A stretch of 59,847 nt of DNA. It comes from a virus. This document shows positions 1 to 59,847 of this stretch, piece by piece. A program made the position numbers and the translations under genes. The stretch spans positions 1-59,847 of the IMG/VR virus record IMGVR_UViG_3300046543_000644; one strand, written 5' to 3'. The notes beneath the pieces are model-generated. The model worked only from the letters and a program-made list of their open reading frames with translations, searched no databases and had not been told where the DNA came from. The stretch's first letter is position 1; each line of letters starts with the position of its first letter.

Positions 1-74
1 TCTCGCTGGGTAGGTGCGGTGTTGGTTGGTGGGCGGTGCACCCGGGTCTTCGGTCACCCCGGGCGCACCGCCAG
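1..74 (-). terminator. hairpin terminator of the leftward early operon
   Basis: Bases 32-46 (GGCGGTGCACCCGGG) can pair with 58-72 with one A/C mismatch, giving a GC-rich stem around an 11-base loop. It begins 2 bases beyond the stop of the last leftward gene (75-716), where a transcription terminator is expected. There is no U tract, which is usual for actinomycete terminators. If the molecule is circular, this hairpin separates the recombination operon from the replication initiator gene at the other end of the window. Bases 1-31 hold nothing else I recognise. Confidence 0.7.
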
Positions 75-716
75 TCAGGGGGTGGCGGCCGGGACGTACT
101 GGAGTGCGTCCCGGCATGCGGAGGCCAGTTGGGCGAGCGCCTTGGCGGGCCGGTGGTCCTGCTCGGCGGCCTGTTCCAGGAGCGGCAGCCCGGAGGCGAT
201 GGACTCGAGTACCTCGCCGCGGGTGGCGGCCCGACCGCGGGCGTACCACTCGGTGCGGGTCGGGTCGCCGACGTTGAAGAGCTGGTGGGCCGGGATCAGC
301 GACCATGTGCGGGTGGTCCAGACGAGCGCGACGCCGGGGTTCCTGCTGATGGCGATGCCGTCGGGGTCGACGGTGTCCTCGGGGAGGTTGCTGTCGCGGC
401 GCCGCATCTGCGGGTTGGCGAGGAAGGGGCAGGCCGTGGCCGCGAAGACGGCGCAGTCGTGGTGCGACGGCGGCTCGGCGGACACCCGGTTCACGGCACA
501 CATCGGGCCGATGACGAAGGAGACGTTCGCGCCGAGGGTGTCGCCGCAGATCCAGCACTGCCGGAACTGCAGGGCGTCGCGCATCTTGTCGATGCCGATG
601 ACCCGGAAGTCGGGCTTGCCGTCGATCCAGGCCACGAACCAGGGCACCGGGTAGCCGGCCTGGTTGCGGGGCAGTCGGGCGATCCGTGTCGGCATCGCGG
701 GCAGAGTGGCGGTCAT
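75..716 (-). CDS. hypothetical phage protein with CxxC motif
   Basis: This 213-aa protein is not recognised with confidence. A CWICG motif near residue 54, with further Cys residues near 72, 86 and 94, suggests a bound zinc. It reads like an actinophage early protein that ends the recombination operon. The ATG at 716 is chosen because it overlaps the stop of the upstream gene by 4 bases (ATGA), a spacing repeated through this operon. A hairpin follows its stop immediately. Function is unknown; a nucleic-acid-binding or zinc-ribbon role is only a guess. Confidence 0.75.
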   Translation of the reverse strand: MTATLPAMPTRIARLPRNQAGYPVPWFVAWIDGKPDFRVIGIDKMRDALQFRQCWICGDTLGANVSFVIGPMCAVNRVSAEPPSHHDCAVFAATACPFLANPQMRRRDSNLPEDTVDPDGIAISRNPGVALVWTTRTWSLIPAHQLFNVGDPTRTEWYARGRAATRGEVLESIASGLPLLEQAAEQDHRPAKALAQLASACRDALQYVPAATP

Positions 717-937
717 GAGGCGCTCTCCGACTCGGTCGTCTCGGCGCTGGCGTTGCGGGCGTACTGGGTGTGGTCCGGGCAGCGCCACCCCTCGGGGTAG
801 AAGCGCGCCGTCGCCCCGCACCGGCCGGTCGGGATGCCGAAGGTGCAGCGGCCCCGGGTGTGGACGATGCCGTCGAGCCCGAGCTGACCGGGGAGCGGCG
901 GGATGGGTGCGGCGTTGATGACCTGGTCGATGCTCAT
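713..937 (-). CDS. small Cys-containing hypothetical protein
   Basis: A 74-aa product with three Cys (CTFGIPTGRCGAT, then WRCPDH), resembling a small zinc ribbon. The ATG at 937 overlaps the upstream stop by one base (TGATG type), and its own stop overlaps the next start by 4 bases, so it is translationally coupled on both sides. No family is recognised. Its place between the Sak4-like ATPase and the terminal gene suggests an accessory role in the recombination operon. Confidence 0.7.
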   Translation of the reverse strand: MSIDQVINAAPIPPLPGQLGLDGIVHTRGRCTFGIPTGRCGATARFYPEGWRCPDHTQYARNASAETTESESAS

Positions 938-1302
938 CACGCCGCCGCCCGGGTGATCTGGGTGCCGACCCACTGGCGGCACAGCGAGCGGTGGACGGTG
1001 GCGCGCTTGGACTGGACGACGCCGGCGGTCTCGATGACGCCGGCCCGGGCGGCGGCGCCGAAGCGGGCACCCCACCGGTTCGGGTGGTCCGGCTCGCCGA
1101 CGAGGCCCTGCGCAACGAGGTCCGCGGCCTGGAACGGTTCGCCGCGGGCGGCCAGTGTGCGGATCGCGGCGTCGCACTCGGCGGCCCAACCCGCCGGGGT
1201 GTTGGCGTCGGCGGCGGCCATCCCGTCCGACTTCGCGGCCTCACCGGCGGCGGCGTCGACCGCAGACGGGATGGTGAAGGAGAACTGCTGCTGCCCACTC
1301 AC
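937..1302 (-). CDS. hypothetical early protein, helical
   Basis: A 121-aa protein starting at a GTG that overlaps the upstream stop (GTGA). The N-terminal half is Ala-rich and helical. The C-terminal half (GVIETAGVVQSKRATVHRS) resembles the small winged-helix-like proteins that phages often encode beside DNA recombination genes. No catalytic motif is seen. Its position directly after the Sak4-like ATPase suggests a DNA-processing accessory role, which is inference from context only. Confidence 0.7.
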   Translation of the reverse strand: MSGQQQFSFTIPSAVDAAAGEAAKSDGMAAADANTPAGWAAECDAAIRTLAARGEPFQAADLVAQGLVGEPDHPNRWGARFGAAARAGVIETAGVVQSKRATVHRSLCRQWVGTQITRAAA

Positions 1303-2285
1303 TGGGCACCGCCGGTGTTGAGCTGGCTGCCGCGGGCCCGGACGTACTCGCCGAGGCTGGTGGGCTTCCGGTCGGCCGGGTCGAGCATGGGCGTTGCCAG
1401 CAGGCCGTGACTGTCGGCCTCGCGGTGCAGCGCGAGCATGTCCTCGTAGGTCGCGCCCTCGGCCGTCGCCCGCTTGATGAACGCCGTGGCGTCGACCCCG
1501 GCCGCGCCGTCGTTGAGCCAGTCGAGCAGCTGCTTGGCGAGCACGGTTCCGTCGGGAAGTTCGATGACCTGGCGGTGCAGGGACGGGCAGCGGGACTTGA
1601 GGATCCGCAGGGTGTTCTCGACGTCCATCGCGCCGACGACGTCGAACTCGTACTCCATGCCGCGCCGCTGGTCGGCGCGGGTGCCGACGGCGACGGGCTC
1701 CTTCTTGCCGCGGCTGTTCTCCTGCAGCACCCACTCGGTGTGCGAGCGCATCGTGACGACCAGGTGACCGGGGAAGGAAAGGAGGGCGTCGACCATGTCG
1801 TTCTGCATCGGGGTGCCCTTCATCCACCCGCCGAAGGTGTTGCCGCCGAAGTCGTTCTTCGCGGCCTTGTTGACCTGCTCGAGCGTCCCGTCGGCGCCCT
1901 TCCAGAAGTGGCTGAGGGAGTCGACCATGGCGACGCCGTATCCGGCTGACGCGGCGGCGGCGAGGGCCTTGACGAGGTCGCGGGGGTCGTAGCGGCTCAT
2001 CTGGAGGACATCGAAGGAGAGGCCGTTGACGCCGGCGTACTTGGAGGCGGCACCGCGCTCGGTGTCGATGACCGCGAGGCGCGTCTCCTCGACGACCGCC
2101 AGGGCGGCGGAGGTGGTGAGGCCGGTCCAGGTCTTGCCGGAGCCGGAGACGCCCTGGAGCGCGAGCCTGACCTTGGCCTTGTCCTTGGTGGCGGCGCGGA
2201 AGACGAGCTCTCCGCTGTCGAAGTCGCTGGCGGTGGTCGGCGCGGCCGAGCGGGCCGCGACGGCATCGGTGATGCGCTGGGCCAT
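1299..2285 (-). CDS. Sak4-like AAA ATPase, putative ssDNA annealing/recombination protein
   Basis: A 328-aa RecA-fold ATPase of the AAA_24 type found in phage recombination cassettes (Sak4 group). Walker A GVSGSGKT is at residues 45-52. A DTER segment follows at 74-77 and Walker B VAMVDS is at 118-123. Related proteins help anneal or pair single strands at phage replication and recombination intermediates. It lies directly downstream of the YqaJ-type exonuclease with a 1-base ATG/TGA overlap, so the pair forms an exonuclease plus synaptase module. The length is normal for the family. Biochemical activity is inferred from family. Confidence 0.85.
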   Translation of the reverse strand: MAQRITDAVAARSAAPTTASDFDSGELVFRAATKDKAKVRLALQGVSGSGKTWTGLTTSAALAVVEETRLAVIDTERGAASKYAGVNGLSFDVLQMSRYDPRDLVKALAAAASAGYGVAMVDSLSHFWKGADGTLEQVNKAAKNDFGGNTFGGWMKGTPMQNDMVDALLSFPGHLVVTMRSHTEWVLQENSRGKKEPVAVGTRADQRRGMEYEFDVVGAMDVENTLRILKSRCPSLHRQVIELPDGTVLAKQLLDWLNDGAAGVDATAFIKRATAEGATYEDMLALHREADSHGLLATPMLDPADRKPTSLGEYVRARGSQLNTGGAQ

Positions 2286-3202
2286 CAGGCTGCGCTCCTT
2301 CCGGTGGCGGGCATGAGGGAGTGGAACTGGCCGTCGGCGTCGACGGTGCGGATCGCGATGCGCTCGCCGAGGCTGGTGGCGTACTTCGCGCCGCCCATTC
2401 GTTCGAGCACCTGGACGGCGAGGCGCTTCCGTTCGGTCTTCAGGGCCGTGGCGCTGGCGAGGGCTTCGCGGTATCGCTCGGCGAGGTGGGGGCCGATGTC
2501 GACCTCGGTGTCGTCGTCCCGGCCGGGGTGCTGGAGCTTCGCGGTGGCGTAGGTGCTGTCCGTGCCGTCCGGGTCCGGGCGGATGCCGTGGGCGACGGTG
2601 GCCAGGAACGCCTCGGCGCGGGACCAGAGGAGAGCGGCGTCGTCGGCGTCGTAGTCGAGGACGTACTCGCGGTAGTCCCAGCCGCCGATCAGGACGGGCA
2701 GGATCGCCTGGCGCAGGCCGAGGGTGTCCATCTGCCATGTGGCCTGGCACTGGTAGTAGATGGGGATGGTGCTGCTGCCCGCCGGGCCCCACTCGTCGGC
2801 GTCCTGCGGGCTGGTCTTGACCTCGGCGACGCCGACGATCTGGCCGTCGATGGCGAAGAGCCGGTCGGGGGTGGCGCGCTGGGCGGGCCGGGTGTGGTGC
2901 TGCCAGGTCCCGGTCTCGACGACCTCGTACTCCGGGTGCATTTCGGTGAACTTCTGGGCCACGACGGGCTCCAGTCGCACGCCCCACTCGGTGTAGGGGT
3001 TGGGGATGAACGGCGGGGTCGGCAGCCCGGCCTTCTTGTGCCAGAGGGTGTAGGCGGACATCCAGGGCGACAGGCCGAGGACGGCGGCGATCTCGGTGGC
3101 GGTGATGCACAGCCCGGCGCGGGCGGCGTCCCAGCCGGGCTCGCCGGGCTTGAACGTGCCGAGCAGCACCCCGGTGGGCGTCTCGATGACGGGCGTGGTC
3201 AC
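2285..3202 (-). CDS. YqaJ-like exonuclease (viral recombinase)
   Basis: A 305-aa nuclease of the lambda-exonuclease/YqaJ fold. The PD-(D/E)XK core is visible: GVRLEP at 74-79, TPDRLF at 111-116 with the catalytic Asp, AEVKTS at 126-131 with the Glu-x-Lys pair, and QCQATWQM at 151-158. It is expected to resect DNA ends to 3' single strands for the downstream Sak4-like partner. The start is a GTG at 3202 that overlaps the preceding stop (GTGA). All catalytic residues are present and the length is typical. Confidence 0.9.
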   Translation of the reverse strand: MTTPVIETPTGVLLGTFKPGEPGWDAARAGLCITATEIAAVLGLSPWMSAYTLWHKKAGLPTPPFIPNPYTEWGVRLEPVVAQKFTEMHPEYEVVETGTWQHHTRPAQRATPDRLFAIDGQIVGVAEVKTSPQDADEWGPAGSSTIPIYYQCQATWQMDTLGLRQAILPVLIGGWDYREYVLDYDADDAALLWSRAEAFLATVAHGIRPDPDGTDSTYATAKLQHPGRDDDTEVDIGPHLAERYREALASATALKTERKRLAVQVLERMGGAKYATSLGERIAIRTVDADGQFHSLMPATGRSAA

Positions 3203-3459
3203 TGGCCACCTGCGACGATCGCGCGGAGCTCGAAGATGCCTTCGTCGTTGTACTGCGCGGCCAGAACCGCGCTGGCCAGGCTCGGGTAGGCCTTCCGCAG
3301 GATCGCCCGGTTGGCGAAGTCGGCGCGGGAGATGGCCTGGATCAGGTGGGCGGTGAACGGGCCCGGCTGGCGGCCGCCGGTGGCCATGTGGCCGAAGTGC
3401 CAGAGGACGTGCGCGGCGTCGACGCTGGAGACGCCCTGCAGGTCGGAAGCAGTGATCAT
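3199..3459 (-). CDS. small hypothetical protein preceding the exonuclease
   Basis: An 86-aa protein from ATG 3459. The sequence (WHFGHMATGGRQPGPFTAHL followed by AISRADFANRAIL) is of a type found next to recombination genes in actinophages, but I know no function for it. It is helical with no Cys cluster. The 125-base gap upstream of it contains a long inverted repeat, so it may be the first gene of a sub-operon with the exonuclease and the ATPase. Confidence 0.75.
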   Translation of the reverse strand: MITASDLQGVSSVDAAHVLWHFGHMATGGRQPGPFTAHLIQAISRADFANRAILRKAYPSLASAVLAAQYNDEGIFELRAIVAGGQ

Positions 3460-3481
3460 GACGTTCCTGTCTGCTGGTGGG

Positions 3482-3530
3482 GTCCGGGCCGGCCGCCGCG
3501 AAGTGGGAGGCGCTGGCGGCCGGTCCGGAC
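3482..3530. terminator. long GC-rich hairpin (attenuator or terminator)
   Basis: Bases 3482-3497 (GTCCGGGCCGGCCGCC) pair with 3515-3530 with one mismatch. The hairpin sits in the only sizeable gap of the early operon, between the coiled-coil protein gene (3585-4037) and the gene at 3199-3459. It could attenuate transcription or stabilise a processed mRNA end. No U run follows. Confidence 0.5.
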
Positions 3531-3584
3531 GGGCTGCCCCGGCCCGGGGGGAACGGGCGGGCAGCCGACTGTGGGGTGATGCGG

Positions 3585-4037
3585 TCAGGCGGACTGGCGG
3601 TGGGCCACGGCAGCGGCCTTCTCGGCCATCTGCTTCTGGGTCTGCCAGTAGCCGGACCCGAGCGGCGACACCTTCGTCATCTGCACGGTGTCGTCGGGGC
3701 TCGCTGTGGGTGCCGCAGGTTCGAGCGGGACGCCGGGGGCCGGGTTCGCTGCCCGCCGAAGGCGTTCGACCTCGTCGAGCGCGGCCGCGAGCTGCGCGGT
3801 CACGTCCTGGAACCTGGCCCGGGGCCGGGCGAGCTCGGACGGGAGGTTCGCCAAGACCTGCTCGAGCTCTGTGACCTTCCGCCTCAGCGGTGCGGCCTCG
3901 TGGTTGAGCCGCCGGTTCCAGCCGTCGAGGCGGACGTTCGCGATCCGTTCGGCGCCCAGCGCGGTCTCGGTCTTCTTGAGGTCGTCCTCGAGTCTGGTCA
4001 GGTAGCCCCGGCCGACAATCACGAAGGGGAGCTTCAT
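3585..4037 (-). CDS. coiled-coil hypothetical protein
   Basis: A 150-aa protein with a heptad-rich region from about residue 15 to 92 (LTRLEDDLKKTE, later LEQVLANLPSEL and LAAALDEVERLRR), then a Pro/Ala-rich linker and a basic C-terminus. This predicts a dimeric coiled coil. The ATG at 4037 overlaps the upstream LuxR-type gene's stop by 4 bases. There is no enzymatic motif; a structural or scaffolding role in early functions is possible but not shown. Confidence 0.7.
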   Translation of the reverse strand: MKLPFVIVGRGYLTRLEDDLKKTETALGAERIANVRLDGWNRRLNHEAAPLRRKVTELEQVLANLPSELARPRARFQDVTAQLAAALDEVERLRRAANPAPGVPLEPAAPTASPDDTVQMTKVSPLGSGYWQTQKQMAEKAAAVAHRQSA

Positions 4038-4447
4038 GCCGCCACCTCGCCCGGGCCATCGATCGACTGGACGAGGGCGTCCAGGCTGAAGAGCCCCGCG
4101 TGGAGAGCGATCAGAACGGCGTGGGTGCGGTTGCGGGCCCCGAGCTGGGCATTCACCGCGCGCAGGTGGGACTTCACGGTGTTCAGCGAGAGCCCCATCT
4201 GCTCGGCGATCTCCGGGTTCTCCAACCCCTGGCCGGCGAGGAACAGTGCCCGGAGCCTCTGGGGGAAGACACGCCGCCCGTTGTACATAGCGACCGGTTC
4301 GCCGATGTGGTGCCGCAGGTCGCGGCTCAGGTCCGCGACCAAGGTCTCGGCGTGCCTGGTGTTGAGCGGCAGCCGGTGCCGGAACGCTGAGCTGACCACC
4401 GACTCGCGGAGCAGCGCGTCGACCAGGGTGGCAGGGCGGGTCGTCAT
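4034..4447 (-). CDS. LuxR-type HTH regulator
   Basis: A 137-aa protein with a C-terminal GerE/LuxR helix-turn-helix at about residues 62-118. The diagnostic pattern is AGQGLENPEIAEQMGLSLNT followed by VKSHLRAVNAQLGARNRTHA. The N-terminal 60 residues are not a recognisable receiver domain, so this is an orphan effector-type DNA-binding protein. It lies in the leftward early operon and could time middle or late transcription or modulate host genes. Start and stop overlap both neighbours by 4 bases. Confidence 0.8.
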   Translation of the reverse strand: MTTRPATLVDALLRESVVSSAFRHRLPLNTRHAETLVADLSRDLRHHIGEPVAMYNGRRVFPQRLRALFLAGQGLENPEIAEQMGLSLNTVKSHLRAVNAQLGARNRTHAVLIALHAGLFSLDALVQSIDGPGEVAA

Positions 4448-4647
4448 GAGCGGTTCCCCTCATTGCGGTTGCGCTGCGCGGGGATGCTGGCGGCGCGGAG
4501 GCGGTTGGTGGTGTTGGTGCAGTGCTCGCAGCAGGTGAGTGCGCGGCGGCGCTTCAACTCGCGACGCTCGGCGAAGTACCGCTCGATTGCGGCGGCGGCC
4601 ATGAGGCCCGACAGGACCAGGAGCCAGGTGGTGGCGGCGGTGTTCAC
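4444..4647 (-). CDS. small single-pass membrane protein
   Basis: A 67-aa product from GTG 4647. Residues 6-22 (TTWLLVLSGLMAAAAI) form one membrane helix, followed by a basic cytoplasmic segment with CCEHC. The stop overlaps the ATG of the LuxR-type regulator and the GTG overlaps the upstream stop. It has the features of a short phage membrane effector. Function is not known. Confidence 0.65.
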   Translation of the reverse strand: MNTAATTWLLVLSGLMAAAAIERYFAERRELKRRRALTCCEHCTNTTNRLRAASIPAQRNRNEGNRS

Positions 4648-5027
4648 GGCGCCACCTGCCCGGCCGCGGCGTGCAGTGCCGCGATGGTGTCCAGCAGCTC
4701 GCGGGTCTCGGCTCGCAGGTCCGCCGTCTCGCCGGGGTTCTCGTAGCCGAAGAGGAAGACGGTCCCGTGCAGGTGGTAGTCGAGGAGACCGCCGCGGAGC
4801 TCTTCGACGAGAGTCGTCGCCACGCAGTTCGCGGGCAGCCCGTCGACCATGGACGTCTCGTGGACGATGACGCAGACCGCGTGCTCCCGGGTGCCGTAGT
4901 GCGCCAACTCCGGCCAGCCGCCCAACTCCTCGCGGAGCCACGGCAGGAGGTCGACGCCGCGCGGCGGGGCGATGTCGGCACGCGTGCCGTCCGGGTCGAT
5001 TCGGACGCCGGCCAGGGTGGCGGTCAT
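4644..5027 (-). CDS. hypothetical acidic protein
   Basis: A 127-aa protein from ATG 5027, acidic, mixed alpha/beta, with the central segment HAVCVIVHETSMVDGLPANC. I do not recognise the family. It is tightly packed in the operon with 4-base overlaps at both ends. No metal-binding or catalytic motif is convincing. Confidence 0.7.
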   Translation of the reverse strand: MTATLAGVRIDPDGTRADIAPPRGVDLLPWLREELGGWPELAHYGTREHAVCVIVHETSMVDGLPANCVATTLVEELRGGLLDYHLHGTVFLFGYENPGETADLRAETRELLDTIAALHAAAGQVAP

Positions 5028-5350
5028 GAGGTCACCAACTCGGCTACCTCAATGTCGGGGATCTCCTGCGGGGCCTCATCCAGCGACCAGGCCTCGATCT
5101 GAACGTCGGCCAACTCGACGACGGCCCTGGTGATGACCGAGCCCACGCCGTGGGGTCCGCAGGTGAGCGTTGCCTCGAACCGGAGAGCGAACGCCTCGAC
5201 AGCCGACGGGTTGCGGTGCAGGTAGACACGGACCATGTTCTGGTGGACCTCGAAGTGCTCCGGCTTGGTGTCGATCGTCATAGCGATCTGCTGGGCGACT
5301 GCGAGAGCGGCGATCATGTCCCGGCGTTCCCGGGCCGTGGGGCGGTTCAT
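5024..5350 (-). CDS. hypothetical early protein
   Basis: A 108-aa protein from ATG 5350. It has an N-terminal helix (RERRDMIAALAVAQQIAMTI) followed by strands (MVRVYLHRNPSAVEAFALRF), giving a compact alpha/beta fold. Related short proteins occur in Streptomyces phages but have no described role. The ATG overlaps the stop of the 70-aa gene upstream by 4 bases. Confidence 0.7.
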   Translation of the reverse strand: MNRPTARERRDMIAALAVAQQIAMTIDTKPEHFEVHQNMVRVYLHRNPSAVEAFALRFEATLTCGPHGVGSVITRAVVELADVQIEAWSLDEAPQEIPDIEVAELVTS

Positions 5351-5559
5351 CGCCTGCCGCCCGTCTTGCGCTGCGCGGCGCCGGCGAGGAACGCGAAGGC
5401 GTGGACGTACCCGGAGTACTCGGCGCGCTCGTCGGCCGGCCAGTTCAGCGGGTCCGGGTCGTGGTCCCACGCGAACGCCTCGTAGGCGTCGGGGAGTTCG
5501 GGGGCCGCGGCGAGCGGTGCGTGGCGCCAGCTGCGGATGTGCGAGATAATGCTGTTCAT
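5347..5559 (-). CDS. small hypothetical protein
   Basis: A 70-aa protein from ATG 5559 with a Trp/Pro/Asp-rich centre (WDHDPDPLNWPADERAEYSG) and a basic tail. No family is recognised. It follows the excisionase-like gene after an 87-base gap and is the first of a tightly overlapping run that continues to position 3585. Confidence 0.65.
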   Translation of the reverse strand: MNSIISHIRSWRHAPLAAAPELPDAYEAFAWDHDPDPLNWPADERAEYSGYVHAFAFLAGAAQRKTGGRR

Positions 5560-5645
5560 CGGGGCCCTTCCAGGTTCGTGTGGATGGATGGGGTGTCGTC
5601 AGGCCGGTCCGGTTGCCCCCGGGTCGGCCTTAGTTCTGCGGTGGG

Positions 5646-5921
5646 TCAGGCCGCGCGGTCGAAGCCGGCGGGCCAGCGGTCGCGGCTGTGGTTGATCGCG
5701 TCGATGTGTTCGAGGCGGAAGCCGATGCCCGACGGGTGCTGCGTGAAGGGGATGAGGCGCTTGTAGGCGTTGTCCCGCAGCCACCTGGGGGTGCACAGGA
5801 TGAGCTGCTTTTCGGACACCTCCTCCGGCGTGTAGACGCGGAGCCGCTCTTCTGCGGTGAGGGCGGGGGCGAGTCGCGGGGCCTTGGACGGCCGGCTCGT
5901 AGCGCTGACCTTCGTGGTCAC
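5646..5921 (-). CDS. excisionase-like (MerR/HTH_17-type) DNA-binding protein
   Basis: A 91-aa protein with a winged-helix layout typical of phage excisionases: VYTPEEVSEKQLILCTPRWL at about residues 29-48, KRLIPFTQHPSGIGFRLEHI at 54-73, and a basic tail. These proteins bend attP DNA and steer integrase to excision, and some also regulate. It is the second gene of the leftward early transcript, about 1.3 kb from int, which suits a recombination directionality factor. A second HTH_17 protein at 39844-40128 is an alternative candidate for that role. Confidence 0.65.
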   Translation of the reverse strand: MTTKVSATSRPSKAPRLAPALTAEERLRVYTPEEVSEKQLILCTPRWLRDNAYKRLIPFTQHPSGIGFRLEHIDAINHSRDRWPAGFDRAA

Positions 5922-5922
5922 G

Positions 5923-6126
5923 TCAACTCCTGTCTCTGTCGATGGCTGCCAGTGGGACGTCGAGAACGGTGGCGATCCGCCGGAGCGTGTCTGGGCTGCT
6001 GCCGTCGAGTCCGCGCTCCAGGCGGGACAGGAAACCCCTGTCGCGCCCGGTGAGCTCGGACATTCGGCGCAGGCTCATTTTACGAGCCAGACGGAACTCC
6101 CGGATTGCTGTGCCGTTCGGTGTCAC
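5923..6126 (-). CDS. Cro-like XRE repressor
   Basis: A 67-aa protein that is essentially one XRE/Cro helix-turn-helix: AIREFRLARKMSLRRMSELT, then RDRGFLSRLERGLDG, then TLRRIATVLDVPLAA. It is the first gene of the leftward operon and is divergent from the larger repressor at 6360, the standard layout of a lysis-lysogeny switch. It would be expected to bind operators in 6127-6359 and lower repressor synthesis after induction. The assignment as Cro rests on size, fold and position. Confidence 0.8.
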   Translation of the reverse strand: MTPNGTAIREFRLARKMSLRRMSELTGRDRGFLSRLERGLDGSSPDTLRRIATVLDVPLAAIDRDRS

Positions 6127-6359
6127 AGGAGAAGCAGACCATCAGAGGGCTCGGAATGCAAGCTTCAGGGCACGCTATTTCTACGCGATGCCTACATTAC
6201 GAGTCCATGTCAGGCTCAGAATCAAAGCTGTGAAAACCCTGTGGGCGTGCGCCCGGCGCACCTCACGCAACCAAAGCGCCCCTTAAGAGAGCCTCAGGCG
6301 CTGGTCAAAAGGCTGGAACCAAGCCTCGTGGTTGCGTGGATATGAGGCATCATGAGCCC
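6127..6359. promoter_or_regulatory. divergent repressor/cro control region
   Basis: This 233-base stretch separates the two oppositely transcribed XRE genes and is less GC-rich than its surroundings. It contains a perfect palindrome GTGCGCC-C-GGCGCAC at 6247-6261, an operator candidate. A TATGAG hexamer at 6341-6346 could be the -10 of a short-leader or leaderless repressor transcript. At 6173-6190 the sequence CGCTATTTCTACGCGATG nearly repeats one at 8688-8705 beside attP. Promoter positions are not certain. Confidence 0.6.
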
Positions 6360-6893
6360 ATGGACACAGATTGGGCTCGGCTTGCGCGCCAGTTCGCGGC
6401 CGCCCGACGCCTCGCCGGGATGACGCAGGAGCAGGCTTGGACTGCTCTGGGCGTCAGCAGGGCGACGCTTCAGAAGATGGAGCGCGAGAGCACCACCTAC
6501 GCCAGACTGCAGCCCGTGCACCGCACGGCCGCACGTCTCTACGGGTGGACCGACGACTCGCCACAGAGAGTGCTGGACGGCGAGGACCCGATCCAGTCCG
6601 GCGAGGCCCCGGGCCGGCCGCCCGAAGAGGCCGCCGAACCCGACTGGGAGTCAGTTCTTACTGAAGGCCTGTCGGAGCGTGCGCGCGACGCCCTCATGCG
6701 CGGCAAGACCGTTGACACGGACGTGATCGACCTGGCGCCGGACGACCCCGACGCGAGCGCGGTGCTGATCTTCAAGCGCGGGGTGTCCGCAAACGTGTCC
6801 CCAGAACGGAAGTTGGCCGACCTGCGGAAGTGGGCCCGGCTGCAGCGAGCGGCCCGTGAGATCTTTTCCGAAGAAGAACCGCCAAGTCCGTAA
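6360..6893 (+). CDS. XRE-family prophage repressor (immunity repressor candidate)
   Basis: A 177-aa protein from ATG 6360; in-frame GTG 6336 and ATG 6342 are alternatives. The N-terminal HTH (residues 9-60) carries RQFAAARRLAGMTQEQAWTA and LGVSRATLQKMERE. The C-terminal part is acidic and unlike a peptidase, so there is no RecA-stimulated autocleavage motif (no Ser/Lys dyad) and induction may work differently from lambda CI. It is rightward, divergent from the Cro-like gene and upstream of int, which fits a lysogeny transcript. No Shine-Dalgarno is obvious. Confidence 0.75.
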   Translation: MDTDWARLARQFAAARRLAGMTQEQAWTALGVSRATLQKMERESTTYARLQPVHRTAARLYGWTDDSPQRVLDGEDPIQSGEAPGRPPEEAAEPDWESVLTEGLSERARDALMRGKTVDTDVIDLAPDDPDASAVLIFKRGVSANVSPERKLADLRKWARLQRAAREIFSEEEPPSP

Positions 6894-6894
6894 G

Positions 6895-6927
6895 TTGACT
6901 TTTGAAGAAAGTGTGCACTTTTGCTTC
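6895..6927 (+). promoter_or_regulatory. operator-like inverted repeat beside a TTGACT -35
   Basis: GAAG-AAAGTG-TG-CACTTT-TG-CTTC at 6904-6927 is a near-perfect inverted repeat with a perfect AAAGTG/CACTTT core. A TTGACT hexamer at 6895-6900 lies directly upstream, just after the repressor stop codon. This looks like a repressible promoter for the small gene at 6999 and possibly int. The -10 is not clear. Confidence 0.5.
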
Positions 6928-6998
6928 GCGCGCACCCAAACGTGTGGTGAGATTCCTCTTACCTGAGAGGGGGGTCGCTTCTCCAGGTTGGGGGCTTC

Positions 6999-7193
6999 AT
7001 GCGGAGCTATGCCGTGCGTGTCTCGAATATCCCCCATGGCGGTCATGTGTTCGTGAACAGGGAGCAAGGGATGCCAACAGTGGTCTGGCTCGACGGGTTG
7101 ACCTTCACCGAGAAGGACGCCGCCGCCGTGAACCAGCAGCTGCAGGACAGCCCGTCGTTGCTGCTCAAGCTGGAAGCCATGGCTGCCGTGTAG
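6999..7193 (+). CDS. small hypothetical protein between repressor and integrase
   Basis: A 64-aa protein from ATG 6999 (RVSNIPHGGHVFVNREQGMP, then a helical C-terminus LLLKLEAMAAV). No family is recognised. It is followed by a hairpin at 7208-7229 and then int. It could be co-transcribed with int from the operator region at 6895-6927. Its regulatory or accessory role is unknown. Confidence 0.6.
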   Translation: MRSYAVRVSNIPHGGHVFVNREQGMPTVVWLDGLTFTEKDAAAVNQQLQDSPSLLLKLEAMAAV

Positions 7194-7207
7194 CAACTCT
7201 CGTCGTG

Positions 7208-7229
7208 GCGGGGCTTGGCGAGGCCCCGC
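7208..7229 (+). terminator. short hairpin before int
   Basis: GCGGGGC at 7208-7214 pairs with GCCCCGC at 7223-7229, loop 8 bases. It lies 15 bases after the stop of the 64-aa gene and 28 bases before the int start codon. It may partially terminate transcription or shape translation of int. Confidence 0.45.
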
Positions 7230-7256
7230 CGACGGGAGGCGTCAGGAGGACGCATC

Positions 7257-8504
7257 GTGGCGTATGCCGAAAAGCGTGTCAGCACTGCCAAGGGAAGCAA
7301 AGGCAAAGTCTCATGGCGTGCACGCTACAAAAAGCCTGACGGATCGTGGGATAGCGAGCCTGGATTCCCGACGAAGAAGACCGCCGAGGCTTTCGGTGAC
7401 GCACAGGAAGCGGCCATTGCCGAGGGCCGGTGGATTGACCCCAAGCTTTCACAGGGAGAGTTCGGCGAGTGGACGCGCCTGTGGATGGCCTCCCGCGAGC
7501 CGCGCGGGCGCACCCGCGGCACTCGCTGGGAGAAGCTCGACGCGCACATCCTGCCGCGCTGGGAGCACACGCCCCTGGCGGCGATCAACTGGTTCGACGC
7601 CGAGAACTGGGCCAACGCGCTGCCGTGTGACGACACCACGGCGACGAAGTGCCTGAGCATCATGTCGACGATCCTCACCGGTGCCGTCGACGCCAAGCGC
7701 CTGCTCGTCAACCCGCTCGCCAACCGCCGCCGTTCGCGGCCGGCCAGCATCAAGGCCGTGCTCCAGGCGAAGGACCAGACCGAACTCTGGTCTCCGCCCG
7801 AGGTGGTGCTGCAGCTGGCGCGCCGCGCGGGGCCGCTCGACGGGATGCACATCATCACCACGGCGTTCGCCGGCGTCCGCTGGGGCGAGGGCCTGGCGCT
7901 GCGACCGGCCTCGCTGGGGACGCGGACCGAGCGGTACGACGGCGGGGAGTTCACGTGCCCGACCCTCAGCATCCTGGAGGAGGTGGCCGAGTACCAGCTG
8001 CGCGGCCCGGCGGGGGAGAAGCTCGGGCTGTTCCTCGGCATCGAGCCCCTCAAGACGCCGGAGAGCAAGCGCAGCATCGACCTGCCGCCGTTCCTCGCCG
8101 AGCTGCTGGCCGCCTACGCGGACAACGCCAAGCACGAGTTCCTGTTCTGTACCCGCGCCGGCGGCCACTGGCGCCGCGGGAACTTCGGACGCCAGGTCAT
8201 GCGCCCGGTTGCAGACGGGCGCGAAGCGCTGAAGGTGTCGAAGGGCCATGCTCCGCGCGAGGCCTGGGAGCCCATCATGCGCGGTGTCACGATGCGGGAC
8301 CTGCGGCACACCCACGACACCTACCAGGAGGAGATCGGGGTCAAGCCCGCGCTCGCCTTCGAGCAGGCCGGCCACAAGCGGCCCGGCATCAAGGCCGTGT
8401 ACCAGCACCCCACGCCGGGGATGCGGCGCGTTAGACTGGACGGGTTGCAGGAGATCTACGAGCGCGCGATGCGGACGCTCGGATGGTCGAGAGTCTGGGA
8501 GTAG
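7257..8504 (+). CDS. int: tyrosine-type site-specific integrase
   Basis: A 415-aa tyrosine recombinase that would integrate the phage at a tRNA-Val gene. The start is GTG 7257, preceded by AGGAGGA at 7244-7250. An AP2-like arm-binding N-terminus (WRARYKKPDGSWDSEPGFPT) and a SAM-like core-binding domain come first. The catalytic domain shows R208 (GVRWGEG), R350 (MRDLRHTH), the GH pair at 372-373 and nucleophile Y382 (VYQHP). The usual first His of the HxxR box is Arg347. attP begins 6 bases beyond its stop codon, the classic int-attP arrangement. Confidence 0.95.
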   Translation: MAYAEKRVSTAKGSKGKVSWRARYKKPDGSWDSEPGFPTKKTAEAFGDAQEAAIAEGRWIDPKLSQGEFGEWTRLWMASREPRGRTRGTRWEKLDAHILPRWEHTPLAAINWFDAENWANALPCDDTTATKCLSIMSTILTGAVDAKRLLVNPLANRRRSRPASIKAVLQAKDQTELWSPPEVVLQLARRAGPLDGMHIITTAFAGVRWGEGLALRPASLGTRTERYDGGEFTCPTLSILEEVAEYQLRGPAGEKLGLFLGIEPLKTPESKRSIDLPPFLAELLAAYADNAKHEFLFCTRAGGHWRRGNFGRQVMRPVADGREALKVSKGHAPREAWEPIMRGVTMRDLRHTHDTYQEEIGVKPALAFEQAGHKRPGIKAVYQHPTPGMRRVRLDGLQEIYERAMRTLGWSRVWE

Positions 8505-8510
8505 AAGTTG

Positions 8511-8776
8511 ATCTCCCAAATATCTCCCAAATGATCTCCGATTAGCCTCCCGTTGCAGGTCACAGGAGAAAAAGCGCCGCCCTTACAAGGCGGATGTCGG
8601 CGGTTCGAAACCGTCTGCGCCCACAGATTGAACAGCAGCGATGCGCCAAAGGCCCAGCTCAGGAAGGTTCTCCTGAGCTGGGCCTCTCGCTATCTCTACG
8701 CTATGACTCGCTCATCCACGGGATGTCTACGAGACGACTACGAGTGATCGTCTCCCGTTCGTCTCCCAAATGATCT
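8511..8776. other. attP: attP region with tRNA-Val 3' core and integrase arm sites
   Basis: Bases 8577-8623 reproduce the 3' part of a tRNA-Val(TAC): anticodon stem CCGCC/GGCGG around CTTACAA, variable bases, T-arm with TTCGAAA, and acceptor strand TGCGCCC plus A. No D-arm or 5' half precedes it, so it is an attachment core and not a working tRNA. Direct repeats flank it. ATCTCCCAAAT is at 8511-8521 and 8522-8532. TCTCCCAAATGATCT is at 8523-8537 and again at 8762-8776. CTCCCGTT is at 8547-8554 and 8752-8759. These look like arm-type integrase sites on both sides. The stretch 8505-8990 holds no gene. Confidence 0.88.
8650..8685 (+). terminator. perfect 15-bp hairpin downstream of the tRNA core
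   Basis: AGGCCCAGCTCAGGA (8650-8664) pairs perfectly with 8671-8685 around a 6-base loop. It follows the tRNA-Val 3' end at the distance expected for a tRNA terminator. After integration, the recreated host tRNA gene would therefore also receive a terminator from the phage, which explains how the element keeps the target functional. Confidence 0.8.
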
Positions 8777-8990
8777 TTGAGTGTGCGAACGCGAAAGCGC
8801 CTCCGACCAGCGGCGTACTGGCGGAGGCGCTCCGTACCCGGGACCAGAGGAGGGGGGTCTGTTCTCCTGAGTCCCGAGCACGATATTGGGGGCATCTTCT
8901 GGATGCCGTCGCGGTACTGCGGGGTGGGCTGGCCGCGCTCTGACCGTGGCACGTGGCCGACGGATGGGGGCTCAGATCCCTAATTCGAAC
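8777..8990. other. non-coding stretch between attP and an XRE gene
   Basis: No convincing gene is seen. A short inverted repeat, GCGCCTCCG (8800-8808) with CGGAGGCGC (8822-8830), lies just beyond the arm sites and may be a terminator. The rest probably carries the promoter for the XRE gene at 8991, but I cannot place one. Confidence 0.4.
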
Positions 8991-9410
8991 ATGCGCACGA
9001 CCGTACAGGTCGGTGTAGACGGCATCAAGATGGCGGTGATCGAAAATGGGAAGTTACATGTACAGACACAGGAGCTTGATCCAATCAGCGTTGCAGGGGT
9101 GCCCTACCGATCCGAGCGGCCGTTGACGATCCGCCGCCGCGAGCAGGTCGGAGACCGGCTTCGCAGTCTCCGCCGATGGCGAGGCCTCTCGCAACAGCGC
9201 CTCGGCGAACCCATCGGCCTGGACCGGCGATCCATCGGCGCCATGGAGAACGGCCACAGCAGCATCACAGTCGACGCTGTACTCGACCTCGCGGCCATCC
9301 TCAGAGTGCCTGCGGCCTGGCTCTTCTCCGACGACTGGGTGTGGCCGGACGGGGGTGGCGCGGAGGGTGGCGAATGGGGCGACGAGCCGCCACCGAACCG
9401 CTACCCCTGA
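8991..9410 (+). CDS. XRE-family regulator with N-terminal extension
   Basis: A 139-aa protein from ATG 8991; an in-frame ATG at 8964 is possible. The HTH at about residues 48-105 shows VGDRLRSLRRWRGLSQQRLG, LDRRSIGAMENGHSSITVDA and VLDLAAILRVPAAW. The first 45 residues and the Gly/Pro-rich tail are unlike the other XRE proteins here. It is the first gene beyond attP and seems to stand alone, so it may be an accessory regulator expressed in lysogens. Confidence 0.75.
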   Translation: MRTTVQVGVDGIKMAVIENGKLHVQTQELDPISVAGVPYRSERPLTIRRREQVGDRLRSLRRWRGLSQQRLGEPIGLDRRSIGAMENGHSSITVDAVLDLAAILRVPAAWLFSDDWVWPDGGGAEGGEWGDEPPPNRYP

Positions 9411-9549
9411 GGGCCCCCTGCGGGCAGGAGTGCGGGGCGCATCTGCAGGTCGTGCGCGCTGCTGCTTCACGCCCCTCCTTTCGGCCTTCTGAGCTTGGAC
9501 GCCTACCCGCACTGCTGACATCCAATCTCATGCGATCTGGCGGCACGGG

Positions 9550-9774
9550 TCATACGAGCCGGCTCGCCATCAGCGCCCGAACCCGGGCCCGCTGCCGCAC
9601 GATGCAGTCCCGGCACCACCTGATGTCGAACCCGCCCCCGGAGTTGGCGTCGATACAGCCGATCACCGCGGTCGGGCGCTGCTCGCCGCACGGGCCGCCG
9701 CAGTAGCGCTGGGTCGGCGACACCTCGAACACCAAGGTGGCCAGGTACGCGGCGTCAGCGGGGTTGCCGCTCAC
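9550..9774 (-). CDS. small four-Cys protein
   Basis: A 74-aa protein with Cys pairs YCGGPCGE and WCRDCIV, a likely zinc ribbon. The ATG at 9774 overlaps the upstream gene's stop by 4 bases. It ends a four-gene leftward set (9550-10548) in the accessory island between attP and the TPR regulator. Function unknown. Confidence 0.65.
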   Translation of the reverse strand: MSGNPADAAYLATLVFEVSPTQRYCGGPCGEQRPTAVIGCIDANSGGGFDIRWCRDCIVRQRARVRALMASRLV

Positions 9775-9932
9775 GCCTCGTCCCGCTGCTGGCCGGCGTC
9801 GTCAAGCAGCAGGTTCAGCTCGTCGAGGCGTCGCGTGAATGCGGGGTTGAGCTGCCCGGCGTAGGCCATGCCCATCAGGTGGTCGCGCTCGGCCTCGGGA
9901 GCCTTCTCGGTCTCGGTCTCGGTGTCGCTCAT
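9771..9932 (-). CDS. short acidic protein
   Basis: A 53-aa protein from ATG 9932 with a Thr/Glu-rich start (MSDTETETEKAPEAERDH) and a helical C-terminus ending in LDELNLLLDDAGQQ. The ATG overlaps the stop of the gene at 9929-10357 by 4 bases. Similar short proteins accompany Streptomyces mobile elements, but no function is known to me. Confidence 0.6.
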   Translation of the reverse strand: MSDTETETEKAPEAERDHLMGMAYAGQLNPAFTRRLDELNLLLDDAGQQRDEA

Positions 9933-10357
9933 GCTGCTACCCCGTATCGGTCTCGGTCTTGTTGGCTGTTCAGTGCGGCCGCCAGCCACGCCGGGGGCGA
10001 CACGATGCGCTGTTTGGGCAGGTACACCCACCTCGCCCGGTAGGCCCGGTGGAGGTATGGGAGCGGTGCGATGATCCACGACCCGGCGGTTCGCAGGGCC
10101 ACCTGAGGCGGGTAGTCGTCGCTTGACCCGGGGGAGACCAGCCAGTACATCCAGCCGCCGCGGTCGTCCAGCAGCACCGGGCCCAGCAGGGCGGAGTCAG
10201 CAGGGCGCTGGAGCAGGCGACGCAGCACCGGCATCCCGAGCGACGACGGGGTGCGGACCGCATCCCAGAGCACCCCGGCCGGCAGGGCCAGCGTGCGGTC
10301 CTCGGACTTCGGTTCCTCAGTCGAGGGCGGGGTGATCCAGGACGCGGACAAGCTCAC
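9929..10357 (-). CDS. hypothetical protein resembling a Streptomyces prim-pol-like N-domain family
   Basis: A 142-aa protein from GTG 10357, which overlaps the upstream stop (GTGA). The layout (LALPAGVLWDAVRTPSSLGM, GPVLLDDRGGWMYWLVSPGS, WIIAPLPY) resembles a Streptomyces family annotated near regulators and distantly like the N-domain of bifunctional primase/polymerases. Catalytic acidic residues are not convincing, so polymerase activity is not claimed. It is widespread in chromosomes and mobile elements, so it may be cargo. Confidence 0.6.
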   Translation of the reverse strand: MSLSASWITPPSTEEPKSEDRTLALPAGVLWDAVRTPSSLGMPVLRRLLQRPADSALLGPVLLDDRGGWMYWLVSPGSSDDYPPQVALRTAGSWIIAPLPYLHRAYRARWVYLPKQRIVSPPAWLAAALNSQQDRDRYGVAA

Positions 10358-10548
10358 GACCGGGCCCCCTGGTGGTCCGGGCAGGCCACCACAGCCCACG
10401 GCAGCCGACCGCCATCGCCGTTTCGGGTGTACACATACCCGGCGCTGGCAAATGGGCCGGTCTCGTCACCGCAGTCGATGCACGCCTTCCCGTCCTTCTG
10501 GGCGCGGGTCGGTGTGCGCTGCTCTTCCTCTGGCGCTGTGGTTTTCAC
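10354..10548 (-). CDS. small zinc-ribbon-like protein
   Basis: A 64-aa protein with CIDCGDETG and a later ACPDHQ, a CxxC...CxxH zinc-binding arrangement. It is the promoter-proximal gene of the leftward set and is divergent from the TPR regulator at 10709. Their shared 160-base gap holds GTGTGAA operator-like repeats. Confidence 0.65.
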   Translation of the reverse strand: MKTTAPEEEQRTPTRAQKDGKACIDCGDETGPFASAGYVYTRNGDGGRLPWAVVACPDHQGARS

Positions 10549-10609
10549 AGGTCGTCCCCTAAATCTGCCGATGGGTCAAGCGTCGGCATTGCCGGGTTCC
10601 AGCGGCAGG

Positions 10610-10655
10610 GTGTGAACCGTTCGGGGTGCAGTACTCAATTCACACCCCGTGTGAA
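10610..10655. promoter_or_regulatory. GTGTGAA operator repeats in a divergent promoter region
   Basis: GTGTGAA occurs at 10610-10616 and 10649-10655, and its inverse TTCACAC at 10639-10645. The last two make a perfect inverted repeat with a CCC spacer. They sit between the leftward small-gene set and the rightward TPR regulator, where autoregulation would be expected. Confidence 0.6.
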
Positions 10656-10708
10656 ATCACTTCCGCTACCGTCGTCGTACAGAACGTCACCTGACGGGAC
10701 AGCAGCTC

Positions 10709-12043
10709 ATGGAGCCGAACACCCTGCTCGATGCCCTCCTCGACGAGGCAGGCATGTCCCACGCCGGACTCGCCGCCCGCATCAACACCAACGGACGCGC
10801 CGCCGGACGCACCCTCGCCTACGACCACACCGCCGTCGGCCGCTGGATCAAAGGCCAGCGACCGCGCGGCCAAGTCCCCGACCTGATCTGCGATGTCCTC
10901 TCCCAGCGCCTCCAACGCCCACTCGGGCACGACGACATCGGCATGGGCAAGCCAGGCACCGCAGCGCCCCCGGCCGAGCTCGCGGGGTTCGTCGAACGCG
11001 CCACCGCCCTGTGGCGGTCTGACCAGCAACAGCGCCCCGACGTCCAGGCCGCGCCCGCGATCGTCGGCACCGCCGCCGTCATGCCCGTCTGGGAGTGGGA
11101 GAACCCACCCGAAGACAAGGACATCTCCCGCCCAGGCACCCCCAAGGTCGGCGGCAGCGACGTCGAGATGCTCCGGGCCGCGCGCACCCGCTACGAGCAG
11201 ATGTACCGCTCCGCCGGAGGAGTCGCCACCCGCGCCCGCATCGTCGGATTCCTCACCGGCCACACCGCCCCACTCCTGCGCGGCTCGTACACCGACGCCA
11301 CCGGCCGCCACCTCTACCGGGCCTCCGGGGGCCTCGTCGCCGTCGCCGGGATCTGCGCCTACGACTCCGACGCCCAAGGCCTCGCGCAACGCTACTTCCA
11401 CCACGCCCTGCGCCTGGCCAAAGCCTCCGGCGACCGGGCATTCGGCGGGTACGTCATCGCCTTGCTCGTCAACCAGGCCGTGTTCCTCAAGGACTACCGG
11501 CAGGCCGTCGCGTTCGCCGAAGCTGGGCTGCGCACCGCAGGCGACCAGATCAGCCCCGGGCTCGCCACCGACCTCCTCGCCATGCAGGCCAAAGCCTTCG
11601 CCCGCCTGGGCGACATCCCGGCCGCGCACAAGGCCATGGACCGCGCCGAGCAGGCTGCTGCCCGCATCCGCCCCGGCGAGGAACCACCTGAGACTGGCTA
11701 CGTCCAGCCGGGCCTGGTCGAGGCCCAACTCGCCGAGGCCCTCATCAGCCTGGAGGACTGGCACCCCGCCCGCGCCTTCGCCGAACAGGCCGTCGCCACC
11801 CAGGCCCACGCCCGCGGCAAGGTCCACCGCTTGGCCACGCTGACGACCGTCGACCTCGGCCGCGGTGAACCCGACCTCGCCGCGGCGAACGCACTCGCCG
11901 CGCTCGACCTGGCCGCCGGCATGGAGTCCCAGCGCCTCCGCGACCGGTTCGTCGCCCTCCGGGGCAAGCTCGCCGGCCACGGCTCAGCTGCCGCCCGCGA
12001 CGCCGTCGAGCAGATCGATGCATCCCTGTCCGTACCGCTCTGA
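10709..12043 (+). CDS. HTH plus TPR transcriptional regulator (AICE Reg-like)
   Basis: A 444-aa protein with an N-terminal HTH (about residues 5-70; GMSHAGLAARINTNGRAAGR then LAYDHTAVGRWIKGQRPRG) and a long helical C-terminal region of TPR-like repeats (AQRYFHHALRLAKASGD, AVAFAEAGLRTAGDQ, ARAFAEQAVATQAHARGKV). This architecture is typical of Streptomyces regulators. In actinomycete integrative conjugative elements such a regulator (Reg) stands next to a Nudix gene, as here. It probably controls its own promoter through the GTGTGAA repeats. Target genes are unknown. Confidence 0.8.
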   Translation: MEPNTLLDALLDEAGMSHAGLAARINTNGRAAGRTLAYDHTAVGRWIKGQRPRGQVPDLICDVLSQRLQRPLGHDDIGMGKPGTAAPPAELAGFVERATALWRSDQQQRPDVQAAPAIVGTAAVMPVWEWENPPEDKDISRPGTPKVGGSDVEMLRAARTRYEQMYRSAGGVATRARIVGFLTGHTAPLLRGSYTDATGRHLYRASGGLVAVAGICAYDSDAQGLAQRYFHHALRLAKASGDRAFGGYVIALLVNQAVFLKDYRQAVAFAEAGLRTAGDQISPGLATDLLAMQAKAFARLGDIPAAHKAMDRAEQAAARIRPGEEPPETGYVQPGLVEAQLAEALISLEDWHPARAFAEQAVATQAHARGKVHRLATLTTVDLGRGEPDLAAANALAALDLAAGMESQRLRDRFVALRGKLAGHGSAAARDAVEQIDASLSVPL

Positions 12044-12104
12044 CCCCGCTCGCCTGCGATAGCGTCGCCCCCACAGCACCAGGCGGCGAGATCAGGGGAC
12101 AGGC

Positions 12105-12662
12105 GTGTCGGGATCATCGGTATGGAAGAACCTCAGCGAGCACACCGTCTACGAGAACCGCTGGTTCCGGATCAACCTCGCCGACGTCGAGCTGCCCGAC
12201 GGCCGCCACCTCGACCACTACCTCATGCGTCTGCGCCCCGTCGCACTCACAGCGGCCATCAACGACCGGGACGAGGTGCTACTGCTGTGGCGGCACCGAT
12301 TCATCACCGACACCTGGGGCTGGGAACTCCCGGCCGGCGTCGTCGACGACGGCGAGACGATCCTTGAGGCGGCTGCCCGCGAACTGCTGGAAGAGACCGG
12401 GTGGCGCGCGGGCCCGCTGTACGAGCTCCTCACGGTCGAGCCCAGCAACGGCCTCACCGACGCCCAGCACCATGTCTACTGGGCTGACGGGGCGACGTAT
12501 GTCAGCGAGCCAGAGGACGGCTTCGAGTCCGAGCGCCGTGAATGGGTGCCACTGTCGCGGGTGCCGGAGCTGATCGCAAAGGGCGAGGTGAAATCCGCGA
12601 ACGCCGTCGCCGCGCTGCTCCTGCTGCATCACCAGCGGGCCGCTGGGACCAGCCCGGTCTGA
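12105..12662 (+). CDS. Nudix hydrolase, Pif-like
   Basis: A 185-aa Nudix protein from GTG 12105 with AGGGGA upstream. The Nudix box is complete at residues 78-100: G78, E84, R92, E93, E96, E97, G99. It would hydrolyse a nucleoside diphosphate derivative, substrate unknown. A Nudix protein beside a TPR regulator is the arrangement of AICEs, where pSAM2 Pif blocks redundant transfer into cells already carrying the element. Here it may give a comparable immunity or be metabolic cargo. Pif-like function is inference from family and context. Confidence 0.85.
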   Translation: MSGSSVWKNLSEHTVYENRWFRINLADVELPDGRHLDHYLMRLRPVALTAAINDRDEVLLLWRHRFITDTWGWELPAGVVDDGETILEAAARELLEETGWRAGPLYELLTVEPSNGLTDAQHHVYWADGATYVSEPEDGFESERREWVPLSRVPELIAKGEVKSANAVAALLLLHHQRAAGTSPV

Positions 12663-12693
12663 CCTGTCACCTCCGCTCTGGGATGATGTTGGC

Positions 12694-12921
12694 ATGCCCC
12701 CATCCCCAGCGACCGCCGCTGCCCTCCAGCGCGCCGTCGACGCCGCGAACGCCGCGATCCGGACGATCGTGCAGGGGTACGCGGGCGGTCGGCTCCCGGC
12801 GCCGGGGCTGCGGCCGGAGTACGACGCGGCGGTCGAGGTGTACAACGCTGCCGTCACCACGCTGCACCGGGCGCGGGAACCCGAGGACGAGCCTGCGGCC
12901 GGCCTGGTGCTTACGGCCTGA
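12694..12921 (+). CDS. small helical protein, possibly leaderless
   Basis: A 75-aa protein with long Ala-rich helices (ATAAALQRAVDAANAAIRTI, EYDAAVEVYNAAVTTLHRAR). CTGACC (12659-12664) and GATGAT (12682-12687), spaced 17 bases apart, lie 6 bases before the ATG, suggesting a leaderless transcript. It precedes a bidirectional terminator. Function unknown. Confidence 0.6.
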   Translation: MPPSPATAAALQRAVDAANAAIRTIVQGYAGGRLPAPGLRPEYDAAVEVYNAAVTTLHRAREPEDEPAAGLVLTA

Positions 12922-12944
12922 CCTTGCTGCCGCAGCATGACGAA

Positions 12945-12980
12945 TCGCCCCCGCCCGGCCGGATGGCCAAGCGGGGGCGA
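12945..12980. terminator. bidirectional terminator between convergent units
   Basis: TCGCCCCCGC (12945-12954) pairs with GCGGGGGCGA (12971-12980). It separates the rightward regulator/Nudix unit from the leftward late cassette ending at 12991, so it probably serves both directions. Confidence 0.75.
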
Positions 12981-12990
12981 AGGGGCGGTG

Positions 12991-13515
12991 CTACGGGGCG
13001 ACGACCGCCGCGCACCCGAGGGCGTCATAGCCCTCCTCGATGACGGCGAAGACGTGGTCATATGCGGCGGGGCCCTGCGGGAAGACAGCGCGCGCCTTCG
13101 GGTTCTTAGCCGCGAGCAGCACCCCGTACAGCGGGCACAGGGTCTTCTGCCGCGTCGTTGTCTGCGCCACGTCGAGACGGTGCGCCAGTGCGTCGGTGGT
13201 CCGCTGGTTCGCCGCGTTCGCGTTCTCGTTGCTCTGCACCTGGAGGTAGAGGAACACGGAGACTACGGACAGCGCGACGTCCAGCAGGACGCTGACGGCC
13301 AAGCCCCAGGTGACGCGCTTCGTGCGTCGTATCTGCCGGCCGTCGCGCTCCGCCCTCGTGGCGAGGGACACGAACTGGTTGCCGCTCTCCTCCGACAGGG
13401 CGTCGAGTTCCGCGACGATTTGCGGCGCTGCCTTCGCGAGCACCGCGAGCAGCTCCGCGGTGCTCGGCTCAGGCTTCCCGCGGTCCGGGGGAACGGCCGC
13501 GTGCTCAGTGCTCAT
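12991..13515 (-). CDS. membrane protein of the lysis region
   Basis: A 174-aa protein: helical N-terminus (TAELLAVLAKAAPQIVAEL), one membrane segment at about residues 66-92 (WGLAVSVLLDVALSVVSVFL), then a periplasmic-type domain with two Cys. It is the last gene of the leftward lysis/late set. It may act in lysis or superinfection control, but no signature family is recognised. Confidence 0.65.
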   Translation of the reverse strand: MSTEHAAVPPDRGKPEPSTAELLAVLAKAAPQIVAELDALSEESGNQFVSLATRAERDGRQIRRTKRVTWGLAVSVLLDVALSVVSVFLYLQVQSNENANAANQRTTDALAHRLDVAQTTTRQKTLCPLYGVLLAAKNPKARAVFPQGPAAYDHVFAVIEEGYDALGCAAVVAP

Positions 13516-13690
13516 CTGGGGCCTCCGGCTCCTCTGTCAGCAGCGGTGCGGCCTCGTGGCGCAGACGTTCCACCTGCACGAGCAGCTGCTCGGAGAACAG
13601 TTCCAGGCTGGCTGCCGCTGCCAGCATCTGCTCCCTCAACCGCTTCGACTCCGCGATTGGCCCGCTGCCCCCCGGACGGGGATCAGCCAT
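13505..13690 (-). CDS. small helical protein
   Basis: A 61-aa protein from ATG 13690 with a single amphipathic helix (SKRLREQMLAAAASLELFSE) and an acidic tail. Its end overlaps the next gene by 11 bases. It lies between two membrane-anchored proteins of the lysis region, which is the only clue to function. Confidence 0.6.
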   Translation of the reverse strand: MADPRPGGSGPIAESKRLREQMLAAAASLELFSEQLLVQVERLRHEAAPLLTEEPEAPDEH

Positions 13691-13694
13691 GACA

Positions 13695-14018
13695 TCAACT
13701 CCTGCGGATCGCGACCAGGGCGTCAGCCACGGCGCGGCTGGCATCTCCGATGGCCTGCGTCGACTTGGAAATCTGATCGAGGTAGACATTGCGCACCGTT
13801 TCGTTAAGGGCACCGAGGGCGGCTTGGGCTGCGTCCGCGCGCGCCGTCGCCTGCTGGAGTGCGTTCTCCAGGCGGGCCACCTCGCGGTCCCTGACCTGCA
13901 GCTCCTGCTCTCGGCTGGTCTCCCATTTCTTGGCCAGCCAGCGGGCCACGCCGAGGGATACCAGGGCGAGCAGGCCGACGGCGCCGTATTGCGTCAGTAC
14001 CTGGGTGACCGGATCCAT
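13695..14018 (-). CDS. N-anchored coiled-coil protein, lysis accessory candidate
   Basis: A 107-aa protein with a membrane helix at about residues 11-29 (YGAVGLLALVSLGVARWLA), then a charged coiled coil (EQELQVRDREVARLENALQQ) to the end. One N-terminal anchor plus a coiled coil suits a second holin, antiholin or spanin-like factor. No lipobox is present. It is separated from the holin gene at 14104-14334 by a strong terminator. Confidence 0.6.
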   Translation of the reverse strand: MDPVTQVLTQYGAVGLLALVSLGVARWLAKKWETSREQELQVRDREVARLENALQQATARADAAQAALGALNETVRNVYLDQISKSTQAIGDASRAVADALVAIRRS

Positions 14019-14068
14019 GGGCCTTCCATCTGCTCAAAATGCGGCCGCGTGGGGTCGGTGGATATACG

Positions 14069-14100
14069 AGCGCGCCCCGCCCGGGAAGGCGGGGCGCGCT
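14069..14100 (-). terminator. 13-bp perfect hairpin after the holin gene
   Basis: AGCGCGCCCCGCC (14069-14081) pairs with GGCGGGGCGCGCT (14088-14100) across a 6-base loop, 4 bases past the holin stop codon. This is the clearest terminator of the late operon; genes below it need read-through or their own promoter. Confidence 0.8.
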
Positions 14101-14103
14101 GGG

Positions 14104-14334
14104 TCAGACGGGTCGGACGGGTGCGGAGTCCTTCGGCAGCAGGGCTGCCGTGTTCGTGTTGCCGACGAAAGAGGCGAGGACGCCCTTGATGACCGCGAGG
14201 CCGGCGGGAACGGCGGCCACGGCGGCGGCCTTGAGGTCGGAGAAGTGCGTCACCCCGGAGACCATGAGGAGGCCAGCGAGGGCTTCGACATAGGTGGCGG
14301 CAGTGCGCTCGATCAGGTCGCGGAAGAACTTCAC
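14104..14334 (-). CDS. r1t-like holin
   Basis: A 76-aa protein like the phage r1t holin family common in actinophages: an N-terminal amphipathic segment with the FFRDLIERTAATYVEALAGL pattern, then two hydrophobic stretches (LMVSGV, and LKAAAVAAVPAGLAVIKGVL). Holins form membrane lesions that time lysis. It follows the endolysin gene directly and precedes a strong terminator, closing the main late transcript. Length is normal. Confidence 0.8.
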   Translation of the reverse strand: MKFFRDLIERTAATYVEALAGLLMVSGVTHFSDLKAAAVAAVPAGLAVIKGVLASFVGNTNTAALLPKDSAPVRPV

Positions 14335-14368
14335 GGGTGATCCTTTCGGGTCGGGTTGGGTTCGGCCG

Positions 14369-15634
14369 CTATGCGGCCGGGGTGCCGGCCAGAACCTGGC
14401 CGAGCTTGACGAACGCGGCTTCCATGCCCGCCTGTACCTGGGCAGCGGTCGGCGACTCCAGGCCGGTGAGCAGGGCGCTGATCGCGGTCAGGTCGTCCAT
14501 CACGCCTTGGAGCTTTGCCTTCTCCGCCGCCTTCTCTGCGACGAGATATGCGCGCAGCAGGGCGGCCTCTCCCACGACGCCCGGAAGGTTGGGGCCGGTG
14601 GGGATCGGCAGGGTCGGGTCCAGGGCCCGGCGCAGCCAGTACAGGCTGGACAGCGCCAGCTCGTCTCGGCGGGCGACCATGGTGTCGACGAGCAGCTTTG
14701 CGTCAGCGGCGTTCATGGGCAGATCTCCTGTGTCGATGCCGGGCCATACGTCCGCCACGGCGGAAAGGTCGTAGGGCCCTACGTCTGAGTACTGCTTGGC
14801 CACGGCCCCGGCGGGGATGGCCGGGGTGCCGTCGTACTGTGCGACCCAGTAATGCGGCGGGGTGACGCCGGCGGTGGCGAAGGCCGCTTTGACGGCGGGC
14901 CAGGTCGAGGTGTTGCAGTACACGGACGGGTCGACCCCGGCCGCGCGCCGCATCACCACCCAGCCGACCGACTGCGCCGGGGTGGCGTCGCCCTGCTCCA
15001 CGTCGAGGACCAGGCCGTCATTCGTGCTGGCCCGCACGGCGATCGGGACGTGGACCGCATTCGGGAAGCGGGCGGCCATCGCGGGCATGTTGGCGTAGAT
15101 CCCGTCCACATACCCGGCGACCATGGTCGCCCCGGGCGGGATGTTGTTCACGGTCACGGCGTCATACATGGTTCTGGGCACGTGGGTTCCTGGAGGGATG
15201 ACGGCCGGTCTCCCGGCTGCGACATTGACGGGGTCGTTGTCCGGGCCGCGATTGGCCAAGCCGTTGAGACCGGCGTTCCACTGCGTCAGCTGGTCCGCAG
15301 CGGACGGGGAGACCAGCGGATCCCCCGCGAGGATCCCGTGTGCGTGGTAGACGAACCCCTCTGCGGGAGTCCTGCGCCACTGCCGCCATCCGGCCTGGCG
15401 CATGGCCCGAACAATGGCCACCTGCTGCACTTCGGGGAGAAGGTTGCCGTTGTCATCCTCGATACTGACGTCGATCGCGCCGCCGCCAGAATGCGTCCCG
15501 GCGGACGCTGCGGCGTTGGACCAGGACCCCTGCATGATGTGCAACGGGTAGCCGAGCAGCCGTTCCGCGAGCAGCAGGGCGTCGATGCTGGGTTGGTCGA
15601 GCAGCACGCCCCGGTATGAGATGCGGGTGGCCAT
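14369..15634 (-). CDS. two-domain endolysin (M15-like peptidase plus GH25-like domain)
   Basis: A 421-aa protein. The N-terminal region (about 1-125) resembles a peptidase M15/VanY-type zinc enzyme: H48 and D55 in the GTHSGGGAIDVS motif, with YHAHGI later. The middle (about 165-300) resembles a GH25/DUF1906-like glycosidase fold (VAGYVDGIYANMPAM, LVLDVEQGD, YCNTSTWPAVKAAF, YWVAQYD). The C-terminus is helical and may bind the wall. It would degrade peptidoglycan at lysis. There is no signal peptide, so export depends on the holin at 14104. Confidence 0.85.
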   Translation of the reverse strand: MATRISYRGVLLDQPSIDALLLAERLLGYPLHIMQGSWSNAAASAGTHSGGGAIDVSIEDDNGNLLPEVQQVAIVRAMRQAGWRQWRRTPAEGFVYHAHGILAGDPLVSPSAADQLTQWNAGLNGLANRGPDNDPVNVAAGRPAVIPPGTHVPRTMYDAVTVNNIPPGATMVAGYVDGIYANMPAMAARFPNAVHVPIAVRASTNDGLVLDVEQGDATPAQSVGWVVMRRAAGVDPSVYCNTSTWPAVKAAFATAGVTPPHYWVAQYDGTPAIPAGAVAKQYSDVGPYDLSAVADVWPGIDTGDLPMNAADAKLLVDTMVARRDELALSSLYWLRRALDPTLPIPTGPNLPGVVGEAALLRAYLVAEKAAEKAKLQGVMDDLTAISALLTGLESPTAAQVQAGMEAAFVKLGQVLAGTPAA

Positions 15635-15636
15635 GG

Positions 15637-15876
15637 TCAGCCTCCTGTGTCCTGGCTCTGGCAGAACCCGGCGTGGACGACGAAGGAGTTCTTCGCCTCC
15701 CAGAGCTTCCGCAGGCCAGCCGTCAGCTCGGGGCCGTCGGGGAGCATGTCGACCATCTGCTGGGCGACGTCGTGGATGGGCTTGCTCACCTCCCGGAGGT
15801 GCTGCGGCAGGTGGTCGTAGGCGAACAGCGGGGCGAAGTGCCGGGTGCCGGGATGCCTGTCTGCGGGGATATCCAT
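15637..15876 (-). CDS. small helical protein, candidate Acb2/Tad1-hairpin-type nucleotide sponge
   Basis: A 79-aa protein common in actinophages: FAPLFAYDHLPQHLREVSKP then a C-terminal helix with GPELTAGLRKLWEAKNSFVV. The helical hairpin ending in a conserved RKLxEAK-type helix is what I associate with the Acb2/Tad1 hairpin domain, whose studied members bind the cyclic nucleotide signals of CBASS and Thoeris defence. That link is by pattern memory and has not been tested. Its ATG overlaps the papain-type gene stop (TGATG), and the endolysin follows. Confidence 0.6.
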   Translation of the reverse strand: MDIPADRHPGTRHFAPLFAYDHLPQHLREVSKPIHDVAQQMVDMLPDGPELTAGLRKLWEAKNSFVVHAGFCQSQDTGG

Positions 15877-16733
15877 CAGACCGTCACCCCCAGGCCGACA
15901 GCCACGGCCTTCTGACCGTCCCAGAGTTGTTGGGCGGTGGCCGCACCGGGCGCTGGCGTCGGCGGGACGGGCGGGGCTGGCACGATGGCGTAGTTCGGGA
16001 TGGTGATGTCGCCCTGCTGGGACAGCAGGTACGCCATGTCCTTGCCGTGCACGAAGCAGGAGCCGTTGATGCCCCAGGACGTGCCCCAGGAGTTGTCGAC
16101 AGTCCACACGTCAGTGGACGCGTTGTAGCCGCTGATCACGAGCTCGTGGCCGCCCGCGACACCCGACGCCGGGTCTACGACCAGGAAGCCGTTCGCGTCC
16201 GGGGTGAACATCGACTGGAGCCACGCGGTGCCCCAGAGCATCCCGCCGAGCTGGCTGCCTGCCTGCGCGGCGGCGTAGGAGAACACGTGGGAGTAATCAG
16301 CGGCGAGGCCGAGGAGTTTGAGCGCGGCCGCGACGCTGGGGCCGTCGGATCCGGTGTCGGTGGGCTTGTACTGCCCGGGGTACGGGTCGATGCGGGTCGT
16401 CAGTTCGTAGAGCAGGACGGCGAAGGACTCGTCCAGGACGTAGGTCCCGGCCTTGAACAGCTTCTTCGATGCTGCGGCCCCGGCCGCGCTGATCGTGACC
16501 GAGGTGGCGCCGGGCCCGGCGGCGGAGTCCGTGCCGAGGAACCCCGTTCCGGCGTTCGCGGTGCAGCTCCCGAGCTGACCCTGGTCGAGGATCGGGGCGC
16601 GGCGGGCCCAGTGGACGGTCTGGATAGCGGACTTGGGCAGCACGCCGACCGGGTAGTTCAGGGCGCGCGGGTCGTGGTTGACGTGCCTTCCGAGCCGGCT
16701 GTCAGTCGGCTCGAACATGCGGGTGTGGGGCAT
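15876..16733 (-). CDS. papain-family (C1) cysteine peptidase
   Basis: A 285-aa protein with the papain triad in order: QGQLGSC at residues 51-57 (Cys57 nucleophile), GGHELVISGYN near 190-200 (His) and DNSWGTSWG near 210 (Asn). There is no signal peptide or propeptide; an Ala/Pro linker leads to a short C-terminal extension. It is coupled to the downstream 79-aa gene and sits between tail and lysis genes. It could be a virion enzyme for peptidoglycan or host-surface proteins, or act inside the cell. A C1 peptidase here is less usual than a CHAP or NlpC/P60 enzyme. Confidence 0.85.
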   Translation of the reverse strand: MPHTRMFEPTDSRLGRHVNHDPRALNYPVGVLPKSAIQTVHWARRAPILDQGQLGSCTANAGTGFLGTDSAAGPGATSVTISAAGAAASKKLFKAGTYVLDESFAVLLYELTTRIDPYPGQYKPTDTGSDGPSVAAALKLLGLAADYSHVFSYAAAQAGSQLGGMLWGTAWLQSMFTPDANGFLVVDPASGVAGGHELVISGYNASTDVWTVDNSWGTSWGINGSCFVHGKDMAYLLSQQGDITIPNYAIVPAPPVPPTPAPGAATAQQLWDGQKAVAVGLGVTV

Positions 16734-16760
16734 CGGGTCTCCCTCGGATCGGGCATGACG

Positions 16761-16790
16761 CAGCCCCGGACCACGGTGGTCGCGGGGCTG
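16761..16790 (-). terminator. hairpin between tail-end genes and the papain-type gene
   Basis: CAGCCCCG (16761-16768) pairs with CGGGGCTG (16783-16790), and GACCAC/GGTGGTC adds inner pairing. It lies downstream of the 62-aa gene at 16806 and upstream of the peptidase start, so it can attenuate late transcription into the lysis set. Confidence 0.65.
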
Positions 16791-16805
16791 GGGTGGTGGG
16801 ATTGG

Positions 16806-16994
16806 TCAGTCGGTCAGGACGGTGACGGGCCCGGATGCGGATGCGTCACCGGGGGCGCGATCCTCCCAAGTGCGGTGCCAGTCCCCGTGAAGCTCCATCT
16901 CGCCGTCCGTCACGGGCACACCGCAGCGCTGGCAGATGTTCCACTGGACCGGCTCCCACGCAAGCAGCTTCTTGAAGCGGGTGATGAACGGCAT
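16806..16994 (-). CDS. small CxxC protein
   Basis: A 62-aa protein starting MPFITRFKKLLAWEPVQW, then CQRCGVPVTDGEMELHGDWH, a CxxC...HxxxH pattern that can bind zinc. It directly follows the permuted-papain gene (gap 2 bases) and precedes a terminator. Comparable small proteins end tail operons in Streptomyces phages; the role is unknown. Confidence 0.65.
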   Translation of the reverse strand: MPFITRFKKLLAWEPVQWNICQRCGVPVTDGEMELHGDWHRTWEDRAPGDASASGPVTVLTD

Positions 16995-16996
16995 GG

Positions 16997-17542
16997 TCAG
17001 CCTCCTGCCGCCGGGGCCTGCTGTTCGGCCAGGACCGCAAGATCTATCGGGGTCACGAAGCCATTCCACCGCTCGTCGGAGTACAGGTTCCAACCGCCGA
17101 GTTCGGCCGCCCGGTCGGCCAGGGCCGAGCACATCAGGTGGCCGCCGTCGGCGATGTAGTCCTGCAGTCCCGGGAAAGGGATGTGCAGGGTGTGCGCGGT
17201 GACGGCCACGTACTGCAGGTAGGAGTACTTCACTCCGCGCAGGCCGAGGGCCGCACTGGTGACGGCTGACCGGTACTCGTCCGGGCAGCGCAGCCAGAGC
17301 AGCGGGGCGGTGGCGTACTCGTCGACCCGGGCCAGGCGCGCACCGCCCGGCTCTGCCTCGACCACCTGGCCATCGCCGACGAACACCCCGGCGTGCCGCC
17401 ACACCGTGCTGGTGGGGCGCTTCCACCGCTGCACCAGCTCCAGCAGGCGCTCCGCCAGGCCGATGCCGGTGCCGACGCGGCCATGGATCGTTGTGACGAA
17501 GATGTCGGCCGGCTGCGGGACATAGGCGGGCGCGCTGGTCAC
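16997..17542 (-). CDS. permuted papain-like (YiiX/NlpC-P60-type) hydrolase
   Basis: A 181-aa protein with the permuted papain layout: catalytic His in WRHAGVFVGDG (H50), Glu in VVEAEPGG, and catalytic Cys in HLMCSALAD (C138) toward the C-terminus. Members of this fold are amidases, peptidases or acyl-modifying enzymes. The GTG at 17542 overlaps the stop of a 26-aa membrane peptide (GTGA). Placed after tail-fibre-like genes, it could be a virion-associated wall hydrolase. Substrate unknown. Confidence 0.7.
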   Translation of the reverse strand: MTSAPAYVPQPADIFVTTIHGRVGTGIGLAERLLELVQRWKRPTSTVWRHAGVFVGDGQVVEAEPGGARLARVDEYATAPLLWLRCPDEYRSAVTSAALGLRGVKYSYLQYVAVTAHTLHIPFPGLQDYIADGGHLMCSALADRAAELGGWNLYSDERWNGFVTPIDLAVLAEQQAPAAGG

Positions 17543-17619
17543 AGGACGCCGTAGACGCGCAGGGCGATAAGCAGGACTCCGAGGAGGATTCCCCAGATCA
17601 GTGCGTCGGATCGGACCAT
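17539..17619 (-). CDS. 26-aa membrane micropeptide
   Basis: Reading from ATG 17619, the product is MVRSDALIWGILLGVLLIAL followed by RVYGVL. It is almost entirely one transmembrane helix. A good ribosome site (AAGGGAG) lies 7-13 bases upstream, and the stop overlaps the next gene's GTG by 4 bases, both arguing that it is translated. It is too short for routine gene calling. A holin-like, leader or anchoring role is possible. Confidence 0.6.
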   Translation of the reverse strand: MVRSDALIWGILLGVLLIALRVYGVL

Positions 17620-17643
17620 GATGTGCTCCCTTCGGGGCAGCGG

Positions 17644-18003
17644 CTACTGTCCGCCGTCTACGTTGTCGAGCAGGTCGGAGGCCACCAGGCCCCGGATCAG
17701 TCCCTGCACCTGCTGGGTCAGGGACGCGACCTGCGCGGCGACTTGCGGGGCTGTGATCGTGCCTGCGGCCACCGCGTTGAGGTACGCCTGGTCGGCGGCC
17801 AGGGCGGCGCGGGCGCGCTGCCGCAGGATCCCGGCGTTGGTGTTCCGCGCAGCATCCCGCACCCGGCCGGCCAGTTCCGCGACCTCGGCGTCGGTGAAAG
17901 GGCGCTGCACCGAGATGACGCCGGACACCGTCAGGGTGTACTGCTGCAGGTCGGTGTCCCACTGCTCCAGGGTCGTACTGTCCTGCCGTTGGAAGACCGG
18001 CAT
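17644..18003 (-). CDS. hypothetical tail-region helical protein
   Basis: A 119-aa protein from ATG 18003 (GTG 18006 also possible), overlapping the upstream stop. It is strongly helical (DAEVAELAGRVRDAARNTNA, RARAALAADQAYLNAV, QVAAQVASLTQQVQGLIRGL). Its position after the receptor/minor tail proteins suggests a tail-associated chaperone or trimerisation piece. Family not recognised. Confidence 0.65.
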   Translation of the reverse strand: MPVFQRQDSTTLEQWDTDLQQYTLTVSGVISVQRPFTDAEVAELAGRVRDAARNTNAGILRQRARAALAADQAYLNAVAAGTITAPQVAAQVASLTQQVQGLIRGLVASDLLDNVDGGQ

Positions 18004-18614
18004 CACAGACCCGCCGCGGCCTCATAGGTGACCGTGTACCTCATCGTGTTGCCGGCGGCGGCATTCACGAACGCGCTCGTGGCCGACGTCAGAACGACCC
18101 GCGACACCCCGGCCAGGTCCACGTTCATGTAGGCGACGCCGGTCTGTGTTGCAGGGGGCGACGTGCCGACGGCGAAAGCCACCCCGATGCCGATCACGCG
18201 GGTGGCGGCCTGGATAGGCAGGCTCAGCCCCGTGCCGCTGGTCGTAGCCCCGGTGAACGTGGCGGCTCCGCGGGCGGTGATGGTCTGCCCTGGGCCGCGC
18301 GTATACGCCCCCGAGACCGCTGTCACCGCTCCCACCGTCGTGTCGCCGTCGTAGCAGACCGGCGTGAACGAGTACCAGGCGCCAGACAAGCCGACGATCT
18401 GCCACGCCGACCCATCCCAGATCCGCTGCAGCCGAGTGTCCGTCTCGTAGATCAGCCACCCGGTGGTGGGCGACGCCGGCCGCGTAGCCGCCGTGCACAC
18501 GTCCGCGCCGAGCTGGCCGTCGATGTCAGTGGCCGTGTTCTGGATGTGCTCCCACAGCCGGGTATGGTCGGTCGACTCCGGGTACCGGATGCCCCTCGGG
18601 GTCGTCAGGGTCAT
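18003..18614 (-). CDS. minor tail/receptor-binding region protein
   Basis: A 203-aa protein. Its start, TPRGIRYPESTDHTRLWEHI, and the segment GWLIYETDTRLQRIWDGSAW are typical of actinophage minor tail or baseplate-tip proteins that present a beta-rich C-terminal domain (residues 75-203 are Thr/Ser/Gly-rich strands). It would sit at the distal tail and may contact the host surface. The ATG overlaps the upstream stop (TGATG). Confidence 0.7.
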   Translation of the reverse strand: MTLTTPRGIRYPESTDHTRLWEHIQNTATDIDGQLGADVCTAATRPASPTTGWLIYETDTRLQRIWDGSAWQIVGLSGAWYSFTPVCYDGDTTVGAVTAVSGAYTRGPGQTITARGAATFTGATTSGTGLSLPIQAATRVIGIGVAFAVGTSPPATQTGVAYMNVDLAGVSRVVLTSATSAFVNAAAGNTMRYTVTYEAAAGL

Positions 18615-19432
18615 CAGCCACGCCTCCAATAGATAGTCAGGACCCATGCGGCGGACCATGTAGCCCGGCCCGCGTAGACGATGTACGGGCTGTCGCCGCT
18701 GATCGACATGGCCAGGGCCCCTCGGCCGCCGTCGATCAGGGCTTGGCCCCAGCCGGTCGGCAGGGTGAAAGTCGTCGACGATGGCGAGACCTGCCCGGAC
18801 ACGCCGAGGGCCGGCCCGGTGATGGTTTCGTTCAGTGTGGGGAACCCGGCTGGCCGGGACGTTTGCGTGACCAGGCGCAGCGTGGAGGCGCGGAGCCCGT
18901 AGTCGCCGCCGGTGATCCGCAACAGCTTCACCGAGGCCGCGGTGCACGTGGCGCCAGCCACGGTGTGGGGTTTGCTGCCGTAGAACGCGAACCCCGTCAT
19001 ATCGCCGAAGCTGGAGCCCGCGTACCGGCCCTGCGACGTGTCGAACGAGTTGATCGACTGCGTGTCGCTGCGCCAGGAACCATCCCGCCACGTCGACGTC
19101 GCCGTCGGCGAGCACACCAGAGCGCCCGTCGTCGTCACCGGCTTCGCGGGCGGGGCCGGCGTCCCGGGGTTCACGGTCGGCGGGGCCGCCGACCCCGACG
19201 GCACCGACGGCGGGGCGCCCAGGACCGCGTGCGCGTAGTAGCTGCTGCCCACACGGGACACGAGCAGCGGCACCCCAGCGGATACACCCGACAGACCCAC
19301 CGCGGTACGGATCGTCGTCTGCGTGCCATTGATGAAAGCCGTGACCGCGTTCGAGGAGATGCTGCCCGCGGCCATGGCCACGAACGACCCCGTCCCGACC
19401 GGGCCACCGTTGAAATCTCTCCAGTCAGCCAC
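18614..19432 (-). CDS. minor tail protein
   Basis: A 272-aa beta-rich protein beginning MADWRDFNGGPVGTGSFVAM, with a Pro/Gly linker near residue 80-98 and a C-terminal lectin-like strand-rich half (SRPAGFPTLNETITGPALG). The N-terminal part is likely for attachment to the tail and the C-terminal part for binding or display. It overlaps the DUF5047-like gene by 8 bases and belongs to the leftward tail operon. Confidence 0.7.
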   Translation of the reverse strand: MADWRDFNGGPVGTGSFVAMAAGSISSNAVTAFINGTQTTIRTAVGLSGVSAGVPLLVSRVGSSYYAHAVLGAPPSVPSGSAAPPTVNPGTPAPPAKPVTTTGALVCSPTATSTWRDGSWRSDTQSINSFDTSQGRYAGSSFGDMTGFAFYGSKPHTVAGATCTAASVKLLRITGGDYGLRASTLRLVTQTSRPAGFPTLNETITGPALGVSGQVSPSSTTFTLPTGWGQALIDGGRGALAMSISGDSPYIVYAGRATWSAAWVLTIYWRRG

Positions 19433-20513
19433 CGGCCAGCACCCGCACCGTCATGTCCATCTCCCCCGGGCCGTAGGGCAGCGCCATCGTCTCGATGGAG
19501 CACAAGACCCCGTTGAGTCCAAGGGGAACCGAGGTGATGCTGACGAAGTCCCCGGTGACCAGGCCCGGGTGCGGGACCATCGTGACCTTCAGGGTTCGGG
19601 AGTTCGTGCGCCGCAGGGTCTGCAGGCGCGTCTGGGCGGCTGCCGTGCACTGGGCGACGGTGGTGAGCAGCGGGGAGGAGTAGAAGTTCGGCACGACCAG
19701 GGGGCTGAACGGGCCACCGATGTAGTACGGGGAGTTCTGGTTCAGGTCGTAGGCGACACCGGTGAGCTGATTGCTGCTGGCGTCCTGCCCCTGCGCGATG
19801 ACCGTGTTGAACGCCCCGTCGCGGGTGGTGCCGCCCTGCCACTTCACGACCGTGCCGCCGGTCCCATCGGTGAGAGCCAGCACGGGGGTGCCGGTGTCGA
19901 TGACCGGCTCGACCAGGAGGATCCCGTTCTCGGTGACCCGGCAGGCTGCGGGGAACGCGGCGACGACCTCCTGCAGGGCGTTCATCCGGTCGTTGTCCCA
20001 CTGCATGCCGAGCGGGACAGCGCGATCGGTCAGGGCCGCATCGAACTGCACCGTCAAGGCTGGTTCGACCAAGGCCTGCACTGTGGACATGAGCGTCCCC
20101 GACGGCTGGAACACCGACGGCAACTTGGCCTCGACGATCAGCGAAAGCAGGCCCTCGCACGTCACGGTCACCGTGTCGCCCGTGGTGTCCGAGGAGGCGA
20201 TCGGGAAGGTCCCGCGGTTGATGTACTCGAAGGACCCGCCGACGTCGACGCCGTACCCGATGCGCAGCTGCTGCCCATAGGCCGCGAGCGGCCCGTCGGG
20301 AGACGTCGGGTCCCAGGAGGTTCCGCGGTCCCGGCGCGGCACCGTCAGGCTGATCTGCTCGGGGACCGCGAGGGACCGGTCCCTGCTCTCCGAGCCGTCG
20401 GAGACGGGGATGTCCGCAGCGAGCAGCTGGTCGCCGAGCCAGGACTCTGCGCGGATCGCCATGGTGAACGATCGGGTGACGACGTTGAGCGCGGTGGCGG
20501 AGATGTCGAGCAT
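19425..20513 (-). CDS. minor tail protein, DUF5047-like
   Basis: A 362-aa protein of the actinophage minor tail type (ALNVVTRSFTMAIRAESWLG, QISLTVPRRDRGTSWDPTSP, LRIGYGVDVGGSFEYINRGT). The pattern resembles the DUF5047 group and gp27-like tail hub folds with repeated beta domains. It would form part of the hub that docks the tape measure and fibres. The ATG at 20513 overlaps the upstream stop by one base. Confidence 0.75.
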   Translation of the reverse strand: MLDISATALNVVTRSFTMAIRAESWLGDQLLAADIPVSDGSESRDRSLAVPEQISLTVPRRDRGTSWDPTSPDGPLAAYGQQLRIGYGVDVGGSFEYINRGTFPIASSDTTGDTVTVTCEGLLSLIVEAKLPSVFQPSGTLMSTVQALVEPALTVQFDAALTDRAVPLGMQWDNDRMNALQEVVAAFPAACRVTENGILLVEPVIDTGTPVLALTDGTGGTVVKWQGGTTRDGAFNTVIAQGQDASSNQLTGVAYDLNQNSPYYIGGPFSPLVVPNFYSSPLLTTVAQCTAAAQTRLQTLRRTNSRTLKVTMVPHPGLVTGDFVSITSVPLGLNGVLCSIETMALPYGPGEMDMTVRVLAGG

Positions 20514-21973
20514 CAGAACGCTCTCAAGGCGAGGGCCAGCAGGGTGGCGTTGGCGTTGTTGATGTCCTGCAGGGACGTGTAGTTGTTGTTGATGTCGGCC
20601 AGGGTGAACCCGGCGGCTTCCAGGGTCAGGGGCCAGCCCTCTGCCTCGACGGCCGAGAACGACCAGAACCGGTAGTCGTTGATCCACTGCGGGGCTTCGG
20701 AGTCGTCCGTCACCAGGACGTAGCAGTCCGTCAGGGCATTCGAGACCTGCGAGCGGATCTGCAGGACGCCCTCGGTAGCGCCGTCCAGTACCTGCTCCAG
20801 GGCGTTGCCCGAAGCGAGATCCTCCGTCCGCAGGCTGATCGTCGACTTGAAGCCGGACCGGCGCTTCGAGACGCCGACCATCCGGCCGCCCACGTTGAAG
20901 AGCGTCGTCTCCCGGGTGCGGTCCTTCGAGGGCCAGTCCTGCAGCTGGACCGCCGCACCAATGCCGTTGATCGCATCCGACACGATGTCGGTGGACACCG
21001 TCGAGGTGACCGGGCTTGCGGCCACGGTCCAGGTGTTGCCGTTCGCGTCCGTCAGGTCCGCCTGGTAGGTCACGGCCACCCCGAACGGCTGCTCTGCGTC
21101 GACGCGCAGCAGCGTGTCCGCGCCGGACACCGCCACCGCGGTCGCCGCCCGAACCGGGATCCGTGTCGACCCGACGACCTCGTAGATCGAAGCGCTGCTG
21201 ATCTGCTCCGCCAGCATCCCCGTCACCGTGCAAACGTTCCGCGGCGGCGTCGTGGCCTGCTGCGTGATGGCGATGGCCGCCGACGCCTCACGGAACCGGA
21301 CCAGGCCGGCGGCGCCCGTGCCGGCCGCCGAGAGGGTGGCCGCCACGGTGGGGATCTGCGTGCCGGGCCCGGCAGTAACCGAGCACGTCGCGATCGCCAT
21401 GGAGCCCTTGTTGCCCAGCGCGGTGATCTGGTCGTCGGAGGCCTCGGTGACCGTGCCGAACGTGACGCCCGTCGCGGTCACGGCCTCCGCGCTGAACGTC
21501 GCCGTCGACACCGGGACGGCGTAGCCCATGACGACGAAGTCGCCGACGGCCCACGTCACAGCGCTGTTGCACACCGCGGCGAACCCGGTGCCGCTGCTGG
21601 TGTCCGACCCCTCGGAGTCGAACCACCGCCACCCGGTGCCGGCCGACCGCTGAAGGATCTGGATACGGCCAGCGAGGTAGGTTCCGGTGGCGGTGGGGAT
21701 CACCGTGGTGGGTGCGGCGTCCGACCCGAGAAGGACACGCACAAACCACGTGACCCGGCGCGGCCCCGTCCCCGAGCCGAACGTGCCACCGCCACCGGAG
21801 ATCGAGTCGACCAGCGTCCAGCCCGACGGGGTCGAGGGAATCGACTCCGTCGGGGACCCGGACGTGACCGTGAGGACCGCCAGGCGGCCGGCCGCAACGC
21901 CGGTGCCGTAGGCGGGTGTGATCGTGGTGGCGTTCGAGGCCAGGGCCCCCGTCGACGTCAGAGTGATCGTCAT
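20513..21973 (-). CDS. minor tail (distal tail) protein
   Basis: A 486-aa protein. The N-terminal two-thirds is a Ser/Thr/Gly-rich beta region (TITPAYGTGVAAGRLAVLTV). The C-terminal part (SKDRTRETTLFNVGGRMVGV, KSTISLRTEDLASGNALEQV) resembles distal tail proteins that follow the tape measure gene. It probably joins tube and baseplate hub. The ATG at 21973 overlaps the tape-measure stop by 4 bases. Confidence 0.75.
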   Translation of the reverse strand: MTITLTSTGALASNATTITPAYGTGVAAGRLAVLTVTSGSPTESIPSTPSGWTLVDSISGGGGTFGSGTGPRRVTWFVRVLLGSDAAPTTVIPTATGTYLAGRIQILQRSAGTGWRWFDSEGSDTSSGTGFAAVCNSAVTWAVGDFVVMGYAVPVSTATFSAEAVTATGVTFGTVTEASDDQITALGNKGSMAIATCSVTAGPGTQIPTVAATLSAAGTGAAGLVRFREASAAIAITQQATTPPRNVCTVTGMLAEQISSASIYEVVGSTRIPVRAATAVAVSGADTLLRVDAEQPFGVAVTYQADLTDANGNTWTVAASPVTSTVSTDIVSDAINGIGAAVQLQDWPSKDRTRETTLFNVGGRMVGVSKRRSGFKSTISLRTEDLASGNALEQVLDGATEGVLQIRSQVSNALTDCYVLVTDDSEAPQWINDYRFWSFSAVEAEGWPLTLEAAGFTLADINNNYTSLQDINNANATLLALALRAF

Positions 21974-24900
21974 GAGCGGCCCACCTTCGCCCGGAACGCC
22001 TTGTCGCGATCGTTGGCCTTGATCTCGCCGCGCACGATCCCGAGGAACACCCCGGAGTCCAGGTACAGGTTCCCGGTGAACTCCCCGCCCGTCGGGCCGC
22101 TACTTGCCGCGACCCGGGACTCGGTCATCCGCGCCTGCGACGAGGGCTTGATGGCCCCCGGTGCCGGGGTCATCCCGGAGCGCTGCGCAGCCTGTGCAAC
22201 AGCAGCGGACATGGCCTTCACCCCGGCCACCGCGTGCGGGATGCCCTTGACGATGCCGTTGCCGAGGCCCTGCGGGAAGAACACGCCGATCTTCTCCGCC
22301 ACGGTCGACGGGGACCGGATCCCGAGCGCCTTCTTGATCGCCGTCTGCATGGCCAGCGCGATGCGCATCATCTGCGCTTCGATGGCCTTCTCCTGCGACT
22401 GCAGGCCCTTCACCAGGCCCTGCGAGGCCTGGATCCCAGCCCCGTACATGCTGTCCGCGACCGCGCCGCCGACGCTGTTCGCGGCAGCCTGCATGGTGCC
22501 CTGCATCTGGTTCAGCTGCCGGATCGGGTCCCCGCCGGCCGTCGACAGGGCCTGTGCGGTGGCGAACCCGGAGTCGACGCCCGACGCAGCGATCTGCGCG
22601 ACCATCGTGGCGTTCAGCCCGTGCGCCTGCGCCAGATGCAGCAGCGCGGCGAACTGGATCGCCTTCTGCGTCTGTGCGGCGAAGTTCGCCACCACCTGGT
22701 CCGCGCCACCCGCGGCAGCGGATGTGACGACCGTCGCGGACTGCATGATGCTGTCCGCGACGCTCTTCTGCTCTTCCGCCCAGGACTTCTGCAAGGCCGC
22801 CAGCTGGCTGTTGGCGGCCTTCAGCCGGGCGCTCACCGCGTCGCGGCGGGTCGCCAGGGTCAGCAGGGTCGCGTTGTCGCGTGCGACCGTCGCCTGCAGG
22901 GCCTTGTGGCCGGACCCGAAGTCGACGAACAGCGCCGTCGCGATGCGCTTCGACGCGGCCTTCACGCTGGCCATGGACCCGGTCAGGCCCTGCACCAGGC
23001 CGAACATCACGTAGCCGCCCAGGGTGGCGAACTTCTTCGACGGCGAGGCGATCCCGAGCTCGGCGCTGAACGCATCGACGCTGCCCTTCGCCAGGGCCCG
23101 CACAGCGGCGTGAGCCGTGTCGGCGGCACCGGTGACGCCAGAGGCGACACCGGCAGGGATGGCTGCACCCAGCTTCGCGAACGAGGCAGCCGAACCGCCC
23201 GCTCCAGCGGTGAGCTGGGCGACGAGCTGCTCGAACGCGGCAGTCTGACGCGGCGACAGCACCCGCTCGGGGGCGTGCGTCATCTTCGGCATCATCCCGA
23301 CGCCGCGAGCGATGCCGCCCTGGTCGAACCCGACGAGACCGTAGTGGCTGGGGAACAGGGGGTCGTTGGCGCCGCGCGCCCCCGGGCCCACCTTGCCGCC
23401 GCCGACGGACATCTCGACGTTGACGCCCATGAGCGTCCCGGCGGTGTGCCCGACTCCCGCGTTCGTGATACCGATCATGAACGGGGCCTTTGCGTCCTGC
23501 ACCCACCCGGGCGGGGCCGAGTTGCCGGAGAACGCCCCGGTCGCCCAACGGCGGTGCGGGGACTCGCCGCGCATCACCGACTCGATCGCGGACATGAATC
23601 CGGAACAGTCCCAAGACGGGTTCCCGTCACCTCCCCACTGGTAGGGCATGCCGACCTGAGTACGAGCCCAAGCCAGGCCGCGGGGCCCGGTGCTCGCGTT
23701 GTAGGCGTGCGCGTAGGCGGACGCGATCTGCTTCACCGTGGCGGCGATGTCCAGGCGGTTCGCATAGGACATGTCGCTGCTCGCGGCCTGCGTGAAGCCG
23801 ACCATGCCGCCCTGCGCATACTTCTTCGGGTCGCCGGAGTTGATGGCCTCCAGCAGCTTGCGGTGCTTGGCCGTCGACTTCTTGTTGACGACGTACTCGC
23901 CGCCCATCGCCAGGATCGGCACCGAGTCGACGTTCGGCGTCCCCAACCACTCCGGGATGTGGCCGCCGCGAGCGTAGGAGAACCCGGTGGTCGACGTGTA
24001 CGTGTGCCCGGTGATCTGGCCCTGCGGCACGCCGTTGAAGCTGACCGTCACCGGGACGGTCTTCGGAGCGATACCGCCCAGCGCCGCGTTGACCCCGTCG
24101 CGGAACGCCTGGAACTGCTTCACCGCCCCCTTCAGCTCGCCGCCGATACCGGGTACCCAGCCGAGCATGCTGGCAGCCGCCTTGAGGACGTTGCCAGCCA
24201 TGTCGAGGAACCCGAGGACGATGAATCGAAGAGCGGGCTCGATCGCGCCCGTCCACAACCAGGAGAAGGCCCCCGCGATGGGCTGGATCACCCACTTGTC
24301 GAGGAAGTGCCACGCCGTCAGGGCCGCGTCGGAGATCGCGCCCCACGTGTACTTCCAGGCCGTCTCGAACCAGGTGGTTTTGGTGGCGACCCAGATGATG
24401 GCTCCCACGAGCGCCGTGATTCCGACGATCACGAGTCCGATCGGGTTGGCCGTCATGGCCAGGTTCCACAGCCACTGCGCCGCCGTGGCGATGCCCTCCG
24501 CAACCGCGGACGCGAGCATGGCGACCTTCTGCGCAGTCCAAACAACAGCCTGCTTCAAAGCCGCTGCGGTCGATGCAGCCGCGGCGGCCACCCAGTCCCA
24601 GGTGGCCTTGGCTGCCCCGGCCACAGCCGTGGCGGCCGCCGAGGCGCCGGAGACCAGCCCGGACCATGCGGACTTCGCCCCGGACGCGATGGCGGTGCCC
24701 ATGTTCGTAGCGAAGGTCTTGGCGTTGCTGGCCGCAGTGCTCAGCGCGCCGCCGACAGTGGAGGCCCCTGACTTGATGGCGTCCCAGGTCTTGGCCGCAC
24801 CGTACTGGGCCAGGGCGCCCAGGTCGCCCGCGATGTCCTTGGCCGACTTCGCCCCGGCGGTGAACGACCGGCCGAGGTCCGCGACCTTCGATCCGATCCC

Positions 24901-26925
24901 CACCGCCGCGGTCTTGAAGTTCGTGCCGGCTGTCTTCAGGCCGTCGAACGCCGTTCCGATACTGGATACGCTGTTGACGGGGAAGGTGAGGATCGACGTG
25001 GCCAGGTTGGTGACCCCGGTGGCCACGCGCAGGGCCCCAATGGCTGTCATCTTGACTAGGAGTGCACCCAGGATGACCTCGGCGAAAAACCTAACGGTGC
25101 CCTGGTGCTTGGACAGGAAGCCGGTGAACTCCACGAACGCAGGTCCCACGACTGCGGACAAGATATGGGAGACCGTGGTCAGGGCCCCCAGGAGAGTGAC
25201 GCCCAGGGCCGTGCCCAGGAACTGCACCGTGGGTCCTACGGCGGTGGCCAGATTGCCCATCGCGGAGCCCACCTGCCCGGCGAACTTCTCCAGATTGTCG
25301 GCCACCCCCTTGATCACGGTGCCGACCTTGGCCCAGCCGGACACGTCCGGTGGCGGTGGCAGTTTGACCCCGCCCACGGGCGCGAGAGGCCCGGCGGACA
25401 GGCCTTTGACCGTGTTGCCTCCGGTCGTCCACGCAGACAGGTTCGGCACCGACCCGGCAATCGGGGAGACAGGCCCCGACAGCCGGGACACGGGCGCGCC
25501 CCCCGCATTCCACACGAAGGGGTCGGGTGCTCGCATGCGCGGGATGACCCGGCCGGGGGCGATGGGGCCGAAGACGCTTCCGGCCGGGGCGAGCGGTCCG
25601 GCCGCACCGCCTCCGGAGAAGATCCTGGGGGCGGACGGGTAGGTGACAGCGCCGACGGTGGCCCCGAACACCCGCTGGGCGGACCCGACCTTCGCCTTCG
25701 GGGTGGACGGGTTCAGCGCGCGGAAGAAGGCGCCGAGGTCGCCCGTCAAGCCTGCCAGATCCGATTTGATCTTCGCCGTCGGGATCAGCGACCGGAGGGT
25801 GTCGGTGACCGTGTGGATCCCGGGAAGCAGAGTCGCGTTGATGAACTGCACTGCCTTGAGCATCGGCGGCAGCAGCACCGTCCCGAGCTGGATCGACGCC
25901 GTCTGGAAGGCTGATTCGAGCATCTTCAACTGCGCCTCGACCGTGGCGCGCTGAGCCACAACAGCGGCCCCGTACTTGCCCGTCGAGCTGTTGACCTGGT
26001 TCTGCTTCAGCCGCAGCACGTCGAGGTTGTTGACCAGTGCGAGGATCGCCGACGAGGACTTGCCGCCACCGAAAGCGTGCGACAGCAGCTGAGACTGCTG
26101 GACCGCCGACATGCCCGACGCGTCCAAGTGCTGCTTCAGCAGGGTGATCGCGCCGATGATGCCGTCCGGGCCACGCATCGCCGTGCCCAGCTGCAGCCCC
26201 GACAGGCCGATCTTCTTCAGCCACTTCTCTGCCGCTGCCGACGGGGCGCCCAGCAGGGAGAACGACATGCGCAGGCGGGTCGCCGCATCCACGGCCGGGA
26301 CGCCCTCGTCCGTCATCAGGGCCAGGGCGGCGCCGACCTGACCGAGCGACAGGCCGAAGGTCTTCGCAGACGGCAGGATCCCGGTCCCGATCGCGGCGAC
26401 CAAATCCTCCATCTTCATGTTGCCAGCACCGATGATGGCGTTCAGGGTGCCGGCGGCCATGCCCATGTCCGTCGCGCCCTTGATGCCCGTGCGCCAGGCG
26501 CCAGCCAGGGCGTTCGTGGTCGCCTCAAGGTCCGCCCCGCCGACCGATGCCAGGTCCGACGCGGTCTTGAGCGCCTTCATCGCGTCGACGTTGTCCATGC
26601 CGACGGACTTGAGGTGGTACAGAGCCTCGGAAAGCTGCTGCGGGCCCTGCTGCGTCGACGGGGCCAGCTTCAGCACCGCGGCGGACAGCACCTTGACGTC
26701 CGCCGCCGACGCACCGGCCTGCGTCTGGATCTTCGTCATGCTGGTGTTGAACTTGGTCGCGTCGTCGGCCGCCTTCACCAGCGCGGCCGCAATGGCCACC
26801 CCGGCGTAGGCGGCCGTCCGCATCACCTTGTCCATCGCCGACGCCGACCCGCCAACACGGTCGAACACGCGCGACGCGCCAGCGTCCTGGCCCACGAGCC
26901 GATACAGGACAGTCGTCGTCGCCAC
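21970..26925 (-). CDS. tape measure protein with NlpC/P60 domain
   Basis: A 1651-aa protein that sets tail length. The N-terminal third is a TP901-type tape-measure domain (KIQTQAGASAADVKVLSAAV, ALYHLKSVGMDNVDAM). Several hydrophobic helices lie near residues 560-880. Around residues 1090-1200 is an NlpC/P60-like peptidase: Cys in WDCSGF near 1107 and His in VGHTAGT near 1158. The C-terminus is helical. The enzyme could open peptidoglycan during DNA entry. The GTG start at 26925 is 20 bases beyond the end of the frameshifted chaperone. Confidence 0.93.
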   Translation of the reverse strand: MATTTVLYRLVGQDAGASRVFDRVGGSASAMDKVMRTAAYAGVAIAAALVKAADDATKFNTSMTKIQTQAGASAADVKVLSAAVLKLAPSTQQGPQQLSEALYHLKSVGMDNVDAMKALKTASDLASVGGADLEATTNALAGAWRTGIKGATDMGMAAGTLNAIIGAGNMKMEDLVAAIGTGILPSAKTFGLSLGQVGAALALMTDEGVPAVDAATRLRMSFSLLGAPSAAAEKWLKKIGLSGLQLGTAMRGPDGIIGAITLLKQHLDASGMSAVQQSQLLSHAFGGGKSSSAILALVNNLDVLRLKQNQVNSSTGKYGAAVVAQRATVEAQLKMLESAFQTASIQLGTVLLPPMLKAVQFINATLLPGIHTVTDTLRSLIPTAKIKSDLAGLTGDLGAFFRALNPSTPKAKVGSAQRVFGATVGAVTYPSAPRIFSGGGAAGPLAPAGSVFGPIAPGRVIPRMRAPDPFVWNAGGAPVSRLSGPVSPIAGSVPNLSAWTTGGNTVKGLSAGPLAPVGGVKLPPPPDVSGWAKVGTVIKGVADNLEKFAGQVGSAMGNLATAVGPTVQFLGTALGVTLLGALTTVSHILSAVVGPAFVEFTGFLSKHQGTVRFFAEVILGALLVKMTAIGALRVATGVTNLATSILTFPVNSVSSIGTAFDGLKTAGTNFKTAAVGIGSKVADLGRSFTAGAKSAKDIAGDLGALAQYGAAKTWDAIKSGASTVGGALSTAASNAKTFATNMGTAIASGAKSAWSGLVSGASAAATAVAGAAKATWDWVAAAAASTAAALKQAVVWTAQKVAMLASAVAEGIATAAQWLWNLAMTANPIGLVIVGITALVGAIIWVATKTTWFETAWKYTWGAISDAALTAWHFLDKWVIQPIAGAFSWLWTGAIEPALRFIVLGFLDMAGNVLKAAASMLGWVPGIGGELKGAVKQFQAFRDGVNAALGGIAPKTVPVTVSFNGVPQGQITGHTYTSTTGFSYARGGHIPEWLGTPNVDSVPILAMGGEYVVNKKSTAKHRKLLEAINSGDPKKYAQGGMVGFTQAASSDMSYANRLDIAATVKQIASAYAHAYNASTGPRGLAWARTQVGMPYQWGGDGNPSWDCSGFMSAIESVMRGESPHRRWATGAFSGNSAPPGWVQDAKAPFMIGITNAGVGHTAGTLMGVNVEMSVGGGKVGPGARGANDPLFPSHYGLVGFDQGGIARGVGMMPKMTHAPERVLSPRQTAAFEQLVAQLTAGAGGSAASFAKLGAAIPAGVASGVTGAADTAHAAVRALAKGSVDAFSAELGIASPSKKFATLGGYVMFGLVQGLTGSMASVKAASKRIATALFVDFGSGHKALQATVARDNATLLTLATRRDAVSARLKAANSQLAALQKSWAEEQKSVADSIMQSATVVTSAAAGGADQVVANFAAQTQKAIQFAALLHLAQAHGLNATMVAQIAASGVDSGFATAQALSTAGGDPIRQLNQMQGTMQAAANSVGGAVADSMYGAGIQASQGLVKGLQSQEKAIEAQMMRIALAMQTAIKKALGIRSPSTVAEKIGVFFPQGLGNGIVKGIPHAVAGVKAMSAAVAQAAQRSGMTPAPGAIKPSSQARMTESRVAASSGPTGGEFTGNLYLDSGVFLGIVRGEIKANDRDKAFRAKVGRS

Positions 26926-26945
26926 GGGGGACCACCCCCCGTCAG

Positions 26946-27499
26946 CTACTTGTTCTTGGCCTCTTCAGCCAGACGGTCCTGCTCTTCGATCTGGTAGAAC
27001 GCCATCCACTCGCTGAGCTCGCGCGAACTGATCCGCGCTAGGAGCTCAGCGACGGTGCATCCCAGCTCTCGAGCGAGTCCGAAGGCGAAGAGCCGGTCGG
27101 CCCGGCTTCGGAGTTTTTTGCCAGATCCTCCACGTCCTCCTCCGACAGGCCGGACAGCTCGGATGCCTTCTCGAAGAGCCGGTCCAGCACCTTGCCGGAC
27201 TTCTCCCCGAGGGCATTGATCTGCTGCTCGGTGAAGACCCGGTTCCCGGTCTCGGGGTCGATGATGCACTTCACCAGCAGCTTGGCCCGCACGTTCTCCA
27301 GGCGGGCCACGACCTCGGGCTGCTTACCGCCGTGCGAGGGCATGACCTGGCGGCACGAGGCCTCGAACGCGTCGCGCTGCGTGCCGGTCAGGCCCTGCAC
27401 CGTCACGGTGCCGTCCCACTCGGCGTTCGCCCACTCGGGGCAGGGCACAGTGTCCCGCTCGCTGTCCACGGCGGACAGGATCATGTTGGCAAGGTCCAT
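26946..27499 (-). CDS. tail assembly chaperone, -1 frameshift fusion (G-T type)
   Basis: Translation starting at 27499 can shift -1 at A-AAA-AAC (27119-27113) and continue to 26946, giving about 184 aa: 129 residues of the short chaperone followed by LRSRADRLFAFGLARELGCT and the rest of the T extension. Dual products made this way chaperone the tape measure in long-tailed phages. The extension lies in a different frame, immediately upstream of the tape-measure gene, the expected place. Confidence 0.85.
27038..27499 (-). CDS. tail assembly chaperone, unshifted product (G type)
   Basis: A 153-aa acidic protein (MDLANMILSAVDSERDTVPC, ALGEKSGKVLDRLFEKASEL). It is the 0-frame product that ends 25 codons after the slippery site. 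It would coat the tape measure during tail assembly in a fixed excess over the fused form. It lies between the gp10-like gene and the tape measure gene. Confidence 0.88.
   Translation of the reverse strand: MDLANMILSAVDSERDTVPCPEWANAEWDGTVTVQGLTGTQRDAFEASCRQVMPSHGGKQPEVVARLENVRAKLLVKCIIDPETGNRVFTEQQINALGEKSGKVLDRLFEKASELSGLSEEDVEDLAKNSEAGPTGSSPSDSLESWDAPSLSS
27113..27119 (-). other. programmed -1 ribosomal frameshift heptamer
   Basis: On the minus strand the frame reads GCA AAA AAC TCC, so A-AAA-AAC is a canonical X-XXY-YYZ slippery heptamer. A run of six A is rare in this very GC-rich genome. The -1 frame opens directly into the T extension. Confidence 0.88.
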
Positions 27500-27525
27500 G
27501 GGGTGTTCCTCGGGTCTTTCTCGGG

Positions 27526-28014
27526 TCAGAGGATGTCGCGGGTGATGTTCGCGATCGTGTGGTTGATGACGGCGCGGATGGCCGGGCCCTTCGCCTCAAC
27601 GACCTTGTAGAAGTAGGGCGATGGGGGTTGCTGCTGCACCCAGTTGTTCTTGTTGCCGTACACGGGGTGCCGCCAGGGCTTTCTCTTGCCCTCCATGTAG
27701 GCGGGGAGGGCTTTCTGGTGGTCGGGCATCTTCCGGCCCGTGACGATGATCTTCACGTTGGCCCTCGCGCCAGCCGTTTTCACTTCGAGGGTGGTGGCGC
27801 GGGACAGGCGCCCCCGTAGCCCCGTGGCGCTGTACGCGCGCTTCGAGGGGATGGCCCGGATGCTGGTGCGCACGGCGGGGATGAGCGGGGCGGCGGCCGC
27901 CCGTAGGTCCTTCCGGAACCGCTTCAGGATCTCCTTCTGATCCATCTTGCGGAGCTCGCGGGAGATCCTGCGGAGGTCGCCGCCGTCGTGCACCGTGACC
28001 ATGTTCCCGGCCAC
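27526..28014 (-). CDS. HK97 gp10-like head-tail/tail protein
   Basis: A 162-aa basic protein from GTG 28014 (an ATG at 28002 is an alternative) with LRRISRELRKMDQKEILKRF and RKDLRAAAAPLIPAVRTSIR, resembling HK97 gp10-like proteins. These usually act at the head-tail joint or tail terminus. Its placement after the major tail protein and before the chaperone is unusual, since gp10-like genes normally precede the tail terminator. Confidence 0.65.
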   Translation of the reverse strand: MAGNMVTVHDGGDLRRISRELRKMDQKEILKRFRKDLRAAAAPLIPAVRTSIRAIPSKRAYSATGLRGRLSRATTLEVKTAGARANVKIIVTGRKMPDHQKALPAYMEGKRKPWRHPVYGNKNNWVQQQPPSPYFYKVVEAKGPAIRAVINHTIANITRDIL

Positions 28015-28016
28015 GG

Positions 28017-28496
28017 CTACGGGATGGTGACGTTCTCGACCGGCTGGCTGGTGATCGAGAAGGTGAACATGATCTTCCCGGGGTCCTCCGTCGCCGTGTC
28101 CTTCGGCGCCGCGGACACCTTGACCGGGAAGACGTCCATCTTCTGGCCGCCGATGTCGCCCTCGGGGAAGGACACGATGAACCCCGCAGTGCCACGGACC
28201 AGCAGGGTCCGCGCGTCCACCGAGTTCGACGACGCGTACATCGTGATCGAGGAGTCCGCCGCCTGGGTGCGCCCCGGGATCTTCGCGATGAAGGTATTCA
28301 GCAAGTCGGGGGTGTCGACCTGCACCGACTCGACGGAGAACCCCGCGACGGCCTGGATCTCGCCCGTCAGGTCCGTCCCCGCGTTCAGCTCGGACCGCGT
28401 CGGCGACGCCTTGGTGGCGATCGTCGGCACCCAGTAGTAGTGACGGACGCCGGGCGGGATGTATCGCGTAGACGGGGTGATCGGTGTGGCAACCAT
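28017..28496 (-). CDS. major tail protein (tube subunit)
   Basis: A 159-aa protein from ATG 28496: YIPPGVRHYYWVPTIATKAS, PTRSELNAGTDLTGEIQAVA, then AADSSITMYASSN. The SELNAGTDLTG-like pattern is typical of actinophage tail-tube subunits. It would polymerise around the tape measure to form the flexible tail. Length and position upstream of the chaperone fit. The start overlaps the upstream stop (TGATG). Confidence 0.85.
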   Translation of the reverse strand: MVATPITPSTRYIPPGVRHYYWVPTIATKASPTRSELNAGTDLTGEIQAVAGFSVESVQVDTPDLLNTFIAKIPGRTQAADSSITMYASSNSVDARTLLVRGTAGFIVSFPEGDIGGQKMDVFPVKVSAAPKDTATEDPGKIMFTFSITSQPVENVTIP

Positions 28497-28819
28497 CAGC
28501 TGCTCCTCTTCCTGGTGGTGGGCTTGCTCGCCGGGTCGTCGGCGGCCTCGGGCTGGTCTTCGATCGGTTCGTCGGGAACCGCGTCGGCGCGCACCGGGGC
28601 CACCTCGGCGGCGGGCACGGGCTCCGCAGGCAGCGGCAGGCCCGCCATGGTCGCGTCGGCCACGGCCACGGCATGCGCCGCGCGCGCTGCCCGGGCCGCT
28701 ACCTCCTCGTCGGAGACGAGCTGCCAGCCGGCAGGCGAGTAGTGCGCCCTCGACTCCGGCGGAACACTGATCCACTGGTCGTCCGGCAGGTCCGGGTGCC
28801 GCAGGGTCACATCGCTCAC
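28496..28819 (-). CDS. hypothetical virion-region protein with basic tail
   Basis: A 107-aa protein from GTG 28819. The first 35 residues (TLRHPDLPDDQWISVPPESR) form a small folded unit found at the start of actinophage structural proteins. An Ala/Pro/Glu linker and a KPTTRKRSS tail follow. It may be a capsid- or tail-associated protein. Function is not established. Confidence 0.65.
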   Translation of the reverse strand: MSDVTLRHPDLPDDQWISVPPESRAHYSPAGWQLVSDEEVAARAARAAHAVAVADATMAGLPLPAEPVPAAEVAPVRADAVPDEPIEDQPEAADDPASKPTTRKRSS

Positions 28820-29157
28820 GGGACCCTCACCACCCCGACGGTCACACCCGACGTCACCGAGTACGTCGAGATCGTCGCCAGGCCCGTCGTCGGGTCCGCG
28901 TAGTAGGACGGCAGCGGGATCAGACCCAGACCCGTCGTCAGCGCGATCGCCGGAGACGAGGACGAGCTCGTCGTCAGCCGCCCGTCGACCTTGAGCGGGC
29001 ACGCGATCGTGACCGTGCAAGCGGCGGCGTTCGTGTTCTTGACGAGCAGGAACACTCCCGGCCCGCATGGCGCCGTGTCCCCATTGGTCGGGGCCACCAG
29101 CAGTGTTGACACGTCAAGCCCCACGTTCGGGACGACGTTGGCAGTAAGGGCGGTCAT
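28816..29157 (-). CDS. beta-rich small virion protein
   Basis: A 113-aa protein (MTALTANVVPNVGLDVSTLL, GVFLLVKNTNAAACTVTIAC) made of predicted strands, a form seen in capsid decoration or head-tail proteins of actinophages. It lies between the lipoprotein gene on the opposite strand and the major tail protein. Role inferred only from context. Confidence 0.65.
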   Translation of the reverse strand: MTALTANVVPNVGLDVSTLLVAPTNGDTAPCGPGVFLLVKNTNAAACTVTIACPLKVDGRLTTSSSSSPAIALTTGLGLIPLPSYYADPTTGLATISTYSVTSGVTVGVVRVP

Positions 29158-29237
29158 CGGGACTCCGTTCTGACTGATCGGGCCCGGTGGCCCTCTGGCG
29201 GATATACGGTGCTCAGCACAAACCGAAGGAGAACGTG

Positions 29238-29516
29238 ATGATTCGGAAGTACGCAGCAACCGCTGTGTTACTGCTCGCCCTGGCCGGCTGCAGCAGCAGC
29301 CACCCGGCGGCACCCTCGGCACCCGCGCCAGCACCCAGCCCCACCGGGACAGCGGCCTGCGAGCAAGCCCTCGTCGACGCCTACCACCAGCACCAGGCCG
29401 GAGCCGACACCGGAGACATGCCGAAACCCGCGGCCTGCGCGGGCATCGCGGGCGACGTCTACCTGCAACTGGCGTTCCAGGCCATGGCAGGCGGTGCGTC
29501 GCCTACCGGTTCGTGA
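29238..29516 (+). CDS. plus-strand lipoprotein (moron) inside the structural operon
   Basis: A 92-aa protein with a lipoprotein signal: basic MIRKYAAT, hydrophobic AVLLLALAG, then the lipobox LAGC and SSS. A Pro/Ala-rich spacer and a small domain with two further Cys follow. The ribosome site AAGGAG (29226-29231) is well placed before ATG 29238. It runs against the leftward late operon and its end overlaps the tail terminator gene by 14 bases. Opposite orientation and its own control region mark it as a moron expressed in lysogens, perhaps altering the host envelope or blocking superinfection. Confidence 0.85.
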   Translation: MIRKYAATAVLLLALAGCSSSHPAAPSAPAPAPSPTGTAACEQALVDAYHQHQAGADTGDMPKPAACAGIAGDVYLQLAFQAMAGGASPTGS

Positions 29517-29970
29517 AGGCGTCGCACGCGATCGTGAAGACGAGGTCGACCTGGGCGCCCTGGGCGGTCTGCCGGGGCGTGTAGGTCACCGACGTGATCA
29601 TGGCCCGCAGGGCGATGCCACCAAGGGACCGGTCAGCGGCGAGAGCCGCCCCGGCGAAGCGCAGCAGCTCGTAAGCGCGCGCTCGGGGCGGTGCCATGTC
29701 CGTGCCGCCGTCGATGACCGAGATCCCACACCGGACCGAGCACAGCTCGCGGTCCGTCGTCGTCATACCGTCCGGCGACATCGTCGACTCCGCGTCGGGC
29801 TCGCCGTCGCCCCCGGACCAGCCCACCATGAGAATCTCCGGGGCAGTCTCGTCGGTGACAGTCGGACCGTCGAAAATCTGCACCGCCGGTGTCGCGGCGC
29901 CCAGGTTCGGCGACGTCGTGAAGAGCTGCAGCAGGGCAGCGAGGATGTCGGGTGCCCGGTCGCCCCACAT
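29503..29970 (-). CDS. tail terminator-like protein
   Basis: A 155-aa protein (MWGDRAPDILAALLQLFTTS, ELCSVRCGISVIDGGTDMAP, LVFTIACDAFTNR) with the alpha/beta layout of siphovirus tail terminators, which cap the tube and contact the connector. Its place before the major tail gene agrees. ATG 29970 overlaps the connector stop. Its 3' end is crossed by the antisense lipoprotein gene. Confidence 0.6.
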   Translation of the reverse strand: MWGDRAPDILAALLQLFTTSPNLGAATPAVQIFDGPTVTDETAPEILMVGWSGGDGEPDAESTMSPDGMTTTDRELCSVRCGISVIDGGTDMAPPRARAYELLRFAGAALAADRSLGGIALRAMITSVTYTPRQTAQGAQVDLVFTIACDAFTNR

Positions 29971-30782
29971 CAGGCGACACCCGGCAGCGAGCCGCCCAGC
30001 AGCTCAAGAGCTCTGTTCGGCACCGCGAATCCAGGCCCGAACGACGGCTCCAGCTCGCTGCCAGGAGGGACGACGCCCTGGCGGCCGCGCTGCGTCTCCC
30101 ACAAGTGCTTCGTGATGATCATTGCTGCGAGTTGGAAGTTCCACGGCACGACCACGTACCCGGCGTCATAGGTGAACCGCACCATGCCCCGCAGTGGCTG
30201 CCCAGTCGACAGGCACGTCAGCGTGCCGGAATCCGGGTCCAGGTCATAGTCAGACGGGGACCACGTACCCGGCTGGTCGAGGCGTTCGATCAGCGCCACT
30301 GACAGGACCGGCGCCGTCGACAGGGTGTACTGCGACGTCAGGGCCGTGAACGTATGCCGCTCGACAACGGTGCGCCGCGCGATCGCCTCACCGCGGATCT
30401 TCTCCACCGCGCGGGTCGTCGCCGCAATGAAGATCCGCAGCTCATCATCGTTCGCCGTGTTCGTCGGAAGGATGTTCAGGTGCGCTTTCGTGTCCGCCAT
30501 CGACGCGATACCGCCAGGCAGCGACGGCGACACGTCGAACACATCGCCGTAGCTCGTCGCCGGCCCCGTAGTGACCATCCGCCAGGCGTGCCGCCCAGCC
30601 TGGACCGGGGTGTAGTCCACTCGCAGCTGCCCCGGGATCGTCGACGGCAGTGCCACGGTCGGCGTCGCCGTCGTACCGTCCGGGAGGGTGATCGTCAGAG
30701 CTGCCGAGCCCGGGTCCACCAGCGCGCCCGCAGTACTGCGGACATCCACCGCGACCTGGAAGGTCCCGCCGAGATCAATCAT
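29970..30782 (-). CDS. head-tail connector protein with N-terminal Ig-like domain
   Basis: A 270-aa protein. Residues 1-85 form strands (GGTFQVAVDVRSTAGALVDP, RVDYTPVQAGRHAWRM). The C-terminal part is a gp6-like connector (MADTKAHLNILPTNTANDDE, LRIFIAATTRAVEKIRGEAI, FTYDAGYVVVPWNFQLAAMI). It would join the portal ring to the tail. The fusion of an Ig-like module to the connector fits virion display or stabilisation. Confidence 0.8.
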   Translation of the reverse strand: MIDLGGTFQVAVDVRSTAGALVDPGSAALTITLPDGTTATPTVALPSTIPGQLRVDYTPVQAGRHAWRMVTTGPATSYGDVFDVSPSLPGGIASMADTKAHLNILPTNTANDDELRIFIAATTRAVEKIRGEAIARRTVVERHTFTALTSQYTLSTAPVLSVALIERLDQPGTWSPSDYDLDPDSGTLTCLSTGQPLRGMVRFTYDAGYVVVPWNFQLAAMIITKHLWETQRGRQGVVPPGSELEPSFGPGFAVPNRALELLGGSLPGVA

Positions 30783-31438
30783 GGGGTTCCTCCCTGCGCG
30801 CTTGCGGCCATCCCGACACCCGCGCCCGACCGGGCCACCGTTGCTGTTCCGCCACCCGCAGACGGTCCCTGGGCGCTGCCCGCCGTCGCCCGGCCGGTCT
30901 CCGCGAGCACCGGGGCCTCCGACACAAGGACGTCCAGCCAGTAGTTCCCGCCGCCCCCGGTGAAACGCGGATACGCCATCGTTGACCCGGTGTTGAACGA
31001 GCCCTGCAGCCCACCCAGCGCGTTCACCGTGGCCGGCGCCACCAAGGGGCCGTTCACCAGGTCCGCCGTGAAGTACGCTGGCGACGCCGAGTACCAGTTG
31101 GCCGACCCGCCGCCCAGGATTCCTGCCCGGTACCGCTGATCTGCCACCAGAACCACCGGGGCGTCCAGGACTGCGTAATTCCACGCCCCTACTGCGAGCG
31201 CCCCCGACACGGTCGCACCGCCCACCACCGGCGTCCCCACGATGTCCGAGACAGACTCGAACAGCTGGAACGCCTTCGGGGACGCATCCGCGCCTGGTGC
31301 GCACCACCACCAGAACCCGTACAGCAGCAGGCCCGACACGGTCACGTAGAACTCGACCCCGAGTGTGTAGGCCGTCGTGTCGCCCGCCACCGAAGACGGG
31401 CCCGCCGTCGCCGGCCAGATCCGGTATGGGCCGGGCAC
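30779..31438 (-). CDS. virion surface protein with DUF4082-like fold
   Basis: A 219-aa protein. TAYTLGVEFYVTVSGLLLYG followed by FWWWCAPG, and later ALAVGAWNYAVLDAPVVLVA and YRAGILGGG, match my recollection of the DUF4082 beta-sandwich. Such domains are often on cell-surface or virion-decoration proteins. It lies upstream of the connector gene with a 4-base overlap. It could decorate the capsid. Confidence 0.65.
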   Translation of the reverse strand: MPGPYRIWPATAGPSSVAGDTTAYTLGVEFYVTVSGLLLYGFWWWCAPGADASPKAFQLFESVSDIVGTPVVGGATVSGALAVGAWNYAVLDAPVVLVADQRYRAGILGGGSANWYSASPAYFTADLVNGPLVAPATVNALGGLQGSFNTGSTMAYPRFTGGGGNYWLDVLVSEAPVLAETGRATAGSAQGPSAGGGTATVARSGAGVGMAASAQGGTP

Positions 31439-31441
31439 CGG

Positions 31442-31744
31442 TCAGGCGCCGGGCCGGGCCGGACGGCCGGGCGCGGCCTTCTTGGCCGCCTGCGCCGGCT
31501 TCGGCTCAGCGGCGGTCTCCGGGGCCTTCTCCGCCGCAGCATGCTCCGGTGCCGCGGGCTTCTCCGGGGCCTTCTCCTCGTCAGGTGGGTCGGCGGGGCC
31601 GCTGGACGCGTCGACGTCGTAGTCGAAGCGCGCTTTCAGCGTGTCCGCCACATGTGCGGCGTCCTCCGCCCGGCCCGCGTTCTTGTAGGCCGCATGCTCC
31701 TCGATCATGGCGTCGCGGTACGCCGCCTGGATGTCTCTGCTCAT
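31442..31744 (-). CDS. small head-region protein with Ala/Pro/Lys tail
   Basis: A 100-aa protein: a folded N-terminus (SRDIQAAYRDAMIEEHAAYK, AEDAAHVADTLKARFDYDVD) and a low-complexity tail rich in Ala, Pro, Glu and Lys. Similar proteins lie beside capsid genes of actinophages. The ATG at 31744 overlaps the glycosyltransferase stop by 4 bases. It could be a virion component; function unknown. Confidence 0.65.
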   Translation of the reverse strand: MSRDIQAAYRDAMIEEHAAYKNAGRAEDAAHVADTLKARFDYDVDASSGPADPPDEEKAPEKPAAPEHAAAEKAPETAAEPKPAQAAKKAAPGRPARPGA

Positions 31745-32427
31745 AGCTCCCTCACCTGCTCGATGTCCGGCAACTGGGCGTAGTAGCGGTCCTTCTGGGC
31801 GCGCCTTGCCTTCGAGCGCTGGCCGGTGCGGTGCTCCAGGCGCAAATCCCACAGCGTCTCCGCCGGTTCGATGCGATGCCGGATCTCGTGCCCGGCCAGG
31901 ACCCGGGTCCCGGCCGGCCCGGGCGCGGTCACCACGTAGTGGGCCTGCTGGACGCCGATGCCCGGCAGCGCCCGGAACAGCACCCGCAGCGGGTGCTGCG
32001 AGGTCTCCTCGCCGCGTTCCCACATCACCACGTTCGCCACGTCGAGCTTCGTCTCCTGCAGCACCGTCCGGGTGTCCGGCGGGACCTCGGTGAGAACCTC
32101 GTCGGCGTCGATCCGCAGGAACCAGTCCCCTGGGTCCGCGATCGTCATCCCGAGGCGGAACATGTGGTCGCGCTTCTGAACCTCGTTGCCCCACCAGGGC
32201 TGGCGCGGCACATGCACCGTGCAGCCCAGGCCGACGCCCGCGGCAACCCGTTGGATTGTCTCCGCCTGCTCGCCGCCCGACGCCGGCTGCCGCACCGCAC
32301 CCGGGAACAGCGCATACGGGCCGTCGACGGCGACGACGTGGTCGCACAGCTTGGCCATCGACGCCACGCACTCCGCCAGCCACGGCGCAGGCTCCTCGTA
32401 CCACGACAACAGCGCGATGACCCTCAC
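31741..32427 (-). CDS. GT2-like glycosyltransferase in the head operon
   Basis: A 228-aa GT-A-fold enzyme. MRVIALLSWYEEPAPWLAEC and CDHVVAVDGPYALFPG form the nucleotide-sugar side, and RIDADEV at residues 105-111 gives the DxD motif for metal and sugar nucleotide. The start is GTG 32427 with a GTGA overlap. It sits between the capsid and connector genes, next to a methyltransferase-like gene, so a virion protein or a small glycan is a likely target. Donor and acceptor are unknown. Confidence 0.8.
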   Translation of the reverse strand: MRVIALLSWYEEPAPWLAECVASMAKLCDHVVAVDGPYALFPGAVRQPASGGEQAETIQRVAAGVGLGCTVHVPRQPWWGNEVQKRDHMFRLGMTIADPGDWFLRIDADEVLTEVPPDTRTVLQETKLDVANVVMWERGEETSQHPLRVLFRALPGIGVQQAHYVVTAPGPAGTRVLAGHEIRHRIEPAETLWDLRLEHRTGQRSKARRAQKDRYYAQLPDIEQVREL

Positions 32428-32924
32428 CGGTGGATCCCCACCCAGCCGCCGCGCGGGTTCCGCAGCATCAGGCCCGCGGCACCCGTCGCCCGGCACCTCG
32501 CGCCGAGGACGCTGTGCATCGCCCCGTCCGGGTGCCCGTTGCCGCAGTCGTGGACGATGCAGACAGAGCCAGGTTTCCCGACCCGGTCCCACATCGCGAT
32601 CTCGGCCAGGCGCATCGTGGGCTCACTGTCCAGGATCACCAGGTCAGCGACTGCCATGTCGGCGTCCGCCGGGGTGCCGCGCCCAGGGTCGGCCGGGGCC
32701 CGGCGCCAGTCCGGGTCCGACTCGAAGCCCAGGAACGTGCAGAGCTCCAGGTCGAGGTACCCGGTGATGCGGCCGACGCCGACGCCCGTCTCCAGAACCA
32801 CCGCGGGCTGAAGCATCCGCTGGAGCATGCCGACGAAGCGGCAGAAGTCCTCTTCCGGGGAGTACTCGTCCCAGGACATCCACCCGGGCTGGGCATGGGC
32901 GGTGAATGTCCGCTCGTCGATCAT
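32424..32924 (-). CDS. SAM-dependent methyltransferase-like protein
   Basis: A 166-aa Rossmann-type protein: VVLETGVGVGRITGYL at about residues 42-57 (motif I, SAM binding), an acidic FESDPDW near 67, DLVILDSEP at about 94-102 and CIVHDCGNG near 122. It resembles short class I methyltransferases found with sugar-modifying enzymes. It overlaps the glycosyltransferase by 4 bases, so the two are co-expressed with late genes. The target may be the same glycan. Confidence 0.7.
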   Translation of the reverse strand: MIDERTFTAHAQPGWMSWDEYSPEEDFCRFVGMLQRMLQPAVVLETGVGVGRITGYLDLELCTFLGFESDPDWRRAPADPGRGTPADADMAVADLVILDSEPTMRLAEIAMWDRVGKPGSVCIVHDCGNGHPDGAMHSVLGARCRATGAAGLMLRNPRGGWVGIHR

Positions 32925-32934
32925 CGGGTCCCTT

Positions 32935-33132
32935 TCAGATCATCAGGGGCTCGGAGCGAAGTAGGTCCTTGCCGCGGGTCTCGTACCAGGTGGTCACGGC
33001 AGCCCTGACGGCGGCTGTGACCTCCTCGACGACATCGTCGGGATACATGTGCCCGCCGTCCGCTAGTCGCGGCAGTTGGTCGGCGTCGGGAATGTTCAGG
33101 GACACCTCGACGCGGCGGTACTCGCCGCCCAT
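32935..33132 (-). CDS. small hypothetical protein after capsid
   Basis: A 65-aa protein (GGEYRRVEVSLNIPDADQLP, then a helix DDVVEEVTAAVRAAVTTWYE). It follows the major capsid gene by 65 bases and precedes the methyltransferase gene. It may be a head accessory protein; family not known to me. Confidence 0.65.
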   Translation of the reverse strand: MGGEYRRVEVSLNIPDADQLPRLADGGHMYPDDVVEEVTAAVRAAVTTWYETRGKDLLRSEPLMI

Positions 33133-33197
33133 CAGTCCTCCTCACGACTGTCCGGCTGGGGCCAGGCAGCAACTCCAGCCGGATGTCATGTTCAGAC

Positions 33198-34598
33198 CTA
33201 GAACGACGGGGCGATGAGGCCGGTCCCGCCGATCTCGACCACCGACTGCGGGTAGCGCGCGGCGGTGAACGCCAGGTACCCGTAGATCTGCAGACGCACG
33301 GTCAGGTTCTGCGACCCGACGTCCGGCAGCACCCGGGAGCGGATGCCGCTCTCGAAGAGCAGCAGGTCCGAGGCGCGGATGATGTGGATGACGTCCTCAG
33401 TGGTGGACGCACCCAGGAGCGTCGGCATCGACGGGTCCGTGATGACGGGCAGCCCGTGCATGTGGCCCACGACCTGCTCGGCCGCCACGGCGCCCAGGGT
33501 CGCGATGGCGTTCATGCTCGCGCCGGAGGTGTCCGGCACGACCAGGGGGCGGCCGGTGGTGTCCGCTGCGGCCAGGAAGTACGCCCAGCGGCGCGGGTGC
33601 ATCACGATCGCGGTCGGCGGCATGAAGCGCGCCGTGTGGACCCTCTGGATGCCGTCGGCGATCTTGCTGTACAGGCCGGCGACCGTCGGGGTGGCCGTGG
33701 TGTACGCGATCGTGACGATGCTCGCCGTGGTCCGCACACCGGTGACCTGGCCCGAGGATCCGGACCCGCCGATGACCTGCAGGTCGAGCTTCGTCGCGTA
33801 GTCCGCGTTCAGGTCAGAGAAGATGACCTGGTCGAAGCTGATCGGCGACTGGTCCAGGAGCTGGATCGCCACGTCCTGCTGACCGGCGATGGTCTTGACC
33901 GGGGCAGTGATCGACGTGTCGGTGAGGTCGGTCTCGGAGACACCGGTGTTGTCCGCCGTCTGGGCTGCGGTCGTGGTCCCGGTGGCGACCTTCGGGATGT
34001 TGATGCTGTCCGTGCCGGGCGGCAGGGCCTGGCCCGTGCACAGGTTGGCGTAGGCGCGGCCGGCGCGGGCCAGCGACACGTACTGCTGCATCATCCACAG
34101 CGGCGGCACGAAGTACCCGCCGTTGCCGTCGGTCCGCAGCAGGTCGCGGTACTCCTTGTCGGTCTCGACGTCCTGCGCGTGGCGCCGCAGGCGGTCGATG
34201 GAGCCGCCGTCGCCGTCCATGCTCATCTGGACCCGCATCAGGTCCTGCAGGTACGACTTGCCGTTGCCGGCCTCGTAGGTGCGTCCCTCCTTCACGGACT
34301 GCACCCGGGCCTGGGCCCGGCGCACAGCGAGCGCACCGGCGGTGACGCCCTTCTCGCGCTCGTCCTCCTCGGAGAGCTCCGTGATGCGCTCGTCGAGCGC
34401 CCGCAGGTCCTCGTCCTTGGTCTTGACGTTCGCGGTGAGGGTCCGGAACTCCGTGTCCTCTTCCGGGGTGAGGTCCTCGCGGGCCTCATCCATGGCGAGG
34501 TCGGTGATGGCCTTGCGCTCCGCGAGCATCTGCTCGCGGTCCTTCGCGGTCTGCTCGCGCTTGGCGATGAGCCGCTTGAGTCGCTCGTCCATGGGCAT
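33198..34598 (-). CDS. HK97-type major capsid protein with N-terminal scaffold region
   Basis: A 466-aa protein. Residues 1-100 form a charged coiled coil (AERKAITDLAMDEAREDLTP, ANVKTKDEDLRALDERITEL), the delta-domain scaffold removed in maturation. The HK97 fold follows (GGYFVPPLWMMQQYVSLARA, KVATGTTTAAQTADNTGVSE, ARFMPPTAIVMHPRRWAYFL). AGGAGG lies 7 bases upstream of the ATG. The protease gene directly upstream supplies the cleavage. Confidence 0.95.
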   Translation of the reverse strand: MPMDERLKRLIAKREQTAKDREQMLAERKAITDLAMDEAREDLTPEEDTEFRTLTANVKTKDEDLRALDERITELSEEDEREKGVTAGALAVRRAQARVQSVKEGRTYEAGNGKSYLQDLMRVQMSMDGDGGSIDRLRRHAQDVETDKEYRDLLRTDGNGGYFVPPLWMMQQYVSLARAGRAYANLCTGQALPPGTDSINIPKVATGTTTAAQTADNTGVSETDLTDTSITAPVKTIAGQQDVAIQLLDQSPISFDQVIFSDLNADYATKLDLQVIGGSGSSGQVTGVRTTASIVTIAYTTATPTVAGLYSKIADGIQRVHTARFMPPTAIVMHPRRWAYFLAAADTTGRPLVVPDTSGASMNAIATLGAVAAEQVVGHMHGLPVITDPSMPTLLGASTTEDVIHIIRASDLLLFESGIRSRVLPDVGSQNLTVRLQIYGYLAFTAARYPQSVVEIGGTGLIAPSF

Positions 34599-34753
34599 GG
34601 CAGAGCCTCCTTCTGACGCTGGGATGGGGGTCTGGACCCGTGCCGGGTCGGTGATGCGCCCTCAGCCAGTGCCAGGCTTCGGTCAGTGCAGGTGGCCAGT
34701 GCCAGGCCGCCGGTGGTGCCGTCCCGCCGGATACCGGCGGGGAGTCTTGGGTG
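34599..34753 (-). promoter_or_regulatory. protease-capsid spacer with hairpin
   Basis: This 155-base gap contains CCCGCCGG (34723-34730) paired with CCGGCGGG (34734-34741), 12 bases beyond the protease stop, and a CAGTGCCAGG direct repeat near 34668 and 34698. It could reduce transcription before, or carry a promoter for, the abundantly needed capsid gene. No coding capacity is apparent. Confidence 0.45.
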
Positions 34754-35494
34754 CTACAGCTGCAGGTCGCCGCCGACGACGGCCATCGCCTCGACGAGGG
34801 ACAGGCGGCGCCCGGCCTTCGGCGGCGTCAGGGTGCGGCGCAGCGACGACAGGGCCTCAGAGGCGCGCTCCAGCTGGGCCGGGGCGTCGTCGCCCAGGGC
34901 CCGCATCTCCGCGAGGGCCTCGTCCGGGTTCACCCCGGTCAGGAACTCCATCGCGGCGCGCATCGTCTTCAGCTCGGCGCCAGCCGCGGGGTTCGCGCCC
35001 CAGTTGACGACGCTCACGTCGCCCTTGTGGAGGGACACCTCGGTCAGGGTCCGCTGGGAGTCGTCGTCGGACCACTTGTCGGCCTTGGTCCGGAACGCGA
35101 AGCTCATCTCGTCCATGTCGCCGCGCTTCATCTTCGTCTGCAGCCGCTGGACGTCCGGGTCGGCGGTGTCCAGGTGCGCCTTGACGAACAGGCCGCGGGC
35201 GTCCGTCGAGAGCTGCATCGTGCCGCTCTTCGTCCTCGCGAGCGGCATGCCCTCGTGGTTGATGAGCAGGTGGACGTCGGGCTGGGCCGCGAGCGTCACC
35301 TGGAACGCCCTGCGGTCCACCGTCTCCGTCCAACCGCCGCGCGACGGCCCGCCGAGGACGTCATACGGGTTGTCGAACACAGAGGCGTGACCCCGCAGGA
35401 CCAGGCCGCCCTCGGAGCCCTCGCGCAGCTCGAACTCGGTGACAGCAATGTGCCGCCGTTCCGGTGCGTCGATCAGTGCATGCCTGTCACCCAT
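34754..35494 (-). CDS. HK97-type prohead protease
   Basis: A 246-aa serine protease of the phage prohead (U35-like) family: FELREGSEGGLVLRGHASVF at 21-40, catalytic His80 in LLINHEG, and Ser131 in MSFAFR. It processes the capsid scaffold domain in the assembled prohead. It lies between portal and capsid genes, overlapping the portal by 8 bases. The C-terminal extension is helical. Confidence 0.92.
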   Translation of the reverse strand: MGDRHALIDAPERRHIAVTEFELREGSEGGLVLRGHASVFDNPYDVLGGPSRGGWTETVDRRAFQVTLAAQPDVHLLINHEGMPLARTKSGTMQLSTDARGLFVKAHLDTADPDVQRLQTKMKRGDMDEMSFAFRTKADKWSDDDSQRTLTEVSLHKGDVSVVNWGANPAAGAELKTMRAAMEFLTGVNPDEALAEMRALGDDAPAQLERASEALSSLRRTLTPPKAGRRLSLVEAMAVVGGDLQL

Positions 35495-36761
35495 GGGTCC
35501 TGCCCTCCGAGTCGTCGTCCTTGATGAGATGCAGCGGCCGGCCGTCGGAGCGCACCGCAGGGACAGCGACGGGCTTCCCTGCCTGCAGCGGCAGCGCGGT
35601 GTAGTCCTGGCCCTTGCCGTCCGGGATCGGCGCCCAGTCCTCCATGTCGCGGAGCTCGTCCTTGTTGTTCAGGCCGATGAGCAGGGCCTTCTCGTACATC
35701 TCGATGCGGGTCTTCATGTCCGCGAGGATCAGCCCGTTCGGGTTGAACTTCGCGTACTGGCCACGCGGCAGCAGGTCCGTGAAGTGCGACCCGATCAGCG
35801 AGAGGTACGGCTGCAGGGCGAACGACACCAGCTCGATCTGCCGCTGCTCGGGCGAGGAGTACGACATGGAGCCGCCGGTCGTGCCGCCGATCATCTCCGG
35901 CGGGATGCCGTAGATCGACGCGATCGTCGTGTTCGACAGCTGCATCGTCTCGACGAACTTCGCCTCGTTCGGCGAGATCGTGAACGGGTCGTACTCCCAG
36001 TCCCGCCCGTAAACGATCGGCTCGTGCGACCGGATGGCCTGCACCAGCCGGGTCTTGATGATCTGCGCTTCCTTCTGGTCGACGGTCTGCGCGTTGTTCT
36101 TGAACCGGCCCGGCGGCACCCCGCCGCCGCGGAACCAGTCATCCGTGAACTTCTGCGCCGCCAGACCAGTCGACACCGTCACCGCGTAGGCACCCATCGG
36201 CGACAGGCCCCACACACGGCCCGGCAGCTGGAACCACGGGATATGCACGATGTCCTCGGACGGGATCTTCTCCCCGAGGTAGAACCACTGCGGATTCGTG
36301 AAGGAACCAGGTGCGCCCATCGGCGTCATCTGCAGGCGGTCCATGCACAGCACATTCGCCGGGTCCAACCACTCGACCTGCGTCGGGTACTCCAGCCGGT
36401 CCCTCGACGTCACCACCCCTACCGCGTTGCCGCGGTACACCAGCGACGTCACCGCCCGGAACACCCAGTCGTGCAGGTTCCCCTGCGCGCAAGGCTTCAC
36501 GAACAGCGGCGGCGGCGCCAGGAGCTTCTTCGAGCCGCCCGCCGGCGGCTGCCGGTAGACGTTCAGCGGCAGGCCCGCAATGTTCGACGCCAACAGGCGA
36601 CCCGCCGCAAGGCACGCACCCAGGCGAAGCGCACCGTCCTCGTTCACCGCGGCCGGGGCCGCCAGCGGCTCCGTCGGCCAGGACACGCTGCTGGCGTCCA
36701 GCACGCGCTTCTCGGTCTGCGTATCGGCCTCGGAGGCTGCGCGCCGGAACGGATTGCGCAT
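35487..36761 (-). CDS. portal protein (HK97 type)
   Basis: A 424-aa portal protein: ASNIAGLPLNVYRQPPAGGS near 60-80, the stem/wing region (WDLRG-like segments replaced by KFTDDWFRGGGVPPGRFKNN), and the typical SNTTIASIYGIPPEMIGGTT and SYSSPEQRQIELVSFALQPY of the family. Twelve copies form the DNA entry vertex. ATG 36761 has an AAGGGGG ribosome site upstream. It follows the large terminase by 11 bases. Confidence 0.93.
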   Translation of the reverse strand: MRNPFRRAASEADTQTEKRVLDASSVSWPTEPLAAPAAVNEDGALRLGACLAAGRLLASNIAGLPLNVYRQPPAGGSKKLLAPPPLFVKPCAQGNLHDWVFRAVTSLVYRGNAVGVVTSRDRLEYPTQVEWLDPANVLCMDRLQMTPMGAPGSFTNPQWFYLGEKIPSEDIVHIPWFQLPGRVWGLSPMGAYAVTVSTGLAAQKFTDDWFRGGGVPPGRFKNNAQTVDQKEAQIIKTRLVQAIRSHEPIVYGRDWEYDPFTISPNEAKFVETMQLSNTTIASIYGIPPEMIGGTTGGSMSYSSPEQRQIELVSFALQPYLSLIGSHFTDLLPRGQYAKFNPNGLILADMKTRIEMYEKALLIGLNNKDELRDMEDWAPIPDGKGQDYTALPLQAGKPVAVPAVRSDGRPLHLIKDDDSEGRTHG

Positions 36762-36772
36762 CACGACCCCCT

Positions 36773-38290
36773 TCAGAAGACGCTGTCGAGGAGGTTGTAC
36801 TGGGCGCCCGTCATGGCCTGCGTGCGGGTCGTGAAAGCCCACCGGGCCAAGGTCATTGCCACCAGCGGGCCGATGTCGGCGTCCGCGTCCTTCCGCGACC
36901 AGGCGATGATGTCGCCCGTCTGCCGAGTCCGCGCGCCGCGCACCGCCAAGTCCAACTGCTTGTGCGGCACATGCCGGAACGAGTTCTCCCGGACCGCGTC
37001 GAGGATCTGCCCCGTCGCCGCCGCCATATCGCCCGCCGTCGTTACCGCGAGGTCACCCGCCAGCGGGTGCTCCGGGTCGTCCGGGCGCCGCAATCCCGCC
37101 TGCTCCAGGGCCACGGCGAGCGACGCCGCCGTCGACCGCCCCATCCCGATCGCCGCCGGGTTCAGCACCCCGCGCAACTCCAGCAGGCGCGGCACCAGCC
37201 AGTCCGTGCCCGGCCGATAGTCCACCAGCTGCACATGCCCCAAGCCGTCCTCGCGCTGCCCGTACACCACCACCGACGCCCAGTCCCGCAGCGGCGACAC
37301 ATCACAGGCGATCGCGATGCCACCCGCACGGTGCGAATCCGGATCCGCCAGCCGCGCCCACGCCGCCGCATCGATCACCTGGTGGTTCATCGTCACCGCC
37401 GGCCAGATCCCCAGCCGCTCCCGCGCGAACCCCGTATCGCCCATCGAGGCACGCTCGCGCTGCACTGTCTCCGCGGTGATGCGGATCCCCAGCGCCGGGT
37501 TGGCCTGCGCCCAAAGCTCCTGGTCGTCGAGGTCGATCTGGTCGAGGTGGTCGAGGTCGCCCGCGATGCCCCAGTCTCGCCACCCGAACGAGGCGCCGCC
37601 GCCAGCCTCGGCCCGCGCCTTCAGCGAGAACATCACCTCGCCGGTGTCGCCCTCGAGCGGCGGGGTGCTCGTGTAGATGATCTGAGGGTTCTTCACCGCC
37701 GACATCGTCGGCAGCAGCGCCTCGTGCTGCATGAAGGTGTACGCGAGGGCCTCGTCGATGATGTTCAGGTCCCCGGTGAAGCCACGGCCCGACCCCTTCG
37801 ACCGGGCGATGAACCGCACCCGCGCCCCGGTGTCGAGGCGCTCGAACGACTCCTCGCCGTTCGTGTTGATGACCTTGACCATAATTCCGTCAACGTCAAT
37901 CATGTTGTCGCTCACGCGCTTTCCCAGCCGCGTAATCAACTGCCGCATTCGACGAAAAGACTCCATCGACGTCTTGTATTCGTGGGACGACCACATGATG
38001 AGCCGCTCCTCGAGGAGGAACAGCCCCGCCAGTACGCGGATCTCCAGCAGCGAGCCCTTGCCGTTCTGCCGCGGCACGACCTCGCCGTACTCGAAGCACG
38101 ACCACTTGCCGTCAGCCCGCACTGACAGCACGATCGCCGCCGCATCCTCCTGCCAGGCATCCGGCACCAGGCCCGCGCGGCGCGCCAGCTCGCACGCCTC
38201 CGGCCCCAGCGTCCAGGCGGCCGGTGGCGCCAGCTCAACCCTGGGCCTGCGCCCGGCGCTCGGCGATCTTCCCGGCGAGACTGAGGACAC
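36773..38290 (-). CDS. terminase large subunit
   Basis: A 505-aa packaging ATPase-nuclease. The start is GTG 38290 with AGGGGGG upstream, overlapping the small subunit by 56 bases. Walker A PRQNGKGS is at residues 73-80 and Walker B LNIIDE at 175-180; the nuclease domain includes IACDVSPLRDWAS. It cuts and pumps DNA into proheads. The type and neighbours are those of HK97-like actinophages. Confidence 0.93.
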   Translation of the reverse strand: MSSVSPGRSPSAGRRPRVELAPPAAWTLGPEACELARRAGLVPDAWQEDAAAIVLSVRADGKWSCFEYGEVVPRQNGKGSLLEIRVLAGLFLLEERLIMWSSHEYKTSMESFRRMRQLITRLGKRVSDNMIDVDGIMVKVINTNGEESFERLDTGARVRFIARSKGSGRGFTGDLNIIDEALAYTFMQHEALLPTMSAVKNPQIIYTSTPPLEGDTGEVMFSLKARAEAGGGASFGWRDWGIAGDLDHLDQIDLDDQELWAQANPALGIRITAETVQRERASMGDTGFARERLGIWPAVTMNHQVIDAAAWARLADPDSHRAGGIAIACDVSPLRDWASVVVYGQREDGLGHVQLVDYRPGTDWLVPRLLELRGVLNPAAIGMGRSTAASLAVALEQAGLRRPDDPEHPLAGDLAVTTAGDMAAATGQILDAVRENSFRHVPHKQLDLAVRGARTRQTGDIIAWSRKDADADIGPLVAMTLARWAFTTRTQAMTGAQYNLLDSVF

Positions 38291-38582
38291 CGGAACCCCC
38301 CTGCTGCGGCACAGACACCGGCCGCGCACCCTGGCGGATTTCGGCGAACATTCTCTGCAGGGCCATTGATTGCTGCCGAGATTCTGAGAGAATGGGTGCA
38401 CAGGCAGCGAATTCCGATGACACCTCTCGGATCTGCTTGTTGAGCAGCTCCAGCCGGTCCGCAATACGGCAAGCCTCTTCGAGAAGAATCCGATGAGGCG
38501 GTGTCAGGTCCCACATCTCCAGGGACTCGGTCCACATCCGCCGGCCGCGGGCCCCAAGCCCGACCGGAGCCTTGACCGTCAT
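38235..38582 (-). CDS. terminase small subunit
   Basis: A 115-aa helical protein from ATG 38582: GLGARGRRMWTESLEMWDLT, PPHRILLEEACRIADRLELL, AALQRMF-like middle, and a basic end. This matches P27-like small terminases, which bind the packaging site. It lies directly downstream of a non-coding segment with long inverted repeats, probably its target. It overlaps the large subunit gene. Confidence 0.82.
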   Translation of the reverse strand: MTVKAPVGLGARGRRMWTESLEMWDLTPPHRILLEEACRIADRLELLNKQIREVSSEFAACAPILSESRQQSMALQRMFAEIRQGARPVSVPQQGGSGVLSLAGKIAERRAQAQG

Positions 38583-38772
38583 CAAAAACCCCCGTCCATG
38601 ATCATCGGGCACCCCCAAAAAGTGCGGGGGGACCGGGGGAAAGGGAGGGGGCGGGGTCCGTGACGATCATGACAAAAAACCGATGATCATGCCTCTGACC
38701 TGCGACGATGCAAGCCGGGCGACATAAGTGCAGGTCAGGGCCTTGAAGCTGGGCTCCGCCCCTGCGGGCCGG
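38583..38772. other. candidate packaging (cos/pac) site
   Basis: A 190-base non-coding segment between the HNH endonuclease and the small terminase genes. CATGATCATCGG (38597-38608) and CCGATGATCATG (38680-38691) are exact inverted copies separated by 71 bases. A further GATCATGA lies at 38665-38672. Between them is a long G-rich tract. Repeats flanking a GC-rich tract next to terminase and HNH genes are what a cos region looks like. Cut positions are not visible. Confidence 0.55.
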
Positions 38773-39408
38773 CTAGAACAGGGCCGCCTGGTGCGTGATC
38801 AGCCGTGCGCCCTTGACTGCATTGCAGTACCAGTGGGCCAGCCAGACGTTGGCCTTGGTGTCATCCCCACCACGGGCGATGGGCATGATGTGGTCGACCA
38901 CTGGCGATCTCGGGTGTGGCATCTGCTGCTTCATGGCTACGCGCTTGTGGCACAGGCCGCAGGTGTAGCGGTCACGCCTGGCTATCTCGGCCAGGGTGTA
39001 TCCCTCTGCCATCGCTCCACGCTTGGTGGCGCGCCTGCGCCGTGATGCTGCCGCGTACCGCTGTGCCCTGCGCACTGCCCCACAGGGTGGGCACAGTGGG
39101 GTGGTGCCGGTGCCACGGACGTCAGTGCCACAGTCCATACAGGGGCGCGGTCTGAATGTTGCAGGGTCTACATGGCGCGGCTGGCCCCTGCTGGCCTCTA
39201 CCTTGCAGGGGATAGAGCAATACCTGGACCCCAGGTTCCGCGACTGGAAGGCCGTACCGCACTCGGCACAGGCGAAGGTGTGCAGCAGGGGATTGCCCGT
39301 CCTCAGCCTGCATTGCTTGCACCTGCGTTGCCCCGCAGGGAGCGAGGTACCGCCGCCCCACAGCAGCTTGCCGCATCCTGCGCATGGAGTGTCTGGCTTC
39401 TTGGCCAT
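38773..39408 (-). CDS. HNH endonuclease with zinc ribbons
   Basis: A 211-aa protein. Three or four CxxC pairs (CAGCGK, CKQCR, CAECG, CMDCG, CPPCG) come first. The HNH fold is RDRYTCGLCHKRVA, PVVDHIMPIARGGDDT and NVWLAHWYCNAVKG. HNH proteins adjacent to terminase are needed for cos cutting in some phages such as HK97. With its ribbons it could also be a homing nuclease. It is one of two HNH genes here. Confidence 0.85.
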   Translation of the reverse strand: MAKKPDTPCAGCGKLLWGGGTSLPAGQRRCKQCRLRTGNPLLHTFACAECGTAFQSRNLGSRYCSIPCKVEASRGQPRHVDPATFRPRPCMDCGTDVRGTGTTPLCPPCGAVRRAQRYAAASRRRRATKRGAMAEGYTLAEIARRDRYTCGLCHKRVAMKQQMPHPRSPVVDHIMPIARGGDDTKANVWLAHWYCNAVKGARLITHQAALF

Positions 39409-39428
39409 GGGCTTCTCCTGGGAATGCG

Positions 39429-39458
39429 AAAGCCCCGAGCCAGGAGACTCGGGGCTTT
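39429..39458 (-). terminator. 11-bp hairpin between HNH genes
   Basis: AAAGCCCCGAG (39429-39439) pairs perfectly with CTCGGGGCTTT (39448-39458), loop 8, with TTT on the outgoing side in both directions. It is downstream of the small HNH gene and probably ends its transcript. Confidence 0.8.
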
Positions 39459-39501
39459 CTACCCGCCGCGATCAACGGTGGGTGTGGTCAAGGGTAGTGG
39501 G

Positions 39502-39822
39502 TCAGATGCTGCTGACGTCGACGCTCATGGGTACGGCCCTGACCCAGGGCCTGGCGCGTTCCTTGTTGGCGCGGATGCTGTTGCATTTGCGATGGCAGAG
39601 CCGCAGGTTGTTGCGGTCGAGCGGCTTGCCGCCCTTAGCCAGGGCGTGGAGGTGGTCGACGGTGCGGGACATGGGGTGTGTGGCTGGCAGGTCTTGGTCG
39701 ACCTCATGCCCGCACCAATGGCAGTACGTCTCCTCGGCGAAGACGCGTTCCCGCATGCGGTCCCATGGCCGGCCGGTCCTGCCTTGCCGCACGTTCTTGG
39801 GCTGGCCCTTGGTCGTCGGCAT
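39502..39822 (-). CDS. small HNH endonuclease
   Basis: A 106-aa HNH protein: DRMRERVFAEETYCHWCGHE, SRTVDHLHALAKGGKPLDRN and NLRLCHRKCNSIRANK, with metal Cys pairs on both sides of the DH motif. This size and position are typical of HNH factors that support terminase cleavage. A terminator follows it. Confidence 0.85.
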   Translation of the reverse strand: MPTTKGQPKNVRQGRTGRPWDRMRERVFAEETYCHWCGHEVDQDLPATHPMSRTVDHLHALAKGGKPLDRNNLRLCHRKCNSIRANKERARPWVRAVPMSVDVSSI

Positions 39823-39843
39823 GGTGGCCTCCGTCCCAGTGGT

Positions 39844-40128
39844 TCAGGCGGCGACTTTCCGGCAGGGCCGCCAGTCGGGGTGCCGGCCGCCGCGCCATGC
39901 CCGGTAGGCGCCGTTCAGCCAGGTCTCATATTCGGCCTCGGCCAGCGCTGGCAGCCAGTAGAGCGCTGCGGTGTGAGGGTCGCCGGGGATGGCGGGTTCG
40001 ATGAGGTCGCGACTAACCCATTGGCGGATCGTCACGGCGGAGAGGCGCCAGCGCTGGCCGATGTCTCGTGCGGTGATCAGATCCTTGGCGTCGATCTCGG
40101 TGAGTGGCGGATTGGGGAACCTCGCCAT
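39844..40128 (-). CDS. MerR/HTH_17-type DNA-binding protein
   Basis: A 94-aa protein with LITARDIGQRWRLSAVTIRQ, WVSRDLIEPAIPG and a C-terminal segment rich in Trp and Arg. The pattern is that of excisionase-like winged helices. Next to the HNH and terminase genes it may assist packaging-site recognition or regulate late genes. It is an alternative excisionase candidate. Confidence 0.7.
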   Translation of the reverse strand: MARFPNPPLTEIDAKDLITARDIGQRWRLSAVTIRQWVSRDLIEPAIPGDPHTAALYWLPALAEAEYETWLNGAYRAWRGGRHPDWRPCRKVAA

Positions 40129-40149
40129 GCTCACCTCCGGGCAACGCGA

Positions 40150-40178
40150 AGGCCCCGACGCTGGCGGGCGCGGGGCCT
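40150..40178 (-). terminator. hairpin ending the 40.2-41.8 kb gene set
   Basis: AGGCCCCG (40150-40157) pairs with CGGGGCCT (40171-40178), loop 13. It lies 39 bases after the stop of the gene at 40217-40552. Confidence 0.65.
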
Positions 40179-40216
40179 GGGTGCTTTCGGGCAGCGTGAA
40201 ACTGCTCACCTGGATG

Positions 40217-40552
40217 TTACGGCGTGCGAATGACCTTGTCCACGCGATCGAGCAGGTGGCCAGCAGAGACATTCGGCATGGTGCGCAGGGCTTCGATCTG
40301 CTGGTCCCATTCGGCGATGCGGCGGATGGCGTCGGCTTCGTCAGGGCTGCCGTAGAGGATGGTGCGGATCACCCTGCTGCGGGATTCCTCGGGGATGCCT
40401 TCGTCTTCCATGGCCATGTCGGCGGTCTCCAGGACGCGGCGCAGGTGTTCCCACTGGAAGTGGTAGATCGGATCCTGGGCTTCGGTGGTGCGCTGGGTGA
40501 TGCCCATGCGGCGGGCATAGCGGTCGACGGCCTCACGAACGATGCGGGTCAT
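40217..40552 (-). CDS. hypothetical helical protein
   Basis: A 111-aa acidic helical protein from ATG 40552 (EAVDRYARRMGITQRTTEAQ, YHFQWEHLRRVLETADMAME). ATG overlaps the DUF6221-like gene stop by 4 bases. No family recognised. It is the last gene of a five-gene leftward set preceding the packaging region. Confidence 0.7.
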   Translation of the reverse strand: MTRIVREAVDRYARRMGITQRTTEAQDPIYHFQWEHLRRVLETADMAMEDEGIPEESRSRVIRTILYGSPDEADAIRRIAEWDQQIEALRTMPNVSAGHLLDRVDKVIRTP

Positions 40553-40830
40553 GGCTTCCAGCTCTCCTGGTAGTCCGGGTGGTCGGCGTAGGGTAGCGCG
40601 AGGAATTCGAGCACCCGGCTCGCGACCTCGGGTTCGCCGTCGTCGATGTAGTCGCCGCCGATGGTGGTGGCCAGGAAGTCGACCAGCTTCCGCTTGACTG
40701 CGACCTCGGCCAGGATGCGCCCTGGAGATGCAATCTCCCATGCGGTCGCCCACACGTATTGTGGATCTCTTGCCGCCGCCTCATCTTCGTCGAGTCGGGC
40801 CCGCAGGAACGCGATCAGGTCAGCGGTCAC
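40549..40830 (-). CDS. DUF6221-like protein
   Basis: A 93-aa protein starting TADLIAFLRARLDEDEAAAR, which is the pattern of the DUF6221 family frequent in Streptomyces and their phages; RKLVDFL and HPDYQESWKP complete it. Its function is not known. The GTG start at 40830 overlaps the preceding gene by 11 bases. Confidence 0.8.
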   Translation of the reverse strand: MTADLIAFLRARLDEDEAAARDPQYVWATAWEIASPGRILAEVAVKRKLVDFLATTIGGDYIDDGEPEVASRVLEFLALPYADHPDYQESWKP

Positions 40831-41122
40831 GGTTGGCTCCGATGCGGTCGTCGTGGCAGCAGCAGTATCCGTCCTGCATGACGCCGGTGTGGGCTTCGTC
40901 CCAGCATGAGGTGCAACAGAGTCCGAGGTGGTACTCGGAGTGGCAGTGGTAGAGGCCCCAGTCTTTGCGGATGCCGAGGTCGGGGCCGAAGCGCCGGAAC
41001 CAGCGCAGTTGGGATGCCGCGCCCCAGCGGGCCACGACGTCCGGGATGCTGCCGTCGACGGGCGGGTGCTTGGGTACGTATGCCGGATCGTCGAGCGGAG
41101 CGACAGAGGGTTGCGCGGTCAT
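40820..41122 (-). CDS. Cys/His-rich hypothetical protein
   Basis: A 100-aa protein with LYHCHSEYHLGLCCTSCWDE and DGYCCCHDDR, a dense Cys/His cluster likely to hold one or two zinc ions. Encoded in the leftward set at 40.2-41.8 kb with overlaps on both sides. Possibly a DNA- or host-factor-binding small protein; no family known. Confidence 0.7.
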   Translation of the reverse strand: MTAQPSVAPLDDPAYVPKHPPVDGSIPDVVARWGAASQLRWFRRFGPDLGIRKDWGLYHCHSEYHLGLCCTSCWDEAHTGVMQDGYCCCHDDRIGANRDR

Positions 41123-41658
41123 CGTCGTCCCTTTCGGTTGCGGTATCGGCGGTGGTAGCGGGCATCAAGGGCGGACGGGCGCGTCGGCAGCAGGAGCGCG
41201 ATGGGAAGCCCGAAGACGCGGGCGATCTGCCGCTCGAACTTGTTGGGCCCGGACTGTGCGCGACGGTAGGCCCCGGAGAGTTGGGCGTCGTACTGGGCTC
41301 GGGCGGCCCTGTTGATGGTCTCCGTCATGACGCCCGCGTTCGTGCTGGCCATGGCCAGGATCCCCCGGCTGATCCGGTCGACGTCGGCTTGGCTCTCCCC
41401 GGCCTGGGTTGCGAGGCGCTCGATCTGCTCGGCGAAGCCCAGCGGTCGCGGCGCCGTGGTGGCAGCGTTGTGCCAGAACAGTCGTCGGAAGTGGTCGGCA
41501 TCGGCGAACTCGAAGGCCTCGTCGATGATCTGCACTGGTGCACTTGCTCCGCGCCATCCACTGCCAGACTCCTGCTCGACCTCGGGCCGCCACCGCATGG
41601 CGTCGCCGCTGCCGTTCCAGTCGTCGAGGGTGTCGTCGATCCGGTCGAGGATGCTCAC
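41119..41658 (-). CDS. hypothetical protein
   Basis: A 179-aa protein from GTG 41658 with ILDRIDDTLDDWNGSGDAMR, then QIIDEAFEFADADHFRRLFW, and a basic C-terminus ARYHRRYRNRKGRR that could bind nucleic acid. Related sequences occur in Streptomyces mobile elements. No known activity. Confidence 0.7.
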   Translation of the reverse strand: MSILDRIDDTLDDWNGSGDAMRWRPEVEQESGSGWRGASAPVQIIDEAFEFADADHFRRLFWHNAATTAPRPLGFAEQIERLATQAGESQADVDRISRGILAMASTNAGVMTETINRAARAQYDAQLSGAYRRAQSGPNKFERQIARVFGLPIALLLPTRPSALDARYHRRYRNRKGRR

Positions 41659-41837
41659 GGGTGCCTCTTCCGTAGTGTGGTGGCGGCCAGGCGGACGTGC
41701 CAGCGGGCGAGCCGGAGCGCGAGGCGGCCGCGGCGGGTGGTGGACAGCATCAGGTCGAGCTCGTCCCGCAGGCGGATCGCCATGAGCGTGGCGCCGGCGT
41801 CGCGCAGTTCGCGGGGCGGTGGTGTGCGGTAGTCCAT
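41655..41837 (-). CDS. small basic protein
   Basis: A 60-aa protein from ATG 41837 (PPPRELRDAGATLMAIRLRD, then RRGRLALRLARWHVRLAATT). Basic and helical. It is the first gene of its set, just beyond a long hairpin that ends the FtsK transcript. Function unknown. Confidence 0.6.
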   Translation of the reverse strand: MDYRTPPPRELRDAGATLMAIRLRDELDLMLSTTRRGRLALRLARWHVRLAATTLRKRHP

Positions 41838-41992
41838 GGGTCGATCCTCTCGCGGCTCGGGCCGCCGCTCTGTGGGTGCGGAGAGGAAGCCACCCACCCG
41901 TCATTGTGCCCGTTTCCGGGGTCTGGCAGGGCTCCGATTGTGCGCCTCCCTGCCTCCCTAAACGCGCATCTTCCCTGCTCAGGGTCAGGGAT

Positions 41993-42038
41993 GCGGCCAG
42001 TGAGGCGCTTAGGGAGGAGTCCTTCGCTCACTGGCCGC
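41993..42038 (-). terminator. 12-bp hairpin after the FtsK-like gene
   Basis: GCGGCCAGTGAG (41993-42004) pairs perfectly with CTCACTGGCCGC (42027-42038), loop 22. It lies 7 bases past the translocase stop. The rest of the 41838-42044 gap (with CCTCCCTGCCTCCCT repeats near 41946) may carry the promoter of the next leftward set. Confidence 0.75.
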
Positions 42039-42044
42039 GTCCCT

Positions 42045-44237
42045 TCACTCGGGGTCGGTCTCGTCGTCGTCCAGGATGCGACTTTCGAGGGCCCGCAGGA
42101 TCTTCTGTCGGTCGACGACGGGGTAGCCGTCGTACCGGTGCGGGGCCGCGTCGTAGTCCCGCAGAATGCCCGTCAGGTCAATGAAGTTCCAGTCCCGGTA
42201 CTCGCCCGGGTTGAGCTCGGCGAGGCGCTGGAGGAACTCGGGGGTGCGTAGCCGCGGTTCGCTGCCGAGGACGGCCGCGAAGTCGGCGAGGTGGTCGACG
42301 GGTTCGGCGGCCGGCCCGGTCTGGGTGGTCGTACCGGAGCGGAGCGCCTTGGCACGGTCGGTGATCTCGACGGCCTCGTCGTCGTTGATGAAGTGGGTGC
42401 GGACGTTCAGCGAGACCTGGCCGGGCGGGAGCTGGACGCCGTCGCCGGCGACGACGAGCTGACCCTTGTCGAGGCCTTGGCGGAGCTTGTGGGGTGCGGC
42501 GCCGGCCTTGACGGGGGATTCGCCGAGCGCCATGGAGGCCTGGGATTCGGTGCCGAGGACGAGGGCGGCGCGGATGTGGTTGCCTTCGCGGGAGCGCTTG
42601 GGCAGGTTCTGGTCGGTGGGGTCTTGGGTGCCTTCCCAGATGGTGACGTTGACGGCGCGGCCCTGGTCGTGGATGCCCTTGACGGCCTGGAAGTACCTGC
42701 TGGTGGCCTTGGCTCCGCCGTAGGGGGCGCCGTACTTGGTGCTCCCGTTGTCCGCGATATATGTCTCCCTGGCGCCGGATCCGTAGGCGACCTGTGCTTC
42801 GTCGACGATGACGACCAGGGGCGTGAAGACGGTGCCCTTGGGTGCCATGAGGCGGCGCTGCATCTCGGTGAAGACGGCCTCGACCATCTCGGTCACCAGG
42901 ATGACGTGGTCATCGGTCGGGCCCTCGATCAGTACGGTGGCGAGGCCCTCGAACATGTCCCAGTCGCCGACGCCCTTGAGGTCCCCGATGCGGAACTCGA
43001 CGGTGGGGTCGAGGGTCAGCCACAGGGCCAGGGCCCTGAGCGACGCGGTCTTGCCCTGGTTGGAGAGCCCGGTGACCAGGACGTGTTTCTGGAAGAGGCT
43101 GAGGGTGGCGGCGTCGCCGCGCAGGTCGAGGCCCCAGGGCGCGCGGCCGGTCTTGTAGTTGGCGGTCATGGTGGGGTCGGTGACCAGTGGCGATGCGGGC
43201 ACGGGTTCGTCGAGGGCGCCGCTGTCGGCGATCCAGAGCCGGACGGTGCGGGCGGCGGGGGCGACGCTGACGTAGACCTCGTGTTCGTGCCGGCCGAGGT
43301 TCTCGGCGAGCTTGCGGCGCCGGTTCATGACCTCTTCGGTGGATGCCCCGGATGGCAGGGTGGCGTCGACTTCGACGCCGCATCCGGCGATGACGATGGG
43401 GCTGAGCATCGCGGCGCCGGCGTCGCCCATGTCCTTGATGGCGGATTGGAGCTTGCCGATGCCGAGGTCGCGTAGGGCGGTGACGACGATGGATGGGGTG
43501 ATGGGCGCGCCGTCGGTGCTGTGGTGGCCGTGGGGCATGACCCAGGCGGGTGTGTTCCCGTGGCGCTTGCCGATGGCCCAGAGGGCGGTGACGGCGACGA
43601 ACGGTGCCGCGGTCAGGACTGGCCCCCAGAGGAACGCGATGACGGCGCAGATCCAGGCTGCGGTGTCGATGGCGCCGGTGATGGGGGCGATGACGTCGGC
43701 GATGTGGTGTTCGGCGATGGCCATGACGATGCCGATGGCGAGGAGGGTGCCGGTGCCGAGGGCGGTGGCGATGGCGGCGCCGCGGGCGAGGTGGACGGGT
43801 GCGGCGAGGAGGTCCATGCGCCTGCGGTGGCGGGCGGCACGGAATGCCATGCCGCGGGCTTCCCATTCCTGGGCTGCTTCGACGTTCCCGATGGCCTCAG
43901 CTGCACGGATCATTCGTTCGTAGCGGGCTGCGGTGCGGCCGTCCCAGGCGCGGCGCCCGGCTACGAGGGTGCCGGCGGCGATGTAGGCGGGGTGGCGGGC
44001 GAGGAACCGGCCGAGGGCGATGGTGCGCTCGTGGGTGGCAACGACGCGGATGCGCCGGGCCGCACGTCGGCCGCGGCCAGGTGCGGCAGCGTCCTGCTCG
44101 ACCTCCGTGGCCTGCTGCTCGGCGCCGGTCGTCACGATGGTGCCCTCGATGGGCTCCCGGTCCTGCGGGACGAGCTTGTCGAGCTTGACGGGCTGCGCGT
44201 GTCCGTTGGTCCGCGGTGCGGTTTCGGTGAGGGTCAT
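42045..44237 (-). CDS. FtsK/SpoIIIE-type DNA translocase (TraB/TraSA-like)
   Basis: A 730-aa P-loop ATPase. After a 100-residue cytoplasmic start there are membrane segments near residues 150-225 (ATALGTGTLLAIGIVMAIAE, ICAVIAFLWGPVLTAAPFVA). The motor domain has Walker A LVTGLSNQGKTAS near 386-398 and Walker B LVVIVDEAQ near 475. This layout matches single-protein conjugative translocases of Streptomyces plasmids and AICEs (TraB of pSVH1, TraSA of pSAM2), which move double-stranded DNA between hyphae. It lies with Spd-like membrane proteins. A segregation role in a plasmid-like prophage is an alternative. Confidence 0.85.
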   Translation of the reverse strand: MTLTETAPRTNGHAQPVKLDKLVPQDREPIEGTIVTTGAEQQATEVEQDAAAPGRGRRAARRIRVVATHERTIALGRFLARHPAYIAAGTLVAGRRAWDGRTAARYERMIRAAEAIGNVEAAQEWEARGMAFRAARHRRRMDLLAAPVHLARGAAIATALGTGTLLAIGIVMAIAEHHIADVIAPITGAIDTAAWICAVIAFLWGPVLTAAPFVAVTALWAIGKRHGNTPAWVMPHGHHSTDGAPITPSIVVTALRDLGIGKLQSAIKDMGDAGAAMLSPIVIAGCGVEVDATLPSGASTEEVMNRRRKLAENLGRHEHEVYVSVAPAARTVRLWIADSGALDEPVPASPLVTDPTMTANYKTGRAPWGLDLRGDAATLSLFQKHVLVTGLSNQGKTASLRALALWLTLDPTVEFRIGDLKGVGDWDMFEGLATVLIEGPTDDHVILVTEMVEAVFTEMQRRLMAPKGTVFTPLVVIVDEAQVAYGSGARETYIADNGSTKYGAPYGGAKATSRYFQAVKGIHDQGRAVNVTIWEGTQDPTDQNLPKRSREGNHIRAALVLGTESQASMALGESPVKAGAAPHKLRQGLDKGQLVVAGDGVQLPPGQVSLNVRTHFINDDEAVEITDRAKALRSGTTTQTGPAAEPVDHLADFAAVLGSEPRLRTPEFLQRLAELNPGEYRDWNFIDLTGILRDYDAAPHRYDGYPVVDRQKILRALESRILDDDETDPE

Positions 44238-44434
44238 CGGGTCCTGACCTGGGCGGTGGGGTGGGTGGCGCGCCAGGCGATGGCGCAGAGCAGCAGGACG
44301 AGCAGCGCGGCGGGCTGGCCGAGCACCCAGGGGATCGCGGTGCTGGCGGCGGGCATGAGCAGGTGCCGGGTCTGCCAGGCGAGGACGAGCAGCAGGCCGA
44401 CGATGACCCAGGTGGAGGGGCGGAGCGCGGGCAT
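44234..44434 (-). CDS. small two-pass membrane protein (Spd-like)
   Basis: A 66-aa protein with two membrane helices (STWVIVGLLLVLAWQTRHLL and LGQPAALLVLLLCAIAW). It overlaps the FtsK-like start by 4 bases, so they are made together. Small membrane proteins encoded with TraB-type translocases are the Spd proteins that promote intramycelial spread. Identification is by size and context. Confidence 0.7.
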   Translation of the reverse strand: MPALRPSTWVIVGLLLVLAWQTRHLLMPAASTAIPWVLGQPAALLVLLLCAIAWRATHPTAQVRTR

Positions 44435-44452
44435 GGCGGTACCTCCGGGGCG

Positions 44453-44482
44453 GGGCCGGGCACCGTGGTGGCTGCCCGGCCC
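44453..44482 (-). terminator. hairpin within the transfer cassette
   Basis: GGGCCGGGCA (44453-44462) pairs with TGCCCGGCCC (44473-44482), loop 10. It stands between the KOW-like gene and the small membrane protein plus FtsK pair and may set their relative expression. Confidence 0.5.
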
Positions 44483-44495
44483 GGGGTTGGGTGGT

Positions 44496-44774
44496 TCAGC
44501 GGTGTTCGAGCTCTTCCGGTCCGAAGCCGGTCGAGCTGGTCTCGCCGGGGAGTCGGACGGCGACGATCTCGCCGACGGTGCCAGCTACTTCGCCGGTGGC
44601 GCCGATGAAGGATCGGCTGCCGGGTTCGCTGTAGTTGTCGCTGGTGACGCGGACGCTGTCGCCTCGCTTGAATCCCATGGGGTGATCCCTCTCGGTGGGT
44701 TCGTCGTCGCCGAGGTTGGCGAGGGCGCGGGTGATCTGGCTGGGGGTGAGGCCGTGCGCGTCCTGGCCGGTCAT
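44496..44774 (-). CDS. KOW/SH3-like small protein
   Basis: A 92-aa protein from ATG 44774 (TGATG overlap); an inner ATG at 44678 with GAGAGGGA upstream is a strong alternative giving 60 aa. The C-terminal 60 residues (FKRGDSVRVTSDNYSEPGSR, FIGATGEVAGTVGEIVAVRL) look like a KOW-type beta-barrel. It may bind DNA, RNA or a partner in the transfer cassette. Unknown function. Confidence 0.65.
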   Translation of the reverse strand: MTGQDAHGLTPSQITRALANLGDDEPTERDHPMGFKRGDSVRVTSDNYSEPGSRSFIGATGEVAGTVGEIVAVRLPGETSSTGFGPEELEHR

Positions 44775-44920
44775 CGCTTGACCGGCTTCGCGGCCGGACG
44801 GTGCGCGGGGGCGTGCACGGCTGGCCGGTGGACGGGTGCGGCGGTGGAGGTCTGGCCGTGGACAAAGAGCCAGATGGCGAGAAGCGCGACGCCGACGGCG
44901 AGGGTGCCCTTGAAGGTCAT
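44771..44920 (-). CDS. 49-aa membrane or secreted small protein (SpdD-like)
   Basis: From ATG 44920 the product begins MTFKGTLAVGVALLAIWLFV, an N-terminal membrane helix, followed by HGQTSTAAPVHRPAVHAPAH, a Pro/Ala/His-rich tail. The stop overlaps the next ATG (TGATG). It is too short for ordinary gene finding but lies neatly between the large Spd-like gene and the KOW-like gene with spacings of 3 and -4 bases. Likely part of the transfer cassette. Confidence 0.65.
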   Translation of the reverse strand: MTFKGTLAVGVALLAIWLFVHGQTSTAAPVHRPAVHAPAHRPAAKPVKR

Positions 44921-44923
44921 GGG

Positions 44924-45955
44924 TCAGGCCTTCTTGGTGTCGCGGTCGCGGACCTGGCGGACGTAGGCCTCGGTGACGGTGACCCCGTAGCCGTCGAGCA
45001 GGTTGGAGATCTCGGCGGGCTCGTAGGTGGGGCGCTTGTCGAGGGCGATGCGGATGGCTTCGGCCTTGGGGAGCGACGCGAGGGTGGGCGGTTCGAGCGG
45101 GGGTCCGTCGTCCAGCAGTGCATCTGCCTCGTCCTGGGTGGCATCTGCCGCATGGGGCGCTTCCCCGGCGGGCTGGCGCTGGAGGACTGCGAGGAGCCGC
45201 TCGACCTGTTCGTCGCTGATTCGGGGTGCGAGGGCGGGCACGGTGGCGTCCGGCGTTGCAGTTGCCACTGGGCTGATGGCAGGTGCCATGAGCTGCTCGA
45301 CGGTGATGTCGGCGGGGGCGCGCAGGGCTCGGAGTTCGGCGGTCAGCGCGCGGGCGGCGTCGAGTTCGCGGTTCTCGATCTCCAGGGCGAGGGCGGTGTG
45401 GACCTGGTCGCGTTCGCGCTCCAGCCGGAGTTGGTAGGCCCGCGGCAGGCGGTGGGTGGTGGTCTCCAGCCGCAGCCACCAGGCGGCTTTGACGCCGAGC
45501 GGCACGAGGGCGGCGACGATGCCGACGGCGATCATGTGGTGCAGGACGCCGGTGACGATGATCGCGCCCATGCTGGCGGCCATGAAGAACAGGCCAGCGA
45601 TCTGGGAGGCGCGACGGGCCTTGGGGTGGGTCTGGCTCATCCACTCCCCGAGGAGCGCGTAAATCCAGAGCCCGTCGAAGACCGCGGCGACGGCGTAGGC
45701 GACGAGGGCGGGCACGAAGAGGCTGAAGAGTTCCCCGATGGCGGCGATGCTGAGCGCCATGGCGAGGATGGTGAAGCCGATGGCCAGGCGGAACATGACC
45801 AGCTTCACTGCGGCGCGGGTGTCCTGCGGGGGCCTGGGGCCGGGCTGGTGGCCGACGAGGGTTTCCTCGGCGATGCCGTTGACGATGGTGGTCTCGTAGA
45901 CGGGGACGGGGTTGATCTTTGCGCGGCTGAGCGCGCTAAAGTGCTGGCGGATCAT
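44924..45955 (-). CDS. multi-pass membrane protein, SpdB/DUF2637-like
   Basis: A 343-aa protein from ATG 45955. Four membrane helices at about residues 55-165 (GFTILAMALSIAAIGELFSL, ALVAYAVAAVFDGLWIYALL, AGLFFMAASMGAIIVTGVLH, AVGIVAALVPLGVKAAWWLR). A coiled coil (LRLERERDQVHTALALEIEN) follows, and the C-terminus ends in a small HTH-like segment (YEPAEISNLLDGYGVTVTEA). This resembles the SpdB/DUF2637 membrane proteins of Streptomyces conjugative elements. First gene of the transfer operon, directly downstream of two palindromic operators. Confidence 0.75.
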   Translation of the reverse strand: MIRQHFSALSRAKINPVPVYETTIVNGIAEETLVGHQPGPRPPQDTRAAVKLVMFRLAIGFTILAMALSIAAIGELFSLFVPALVAYAVAAVFDGLWIYALLGEWMSQTHPKARRASQIAGLFFMAASMGAIIVTGVLHHMIAVGIVAALVPLGVKAAWWLRLETTTHRLPRAYQLRLERERDQVHTALALEIENRELDAARALTAELRALRAPADITVEQLMAPAISPVATATPDATVPALAPRISDEQVERLLAVLQRQPAGEAPHAADATQDEADALLDDGPPLEPPTLASLPKAEAIRIALDKRPTYEPAEISNLLDGYGVTVTEAYVRQVRDRDTKKA

Positions 45956-46087
45956 GGAGGTCGTATCTCCAATGGTCAAGTGGTCCCGGTCCGCGATTGG
46001 CGTCGCTGGCCGGGGCCCGCTGAATATTCGATTCTGGGGATGCCGGGCGGGCTCGTTGCATGTGCCGTGGCATTTGCAACGTCCTTG

Positions 46088-46139
46088 CTTCAAGCCCAAT
46101 CTTGAAGGTGCCGTGCCGCAGTGTCAAGCGATTGCTTGA
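46088..46139. promoter_or_regulatory. two palindromic operators of the transfer operon
   Basis: CTTCAAG-CCCAAT-CTTGAAG (46088-46107) and TCAAGC-GATT-GCTTGA (46124-46139) are perfect inverted repeats sharing TCAAG/CTTGA half-sites. They stand between the leftward transfer operon and the rightward small regulator. The second overlaps the regulator's -35, so autoregulation and joint control of transfer genes are likely, as for Kor-type repressors. Confidence 0.75.
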
Positions 46140-46164
46140 AGCCTGCCGGAATCGGCCCTACCCT
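46136..46164 (+). promoter_or_regulatory. promoter for a leaderless regulator mRNA
   Basis: TTGAAG (46136-46141), a 17-base spacer, and TACCCT (46159-46164) are followed by only 6 bases before ATG 46171. Transcription should begin at or next to the start codon, a leaderless message. No ribosome site is present. Confidence 0.65.
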
Positions 46165-46170
46165 GAGCCC

Positions 46171-46407
46171 ATGACCGAACCCGCGCCCGCCGCGATCCTC
46201 GCCCTGGTGGCCGACCTGAACACCGTCGCCGACCCGGCCGAGCGCTTCCGTGCCGCGCGCGACGCCCGGGCCGCCGCCACTGACGCCGTCGACGGGGTCC
46301 TCGCCGCCGCGGTGCTGGAGCTCAAGGACGGCCGTTCCTGGCGCGAGGTCGGCGCGGTCCTCGACATGACCGGCAGCCGGGCCGAGCAGATCGCCCGCCG
46401 CCGGTAA
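46171..46407 (+). CDS. small HTH regulator (Kor-like by position)
   Basis: A 78-aa protein, helical, whose C-terminal part (LELKDGRSWREVGAVLDMTG, SRAEQIARRR) reads as a sigma-like or HTH_23-type helix-turn-helix. It is transcribed away from the transfer operon behind the operators it probably binds. Its size, orientation and leaderless start match the second regulator at 53431. Likely represses the SpdB-FtsK operon. Confidence 0.7.
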   Translation: MTEPAPAAILALVADLNTVADPAERFRAARDARAAATDAVDGVLAAAVLELKDGRSWREVGAVLDMTGSRAEQIARRR

Positions 46408-46451
46408 ATTCTCACGCTACGTAGCTGGATCCTCGACCCGTGCAGCATTAG

Positions 46452-46637
46452 TTACATCCTGGGCGCAACTTTTGCTGCACGATCACGCGCGACCCCATTG
46501 CATAGAGCGACGTTAGGCAGCTGCGCGCTCGGTGGATTGCCCGCCGCCGGTAGCCGGCACCACCGCCAACAGCACCACGCCACCCCGGCCTCGAAGAGCA
46601 CCAGAACCGCGGCGGCCAGCAGCCACCAGGGGCTCAC
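46452..46637 (-). CDS. small membrane protein
   Basis: A 61-aa protein from GTG 46637 with one N-terminal membrane helix (SPWWLLAAAVLVLFEAGVAW) followed by CCWRWC. Its GTG overlaps the upstream stop (GTGA). It ends a leftward run of small accessory genes. Function unknown. Confidence 0.6.
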   Translation of the reverse strand: MSPWWLLAAAVLVLFEAGVAWCCWRWCRLPAAGNPPSAQLPNVALCNGVARDRAAKVAPRM

Positions 46638-46957
46638 TTGATCGGGTCGAACCGGTCGAGGCGGATCGGCGCCTGGCACTGCTCGCACAACATCGGGTCC
46701 GACTGGAGCCACATGCGCCAGAACGGCGAGACCACTCGCAGGATCGCGTTCTTGTGTTCACCGCAGAGCGGCCATGCCATGTCGAACGCGCAGTCGGTCG
46801 TGTTCTCCTCGTGGGTGAAGTACGCCACCCAGGCGGCGGCTTTCTCGCATGAGGGGTCCATGGTCTCGAAGTAGCACGGCACGGCGTCGGCGAACATGGC
46901 CAGGGCCATGGTGCGGATCTCGGTGACGGACTGCGGCGGGGCGGTGGGCTGGCTCAT
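46634..46957 (-). CDS. Cys-containing hypothetical protein
   Basis: A 107-aa protein (TEIRTMALAMFADAVPCYFE, WVAYFTHEENTTDCAFDMAW) ending with LCEQCQAPIRLDRF, a C-terminal CxxC. The preceding CGEH supplies further metal ligands. No family known. Belongs to the small-gene run. Confidence 0.65.
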   Translation of the reverse strand: MSQPTAPPQSVTEIRTMALAMFADAVPCYFETMDPSCEKAAAWVAYFTHEENTTDCAFDMAWPLCGEHKNAILRVVSPFWRMWLQSDPMLCEQCQAPIRLDRFDPIK

Positions 46958-46959
46958 GG

Positions 46960-47157
46960 TCAAGTCCTCGGGGCGATGCTGAGCATCCGGGCCAGCGGCG
47001 CTTCGGGCGCGGTGTCGTCGCACTGCCGGGTCATCTCGGCGATGACGCCGTGCAGGGCGAGCGTGGCGTGGATGCTGGCCCGCTGGAGGTCGTAGGGGCT
47101 GGCGTTGGTGCGGGTGACGAGCTTCTCTGCTCGGGCGGCGTGCTCGGTGCTGTCCAT
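46960..47157 (-). CDS. small helical protein
   Basis: A 65-aa protein: DSTEHAARAEKLVTRTNASP then YDLQRASIHATLALHGVIAE. This resembles small Streptomyces phage proteins of unknown function that consist of two helices. ATG 47157 overlaps the upstream stop by one base. Confidence 0.65.
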   Translation of the reverse strand: MDSTEHAARAEKLVTRTNASPYDLQRASIHATLALHGVIAEMTRQCDDTAPEAPLARMLSIAPRT

Positions 47158-47291
47158 CAGGTCTCCTGGTAGTGGTCGATGTCGGGCAGGTCGACGATGC
47201 GGACCGGGTCGGGCTCGGACCATTCGTCCGGCTCCTGTGCCCAGGACGGTTCGCAGTCGCCTGGCGGGTCGTAGGCCTGGGTGCCGCTCAC
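47157..47291 (-). CDS. short acidic protein
   Basis: A 44-aa acidic protein from GTG 47291 (GTQAYDPPGDCEPSWAQEPD then EWSEPDPVRIVDLPDIDHYQ). The GTGA overlap upstream and one-base overlap downstream support translation. No domain is recognised. Confidence 0.5.
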   Translation of the reverse strand: MSGTQAYDPPGDCEPSWAQEPDEWSEPDPVRIVDLPDIDHYQET

Positions 47292-47458
47292 CGCGGTGGG
47301 GCCAGCGGGTAGAACAGCGGCCGGCTGGACGCCCCGTCGTTCTCGGTCAGCAGGAGCAGCACACTCGCCGGGTCGTCGTCCGGGGACGGGGCAGGCAGGC
47401 GGTGCGGCCCGGCCAGGCAGCTGGCGGCCAGCAGCAGGACACACACGGCGGCGGTCAC
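47288..47458 (-). CDS. small secreted protein candidate
   Basis: A 56-aa product from GTG 47458 with a signal-like start TAAVCVLLLAASCLAGPHRL; the ASC could be a poor lipobox. The mature part is Asp/Pro/Leu-rich. GTG overlaps the upstream stop. May act at the envelope of the lysogen or during infection; unknown. Confidence 0.5.
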   Translation of the reverse strand: MTAAVCVLLLAASCLAGPHRLPAPSPDDDPASVLLLLTENDGASSRPLFYPLAPPR

Positions 47459-47721
47459 GGGGTGGCCTCGGCGGGCTCGTAGGTCAGCTCCAGGGCGGCC
47501 GGGCTCAGCGGGTACAGCTCGCCGAGCGGGCCCTTGACCACGTGGTGGCCGACGCGCAGGTCGATCGCGCAGCCTTCCTGCATGTTCCAGACCTTCGCGG
47601 TCCACTCCGGACGCCAGTCGAACGCGTCGCCGCAGAAGGCGCGCATCTCCTCGGCGTTGAGGCCGGTCCACTCCAGGGTCTCGACCGCGATGGGCTTCTT
47701 GCGGCGGGTGACGATCGGCAT
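47455..47721 (-). CDS. small phage protein of the KKPxxVET-type family
   Basis: An 88-aa protein starting MPIVTRRKKPIAVETLEWTG, with KVWNMQEGCAIDLRVGHHVV and ELYPLSPAALELTYEP. The RKKPhhVEhhQWTG-like opening is common in many phages in small proteins related to the PGDYG domain. Role unknown. Confidence 0.75.
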   Translation of the reverse strand: MPIVTRRKKPIAVETLEWTGLNAEEMRAFCGDAFDWRPEWTAKVWNMQEGCAIDLRVGHHVVKGPLGELYPLSPAALELTYEPAEATP

Positions 47722-47723
47722 GG

Positions 47724-48452
47724 TCAGGTCTCCTTCGTGCAGGCGTGCTCAATGTTGGGTTGTCCGCAGTCGTTCGGGCAGCGGGTCTGGGTCCACCAGT
47801 GCTCGCCGTCACCGTGCCGCCAGTCCGGGTGCGGGCCCGGGATGAGGGTGCAGGTCCAGTCGGCGAGCTGATCACCGCAGACGCCGACAGCGGCCAGCAG
47901 ATTCGGTACGCACAGGGCGGCGATCGCGTCGCCCCAGAGCAGGTGGTCCTTCCACGCCTCGATGCCGTACCCGCGCCAGCGGACCTCCGTTGACTCCCAC
48001 CCGCAGGCGCAGACCAGGTCCTTGCCCGTGGCCAGCCAGCGGGGCGTGTGCTCCCGAACGGTCTCGGCATGGTCGGGGCAGACGTAGCCGCTGGCTGCGT
48101 TGACCTGCAACCAGCCCTTGCTGGACCAGGTCGGCCGAGTGGTGCGGCCCTCGGCGCTGGCGGACATGTCGAACTCCCGCAGGCATGCCGGGTAGATGCA
48201 GTGGCGCAGGACGGGCTGGTTCAGGTGGGCCTGGACCTCGGCGCGCAAGGTGCCGATCTCAGAGTCCCGGGCGGCCAGCTCCGGCTGGAAGATGCCGAGC
48301 ATCGCGTCGGCGATGTCGTCCTTCTCGTTGCCGGACAGCCGGATCGCCTCCCCGCGCCCGATCATGGCCAGGGCGTTCGGGCCGAGACGGAGCCGGACGT
48401 CGCTGAGTGCGGTCACGAGGCGGTCGCGGAGGTCCGGGGCGGGATCGGTCAT
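47724..48452 (-). CDS. Cys-rich hypothetical protein
   Basis: A 242-aa protein. The N-terminal half is helical (AMIGRGEAIRLSGNEKDDIA). The C-terminal half has many Cys (HCIYPACLREF, YVCPDHAE, LVCACGW, RCPNDCGQPN) in zinc-ribbon-like pairs. ATG 48452 overlaps the next gene by 4 bases. It may be a nucleic-acid-binding accessory protein; no family recognised. Confidence 0.7.
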   Translation of the reverse strand: MTDPAPDLRDRLVTALSDVRLRLGPNALAMIGRGEAIRLSGNEKDDIADAMLGIFQPELAARDSEIGTLRAEVQAHLNQPVLRHCIYPACLREFDMSASAEGRTTRPTWSSKGWLQVNAASGYVCPDHAETVREHTPRWLATGKDLVCACGWESTEVRWRGYGIEAWKDHLLWGDAIAALCVPNLLAAVGVCGDQLADWTCTLIPGPHPDWRHGDGEHWWTQTRCPNDCGQPNIEHACTKET

Positions 48453-48943
48453 CGGGACGGCTCCTCGGGTCCGGTGGGGAAGACCTCGGGGTGCGCGGCC
48501 TTCCAGTCGGCCCAGCGCTTGGACGGTTCGTCGTCGCCGTGGCAGTGGATGCGGTCCATGAGCTGCTCCAGCGTCAGCGGACCCAACTGGCGGTCGGCGA
48601 ACACCGGGGACTGCGGCACGTACAGCGGGCCCATGGTCCAGGTGCGCTTGCGGTAACCCCAGTCACCGTCGGCCCACTTGCGGAAGATCGCGCCGTTCGC
48701 GCCGCCGTCGACGTCGAACGGGCGCTCGGCGAGCTTCGCCTTGTAGCTGTCGCGGTACCAGTGGGCGATGTACTCGCTGTTGAACGAGGCCAGCATCAGA
48801 GCCTCGGCGTCCGTGGGGCGTAGGGTGCTGTCGCCGTCGAACGCGGTCAGGTAACACCAGTCCGGGTGAGAACTGGTGACGGGGATCCGGAGTGCCGTGA
48901 GCGGGTCATCCTGCGGGGCGTCGTAGGGCCAAGCGGCGGTCAT
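48449..48943 (-). CDS. hypothetical protein
   Basis: A 164-aa protein with SSHPDWCYLTAFDGDSTLRP, SEYIAHWYRDSYKAKLAERP and LTLEQLMDRIHCHGDDEPSK. Mixed alpha/beta with Trp-rich strands. Not recognised. It is coupled to the DUF6283-like gene upstream. Confidence 0.65.
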   Translation of the reverse strand: MTAAWPYDAPQDDPLTALRIPVTSSHPDWCYLTAFDGDSTLRPTDAEALMLASFNSEYIAHWYRDSYKAKLAERPFDVDGGANGAIFRKWADGDWGYRKRTWTMGPLYVPQSPVFADRQLGPLTLEQLMDRIHCHGDDEPSKRWADWKAAHPEVFPTGPEEPSR

Positions 48944-49380
48944 CGGACGGTCTCCTTGGTGATGTCGGCGCGAACGCGGGTGATCTTGTCCATCGCGGTG
49001 CAGGCAGCCACCCCAGGCCGGTGGATCTCCCGCAGCCCGTGCGCAGCAGCCTCAGCACCCGACCCGAACAGCGGCACCGGCGAGACGTAGTCCCGGATCG
49101 CATCAGCCGTGGCCACCGTGATCTCGCCCGCCGACACCCCGACGCGCAGCGCCAGCAGTTCGTCGCCGTCGTGGCACCCAGCCCACCCGCCGCAGATCCG
49201 CGCAGCCTGGTCGGCCCGGTCGTGCTGGTGGCACAGGAACACCGCGGTCGGCTGGCTGAACGTCGGCTCGTCGTAGGCGCGGAGTTTGGCGTACTCCTCG
49301 GCAGCCCAGACCCCGGACGGCACATCACGCCGGTACGGGCACGATGCGCACGGGCGCGGGCTCGGCGGCAGGGCAGTCAC
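48940..49380 (-). CDS. DUF6283-like zinc protein
   Basis: A 146-aa protein: PPSPRPCASCPYRRDVPSGV then WAAEEYAKLRAYD, FLCHQHD and CGGWAGCHDG. The CxxCPYRRDxPSGVW opening is the DUF6283 signature seen in Streptomyces and their phages. The Cys/His set probably binds zinc. GTG 49380 overlaps the HTH gene stop. Function of the family is unknown. Confidence 0.8.
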   Translation of the reverse strand: MTALPPSPRPCASCPYRRDVPSGVWAAEEYAKLRAYDEPTFSQPTAVFLCHQHDRADQAARICGGWAGCHDGDELLALRVGVSAGEITVATADAIRDYVSPVPLFGSGAEAAAHGLREIHRPGVAACTAMDKITRVRADITKETVR

Positions 49381-49613
49381 TGGGGGCCACCCTGGCCGGC
49401 CAGCGCGATCGGCAGGTCCGCGTCGGGGTCGAGCCACACGAGCAGCGTCACCAGCGCATTGGCGTTGGGCGCACCACCAGCCCGCATCTTCGTGAACAGC
49501 GATGCCGGACAGCCTGCTTCCCGGGCCAGTGCGCGCCAGGACATGCCACGGTCCTGCCGCTGGCCGTCGAGGAGTTGGTAGAGCCGGAGAACGTCGAGGC
49601 GGTGAGTGGTCAT
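49377..49613 (-). CDS. small XRE-like HTH protein
   Basis: A 78-aa protein: RLDVLRLYQLLDGQRQDRGM, SWRALAREAGCPASLFTKMR, AGGAPNANALVTLLVWL. It is a complete one-domain helix-turn-helix of the XRE/Cro class. Such proteins in accessory runs may regulate early genes or bind DNA near the origin. Confidence 0.75.
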   Translation of the reverse strand: MTTHRLDVLRLYQLLDGQRQDRGMSWRALAREAGCPASLFTKMRAGGAPNANALVTLLVWLDPDADLPIALAGQGGPQ

Positions 49614-49966
49614 CGGGGCTGCTCCTTGCTGCGGGCGACGGTGGCGACGTCGGCGGGGTGGTGGCTGCACTTGCCGTAGAAGCACAGCGCGGTCTCGGCG
49701 CTGAACTCGGTCTGGGTGACCGCGCGGATCGTCCAGCCCTGCCGCAGTTCCCGGCGGCGCTTCTCCGCACGGGGCACGAACCGGCGGTGGGCCTGGTCGC
49801 CGTCGCGGCCGACCTCGTCCAGGTGGACGCTGGACTGCGCGCACCCGGCAGGGTCGAAGCGGACCCAGAACTCGGGCTGCTCCTGCCAGGTGCCGGTCTT
49901 GTGGTTCCAGGCGTAGGCCTTGCCGTCGGACGGCGGGATGCTGCCGTCGTAGGTGGGTTCGGTCAC
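49610..49966 (-). CDS. hypothetical protein
   Basis: A 118-aa basic protein from GTG 49966: GKAYAWNHKTGTWQEQPEFW, EKRRRELRQGWTIRAVTQTE, and a CFYGKCSHH end. A hairpin at 49984-50008 lies before it. No domain identified. Confidence 0.65.
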   Translation of the reverse strand: MTEPTYDGSIPPSDGKAYAWNHKTGTWQEQPEFWVRFDPAGCAQSSVHLDEVGRDGDQAHRRFVPRAEKRRRELRQGWTIRAVTQTEFSAETALCFYGKCSHHPADVATVARSKEQPR

Positions 49967-49983
49967 GGGGGTCCTTTCGGGTC

Positions 49984-50008
49984 GGCCGGGGTCGCGGTGA
50001 CCCCGGCC
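49984..50008 (-). terminator. perfect 10-bp hairpin in the accessory run
   Basis: GGCCGGGGTC (49984-49993) pairs with GACCCCGGCC (49999-50008), loop 5. It lies 12 bases past the stop of the 50020-50226 gene and may end a transcript from the methyltransferase region. Confidence 0.65.
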
Positions 50009-50019
50009 ATGGGGGGCGG

Positions 50020-50226
50020 TCAGGCGCAGTTGCTGCATGGGTCGATGGCGCAGAGCGAGTGGTCCCGCTCGAAGGCCCGGTCGGTTCGGGACGGGATGCT
50101 GTGGCGGACGGCCTCGGCGGTGTCCAGGCAGTCCTGCGAGCAGAACGGGTCACGGTTCGGCCCATCACTCCAGACGATGTCCGCGACCTTGGTCAGGTCC
50201 GCGCCGCACAGCCGACACTCGTCCAT
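50020..50226 (-). CDS. small zinc-finger protein
   Basis: A 68-aa protein: DECRLCGADLTKVADIVWSD, RDPFCSQDCLDTAEAVRHSI and CAIDPCSNC. The CxxC...CxxxC arrangement with an added C-terminal CxxC is MYM/FCS-like. It resembles host-derived zinc fingers found in Streptomyces mobile elements. Confidence 0.7.
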   Translation of the reverse strand: MDECRLCGADLTKVADIVWSDGPNRDPFCSQDCLDTAEAVRHSIPSRTDRAFERDHSLCAIDPCSNCA

Positions 50227-50552
50227 CACTCGCCGCCGGTCCGGGCAGGCACCACAGCAGCGGGGTCGGTGGGGCGCCGGATTGAGGATGCGGCTTCCAA
50301 CCACTCCTCGTGCTGGTCCCAGTCCCGGGGGCTGCGCTTGCTCTCGGGAATGTCGTCGAGGAGGCGCTGCGACGTGGCACCGATCTCGTCGGCGAGCAGG
50401 TCACGGAAGTGGGCCTCGATCGCGGGCCAGTAGTGCGCGAGGAGCACCGCGGTCTGGTTCTGCGATAGGACCGGGATCCCGGCATCGCCGAGGGCCTGCG
50501 CGGTCCGGTACGTCAGCTGGGTGACCGAGGTCGGGATGTCGTCGGGGGTCAT
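50226..50552 (-). CDS. hypothetical helical protein
   Basis: A 108-aa protein (SVTQLTYRTAQALGDAGIPV, QTAVLLAHYWPAIEAHFRDL, LADEIGATSQRLLDDIPES). Mainly helical. ATG 50552. No family known. Coupled by one base to the zinc protein. Confidence 0.65.
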   Translation of the reverse strand: MTPDDIPTSVTQLTYRTAQALGDAGIPVLSQNQTAVLLAHYWPAIEAHFRDLLADEIGATSQRLLDDIPESKRSPRDWDQHEEWLEAASSIRRPTDPAAVVPARTGGE

Positions 50553-50555
50553 GGG

Positions 50556-50843
50556 TCAGCCTTCCTGGCTGGTCGGGGCAGTGGTGGCGAGGTCGTGGAC
50601 GAGGTCGGCGGCGAACTCCACCCCGTTGCTGAACAGGGCCGACGCGAGCGGCGAACCGACCTGCGCCCGGATCGCCTCCTCGGCCTCGGTGAGCGCGGCG
50701 GCACGGACCAGGGCGGCATGCGCGTCGATCAGCCTCTGCGCGTCGGGCTCGTCCAGGCCGACACAGCCGCTGACCCATTCGGTCGGGCGCATCAGCTCAT
50801 TCAGCAGATCGCGGGCCGCCAGGGCGGGAAGGTCAGGGGGCAT
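50556..50843 (-). CDS. small helical protein downstream of the methyltransferase
   Basis: A 95-aa protein from ATG 50843 (ALAARDLLNELMRPTEWVSG, DAQRLIDAHAALVRAAALTE, ALFSNGVEFAADLVHDL). All-helical, unrecognised. It starts 23 bases after the C5 methyltransferase stop, suggesting co-transcription. Confidence 0.65.
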   Translation of the reverse strand: MPPDLPALAARDLLNELMRPTEWVSGCVGLDEPDAQRLIDAHAALVRAAALTEAEEAIRAQVGSPLASALFSNGVEFAADLVHDLATTAPTSQEG

Positions 50844-50865
50844 GCTGGGCTCCAAGGAGAGGTGG

Positions 50866-52371
50866 CTAGTTGAGGACGGCCATGACGCGTTCGCCAACCC
50901 ACTGGGCGACGTTGCAGGACACCGCGTTCCCGGCCTGCATGGTCTGCTCGCCCTTGTTGCCGAGGACGATGTACTCGTCGGGGAAGCGCTGCGCGAGGAG
51001 CTGCTCACGCGGTTGAACCATGCGGTAGCGGCAGTCCTCGATGCTGATGTCCGGGACGGGGTTGGGGACCAGGCCGGCGGAGTCGATGGTCGACAGGGTG
51101 TGCAGCGGCTCGTTGGTGGTCTTGGTCAGCGCGTTGCGGTAGGGGATGACCAGGCCGTGGTGGTTGCCTCCGGCGGAGATCGTCGCCAACGGCTTGGTGA
51201 CGGGCTGGCTGGTCTGGTGGTTGCGGTACTCGACGACGAACGCGTCCTGGGCGTCGGGTGGAGTGCACAGGGCCTCGAAGCCCTTCGGGTTCGCCAGCCG
51301 GGTCCGCATGGGTTCGGCGGTGGTGGTCGGGGTGGTGTTCCAGGTGCCGCCGGCCGGGACGAGCAGCGCGTCGCCGATCTTCGCGGTGCGGGTGGGCAGC
51401 GGTCCGCCGTCGGCGGGGAACGCCCGGCCGTCGTGGCCGGAGTGGTTGACCGTCAGGATCATGCGGCGCTTGCCGAGCATGTCCAGGCCGGACTGGATCC
51501 GGCGGACCGTGTTCGCGGCGAGCGGGCGCTTGCCGACGGAGGCCCTGTCGGCGATCCGCACGCCGAGGTTCGACCAGTCGATGATCGAGGAGGCGGGGCG
51601 GATGTACGGCTCGACCAGGGCGTGCCTGCAACGGTCGTTGGGGCAGCGGTAGTCGTACTGCTCCTTGTACTTCCCGATCGTGCGCCCGTTGCGCCACGAC
51701 TGGACCGCGCGCACGTCCTGGTCGCAGGCCTGGCACCACGCCGGGGGCCGGGGTTTGAGGTCGGGGAGCGGGATGCCCTTCGCGGTGAAGACCAGGTAGA
51801 TCCTGTCTCTCCACTGCGGCGCCGGAACATCCCCGATGTGCGCCGAGGACACCGACACGACCTGCGAGTTGTAGCCGAGGATCTCCATGCCGGAGCGCCA
51901 CCAGTCGAACAGCTCCCAGTCGACGGCGAACTCGACGACGTTCTCGCACAGCACCGCGCGGTACCGGTGGACCTCGGTCGCCCGGATGACGTCATAGGCG
52001 GTGGCCCTGGTGCGCTCCCATGCGGCGGACGCGACGGGCCCGTAGTCCTCCATGTCGAACGCGGCCTGCCCGTGGATCGGCTTGGTGGTGCGCTTCCGGC
52101 CGCCGGCCGGTGAGATCTCGGTGCAGATCGGGGACGCCCAGAGCACGTCGGCGCCGGGCAGGCGGCGCATGTCGTACTTGTTGATGTCCTCGCACAGGTG
52201 CTCGGCCTCGGGGTGGTTCGCGGCATGGGTCTCGACGGCGCGGGCCCAGTGGTTGGCTGCCAGCTTGAGCTGGTAGCCGGCGGCGACCAGGCCGGTCGAG
52301 GACCCGCCCGCACCGCAGAACAGGTCAACGAACGTCAGGGCAGTGCTGTCGTGGCGGTAGGCGGTGGTCAC
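50866..52371 (-). CDS. C5 cytosine DNA methyltransferase
   Basis: A 501-aa enzyme that should methylate cytosine in a specific sequence. Motif I VDLFCGAGGSSTGL is at residues 15-28, motif IV is SPICTEIS with catalytic Cys83 (SPxCT instead of the usual PPCQ), motif VI is ENV at 142-144 and motif X is QAGNAVS near 478. A zinc-ribbon insertion (CQACDQDV near 219, CPNDRCRH near 245) sits in the target region. No partner restriction enzyme is nearby, so it is an orphan likely protecting phage DNA or adjusting expression. Confidence 0.92.
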   Translation of the reverse strand: MTTAYRHDSTALTFVDLFCGAGGSSTGLVAAGYQLKLAANHWARAVETHAANHPEAEHLCEDINKYDMRRLPGADVLWASPICTEISPAGGRKRTTKPIHGQAAFDMEDYGPVASAAWERTRATAYDVIRATEVHRYRAVLCENVVEFAVDWELFDWWRSGMEILGYNSQVVSVSSAHIGDVPAPQWRDRIYLVFTAKGIPLPDLKPRPPAWCQACDQDVRAVQSWRNGRTIGKYKEQYDYRCPNDRCRHALVEPYIRPASSIIDWSNLGVRIADRASVGKRPLAANTVRRIQSGLDMLGKRRMILTVNHSGHDGRAFPADGGPLPTRTAKIGDALLVPAGGTWNTTPTTTAEPMRTRLANPKGFEALCTPPDAQDAFVVEYRNHQTSQPVTKPLATISAGGNHHGLVIPYRNALTKTTNEPLHTLSTIDSAGLVPNPVPDISIEDCRYRMVQPREQLLAQRFPDEYIVLGNKGEQTMQAGNAVSCNVAQWVGERVMAVLN

Positions 52372-52405
52372 GGCGGGCTCCTGGTGGCGGTCGGGGTGGG
52401 CGGTC

Positions 52406-52882
52406 TCAGGCGTTTTCGGTGCCGGGCTCGGGTGGGCAGAGGTGGTCGCAGCCGGGGCAGGGCCAGGTGACGCAGTGGTCCTGCATGGCGTGCCAAGCCC
52501 CGTTGCAGTTGCAGGCGTGCGGGTTGCCAGCGTCGGGAGAGATGCGGGTCGGGCCGGCCGGAGCGGGTGCCCACGGATCGCCCTGCTCGGCCTGCGGGTA
52601 CCAGCGGATGTCGGTCTCGATCACCGCTGTGGCGACGAGTTCGCGGATCGTGGCGACCGCTGCGGCGTGCAGGTGGATGAACTGCGGGTCGTCGTCCTCG
52701 ACGCCGCGCGGGACCACCGGCATGCGGGACTGCAGGATTCGGATCGCAACCGCGCGCAGGTGCTCGGGGTCGTCCGGGTTCACCTGGCCGCAGTCGGGGC
52801 ACCCGGAGTCGTTGCAGGACATGCAGTTGGGCTCCTCCTGCGCGGGGCCCTCGTCCTCGTAGTAGTCGTCGACGTCGGTCAT
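52406..52882 (-). CDS. Cys-rich hypothetical protein
   Basis: A 158-aa acidic protein: EEPNCMSCNDSGCPDCGQVN (a DnaJ-like CxxC run) near residue 17-36 and CNCNGAWHAMQDHCVTWPCP then GCDHLC at the C-terminus. It likely binds two zinc ions. Family not known. It precedes the methyltransferase gene by 34 bases. Confidence 0.7.
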   Translation of the reverse strand: MTDVDDYYEDEGPAQEEPNCMSCNDSGCPDCGQVNPDDPEHLRAVAIRILQSRMPVVPRGVEDDDPQFIHLHAAAVATIRELVATAVIETDIRWYPQAEQGDPWAPAPAGPTRISPDAGNPHACNCNGAWHAMQDHCVTWPCPGCDHLCPPEPGTENA

Positions 52883-52925
52883 GGTGTGGCTCCTTGGTGG
52901 TGGCGTCAGCGGGGCGGGGTGGTGG

Positions 52926-53330
52926 TCAGGTGGCGTGGAGGTCGCAGGACGGCCGGTTGCAGGGGTGCCCGGCCTGCTCCCAGTACGCGAGGTGGGCTTT
53001 CTCGGCGTCGGCAAGCCAGTCGTCTCCGGCGATGAAGTCGGGGCGGTGCGCCGTCCAGTTCGCGATGGCTCGCTTGAGGCCGACGCCTTCGTAGGCGGTG
53101 CTGAAGCCGTGGACCTTGATGTTCCAGACCCAGGAGTGGCGGCAGCTGTCGTAGGCCCGGCGGGAGTAGTCGTAGCCGGACGCGGGATCGATGTCGTCCA
53201 TGGCGACACCCCGGGCGAGGCAGAACGCGATGCGGGCGTCGGCCATCGAGGTGCGCTGGTCGGGGTCGGTGCTGTCGGCGTAGTGGCGGATCAGGTGGGC
53301 CGGGTCGCGCTGGGACATCAGGGGCTCCAT
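52926..53330 (-). CDS. hypothetical protein, first gene behind a regulated promoter
   Basis: A 134-aa protein: DPAHLIRHYADSTDPDQRTS, DYSRRAYDSCRHSWVWNIKV, GHPCNRPSCDLHAT. Not recognised. It is the promoter-proximal leftward gene divergent from the small regulator at 53431 and sits just behind its operators and tandem repeats, so it is probably under that regulator's control together with the methyltransferase. Confidence 0.65.
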   Translation of the reverse strand: MEPLMSQRDPAHLIRHYADSTDPDQRTSMADARIAFCLARGVAMDDIDPASGYDYSRRAYDSCRHSWVWNIKVHGFSTAYEGVGLKRAIANWTAHRPDFIAGDDWLADAEKAHLAYWEQAGHPCNRPSCDLHAT

Positions 53331-53346
53331 CTCAGGCGGCGGGGCC

Positions 53347-53423
53347 GCTTTCCTGTTGCGCTTTCCTGTTGCGCTTTACATTAGCCATGAGTCCTGTTGA
53401 TCGCAAGGCCATTGCGATACTCT
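53347..53423. promoter_or_regulatory. tandem repeats, operator palindrome and leaderless promoter
   Basis: GCTTTCCTGTTGC occurs twice in tandem at 53347-53359 and 53360-53372. ATCGCAA-GGCCA-TTGCGAT (53400-53418) is a perfect inverted repeat. For the rightward gene, TGTTGA (53395-53400), a 17-base spacer and TACTCT (53418-53423) leave only 7 bases to ATG 53431, so a leaderless mRNA is likely. The palindrome lies between -35 and -10, ideal for autorepression. Confidence 0.7.
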
Positions 53424-53430
53424 GTTGCGC

Positions 53431-53673
53431 ATGACTGAAGCTGAAGCGCTCGACGCTGCCACCAAGCGCTACCTACGAACCCAGGCCGCCCACGAGGACG
53501 CCCGCCAGGCGGCGATTGCCGCCGTGGTCGACGCGCTGCGGGCCGGGCTGCGGCCGACAGACGTCACTGCGAGGTCACCGTTCACCGCTGCCTACGTCCG
53601 CGGCATCGCACGTGAGCACGGCATCCAGCCCGCGGCCCCGGGGCCGAAGAAACGAACCCCGGCGAAACCCTGA
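53431..53673 (+). CDS. small HTH-like regulator with leaderless start
   Basis: An 80-aa protein: a helical start (ALDAATKRYLRTQAAHEDAR, QAAIAAVVDALRAGL) then RPTDVTARSPFTAAYVRGIA, a helix-turn-helix-like segment, and a basic tail. It matches the 46171 gene in size, strand, leaderless promoter and divergent placement next to a leftward operon, though sequence similarity is low. Probably autoregulatory and controls the 52.9-50.6 kb set. Confidence 0.7.
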   Translation: MTEAEALDAATKRYLRTQAAHEDARQAAIAAVVDALRAGLRPTDVTARSPFTAAYVRGIAREHGIQPAAPGPKKRTPAKP

Positions 53674-53700
53674 CGTCCGCCTGCTCGTTCTCCCACCGAG

Positions 53701-53729
53701 GGCCGCCCGGTCCCCCCGTCCGGGCGGCC
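53701..53729. terminator. bidirectional terminator
   Basis: GGCCGCCCGG (53701-53710) pairs with CCGGGCGGCC (53720-53729), loop 9. It separates the rightward regulator from the leftward gene ending at 53744. Confidence 0.75.
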
Positions 53730-53743
53730 TTCGCCATGTCCGC

Positions 53744-54346
53744 TCATGCCGCGGCCAGCACGGCGTTGCCCATGACGGTGGCGAGGTGGTCGATCTCGTC
53801 GCCGCTGTAGGTGGCCCGGCATGCGGGGTTCGTGCAGGAGATCCGGTCGCTTCCTTCGACCTCCTGCAGTCCGGCGCGGTGGCAGCGCTGGCACGGGACG
53901 GCGAGGTCGCGCTGGACGCGGCGGGTGGTGGGTGCGAGGGCGTAGAGCGGGCCCATGGCGTCGTCGACTTGCAGGGCGTACTCGCCGGACCAGGGCTGGA
54001 GGGCGGACCAGCGGAGGTGGCGGAGGAGGTAGTGGGTGAGGTCGTCGACGTGGAGTTGGGGGCGGCCGTCGCGCTGGTGGCGGTTGACCTTGCGGGCCCA
54101 GGCGTCGAGGACAGACAGGATTGGCCAGTCGTGGGGCTGGGCGTCGTCGTCGGAGTCGATCGCACCGGGGGCGAGGTGGGACAGCAGGGCGACGGGGCAC
54201 GGCAGCGGTGCGGTGCGGGTGCCGCCCGAAACGCGGCCGCCGCGGGCCTGGGCGCCGGGCTGCAGCGCCAGGTGCGCGTACAGGTAGAGCAGCGGGGCCT
54301 GCTGGAGGTCGCGGCGCAGGCGGTCGGTGGCGGGCTGGTCGAGCAC
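53744..54346 (-). CDS. hypothetical protein with C-terminal zinc ribbon
   Basis: A 200-aa protein. The helical N-terminal part (TDRLRRDLQQAPLLYLYAHL) and middle (LHVDDLTHYLLRHLRWSALQ) lead to a zinc ribbon CQRCHRAGLQEV...CTNPACRATY near residues 150-180 (CxxC...CxxxxC). Of a type common in Streptomyces phages. May be a nucleic-acid-associated accessory protein. Confidence 0.7.
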   Translation of the reverse strand: MLDQPATDRLRRDLQQAPLLYLYAHLALQPGAQARGGRVSGGTRTAPLPCPVALLSHLAPGAIDSDDDAQPHDWPILSVLDAWARKVNRHQRDGRPQLHVDDLTHYLLRHLRWSALQPWSGEYALQVDDAMGPLYALAPTTRRVQRDLAVPCQRCHRAGLQEVEGSDRISCTNPACRATYSGDEIDHLATVMGNAVLAAA

Positions 54347-54373
54347 GGCGACTCCTCGGGATGGTGCGGCGGG

Positions 54374-54538
54374 TCAGTGGTTCTGGCGGCGTGCTTCGCG
54401 GGCGAGCGCGCGACGGGTGGCACGGTTCGGGCCTAGGGCGAGCGGCTTGCCTGCGGGCTCGGCGTCCTCGACCTGCTCGACTTGGCGGGGCTGTCGCTCC
54501 CAGGTGACGCCCGGGCGCGGCGAGTGTTCGCGGGTCAC
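54374..54538 (-). CDS. short basic protein
   Basis: A 54-aa protein from GTG 54538 (TREHSPRPGVTWERQPRQVE, then LALGPNRATRRALAREARRQ). The RRALxREARR tail is typical of short phage proteins that bind nucleic acid or ribosomes. GTG overlaps the upstream stop by 4 bases. Confidence 0.6.
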   Translation of the reverse strand: MTREHSPRPGVTWERQPRQVEQVEDAEPAGKPLALGPNRATRRALAREARRQNH

Positions 54539-54687
54539 AGCTCGGTCTCCCAGTTGGAGAGCACGAGGAAGGTCTCCCCGCAGCCGTCGTTGGGGCAGCG
54601 CACGACGTCGCTGAAGGCCTTGTCCGTCGCCGGGACCAGCGCGATGACGACGCCTTCGGGGACAGCGCATTGCTCCACGCATTGCAT
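54535..54687 (-). CDS. 50-aa Cys-rich protein
   Basis: Reading from ATG 54687: MQCVEQCAVPEGVVIALVPA, then VVRCPNDGCGETFLVLSNWE. Four Cys in CxxxC and CxxxxC form suggest a miniature zinc ribbon. Its stop overlaps the next GTG by 4 bases. No ribosome site is clear and a GTG at 54678 is possible. It is a plausible small gene missed by length filters. Confidence 0.5.
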   Translation of the reverse strand: MQCVEQCAVPEGVVIALVPATDKAFSDVVRCPNDGCGETFLVLSNWETEL

Positions 54688-54714
54688 TTGGCAGGGGCCG
54701 ATGTAGCGGCCGGG

Positions 54715-54900
54715 TCAGCCACGACGCCCCGCCTTGGGCAGCGGGATCCCGTGGACGAGGTGCTCGTGGTCGGCGAGCAGCCACTGGGCGTGCTTGTCGT
54801 CCTGGTCGAGCAGCGTCGTCGGGCACGCCGTCGAGGCGGTGCAGACACGAATCGCGCCCGGGTCGGGAAGCGGCAGGATCTCGGTGGTGATCTGGGTCAT
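54715..54900 (-). CDS. small hypothetical protein
   Basis: A 61-aa protein (TQITTEILPLPDPGAIRVCT, LDQDDKHAQWLLADHEHLVH). No recognised domain. ATG 54900 overlaps the next gene's stop by 4 bases. Confidence 0.6.
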   Translation of the reverse strand: MTQITTEILPLPDPGAIRVCTASTACPTTLLDQDDKHAQWLLADHEHLVHGIPLPKAGRRG

Positions 54901-55211
54901 CGGTTCGACGCCCCGAAGCTGGCAAGCGCGGCGGTCAGGCTGCGGATGCGCTCGTACTTCTCCTCCGTCGTATGGCCGTCCCACGTCACCTCGTTCGAAG
55001 CGACGCGCTGGACGTGGGGGAACAGGTCGAGGTCGTCGCCGGACAGGTGCCAGGAGAGCTGGCCGGCCGGGGAGTCGACGTAGACGAGTGCCCAGCCGGG
55101 GGCGCTCGGGTCGCCATCGATGACGATCACGGACGGGTAGAGCACGGTGAGGAAGGCGGCCAGGTGGGCGCGTTCGCGGTAGGTGGCGGTGAGCTGGGCT
55201 TCGAGTTCCAT
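54897..55211 (-). CDS. hypothetical protein
   Basis: A 104-aa protein from ATG 55211 with AAGGAG 6 bases upstream: LEAQLTATYRERAHLAAFLT, PSVIVIDGDPSAPGWALVYV, LSWHLSGDDLDLFPHVQRVA. The fold looks alpha/beta, WDGHTTEEKYERI at the end. Similar sequences occur in Streptomyces phages without a role. The reading frame stays open upstream to GTG 55370 with a CHHC motif, so a longer form is possible. Confidence 0.7.
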   Translation of the reverse strand: MELEAQLTATYRERAHLAAFLTVLYPSVIVIDGDPSAPGWALVYVDSPAGQLSWHLSGDDLDLFPHVQRVASNEVTWDGHTTEEKYERIRSLTAALASFGASNR

Positions 55212-55362
55212 GGTGGTCTCCTTGCAGTGGTGACAGCTGTCGGCGGCCAGGTCGGTGAAGTCGCACCACGTGGCGGCCCGAGGCTTGGCGTCCGTGGCTG
55301 GCGGGTGCCGGTCGGGTGCCGGGCCGGGCGTGCGCCCGTTGCGGGCACGGCGCAGGTCGGAG

Positions 55363-55878
55363 TCACGCACCGGCGGCCTGCCCTTCGGGGTTGGGCTGCC
55401 AGCGGGTGCCGCATTCGGCCCTGTGCCATGAGTCGGCGTGCCCGGCTGGCAGCGTGCAGGTGAAGCGCTTGGTTCGGTCGTGGGCGCCGAGGCCATAGAC
55501 GGTGGTGCCGCAGCTGGTGGCCGTCCTCTTGCCGCGGCCGCTGTACCAGGGCAGTGCGAGCCCGTCGTTTTCCGCCCGCGGTACGAGGTGCAGGTGGAGG
55601 TGGAACACGGACTGTGTGGCCGCGGCACCCCACGACGTGATGAGGTTCATCGGTCCGTCCGGCCGGATCCCGCTCGCGGCCTCGGCGGCTCGGCGCATGG
55701 TCGCGGCGGAGACCTCGGGGTCGGTGGCGAAGTCGGCGACGTGCACGCGCGGGATGACCAGCGTGTGGCCCTCCGTCACGGGGTTGTGCGGGATGAACGC
55801 GAGCGCGTCCGGCCAGGTGTAGACGAACGTCGCGGGGGCGCGCCCGGCGGCGATCTCGCAGAACGGGCAGGCGGCCAT
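55363..55878 (-). CDS. HIT-family nucleotide-binding protein
   Basis: A 171-aa protein with a HIT fold: CPFCEIAAGRAPATFVYTWP, NPVTEGHTLVIPRVHVADFA, and the catalytic HLHLHLVPR (residues 93-101) in HxHxH form. HIT proteins cleave nucleoside phosphoramidates or dinucleotides. Residues 120-171 add a Cys/His segment. It sits in the leftward accessory run, coupled to the HTH protein. Substrate unknown; a nucleotide-metabolism or counter-defence role is possible. Confidence 0.85.
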   Translation of the reverse strand: MAACPFCEIAAGRAPATFVYTWPDALAFIPHNPVTEGHTLVIPRVHVADFATDPEVSAATMRRAAEAASGIRPDGPMNLITSWGAAATQSVFHLHLHLVPRAENDGLALPWYSGRGKRTATSCGTTVYGLGAHDRTKRFTCTLPAGHADSWHRAECGTRWQPNPEGQAAGA

Positions 55879-56084
55879 CAGGTGCGCGTCCGGGCGAAGG
55901 GTCCGTGGTCGCCGCCGCGCTCGCGGAATGTGACGCCGCCGCGCTCGAGGACCCGGTGCACGAATCCGTAGGACATGCCGGTGGTCTGGCAGATGGCCCG
56001 GATCGGGAGTCGGCGCTCGGTGTACATGCGCAGGATGTCGTCGATGAGGGCTTCGCGGGCGGGTCCGGTGATCCTGCGTGTCAT
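55878..56084 (-). CDS. HTH protein of Streptomyces plasmid/AICE type
   Basis: A 68-aa protein: ITGPAREALIDDILRMYTER, RLPIRAICQTTGMSYGFVHR, VLERGGVTFRERGG. A helix-turn-helix of the type found in Streptomyces plasmids and AICEs where the second helix reads SYGxVHRxL. Probably DNA-binding. It overlaps the zinc-finger protein upstream by 4 bases. Confidence 0.75.
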   Translation of the reverse strand: MTRRITGPAREALIDDILRMYTERRLPIRAICQTTGMSYGFVHRVLERGGVTFRERGGDHGPFARTRT

Positions 56085-56479
56085 GACGGGGATTCCTCCA
56101 TGTCGGTGATGGCGGCCGCTCGGACGCGGTCCTGGTGGGGTTTGCGGGCGGGACGCCCGTAGGCCTCGACGCAGCGCTTGTACGGCGCCACGTGGCAGCG
56201 GGGGCACTGGACGTCCATGGGGCCGCGGGCGCGCGGCTGGACGACTGCGGGCGCCCGGTAGGTGGCCAGTTCGTCCTCGGCGAGCCTGAGGTCGCGCCTG
56301 GCTCTGTCGAGGGCGGTCTGCATGCCTGCCACCGATCCGCCAGCGGACCGGGCGGCAGCAGCCAGTTGACTGATCCCCTCGCGCATCACTACCGCTTCGA
56401 CGGCGGGCAGGGTGCCGGCCTCGGCTTGGTCGACCAGGTGCAGGAGTTCGGCCTCGGTCAATCGCACGGTCCTGGTCAT
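56081..56479 (-). CDS. phage zinc-finger protein
   Basis: A 132-aa protein. The first 90 residues are helical (RLTEAELLHLVDQAEAGTLP, MQTALDRARRDLRLAEDELA). The end has VQCPRCHVAPYKRCVEAYGR then PARKPHQDRVRAA, the short zinc finger typical of actinophages (CPxCxAxPxxxCxx-GxPxxxxHxxR). It likely binds DNA or RNA. ATG 56479 overlaps the 52-aa gene's stop. Confidence 0.75.
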   Translation of the reverse strand: MTRTVRLTEAELLHLVDQAEAGTLPAVEAVVMREGISQLAAAARSAGGSVAGMQTALDRARRDLRLAEDELATYRAPAVVQPRARGPMDVQCPRCHVAPYKRCVEAYGRPARKPHQDRVRAAAITDMEESPS

Positions 56480-56634
56480 GGGTTGTTCCTCTCGTCGAAC
56501 TCGGAGTGGTCTTTCAGGAACCGCTCCCACATGCCCTCGCGGTGCACCTCCCGCAGGAACCAGGCGACTGGGGCCAGCACGATTGCCACCGCGACGGCAC
56601 CGGCCACGACCCAGATCCACTCGGTGGCGCTCAC
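56476..56634 (-). CDS. 52-aa membrane protein
   Basis: From GTG 56634 the product starts SATEWIWVVAGAVAVAIVLA, one membrane helix, then PVAWFLREVHREGMWERFLK. Both ends overlap neighbours by 4 bases (GTGA and ATGA), which is good evidence for translation. Short single-pass protein of unknown role between the WhiB-type regulator and the zinc finger. Confidence 0.65.
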   Translation of the reverse strand: MSATEWIWVVAGAVAVAIVLAPVAWFLREVHREGMWERFLKDHSEFDERNNP

Positions 56635-57242
56635 GCCGCGAGCTCCTGCTCGGGCAGCTCCACGACGGCCAGCGGCGGGATGATCCCGGCCGCACGGGCC
56701 GCGACGACCAAGCCGGCGCTCTTCGTGCCGAGGATCAGGCGCATCGAGCGCTGGTACCTGTGGATCGTCTTGAGCGAGAGGTGGGTGCGTGCCGCGATCT
56801 GGGGGCCCCGGAGTCCTTCCTCCATCAGCAGCAGGATCTCGGGGCCGCGGCCGGGCATCCTGAGCTCGTACCGGTGCTGACGGTCCCTCGCGGCCGCGCT
56901 TTCGGTGGCGAGGCAGCGGGTGCAGGGCTTCTCGTTGTTGCGGCGGTGCCGTGCGGCGCCACCGGGGTCACCGCAGTCCGGGCCCGGCTGGGCCGGAGGT
57001 CGTGTGATCTTCTGGGGCGGCAGGCCGAGGGCGGTGGCACGTTCGAGGTCGTCTTCGGCACCCCAGACACCTTCGGCGCGCAGTGTGCGGCCTTCGTCGC
57101 GGCAGGCCAGCATGCGAGGGCAGTCGTAGCAGAGCTCGCGGGCCCGGTCGACCCGGTAGTTGTATCGGGCGCCCCCGATGCGCTCGTGGTCCGGGGTGAA
57201 GAAGAGGATCGCGTGGCCCCGGCAGGGGGTGACGACTGGCAT
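56631..57242 (-). CDS. WhiB-like domain fused to a LuxR-type HTH
   Basis: A 203-aa protein. The N-terminal WhiB motif has Cys7, Cys38, Cys41 and Cys47 (ELCYDCPRMLAC) for a 4Fe-4S cluster and GVWGAE at 58-63. A middle zinc-like CGDP...CTRCL follows at 90-110. The C-terminal part (LRGPQIAARTHLSLKTIHRY, QRSMRLILG) is a LuxR/GerE-type HTH. WhiB proteins bind sigma factors; the added HTH should give its own DNA binding. Probably a phage redox or stage regulator. Confidence 0.82.
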   Translation of the reverse strand: MPVVTPCRGHAILFFTPDHERIGGARYNYRVDRARELCYDCPRMLACRDEGRTLRAEGVWGAEDDLERATALGLPPQKITRPPAQPGPDCGDPGGAARHRRNNEKPCTRCLATESAAARDRQHRYELRMPGRGPEILLLMEEGLRGPQIAARTHLSLKTIHRYQRSMRLILGTKSAGLVVAARAAGIIPPLAVVELPEQELAA

Positions 57243-57258
57243 GGCTCCTCCGATCGGC

Positions 57259-57474
57259 TCAGGCGGCTGCTGTGGGGCCTGTGGCGGGTGTGGGTGCTGT
57301 CCGGGTCCGGCGATGCGCTGCGGCGGCCGTGGCGGCCCGCTGGGGCTCTATCTGCCACCCTTCGCGTTCCAGGGCCCGGACCACGCCCGTGACGATTCGT
57401 TCGGGGGTGACGTTTGGCGGGAGGAGTTCTTCGAGTTCGGCCAGCAGGACCGCCCGGGCCGCAGCGGGGATCAC
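57259..57474 (-). CDS. small helical protein
   Basis: A 71-aa protein from GTG 57474: IPAAARAVLLAELEELLPPN, VTPERIVTGVVRALEREGWQ, then an Ala/Thr-rich tail. GTG overlaps the upstream stop (GTGA). Similar to small helical phage proteins with unknown functions. Confidence 0.6.
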   Translation of the reverse strand: MIPAAARAVLLAELEELLPPNVTPERIVTGVVRALEREGWQIEPQRAATAAAAHRRTRTAPTPATGPTAAA

Positions 57475-57941
57475 CGGGTACCGGCTTGGTGGAGCTGCCG
57501 GGCGTGGGCCTCGCCGATCAGCGGGGTGTTCCTGGCGGCGACGGCGGCTTCGTCCTGGCCGCGGCGGCACTCCGGGCCCAGTCCGAGAACCTTGGACCGT
57601 TCGTCGGTCAGCCGCCGGGCGCAGTACCCACAGCGTGTGGAGAACTCCGCGAACCGCAGCCGGGCCGCCTCGGGGTTCCGCATGATCGCCTTGCGGATCT
57701 TCCAGCGCCACGACCCCAGTCGGGACCAGTACGCGTCCAGGAACGCCCCGCGCTCGGGCATCCGCTTCGGCACGTCGCTGCGGCGCACCGTCGGCCCGTA
57801 GACCTTCTTGGCCGGCCACGGGTCCAGGACGCGGCCGCGCTTCGGGTGCCGGTGCATCCGCCAGTACGTGATCGTCCCCGGGTGGTCCGGGTCCGGGACG
57901 GCGTAGTAGCCGTCCGGGATCTCACCGAGCCTGCGCGGCAT
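57471..57941 (-). CDS. DUF6011-domain protein
   Basis: A 156-aa protein. N-terminal strands (EIPDGYYAVPDPDHPGTITY) resemble the small phage domain that precedes DUF6011. The DUF6011 motif CGYCARRLTDERSKVLGLGP then EC is at residues 104-125 (CxxC...GxGPEC). The C-terminus is helical. The motif is widespread in actinophages and other phages and probably binds zinc or iron. Function not defined. Confidence 0.8.
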   Translation of the reverse strand: MPRRLGEIPDGYYAVPDPDHPGTITYWRMHRHPKRGRVLDPWPAKKVYGPTVRRSDVPKRMPERGAFLDAYWSRLGSWRWKIRKAIMRNPEAARLRFAEFSTRCGYCARRLTDERSKVLGLGPECRRGQDEAAVAARNTPLIGEAHARQLHQAGTR

Positions 57942-58176
57942 CGCCGGCCTCCTTCGCTTCGCGGTACTCGGCGAGCGACACGACGCCCGGGGTGGCGACG
58001 ACCGTGGCGGCGGCTGTGATCCGGGAGGCGTGCGGGATCTCCAGGCGGTGGCGCTTCGACGGCGTCGTGCAGGGCTGCCACTGGTGGGCGCCGCAGTGGT
58101 CGCACGGCACCCGGCAGGCCTCGTGCTGGTGGGCCCGGACGACGGACCGCAGCGCGTGCGGCATCGGGGCGCCCAT
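57922..58176 (-). CDS. small zinc-finger protein downstream of the helicase loader
   Basis: An 84-aa protein: RAHQHEACRVPCDHCGAHQW then QPCTTPSKRHRLEIPHASRI, a CxxC...C...H phage zinc finger, and a helical tail. ATG 58176 overlaps the loader's stop by one base, so it may act in replication. Confidence 0.75.
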   Translation of the reverse strand: MGAPMPHALRSVVRAHQHEACRVPCDHCGAHQWQPCTTPSKRHRLEIPHASRITAAATVVATPGVVSLAEYREAKEAGDAAQAR

Positions 58177-58892
58177 CAGGCGCTCCTGCGGCGGTCGGTG
58201 CCGACCATCGCGACCACGGTGGTCATCTCGGCCAGCCGGGACACGATCCGCTCGCCAAGGGCGCTCCCGAGATCGGCGGCCCCGTTCTCGCCGCGGGGCG
58301 GCAGGTTGCTCGTGAAGATCGTCGGCAGGCAGTGGTTGTACCGGTGGTTGATCAGCCGGTAAGTAACCTCCTCGGTCCACTCGCTGGCCTTGGCCGACCC
58401 GAGGTCGTCGAGCAGCAGGAGCGGGATCTCGCAGAGCTTCCGGAGCCAGTGCTCGGATGCCCCAGCGGCCCCGGTGGGCCTCAGCGCGCCGTACATGTCG
58501 GCGGAGTTCGTGGCCATCATCTGGAAGTTCCGGAGTCCGGCCTCGGCGACCAGCCGCAATGCCCCATAGGCCTGGTGGGTCTTGCCGGTGCCGGTGGTTC
58601 CGGTGATCAGGATCGAGTTGGCGCCGTCGGGATCAGCGATGACGTCGGCGACCCAGCTCAGGATGCGCTCGTCGCTGACCGTGGCCCGCTGGTATCGCGG
58701 CGGGGTGGCAGTGGCCCATCGGGCAAGGCCAGCAGCGGCGCGCTGGCGCTGGTGGAACGCGGGGTGTCCGGGCTCGTCCGGGCTGTAGCCCTCGATGTCG
58801 TCCTCGGACACAGGGCTGATGCCGCGTTCGGCGAGGATGCGGGCGAAGCGGGGGTCGAGGTCTCCGCTACCGATGGGGGTGGGCTCGCTCAT
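58176..58892 (-). CDS. DnaC-like helicase loader
   Basis: A 238-aa AAA+ ATPase: Walker A ITGTTGTGKT at residues 96-105, Walker B LLLLDDLG near 158, sensor TSNLPP near 200. It resembles phage and bacterial DnaC/DnaI loaders which deliver the replicative helicase to an origin. It lies directly after the replication initiator with a 4-base overlap, the lambda O-P arrangement. Confidence 0.9.
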   Translation of the reverse strand: MSEPTPIGSGDLDPRFARILAERGISPVSEDDIEGYSPDEPGHPAFHQRQRAAAGLARWATATPPRYQRATVSDERILSWVADVIADPDGANSILITGTTGTGKTHQAYGALRLVAEAGLRNFQMMATNSADMYGALRPTGAAGASEHWLRKLCEIPLLLLDDLGSAKASEWTEEVTYRLINHRYNHCLPTIFTSNLPPRGENGAADLGSALGERIVSRLAEMTTVVAMVGTDRRRSA

Positions 58893-59749
58893 TTGAATCC
58901 GTTCTCGTACACGGAGTGGTCGGTCGGGTTTGTGTAGGGCTGCCAGCCGCCGGAGACGGCGCGCAGTTGCGGCCTCTCGGCGTCGGCCGACGGGAGTGGC
59001 GCGAGGGTCGTCCAGTTGCGGAGGAAGAACCGGGCGGAGTCGATGTCGCCGCGCTGCTTCTGCCACGTCTTGAGGGCGTAGGCGGCGAGGGCCTGGACGC
59101 CGGACTTCTTGATTGCCGCGTGGACCTGGATCCACTCGCCGGAGTTGAACGGCCAGCGGACGGCTACGCCGGCGACGGTGCAGGAGTCGACGAGGGGCCG
59201 GGCGAAGTCGGGGATCCCGTCGTCTGGCCGCGCCTGTTCGGCGTCCGCGTCGATCGCTCTACCACTCTTGGTAGAGCTGGTTTGGTAGAGGGGTAGCGTT
59301 TTGCTACCCCTAGGGGTGTCGTTTTGACACCCCTCCGGTAGCGAATCGCTACCGTTAGCACTTTCGTGCTGGGTAGCGTTTTGACACCCCTGCGCGTCCT
59401 TAGGGGTAGCGTTTTGATACCCCTCGGGTTCGTCTACCGGTGTCTTTTTGCTACCCCTAACGCCCGGCTTGGGGCGGACATAGTCGACTGCGAGGGGCAG
59501 TTCGTAGAGAGCTGGCCGGCTGCCGCGCGCCTCCTCTTCGATCTTCAGCTCCCCCGACTTCAGGAGCTGATCAAGACTGCGCAGGACTGCTGAGCGAGAA
59601 GCATTGGCTCGCTGCATGAACTCGGTCATGCCCATCGCGGCCATGCAGTCGGCGCCCTGCGCCTTGTCGGCGAGCGCGAGCAGGCAGTGCCTCGCGGTCC
59701 CCTTCGACTGGGAGTGGTTCCACACCCAGTGCATGGCATCGATGCTCAA
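58889..59749 (-). CDS. replication initiation protein containing the origin
   Basis: A 286-aa protein from ATG 59749. A winged-helix N-terminus (SQSKGTARHCLLALADKAQG, MTEFMQRANASRSAVLRSLD, QLLKSGELKIEEEA) binds DNA. The middle (about 97-155) is a low-complexity segment with repeated QNAT motifs encoded by 22-bp iterons. A C-terminal domain (VRWPFNSGEWIQVHAAIKKS, ARFFLRNWTTLAPL) probably contacts the loader. Layout and neighbours match a lambda O-type initiator, with its binding sites inside its own gene. Confidence 0.88.
   Translation of the reverse strand: MSIDAMHWVWNHSQSKGTARHCLLALADKAQGADCMAAMGMTEFMQRANASRSAVLRSLDQLLKSGELKIEEEARGSRPALYELPLAVDYVRPKPGVRGSKKTPVDEPEGYQNATPKDAQGCQNATQHESANGSDSLPEGCQNDTPRGSKTLPLYQTSSTKSGRAIDADAEQARPDDGIPDFARPLVDSCTVAGVAVRWPFNSGEWIQVHAAIKKSGVQALAAYALKTWQKQRGDIDSARFFLRNWTTLAPLPSADAERPQLRAVSGGWQPYTNPTDHSVYENGFK
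59257..59458. other. ori: iteron origin of replication within the initiator gene
   Basis: Five 22-bp units occur at 59290-59311, 59313-59334, 59370-59391, 59403-59424 and 59437-59458. Each has the form GGGGTAGC or GGGGTGTC, then GTTTT, then GCTACCCCT or a near variant, so each is itself a short palindrome. CGGTAGCGA-A-TCGCTACCG (59336-59354), AGCAC-TTTC-GTGCT (59358-59370) and CTCTACCA/TGGTAGAG (59257-59276) lie among or beside them. T-runs make this the least GC-rich patch nearby. It has the properties of an iteron-type phage origin. Confidence 0.85.
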
Positions 59750-59847
59750 CGTGGTGCCTTCTTTCGGCAGGAGCGGCGGGCTTGGTGGGCGGTGGGGCCC
59801 GGGGGTCGGTGACCCCCCGCGCCCCCCCCGCCCCGGGGGGGGGGGCC
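59750..59847. other. initiator upstream region and window end
   Basis: This segment precedes the initiator start codon. GGGGGTC (59801-59807) pairs with GACCCCC (59811-59817). The last 27 bases are long C and G runs, including eleven G at 59835-59845. They could be a genuine terminus or an assembly break at a homopolymer. No gene or clear promoter is seen. Confidence 0.4.

Follow-up and report, generated by a model that had tools for sequence, protein, structure and literature searches.

The window analysed here is an entire IMG/VR virus record of 59,847 bases without terminal repeats, which carries the gene set of a tailed phage (Caudoviricetes), including terminase, portal, protease, capsid, tape measure/tail and integrase genes. 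The large terminase subunit is encoded on the minus strand (36773-38464; phrog_9, E 1e-70), downstream of the translocase gene tra and on the same strand, with an HNH endonuclease (39502-39822) lying between the two. The portal, head protease and major capsid protein occupy 33198-36842 (minus strand; PHROG matches and related phage DNA), and a tyrosine-type phage integrase is located at 7215-8504 on the plus strand (phrog_1 integrase, E 1e-31). An earlier note on this DNA had credited it with full head, tail and lysis genes, of which the head and tail genes were recovered, while lysis functions are limited to an endolysin-type stretch inside the tape-measure protein and a papain-like peptidase.

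The gene tra (42045-44237, minus strand) encodes a protein of 730 aa, which was assigned as a membrane-anchored, FtsK-type dsDNA translocase on the basis of Foldseek, an AlphaFold (AF2) model, homology and a tree. Its N-terminal part contains three hydrophobic segments, with helices at residues 119-225 in the model, which is of moderate confidence. The fold matches FtsK motors and TcpA (Foldseek; E 1.4e-11 to FtsK), the Pfam FtsK match falls under the family cut-off, and a PDB sequence search with Tra returned nothing useful. A C-terminal winged helix is predicted at residues about 649-726 (modelled with a confidence of about 83-90 as far as residue 720), the wing of which corresponds to residues 700-709, RYDGYPVV. 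Tra is 58% identical over 91% to the Tra of an AICE-like plasmid from Streptomyces sp. NBC_00859 (NZ_CP108827), and it clusters with Tra from AICEs and plasmids of Streptomyces in a tree whose sequences did not include chromosomal FtsK. The similarity to pIJ101 TraB amounts to a profile match of 96.5% and about 26% identity across 235 residues. The gene is under purifying selection, with dN/dS about 0.3-0.4. The membrane-anchored ATPase and the TraB/AICE-type assignment of the earlier note are thus both borne out by the hydrophobic segments, the identity and the tree, and none of the sequence-level outcomes that it had named as speaking against its reading, clustering with a packaging ATPase family among them, was seen.

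Upstream of tra, a set of small genes is arranged on the same strand, all of which the earlier note had described and all of which exist. The start of tra is overlapped by a gene for a 66-aa protein with two hydrophobic segments (44234-44434, minus strand), a homologue of which, with 53% identity, occupies the equivalent position in the loci L004/L020. It is followed by a 60-aa protein (44496-44678, minus strand), whose KOW/SH3-like character was judged by eye from the sequence and which gave no PHROG match, and by a 49-aa single-pass membrane peptide (44771-44920, minus strand), recognised from its sequence. The largest partner is a membrane protein of 343 aa with 4-5 hydrophobic segments (44924-45955, minus strand; best start 45955), which matches pIJ101 SpdB with a probability of 94.3% and E 9.6e-8 in hhalign, outranking all non-SpdB multi-TM proteins of the control set. 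This profile evidence makes the protein a distant homologue of pIJ101 SpdB, in agreement with the Spd-like partner postulated earlier, and a C-terminal helix-turn-helix (HTH) is possible, the HTH matches there being all sub-threshold. The DUF2637 proteins encoded before tra in loci such as L015 were also considered as SpdB relatives and were rejected, as no profile link was obtained; they may represent a second kind of partner.

Divergently from this operon, a small HTH regulator of 78 aa is encoded on the plus strand (46171-46407; phrog_686, annotated as 'HTH DNA binding protein', E 2e-5), for which 46171 is the most likely start and homologues occur in the phage loci L018 and L015. The Kor-type repressor mentioned in the earlier note does not fit this protein, which is a small HTH protein and not a GntR-type Kor as in AICEs. 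Between the divergent genes lie two palindromes that are presumed operators (46088-46139), CTTCAAG-N6-CTTGAAG at 46088-46107 and TCAAGC-N4-GCTTGA at 46124-46139, the half-sites of which appear related.

Immediately beyond the stop codon of tra, on its 3' side, the non-coding stretch 41944-42044 (minus strand) harbors a clt-like array of 7-8-bp units. The units AGGGACG (42038-42044) and AGTGAGC (42026-42032) are read on the minus strand, AGGGAGG (42011-42017) and AGTGAGG (41999-42005) on the plus strand, and a tandem pair of AGGGAGG (41953-41959 and 41945-41951) again on the minus strand. Matches to A[GT]GAGGC, taken as GC-ended 8-mers, occur in the window only in the array, which can also fold into strong hairpins after the stop codon. 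No exact 8-mer is repeated at least four times within 250 bp anywhere in the window, and the array was found only through comparison with relatives. The interval treated in the earlier note (42045-46407) ends at the tra stop codon and hence left out the array, which is the most telling evidence obtained here; repeats of the clt type, for which the note had suggested a search, are present.

In nearly every relative, phage or AICE, an array of equivalent place and layout is situated directly 3' of tra, and a DNA-only scan with its core pattern found it beside tra in 4/4 viral contigs. This longer core is specific, whereas tandem CAGTGAGGC, tried as a stand-alone marker, is not: of the viral contigs that it picked out, one held a true site and seven lacked this Tra. 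Across 173 distinct loci, enlarged from 55, the wing proved to be the most informative Tra column for the array unit. A His wing is accompanied by GGGGAGGC units (31/31; G at unit base 1), an Asp wing by AGGGAGGC units (95/95; A at unit base 1), a Glu wing by A at unit base 1 (6/6), and a GYP wing by AGTGAGGC units (9/9; T at unit base 3), the window itself being mixed, with A and T units that fit its own GYP wing only in part. The link between His and G is upheld by 12 phylogenetically independent pairs with none opposite (p = 0.0005), of which only 3 well-supported pairs remain in the winged-helix tree; an initial sign test, made with 55 loci, had only 3 pairs to draw on and was underpowered. 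The link between GYP and AGTGAG depends on 2-3 changes along the tree and does not reach significance by itself. This combination of wing and unit occurs chiefly in phages, which indicates that the site has followed Tra inside phages. The array and the winged helix are neighbours, and their joint exchange as a single segment could account for some of the covariation.

This Tra occurs in ten or more further (pro)phage records, which are predicted records, and in most of them it lies just upstream of the terminase; tblastn gave no match to Tra in records of isolated phages. According to the tree, Tra has passed from one to the other of phages and AICEs on more than one occasion, and the comparison indicates that one transfer module, together with its DNA site, is moving between AICEs and several phage lineages. 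The NBC_00859-type AICE/plasmid and many AICE relatives resemble the window in having the array directly 3' of tra and SpdB upstream. AICEs carry prim-pol/DUF3631, a GntR repressor, RRQRL and DUF6284, in place of which the window carries phage structural genes. Among the parts that define a whole AICE, the integrase is present (7215-8504) and the replication module, RepAM (DUF3631)/Prim-Pol, was not found in the window by tblastn with prim-pol/DUF3631 or by Prim-Pol profile, the DUF3631 profile search having given no control signal; tblastn likewise found no GntR repressor, RRQRL or DUF6284 of AICEs there.

TraB-type translocases are FtsK-type membrane proteins, the C-terminal winged helix of which reads short repeats (PMC3583192, PMC4170104). 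In pWTY27, TraA binds a clt that takes in the 3' end of tra and about 159 bp more, in which 7-bp repeats stand in both direct and inverted orientation (PMC3583192). The window agrees with pWTY27 traA-clt in position and anatomy and differs in the repeat, which is TGACACC in pWTY27, where binding and transfer have been measured. A translocase with a winged helix is likewise common to the window, pIJ101 (TraB/SpdB) and pSVH1 (TraB, 8-bp TRS), and the SpdB homologue is shared too, although the clt of pIJ101 is not adjacent to traB (PMC3583192), in contrast with the array directly 3' of tra in the window. The phage proteins of phrog_1358, described as FtsK/SpoIIIE-like, share the FtsK-type motor domain and are distant (E 2.3e-13; residues 287-643 of Tra only).

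Taken together, these observations favor, with a probability of roughly 0.6, the reading that the phage keeps a working Tra-clt-SpdB module for dsDNA transfer, which acts on its own genome. The host would be a mycelial soil actinomycete, in which an integrating tailed phage carries a transfer module of AICE/plasmid type, kept silent in the lysogen by the small HTH regulator. The winged helix of Tra would bind the array repeats, whereby a Tra hexamer would be loaded at the membrane onto circular phage DNA, either excised or replicating, and would pump it as a double strand across septal or hyphal-tip membranes. The phage may accordingly travel through the mycelium by DNA pumping as well as by virus particles. 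The earlier note's proposal of conjugation is supported in part, as regards the Tra family, the SpdB partner and the clt-like array; its suggestion of a partitioned episome finds no support, as a tyrosine integrase is present and neither partition nor plasmid replication genes were noticed among the annotated genes.

The alternative that survives best, although rather unlikely, is that Tra and SpdB work only inside the host mycelium, moving phage or prophage DNA through cross-walls or into spores until lysogeny or infection has reached every compartment, with no transfer to another mycelium. It is in keeping with the part that SpdB proteins play in spread along the mycelium of the recipient (PMC4170104), with the retention of an SpdB homologue and with the virions by which the phage already reaches new hosts, whereas like Tra and clt drive inter-mycelial transfer in AICEs and plasmids (PMC3583192); another mycelium and the phage's own one fit the sequence equally as the destination of the pumped DNA. 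A functionless passenger acquired from AICEs appears improbable: the repeated exchange of Tra and the partial mismatch between array and wing in the window would accord with it, but not the recurrence at one place before the terminase in at least ten phage records, the purifying selection, or the array units that followed the wing within phages. That the array serves as a replication origin, operator or terminator instead of a Tra loading site is quite improbable; repeats of iteron type, direct as well as inverted, are also known from plasmid origins (the pWTY27 iteron, PMC3583192) and the hairpins would suit a terminator, yet phages without AICE replication genes retain the array, which tracks the DNA-binding wing, and a terminator needs no protein-matched bases. 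Least credible is a chromosome-segregation or packaging-type ATPase (FtsK/KOPS-like, or a terminase accessory), which the motor fold and, in most phages, the position just before the terminase might suggest, because kinship with AICE Tra and the phage's own terminase speak against packaging, the units form one cluster instead of genome-wide polar sites, and the membrane segments and SpdB partner are kept.

Returning to the preferred reading of a working transfer module, phages and conjugative elements are usually regarded as separate kinds, to which the Streptomyces plasmid-phage pZL12 is an exception. Its conjugative transfer, as credited to Zhong et al. 2010 in PMC4487206, requires tra (PMC3583192), and conjugative transfer in a phage thus has a precedent. 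Like pZL12, the window combines a tailed phage genome with a putative module for conjugative transfer; pZL12 carries ParA/ParB and a Tra3-like gene, and its record gave no tblastn match to the Tra of the window. The array also addresses a gap in AICEs, as no clt has been described for the archetype pSAM2 (Choufa et al., PMC9513070). The proposed recognition rule pairs His with G and Asp/Glu with A at unit base 1, and a GYP wing with T at base 3; from it one could foretell between which elements mutual DNA transfer is possible. Somewhat short of an even chance, we would tentatively extend this to widespread integrating phages of actinobacteria, which could be phage-AICE hybrids, each loading its own genome by way of a private, wing-coded clt onto a hyphal dsDNA pump and spreading by conjugation and by virions, the wing-base code making transfer specificity predictable family-wide.

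Apart from the tra operon, a Nudix protein is encoded at 12105-12662 on the plus strand (PF00293), which is 41% identical to one in the AICE locus L052 and might, as a weak suggestion, be a Pif-like transfer immunity factor.

The window, an entire IMG/VR virus record of 59,847 bases that lacks terminal repeats, codes for a tailed phage, in which the terminase, portal, protease and capsid genes (33198-38464), a tape measure protein (21970-26925), an integrase (7215-8504), a YqaJ recombinase and a DnaC-like loader are present. The capsid and protease DNA of Mycobacterium and Gordonia phages is ~67-72% identical to that of the window. The host group is probably Streptomycetaceae, because of the G+C content of ~70% and the nature of the relatives. 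The early region also encodes a 501-aa C-5 cytosine DNA methyltransferase (50866-52371), and the C and G runs at 59800-59847 look like an artefact of the assembly end.

The transfer cassette that the earlier note had proposed does exist: the 730-aa translocase Tra (42045-44237, minus strand) possesses membrane segments and a Walker A motif (GLSNQGKTAS) that is intact, and its C-terminal part is modelled by AlphaFold2 as a winged helix with a pLDDT of ~83-90 up to residue 720 (mean 69.5 for the whole model). The suggested kinship with TraB was borne out as well, since the Tra family profile matched pIJ101 TraB with 96.5% probability, while Foldseek ranked FtsK motors first, followed by the conjugation ATPase TcpA. 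The dN/dS of Tra is ~0.3-0.4, and the protein evolves under constraint. All Pfam matches of the 343-aa membrane protein encoded upstream (44924-45955, minus strand) were sub-threshold; its small family was matched to pIJ101 SpdB (probability 94%, E 9.6e-8) and to the SpdB of AICEs, mobile elements of Streptomyces (91%), these two being 67% identical to each other. As a control, the annotated SpdB proteins all ranked above the other multi-TM proteins of the loci, of which the best scored 37% and the remainder <3%. At four loci (L015, L007, L016 and L019), SpdB is replaced upstream of tra by DUF2637 membrane proteins with HTH-like C-terminal ends, which may represent an unrelated partner of Tra.

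An array of 7-8-bp units at 41944-42044 is a candidate for the TraB-type recognition repeats for which the earlier note had likewise proposed a search. This non-coding array, common to the Tra relatives, starts directly after the tra stop codon and has a fixed layout, retained in the window: direct units are followed by a palindromic centre and inverted units, and after a conserved spacer comes a tandem pair. Scanning the window with RGKGAGGC gave three A[GT]GAGGC matches, all inside the array, and a 22-base core pattern matched four of 2.9 million viral contigs, each time adjoining tra (4/4). Among 173 distinct loci, the standard units are absent only from L016 and L186, both with differing wings in the winged helix; downstream of tra in the phage relative L016 (~11990-12100), ACCTAAC repeats take their place, possibly constituting a new site class. 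The sequence CAGTGAGGCAGTGAGGCAGGTGAGGC is common to two contigs without Tra of this family (L063:7982 and L067:2831) in a shared context, the former also carrying a prim-pol gene, and may mark a related site of some other element.

In place, size and structure, the array fits, on sequence alone, a clt such as that of pWTY27, which is required for transfer, runs from 16 bp before the end of traA to 159 bp past it, and contains 7-bp direct and inverted repeats footprinted by TraA (PMC3583192). The winged helix of pSVH1 TraB recognises 8-bp repeats (PMC3583192); for pSAM2, no clt has been described (PMC9513070).

The array unit was found to vary with the wing of Tra. Units are GGGGAG with a His wing (31/31) and AGGGAG with Asp (95/95) or Glu (6/6), Asn wings being mixed (11 A, 5 G); GYP wings, mostly from phages, accompany AGTGAG in 9/9 loci, the window excepted, GGTG being the unit where a GYP wing has Gln. 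On a tree made without the winged helix, the pair test for His gave 12 independent pairs, on average 11.8 in the same direction and 0 opposite (p = 0.0005), and the wing residue is the most informative alignment column for unit type (0.67 of 0.81 bits). Since the array adjoins the winged helix, the two can be exchanged jointly, which is a linkage caveat on the covariation; on a winged-helix-only tree, 5 changes are left, 3 of them well supported, with 0 opposite pairs. Loci with KKSNGRMVVHRDHVLRAL and AGGGAG (L029, L031, L034) versus KKSHGRMVVHRDHVLRAL and GGGGAG (L051) resemble natural point mutants. Array and wing have co-diverged, including in phages. In the window itself, AGGGAG and AGTGAG units stand side by side despite the GYP-type wing, its nearest relative having a KSNG wing and AGGGAG units, and this mixed array may be a specificity change caught half way.

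Scans yielded 16 viral and 42 genome loci with Tra relatives, the latter mostly AICEs with spdB, RRQRL, prim-pol, DUF3631, GntR and int genes; the family occurs in 108 of 393 surveyed Streptomyces genomes. Terminase is encoded in 12/16 and portal in 9/16 viral records, and in ~10 loci tra is followed on its own strand, after a few kb, by terminase. Isolated phage records gave no match to Tra, and the top plasmid match (58% identity, 91% coverage) comes from a Streptomyces element of 13.5 kb whose gene set is AICE-like. The nearest relative (76-77%), from Streptacidiphilus carbonis, is adjoined by a GntR gene and an integrase, and among the families tested, neither a terminase nor a portal was found in its viral record. 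In the Tra tree, phages and four AICEs form a strongly supported set requiring about three label changes; repeated crossing between element types is a simpler reading than one origin. A more distant subfamily in Streptomyces genomes (31-35% identity to Tra; L190, L191, L196, L198 and other loci) has the same unit types arrayed directly 3' of the gene.

Tra, SpdB and the array occur together. Tra would bind the array, assemble as a hexamer at the membrane and, with SpdB as its partner, pump circular phage dsDNA into the adjoining compartment or into a neighbouring hypha; the divergent HTH protein (46171-46407, plus strand) and two palindromes would control the module. Conjugative transfer by a phage is not without precedent: PMC4487206 cites Zhong et al. 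2010, whose title attributes both transfer and a plasmid/lytic cycle to the plasmid-phage pZL12. The pZL12 record holds no match to the Tra of the window. In pSAM2, redundant transfer is blocked by the Nudix protein Pif (PMC3218068), and the Nudix genes of these phages may, by a tentative analogy, encode similar immunity factors. In each of two phage relatives (L015:4582-5627 and L018:3272-4302), two Nudix proteins, of which one has an HTH, are encoded adjoining the divergent small HTH regulator; the single Nudix gene of the window (12105-12662) lies away from the regulator.
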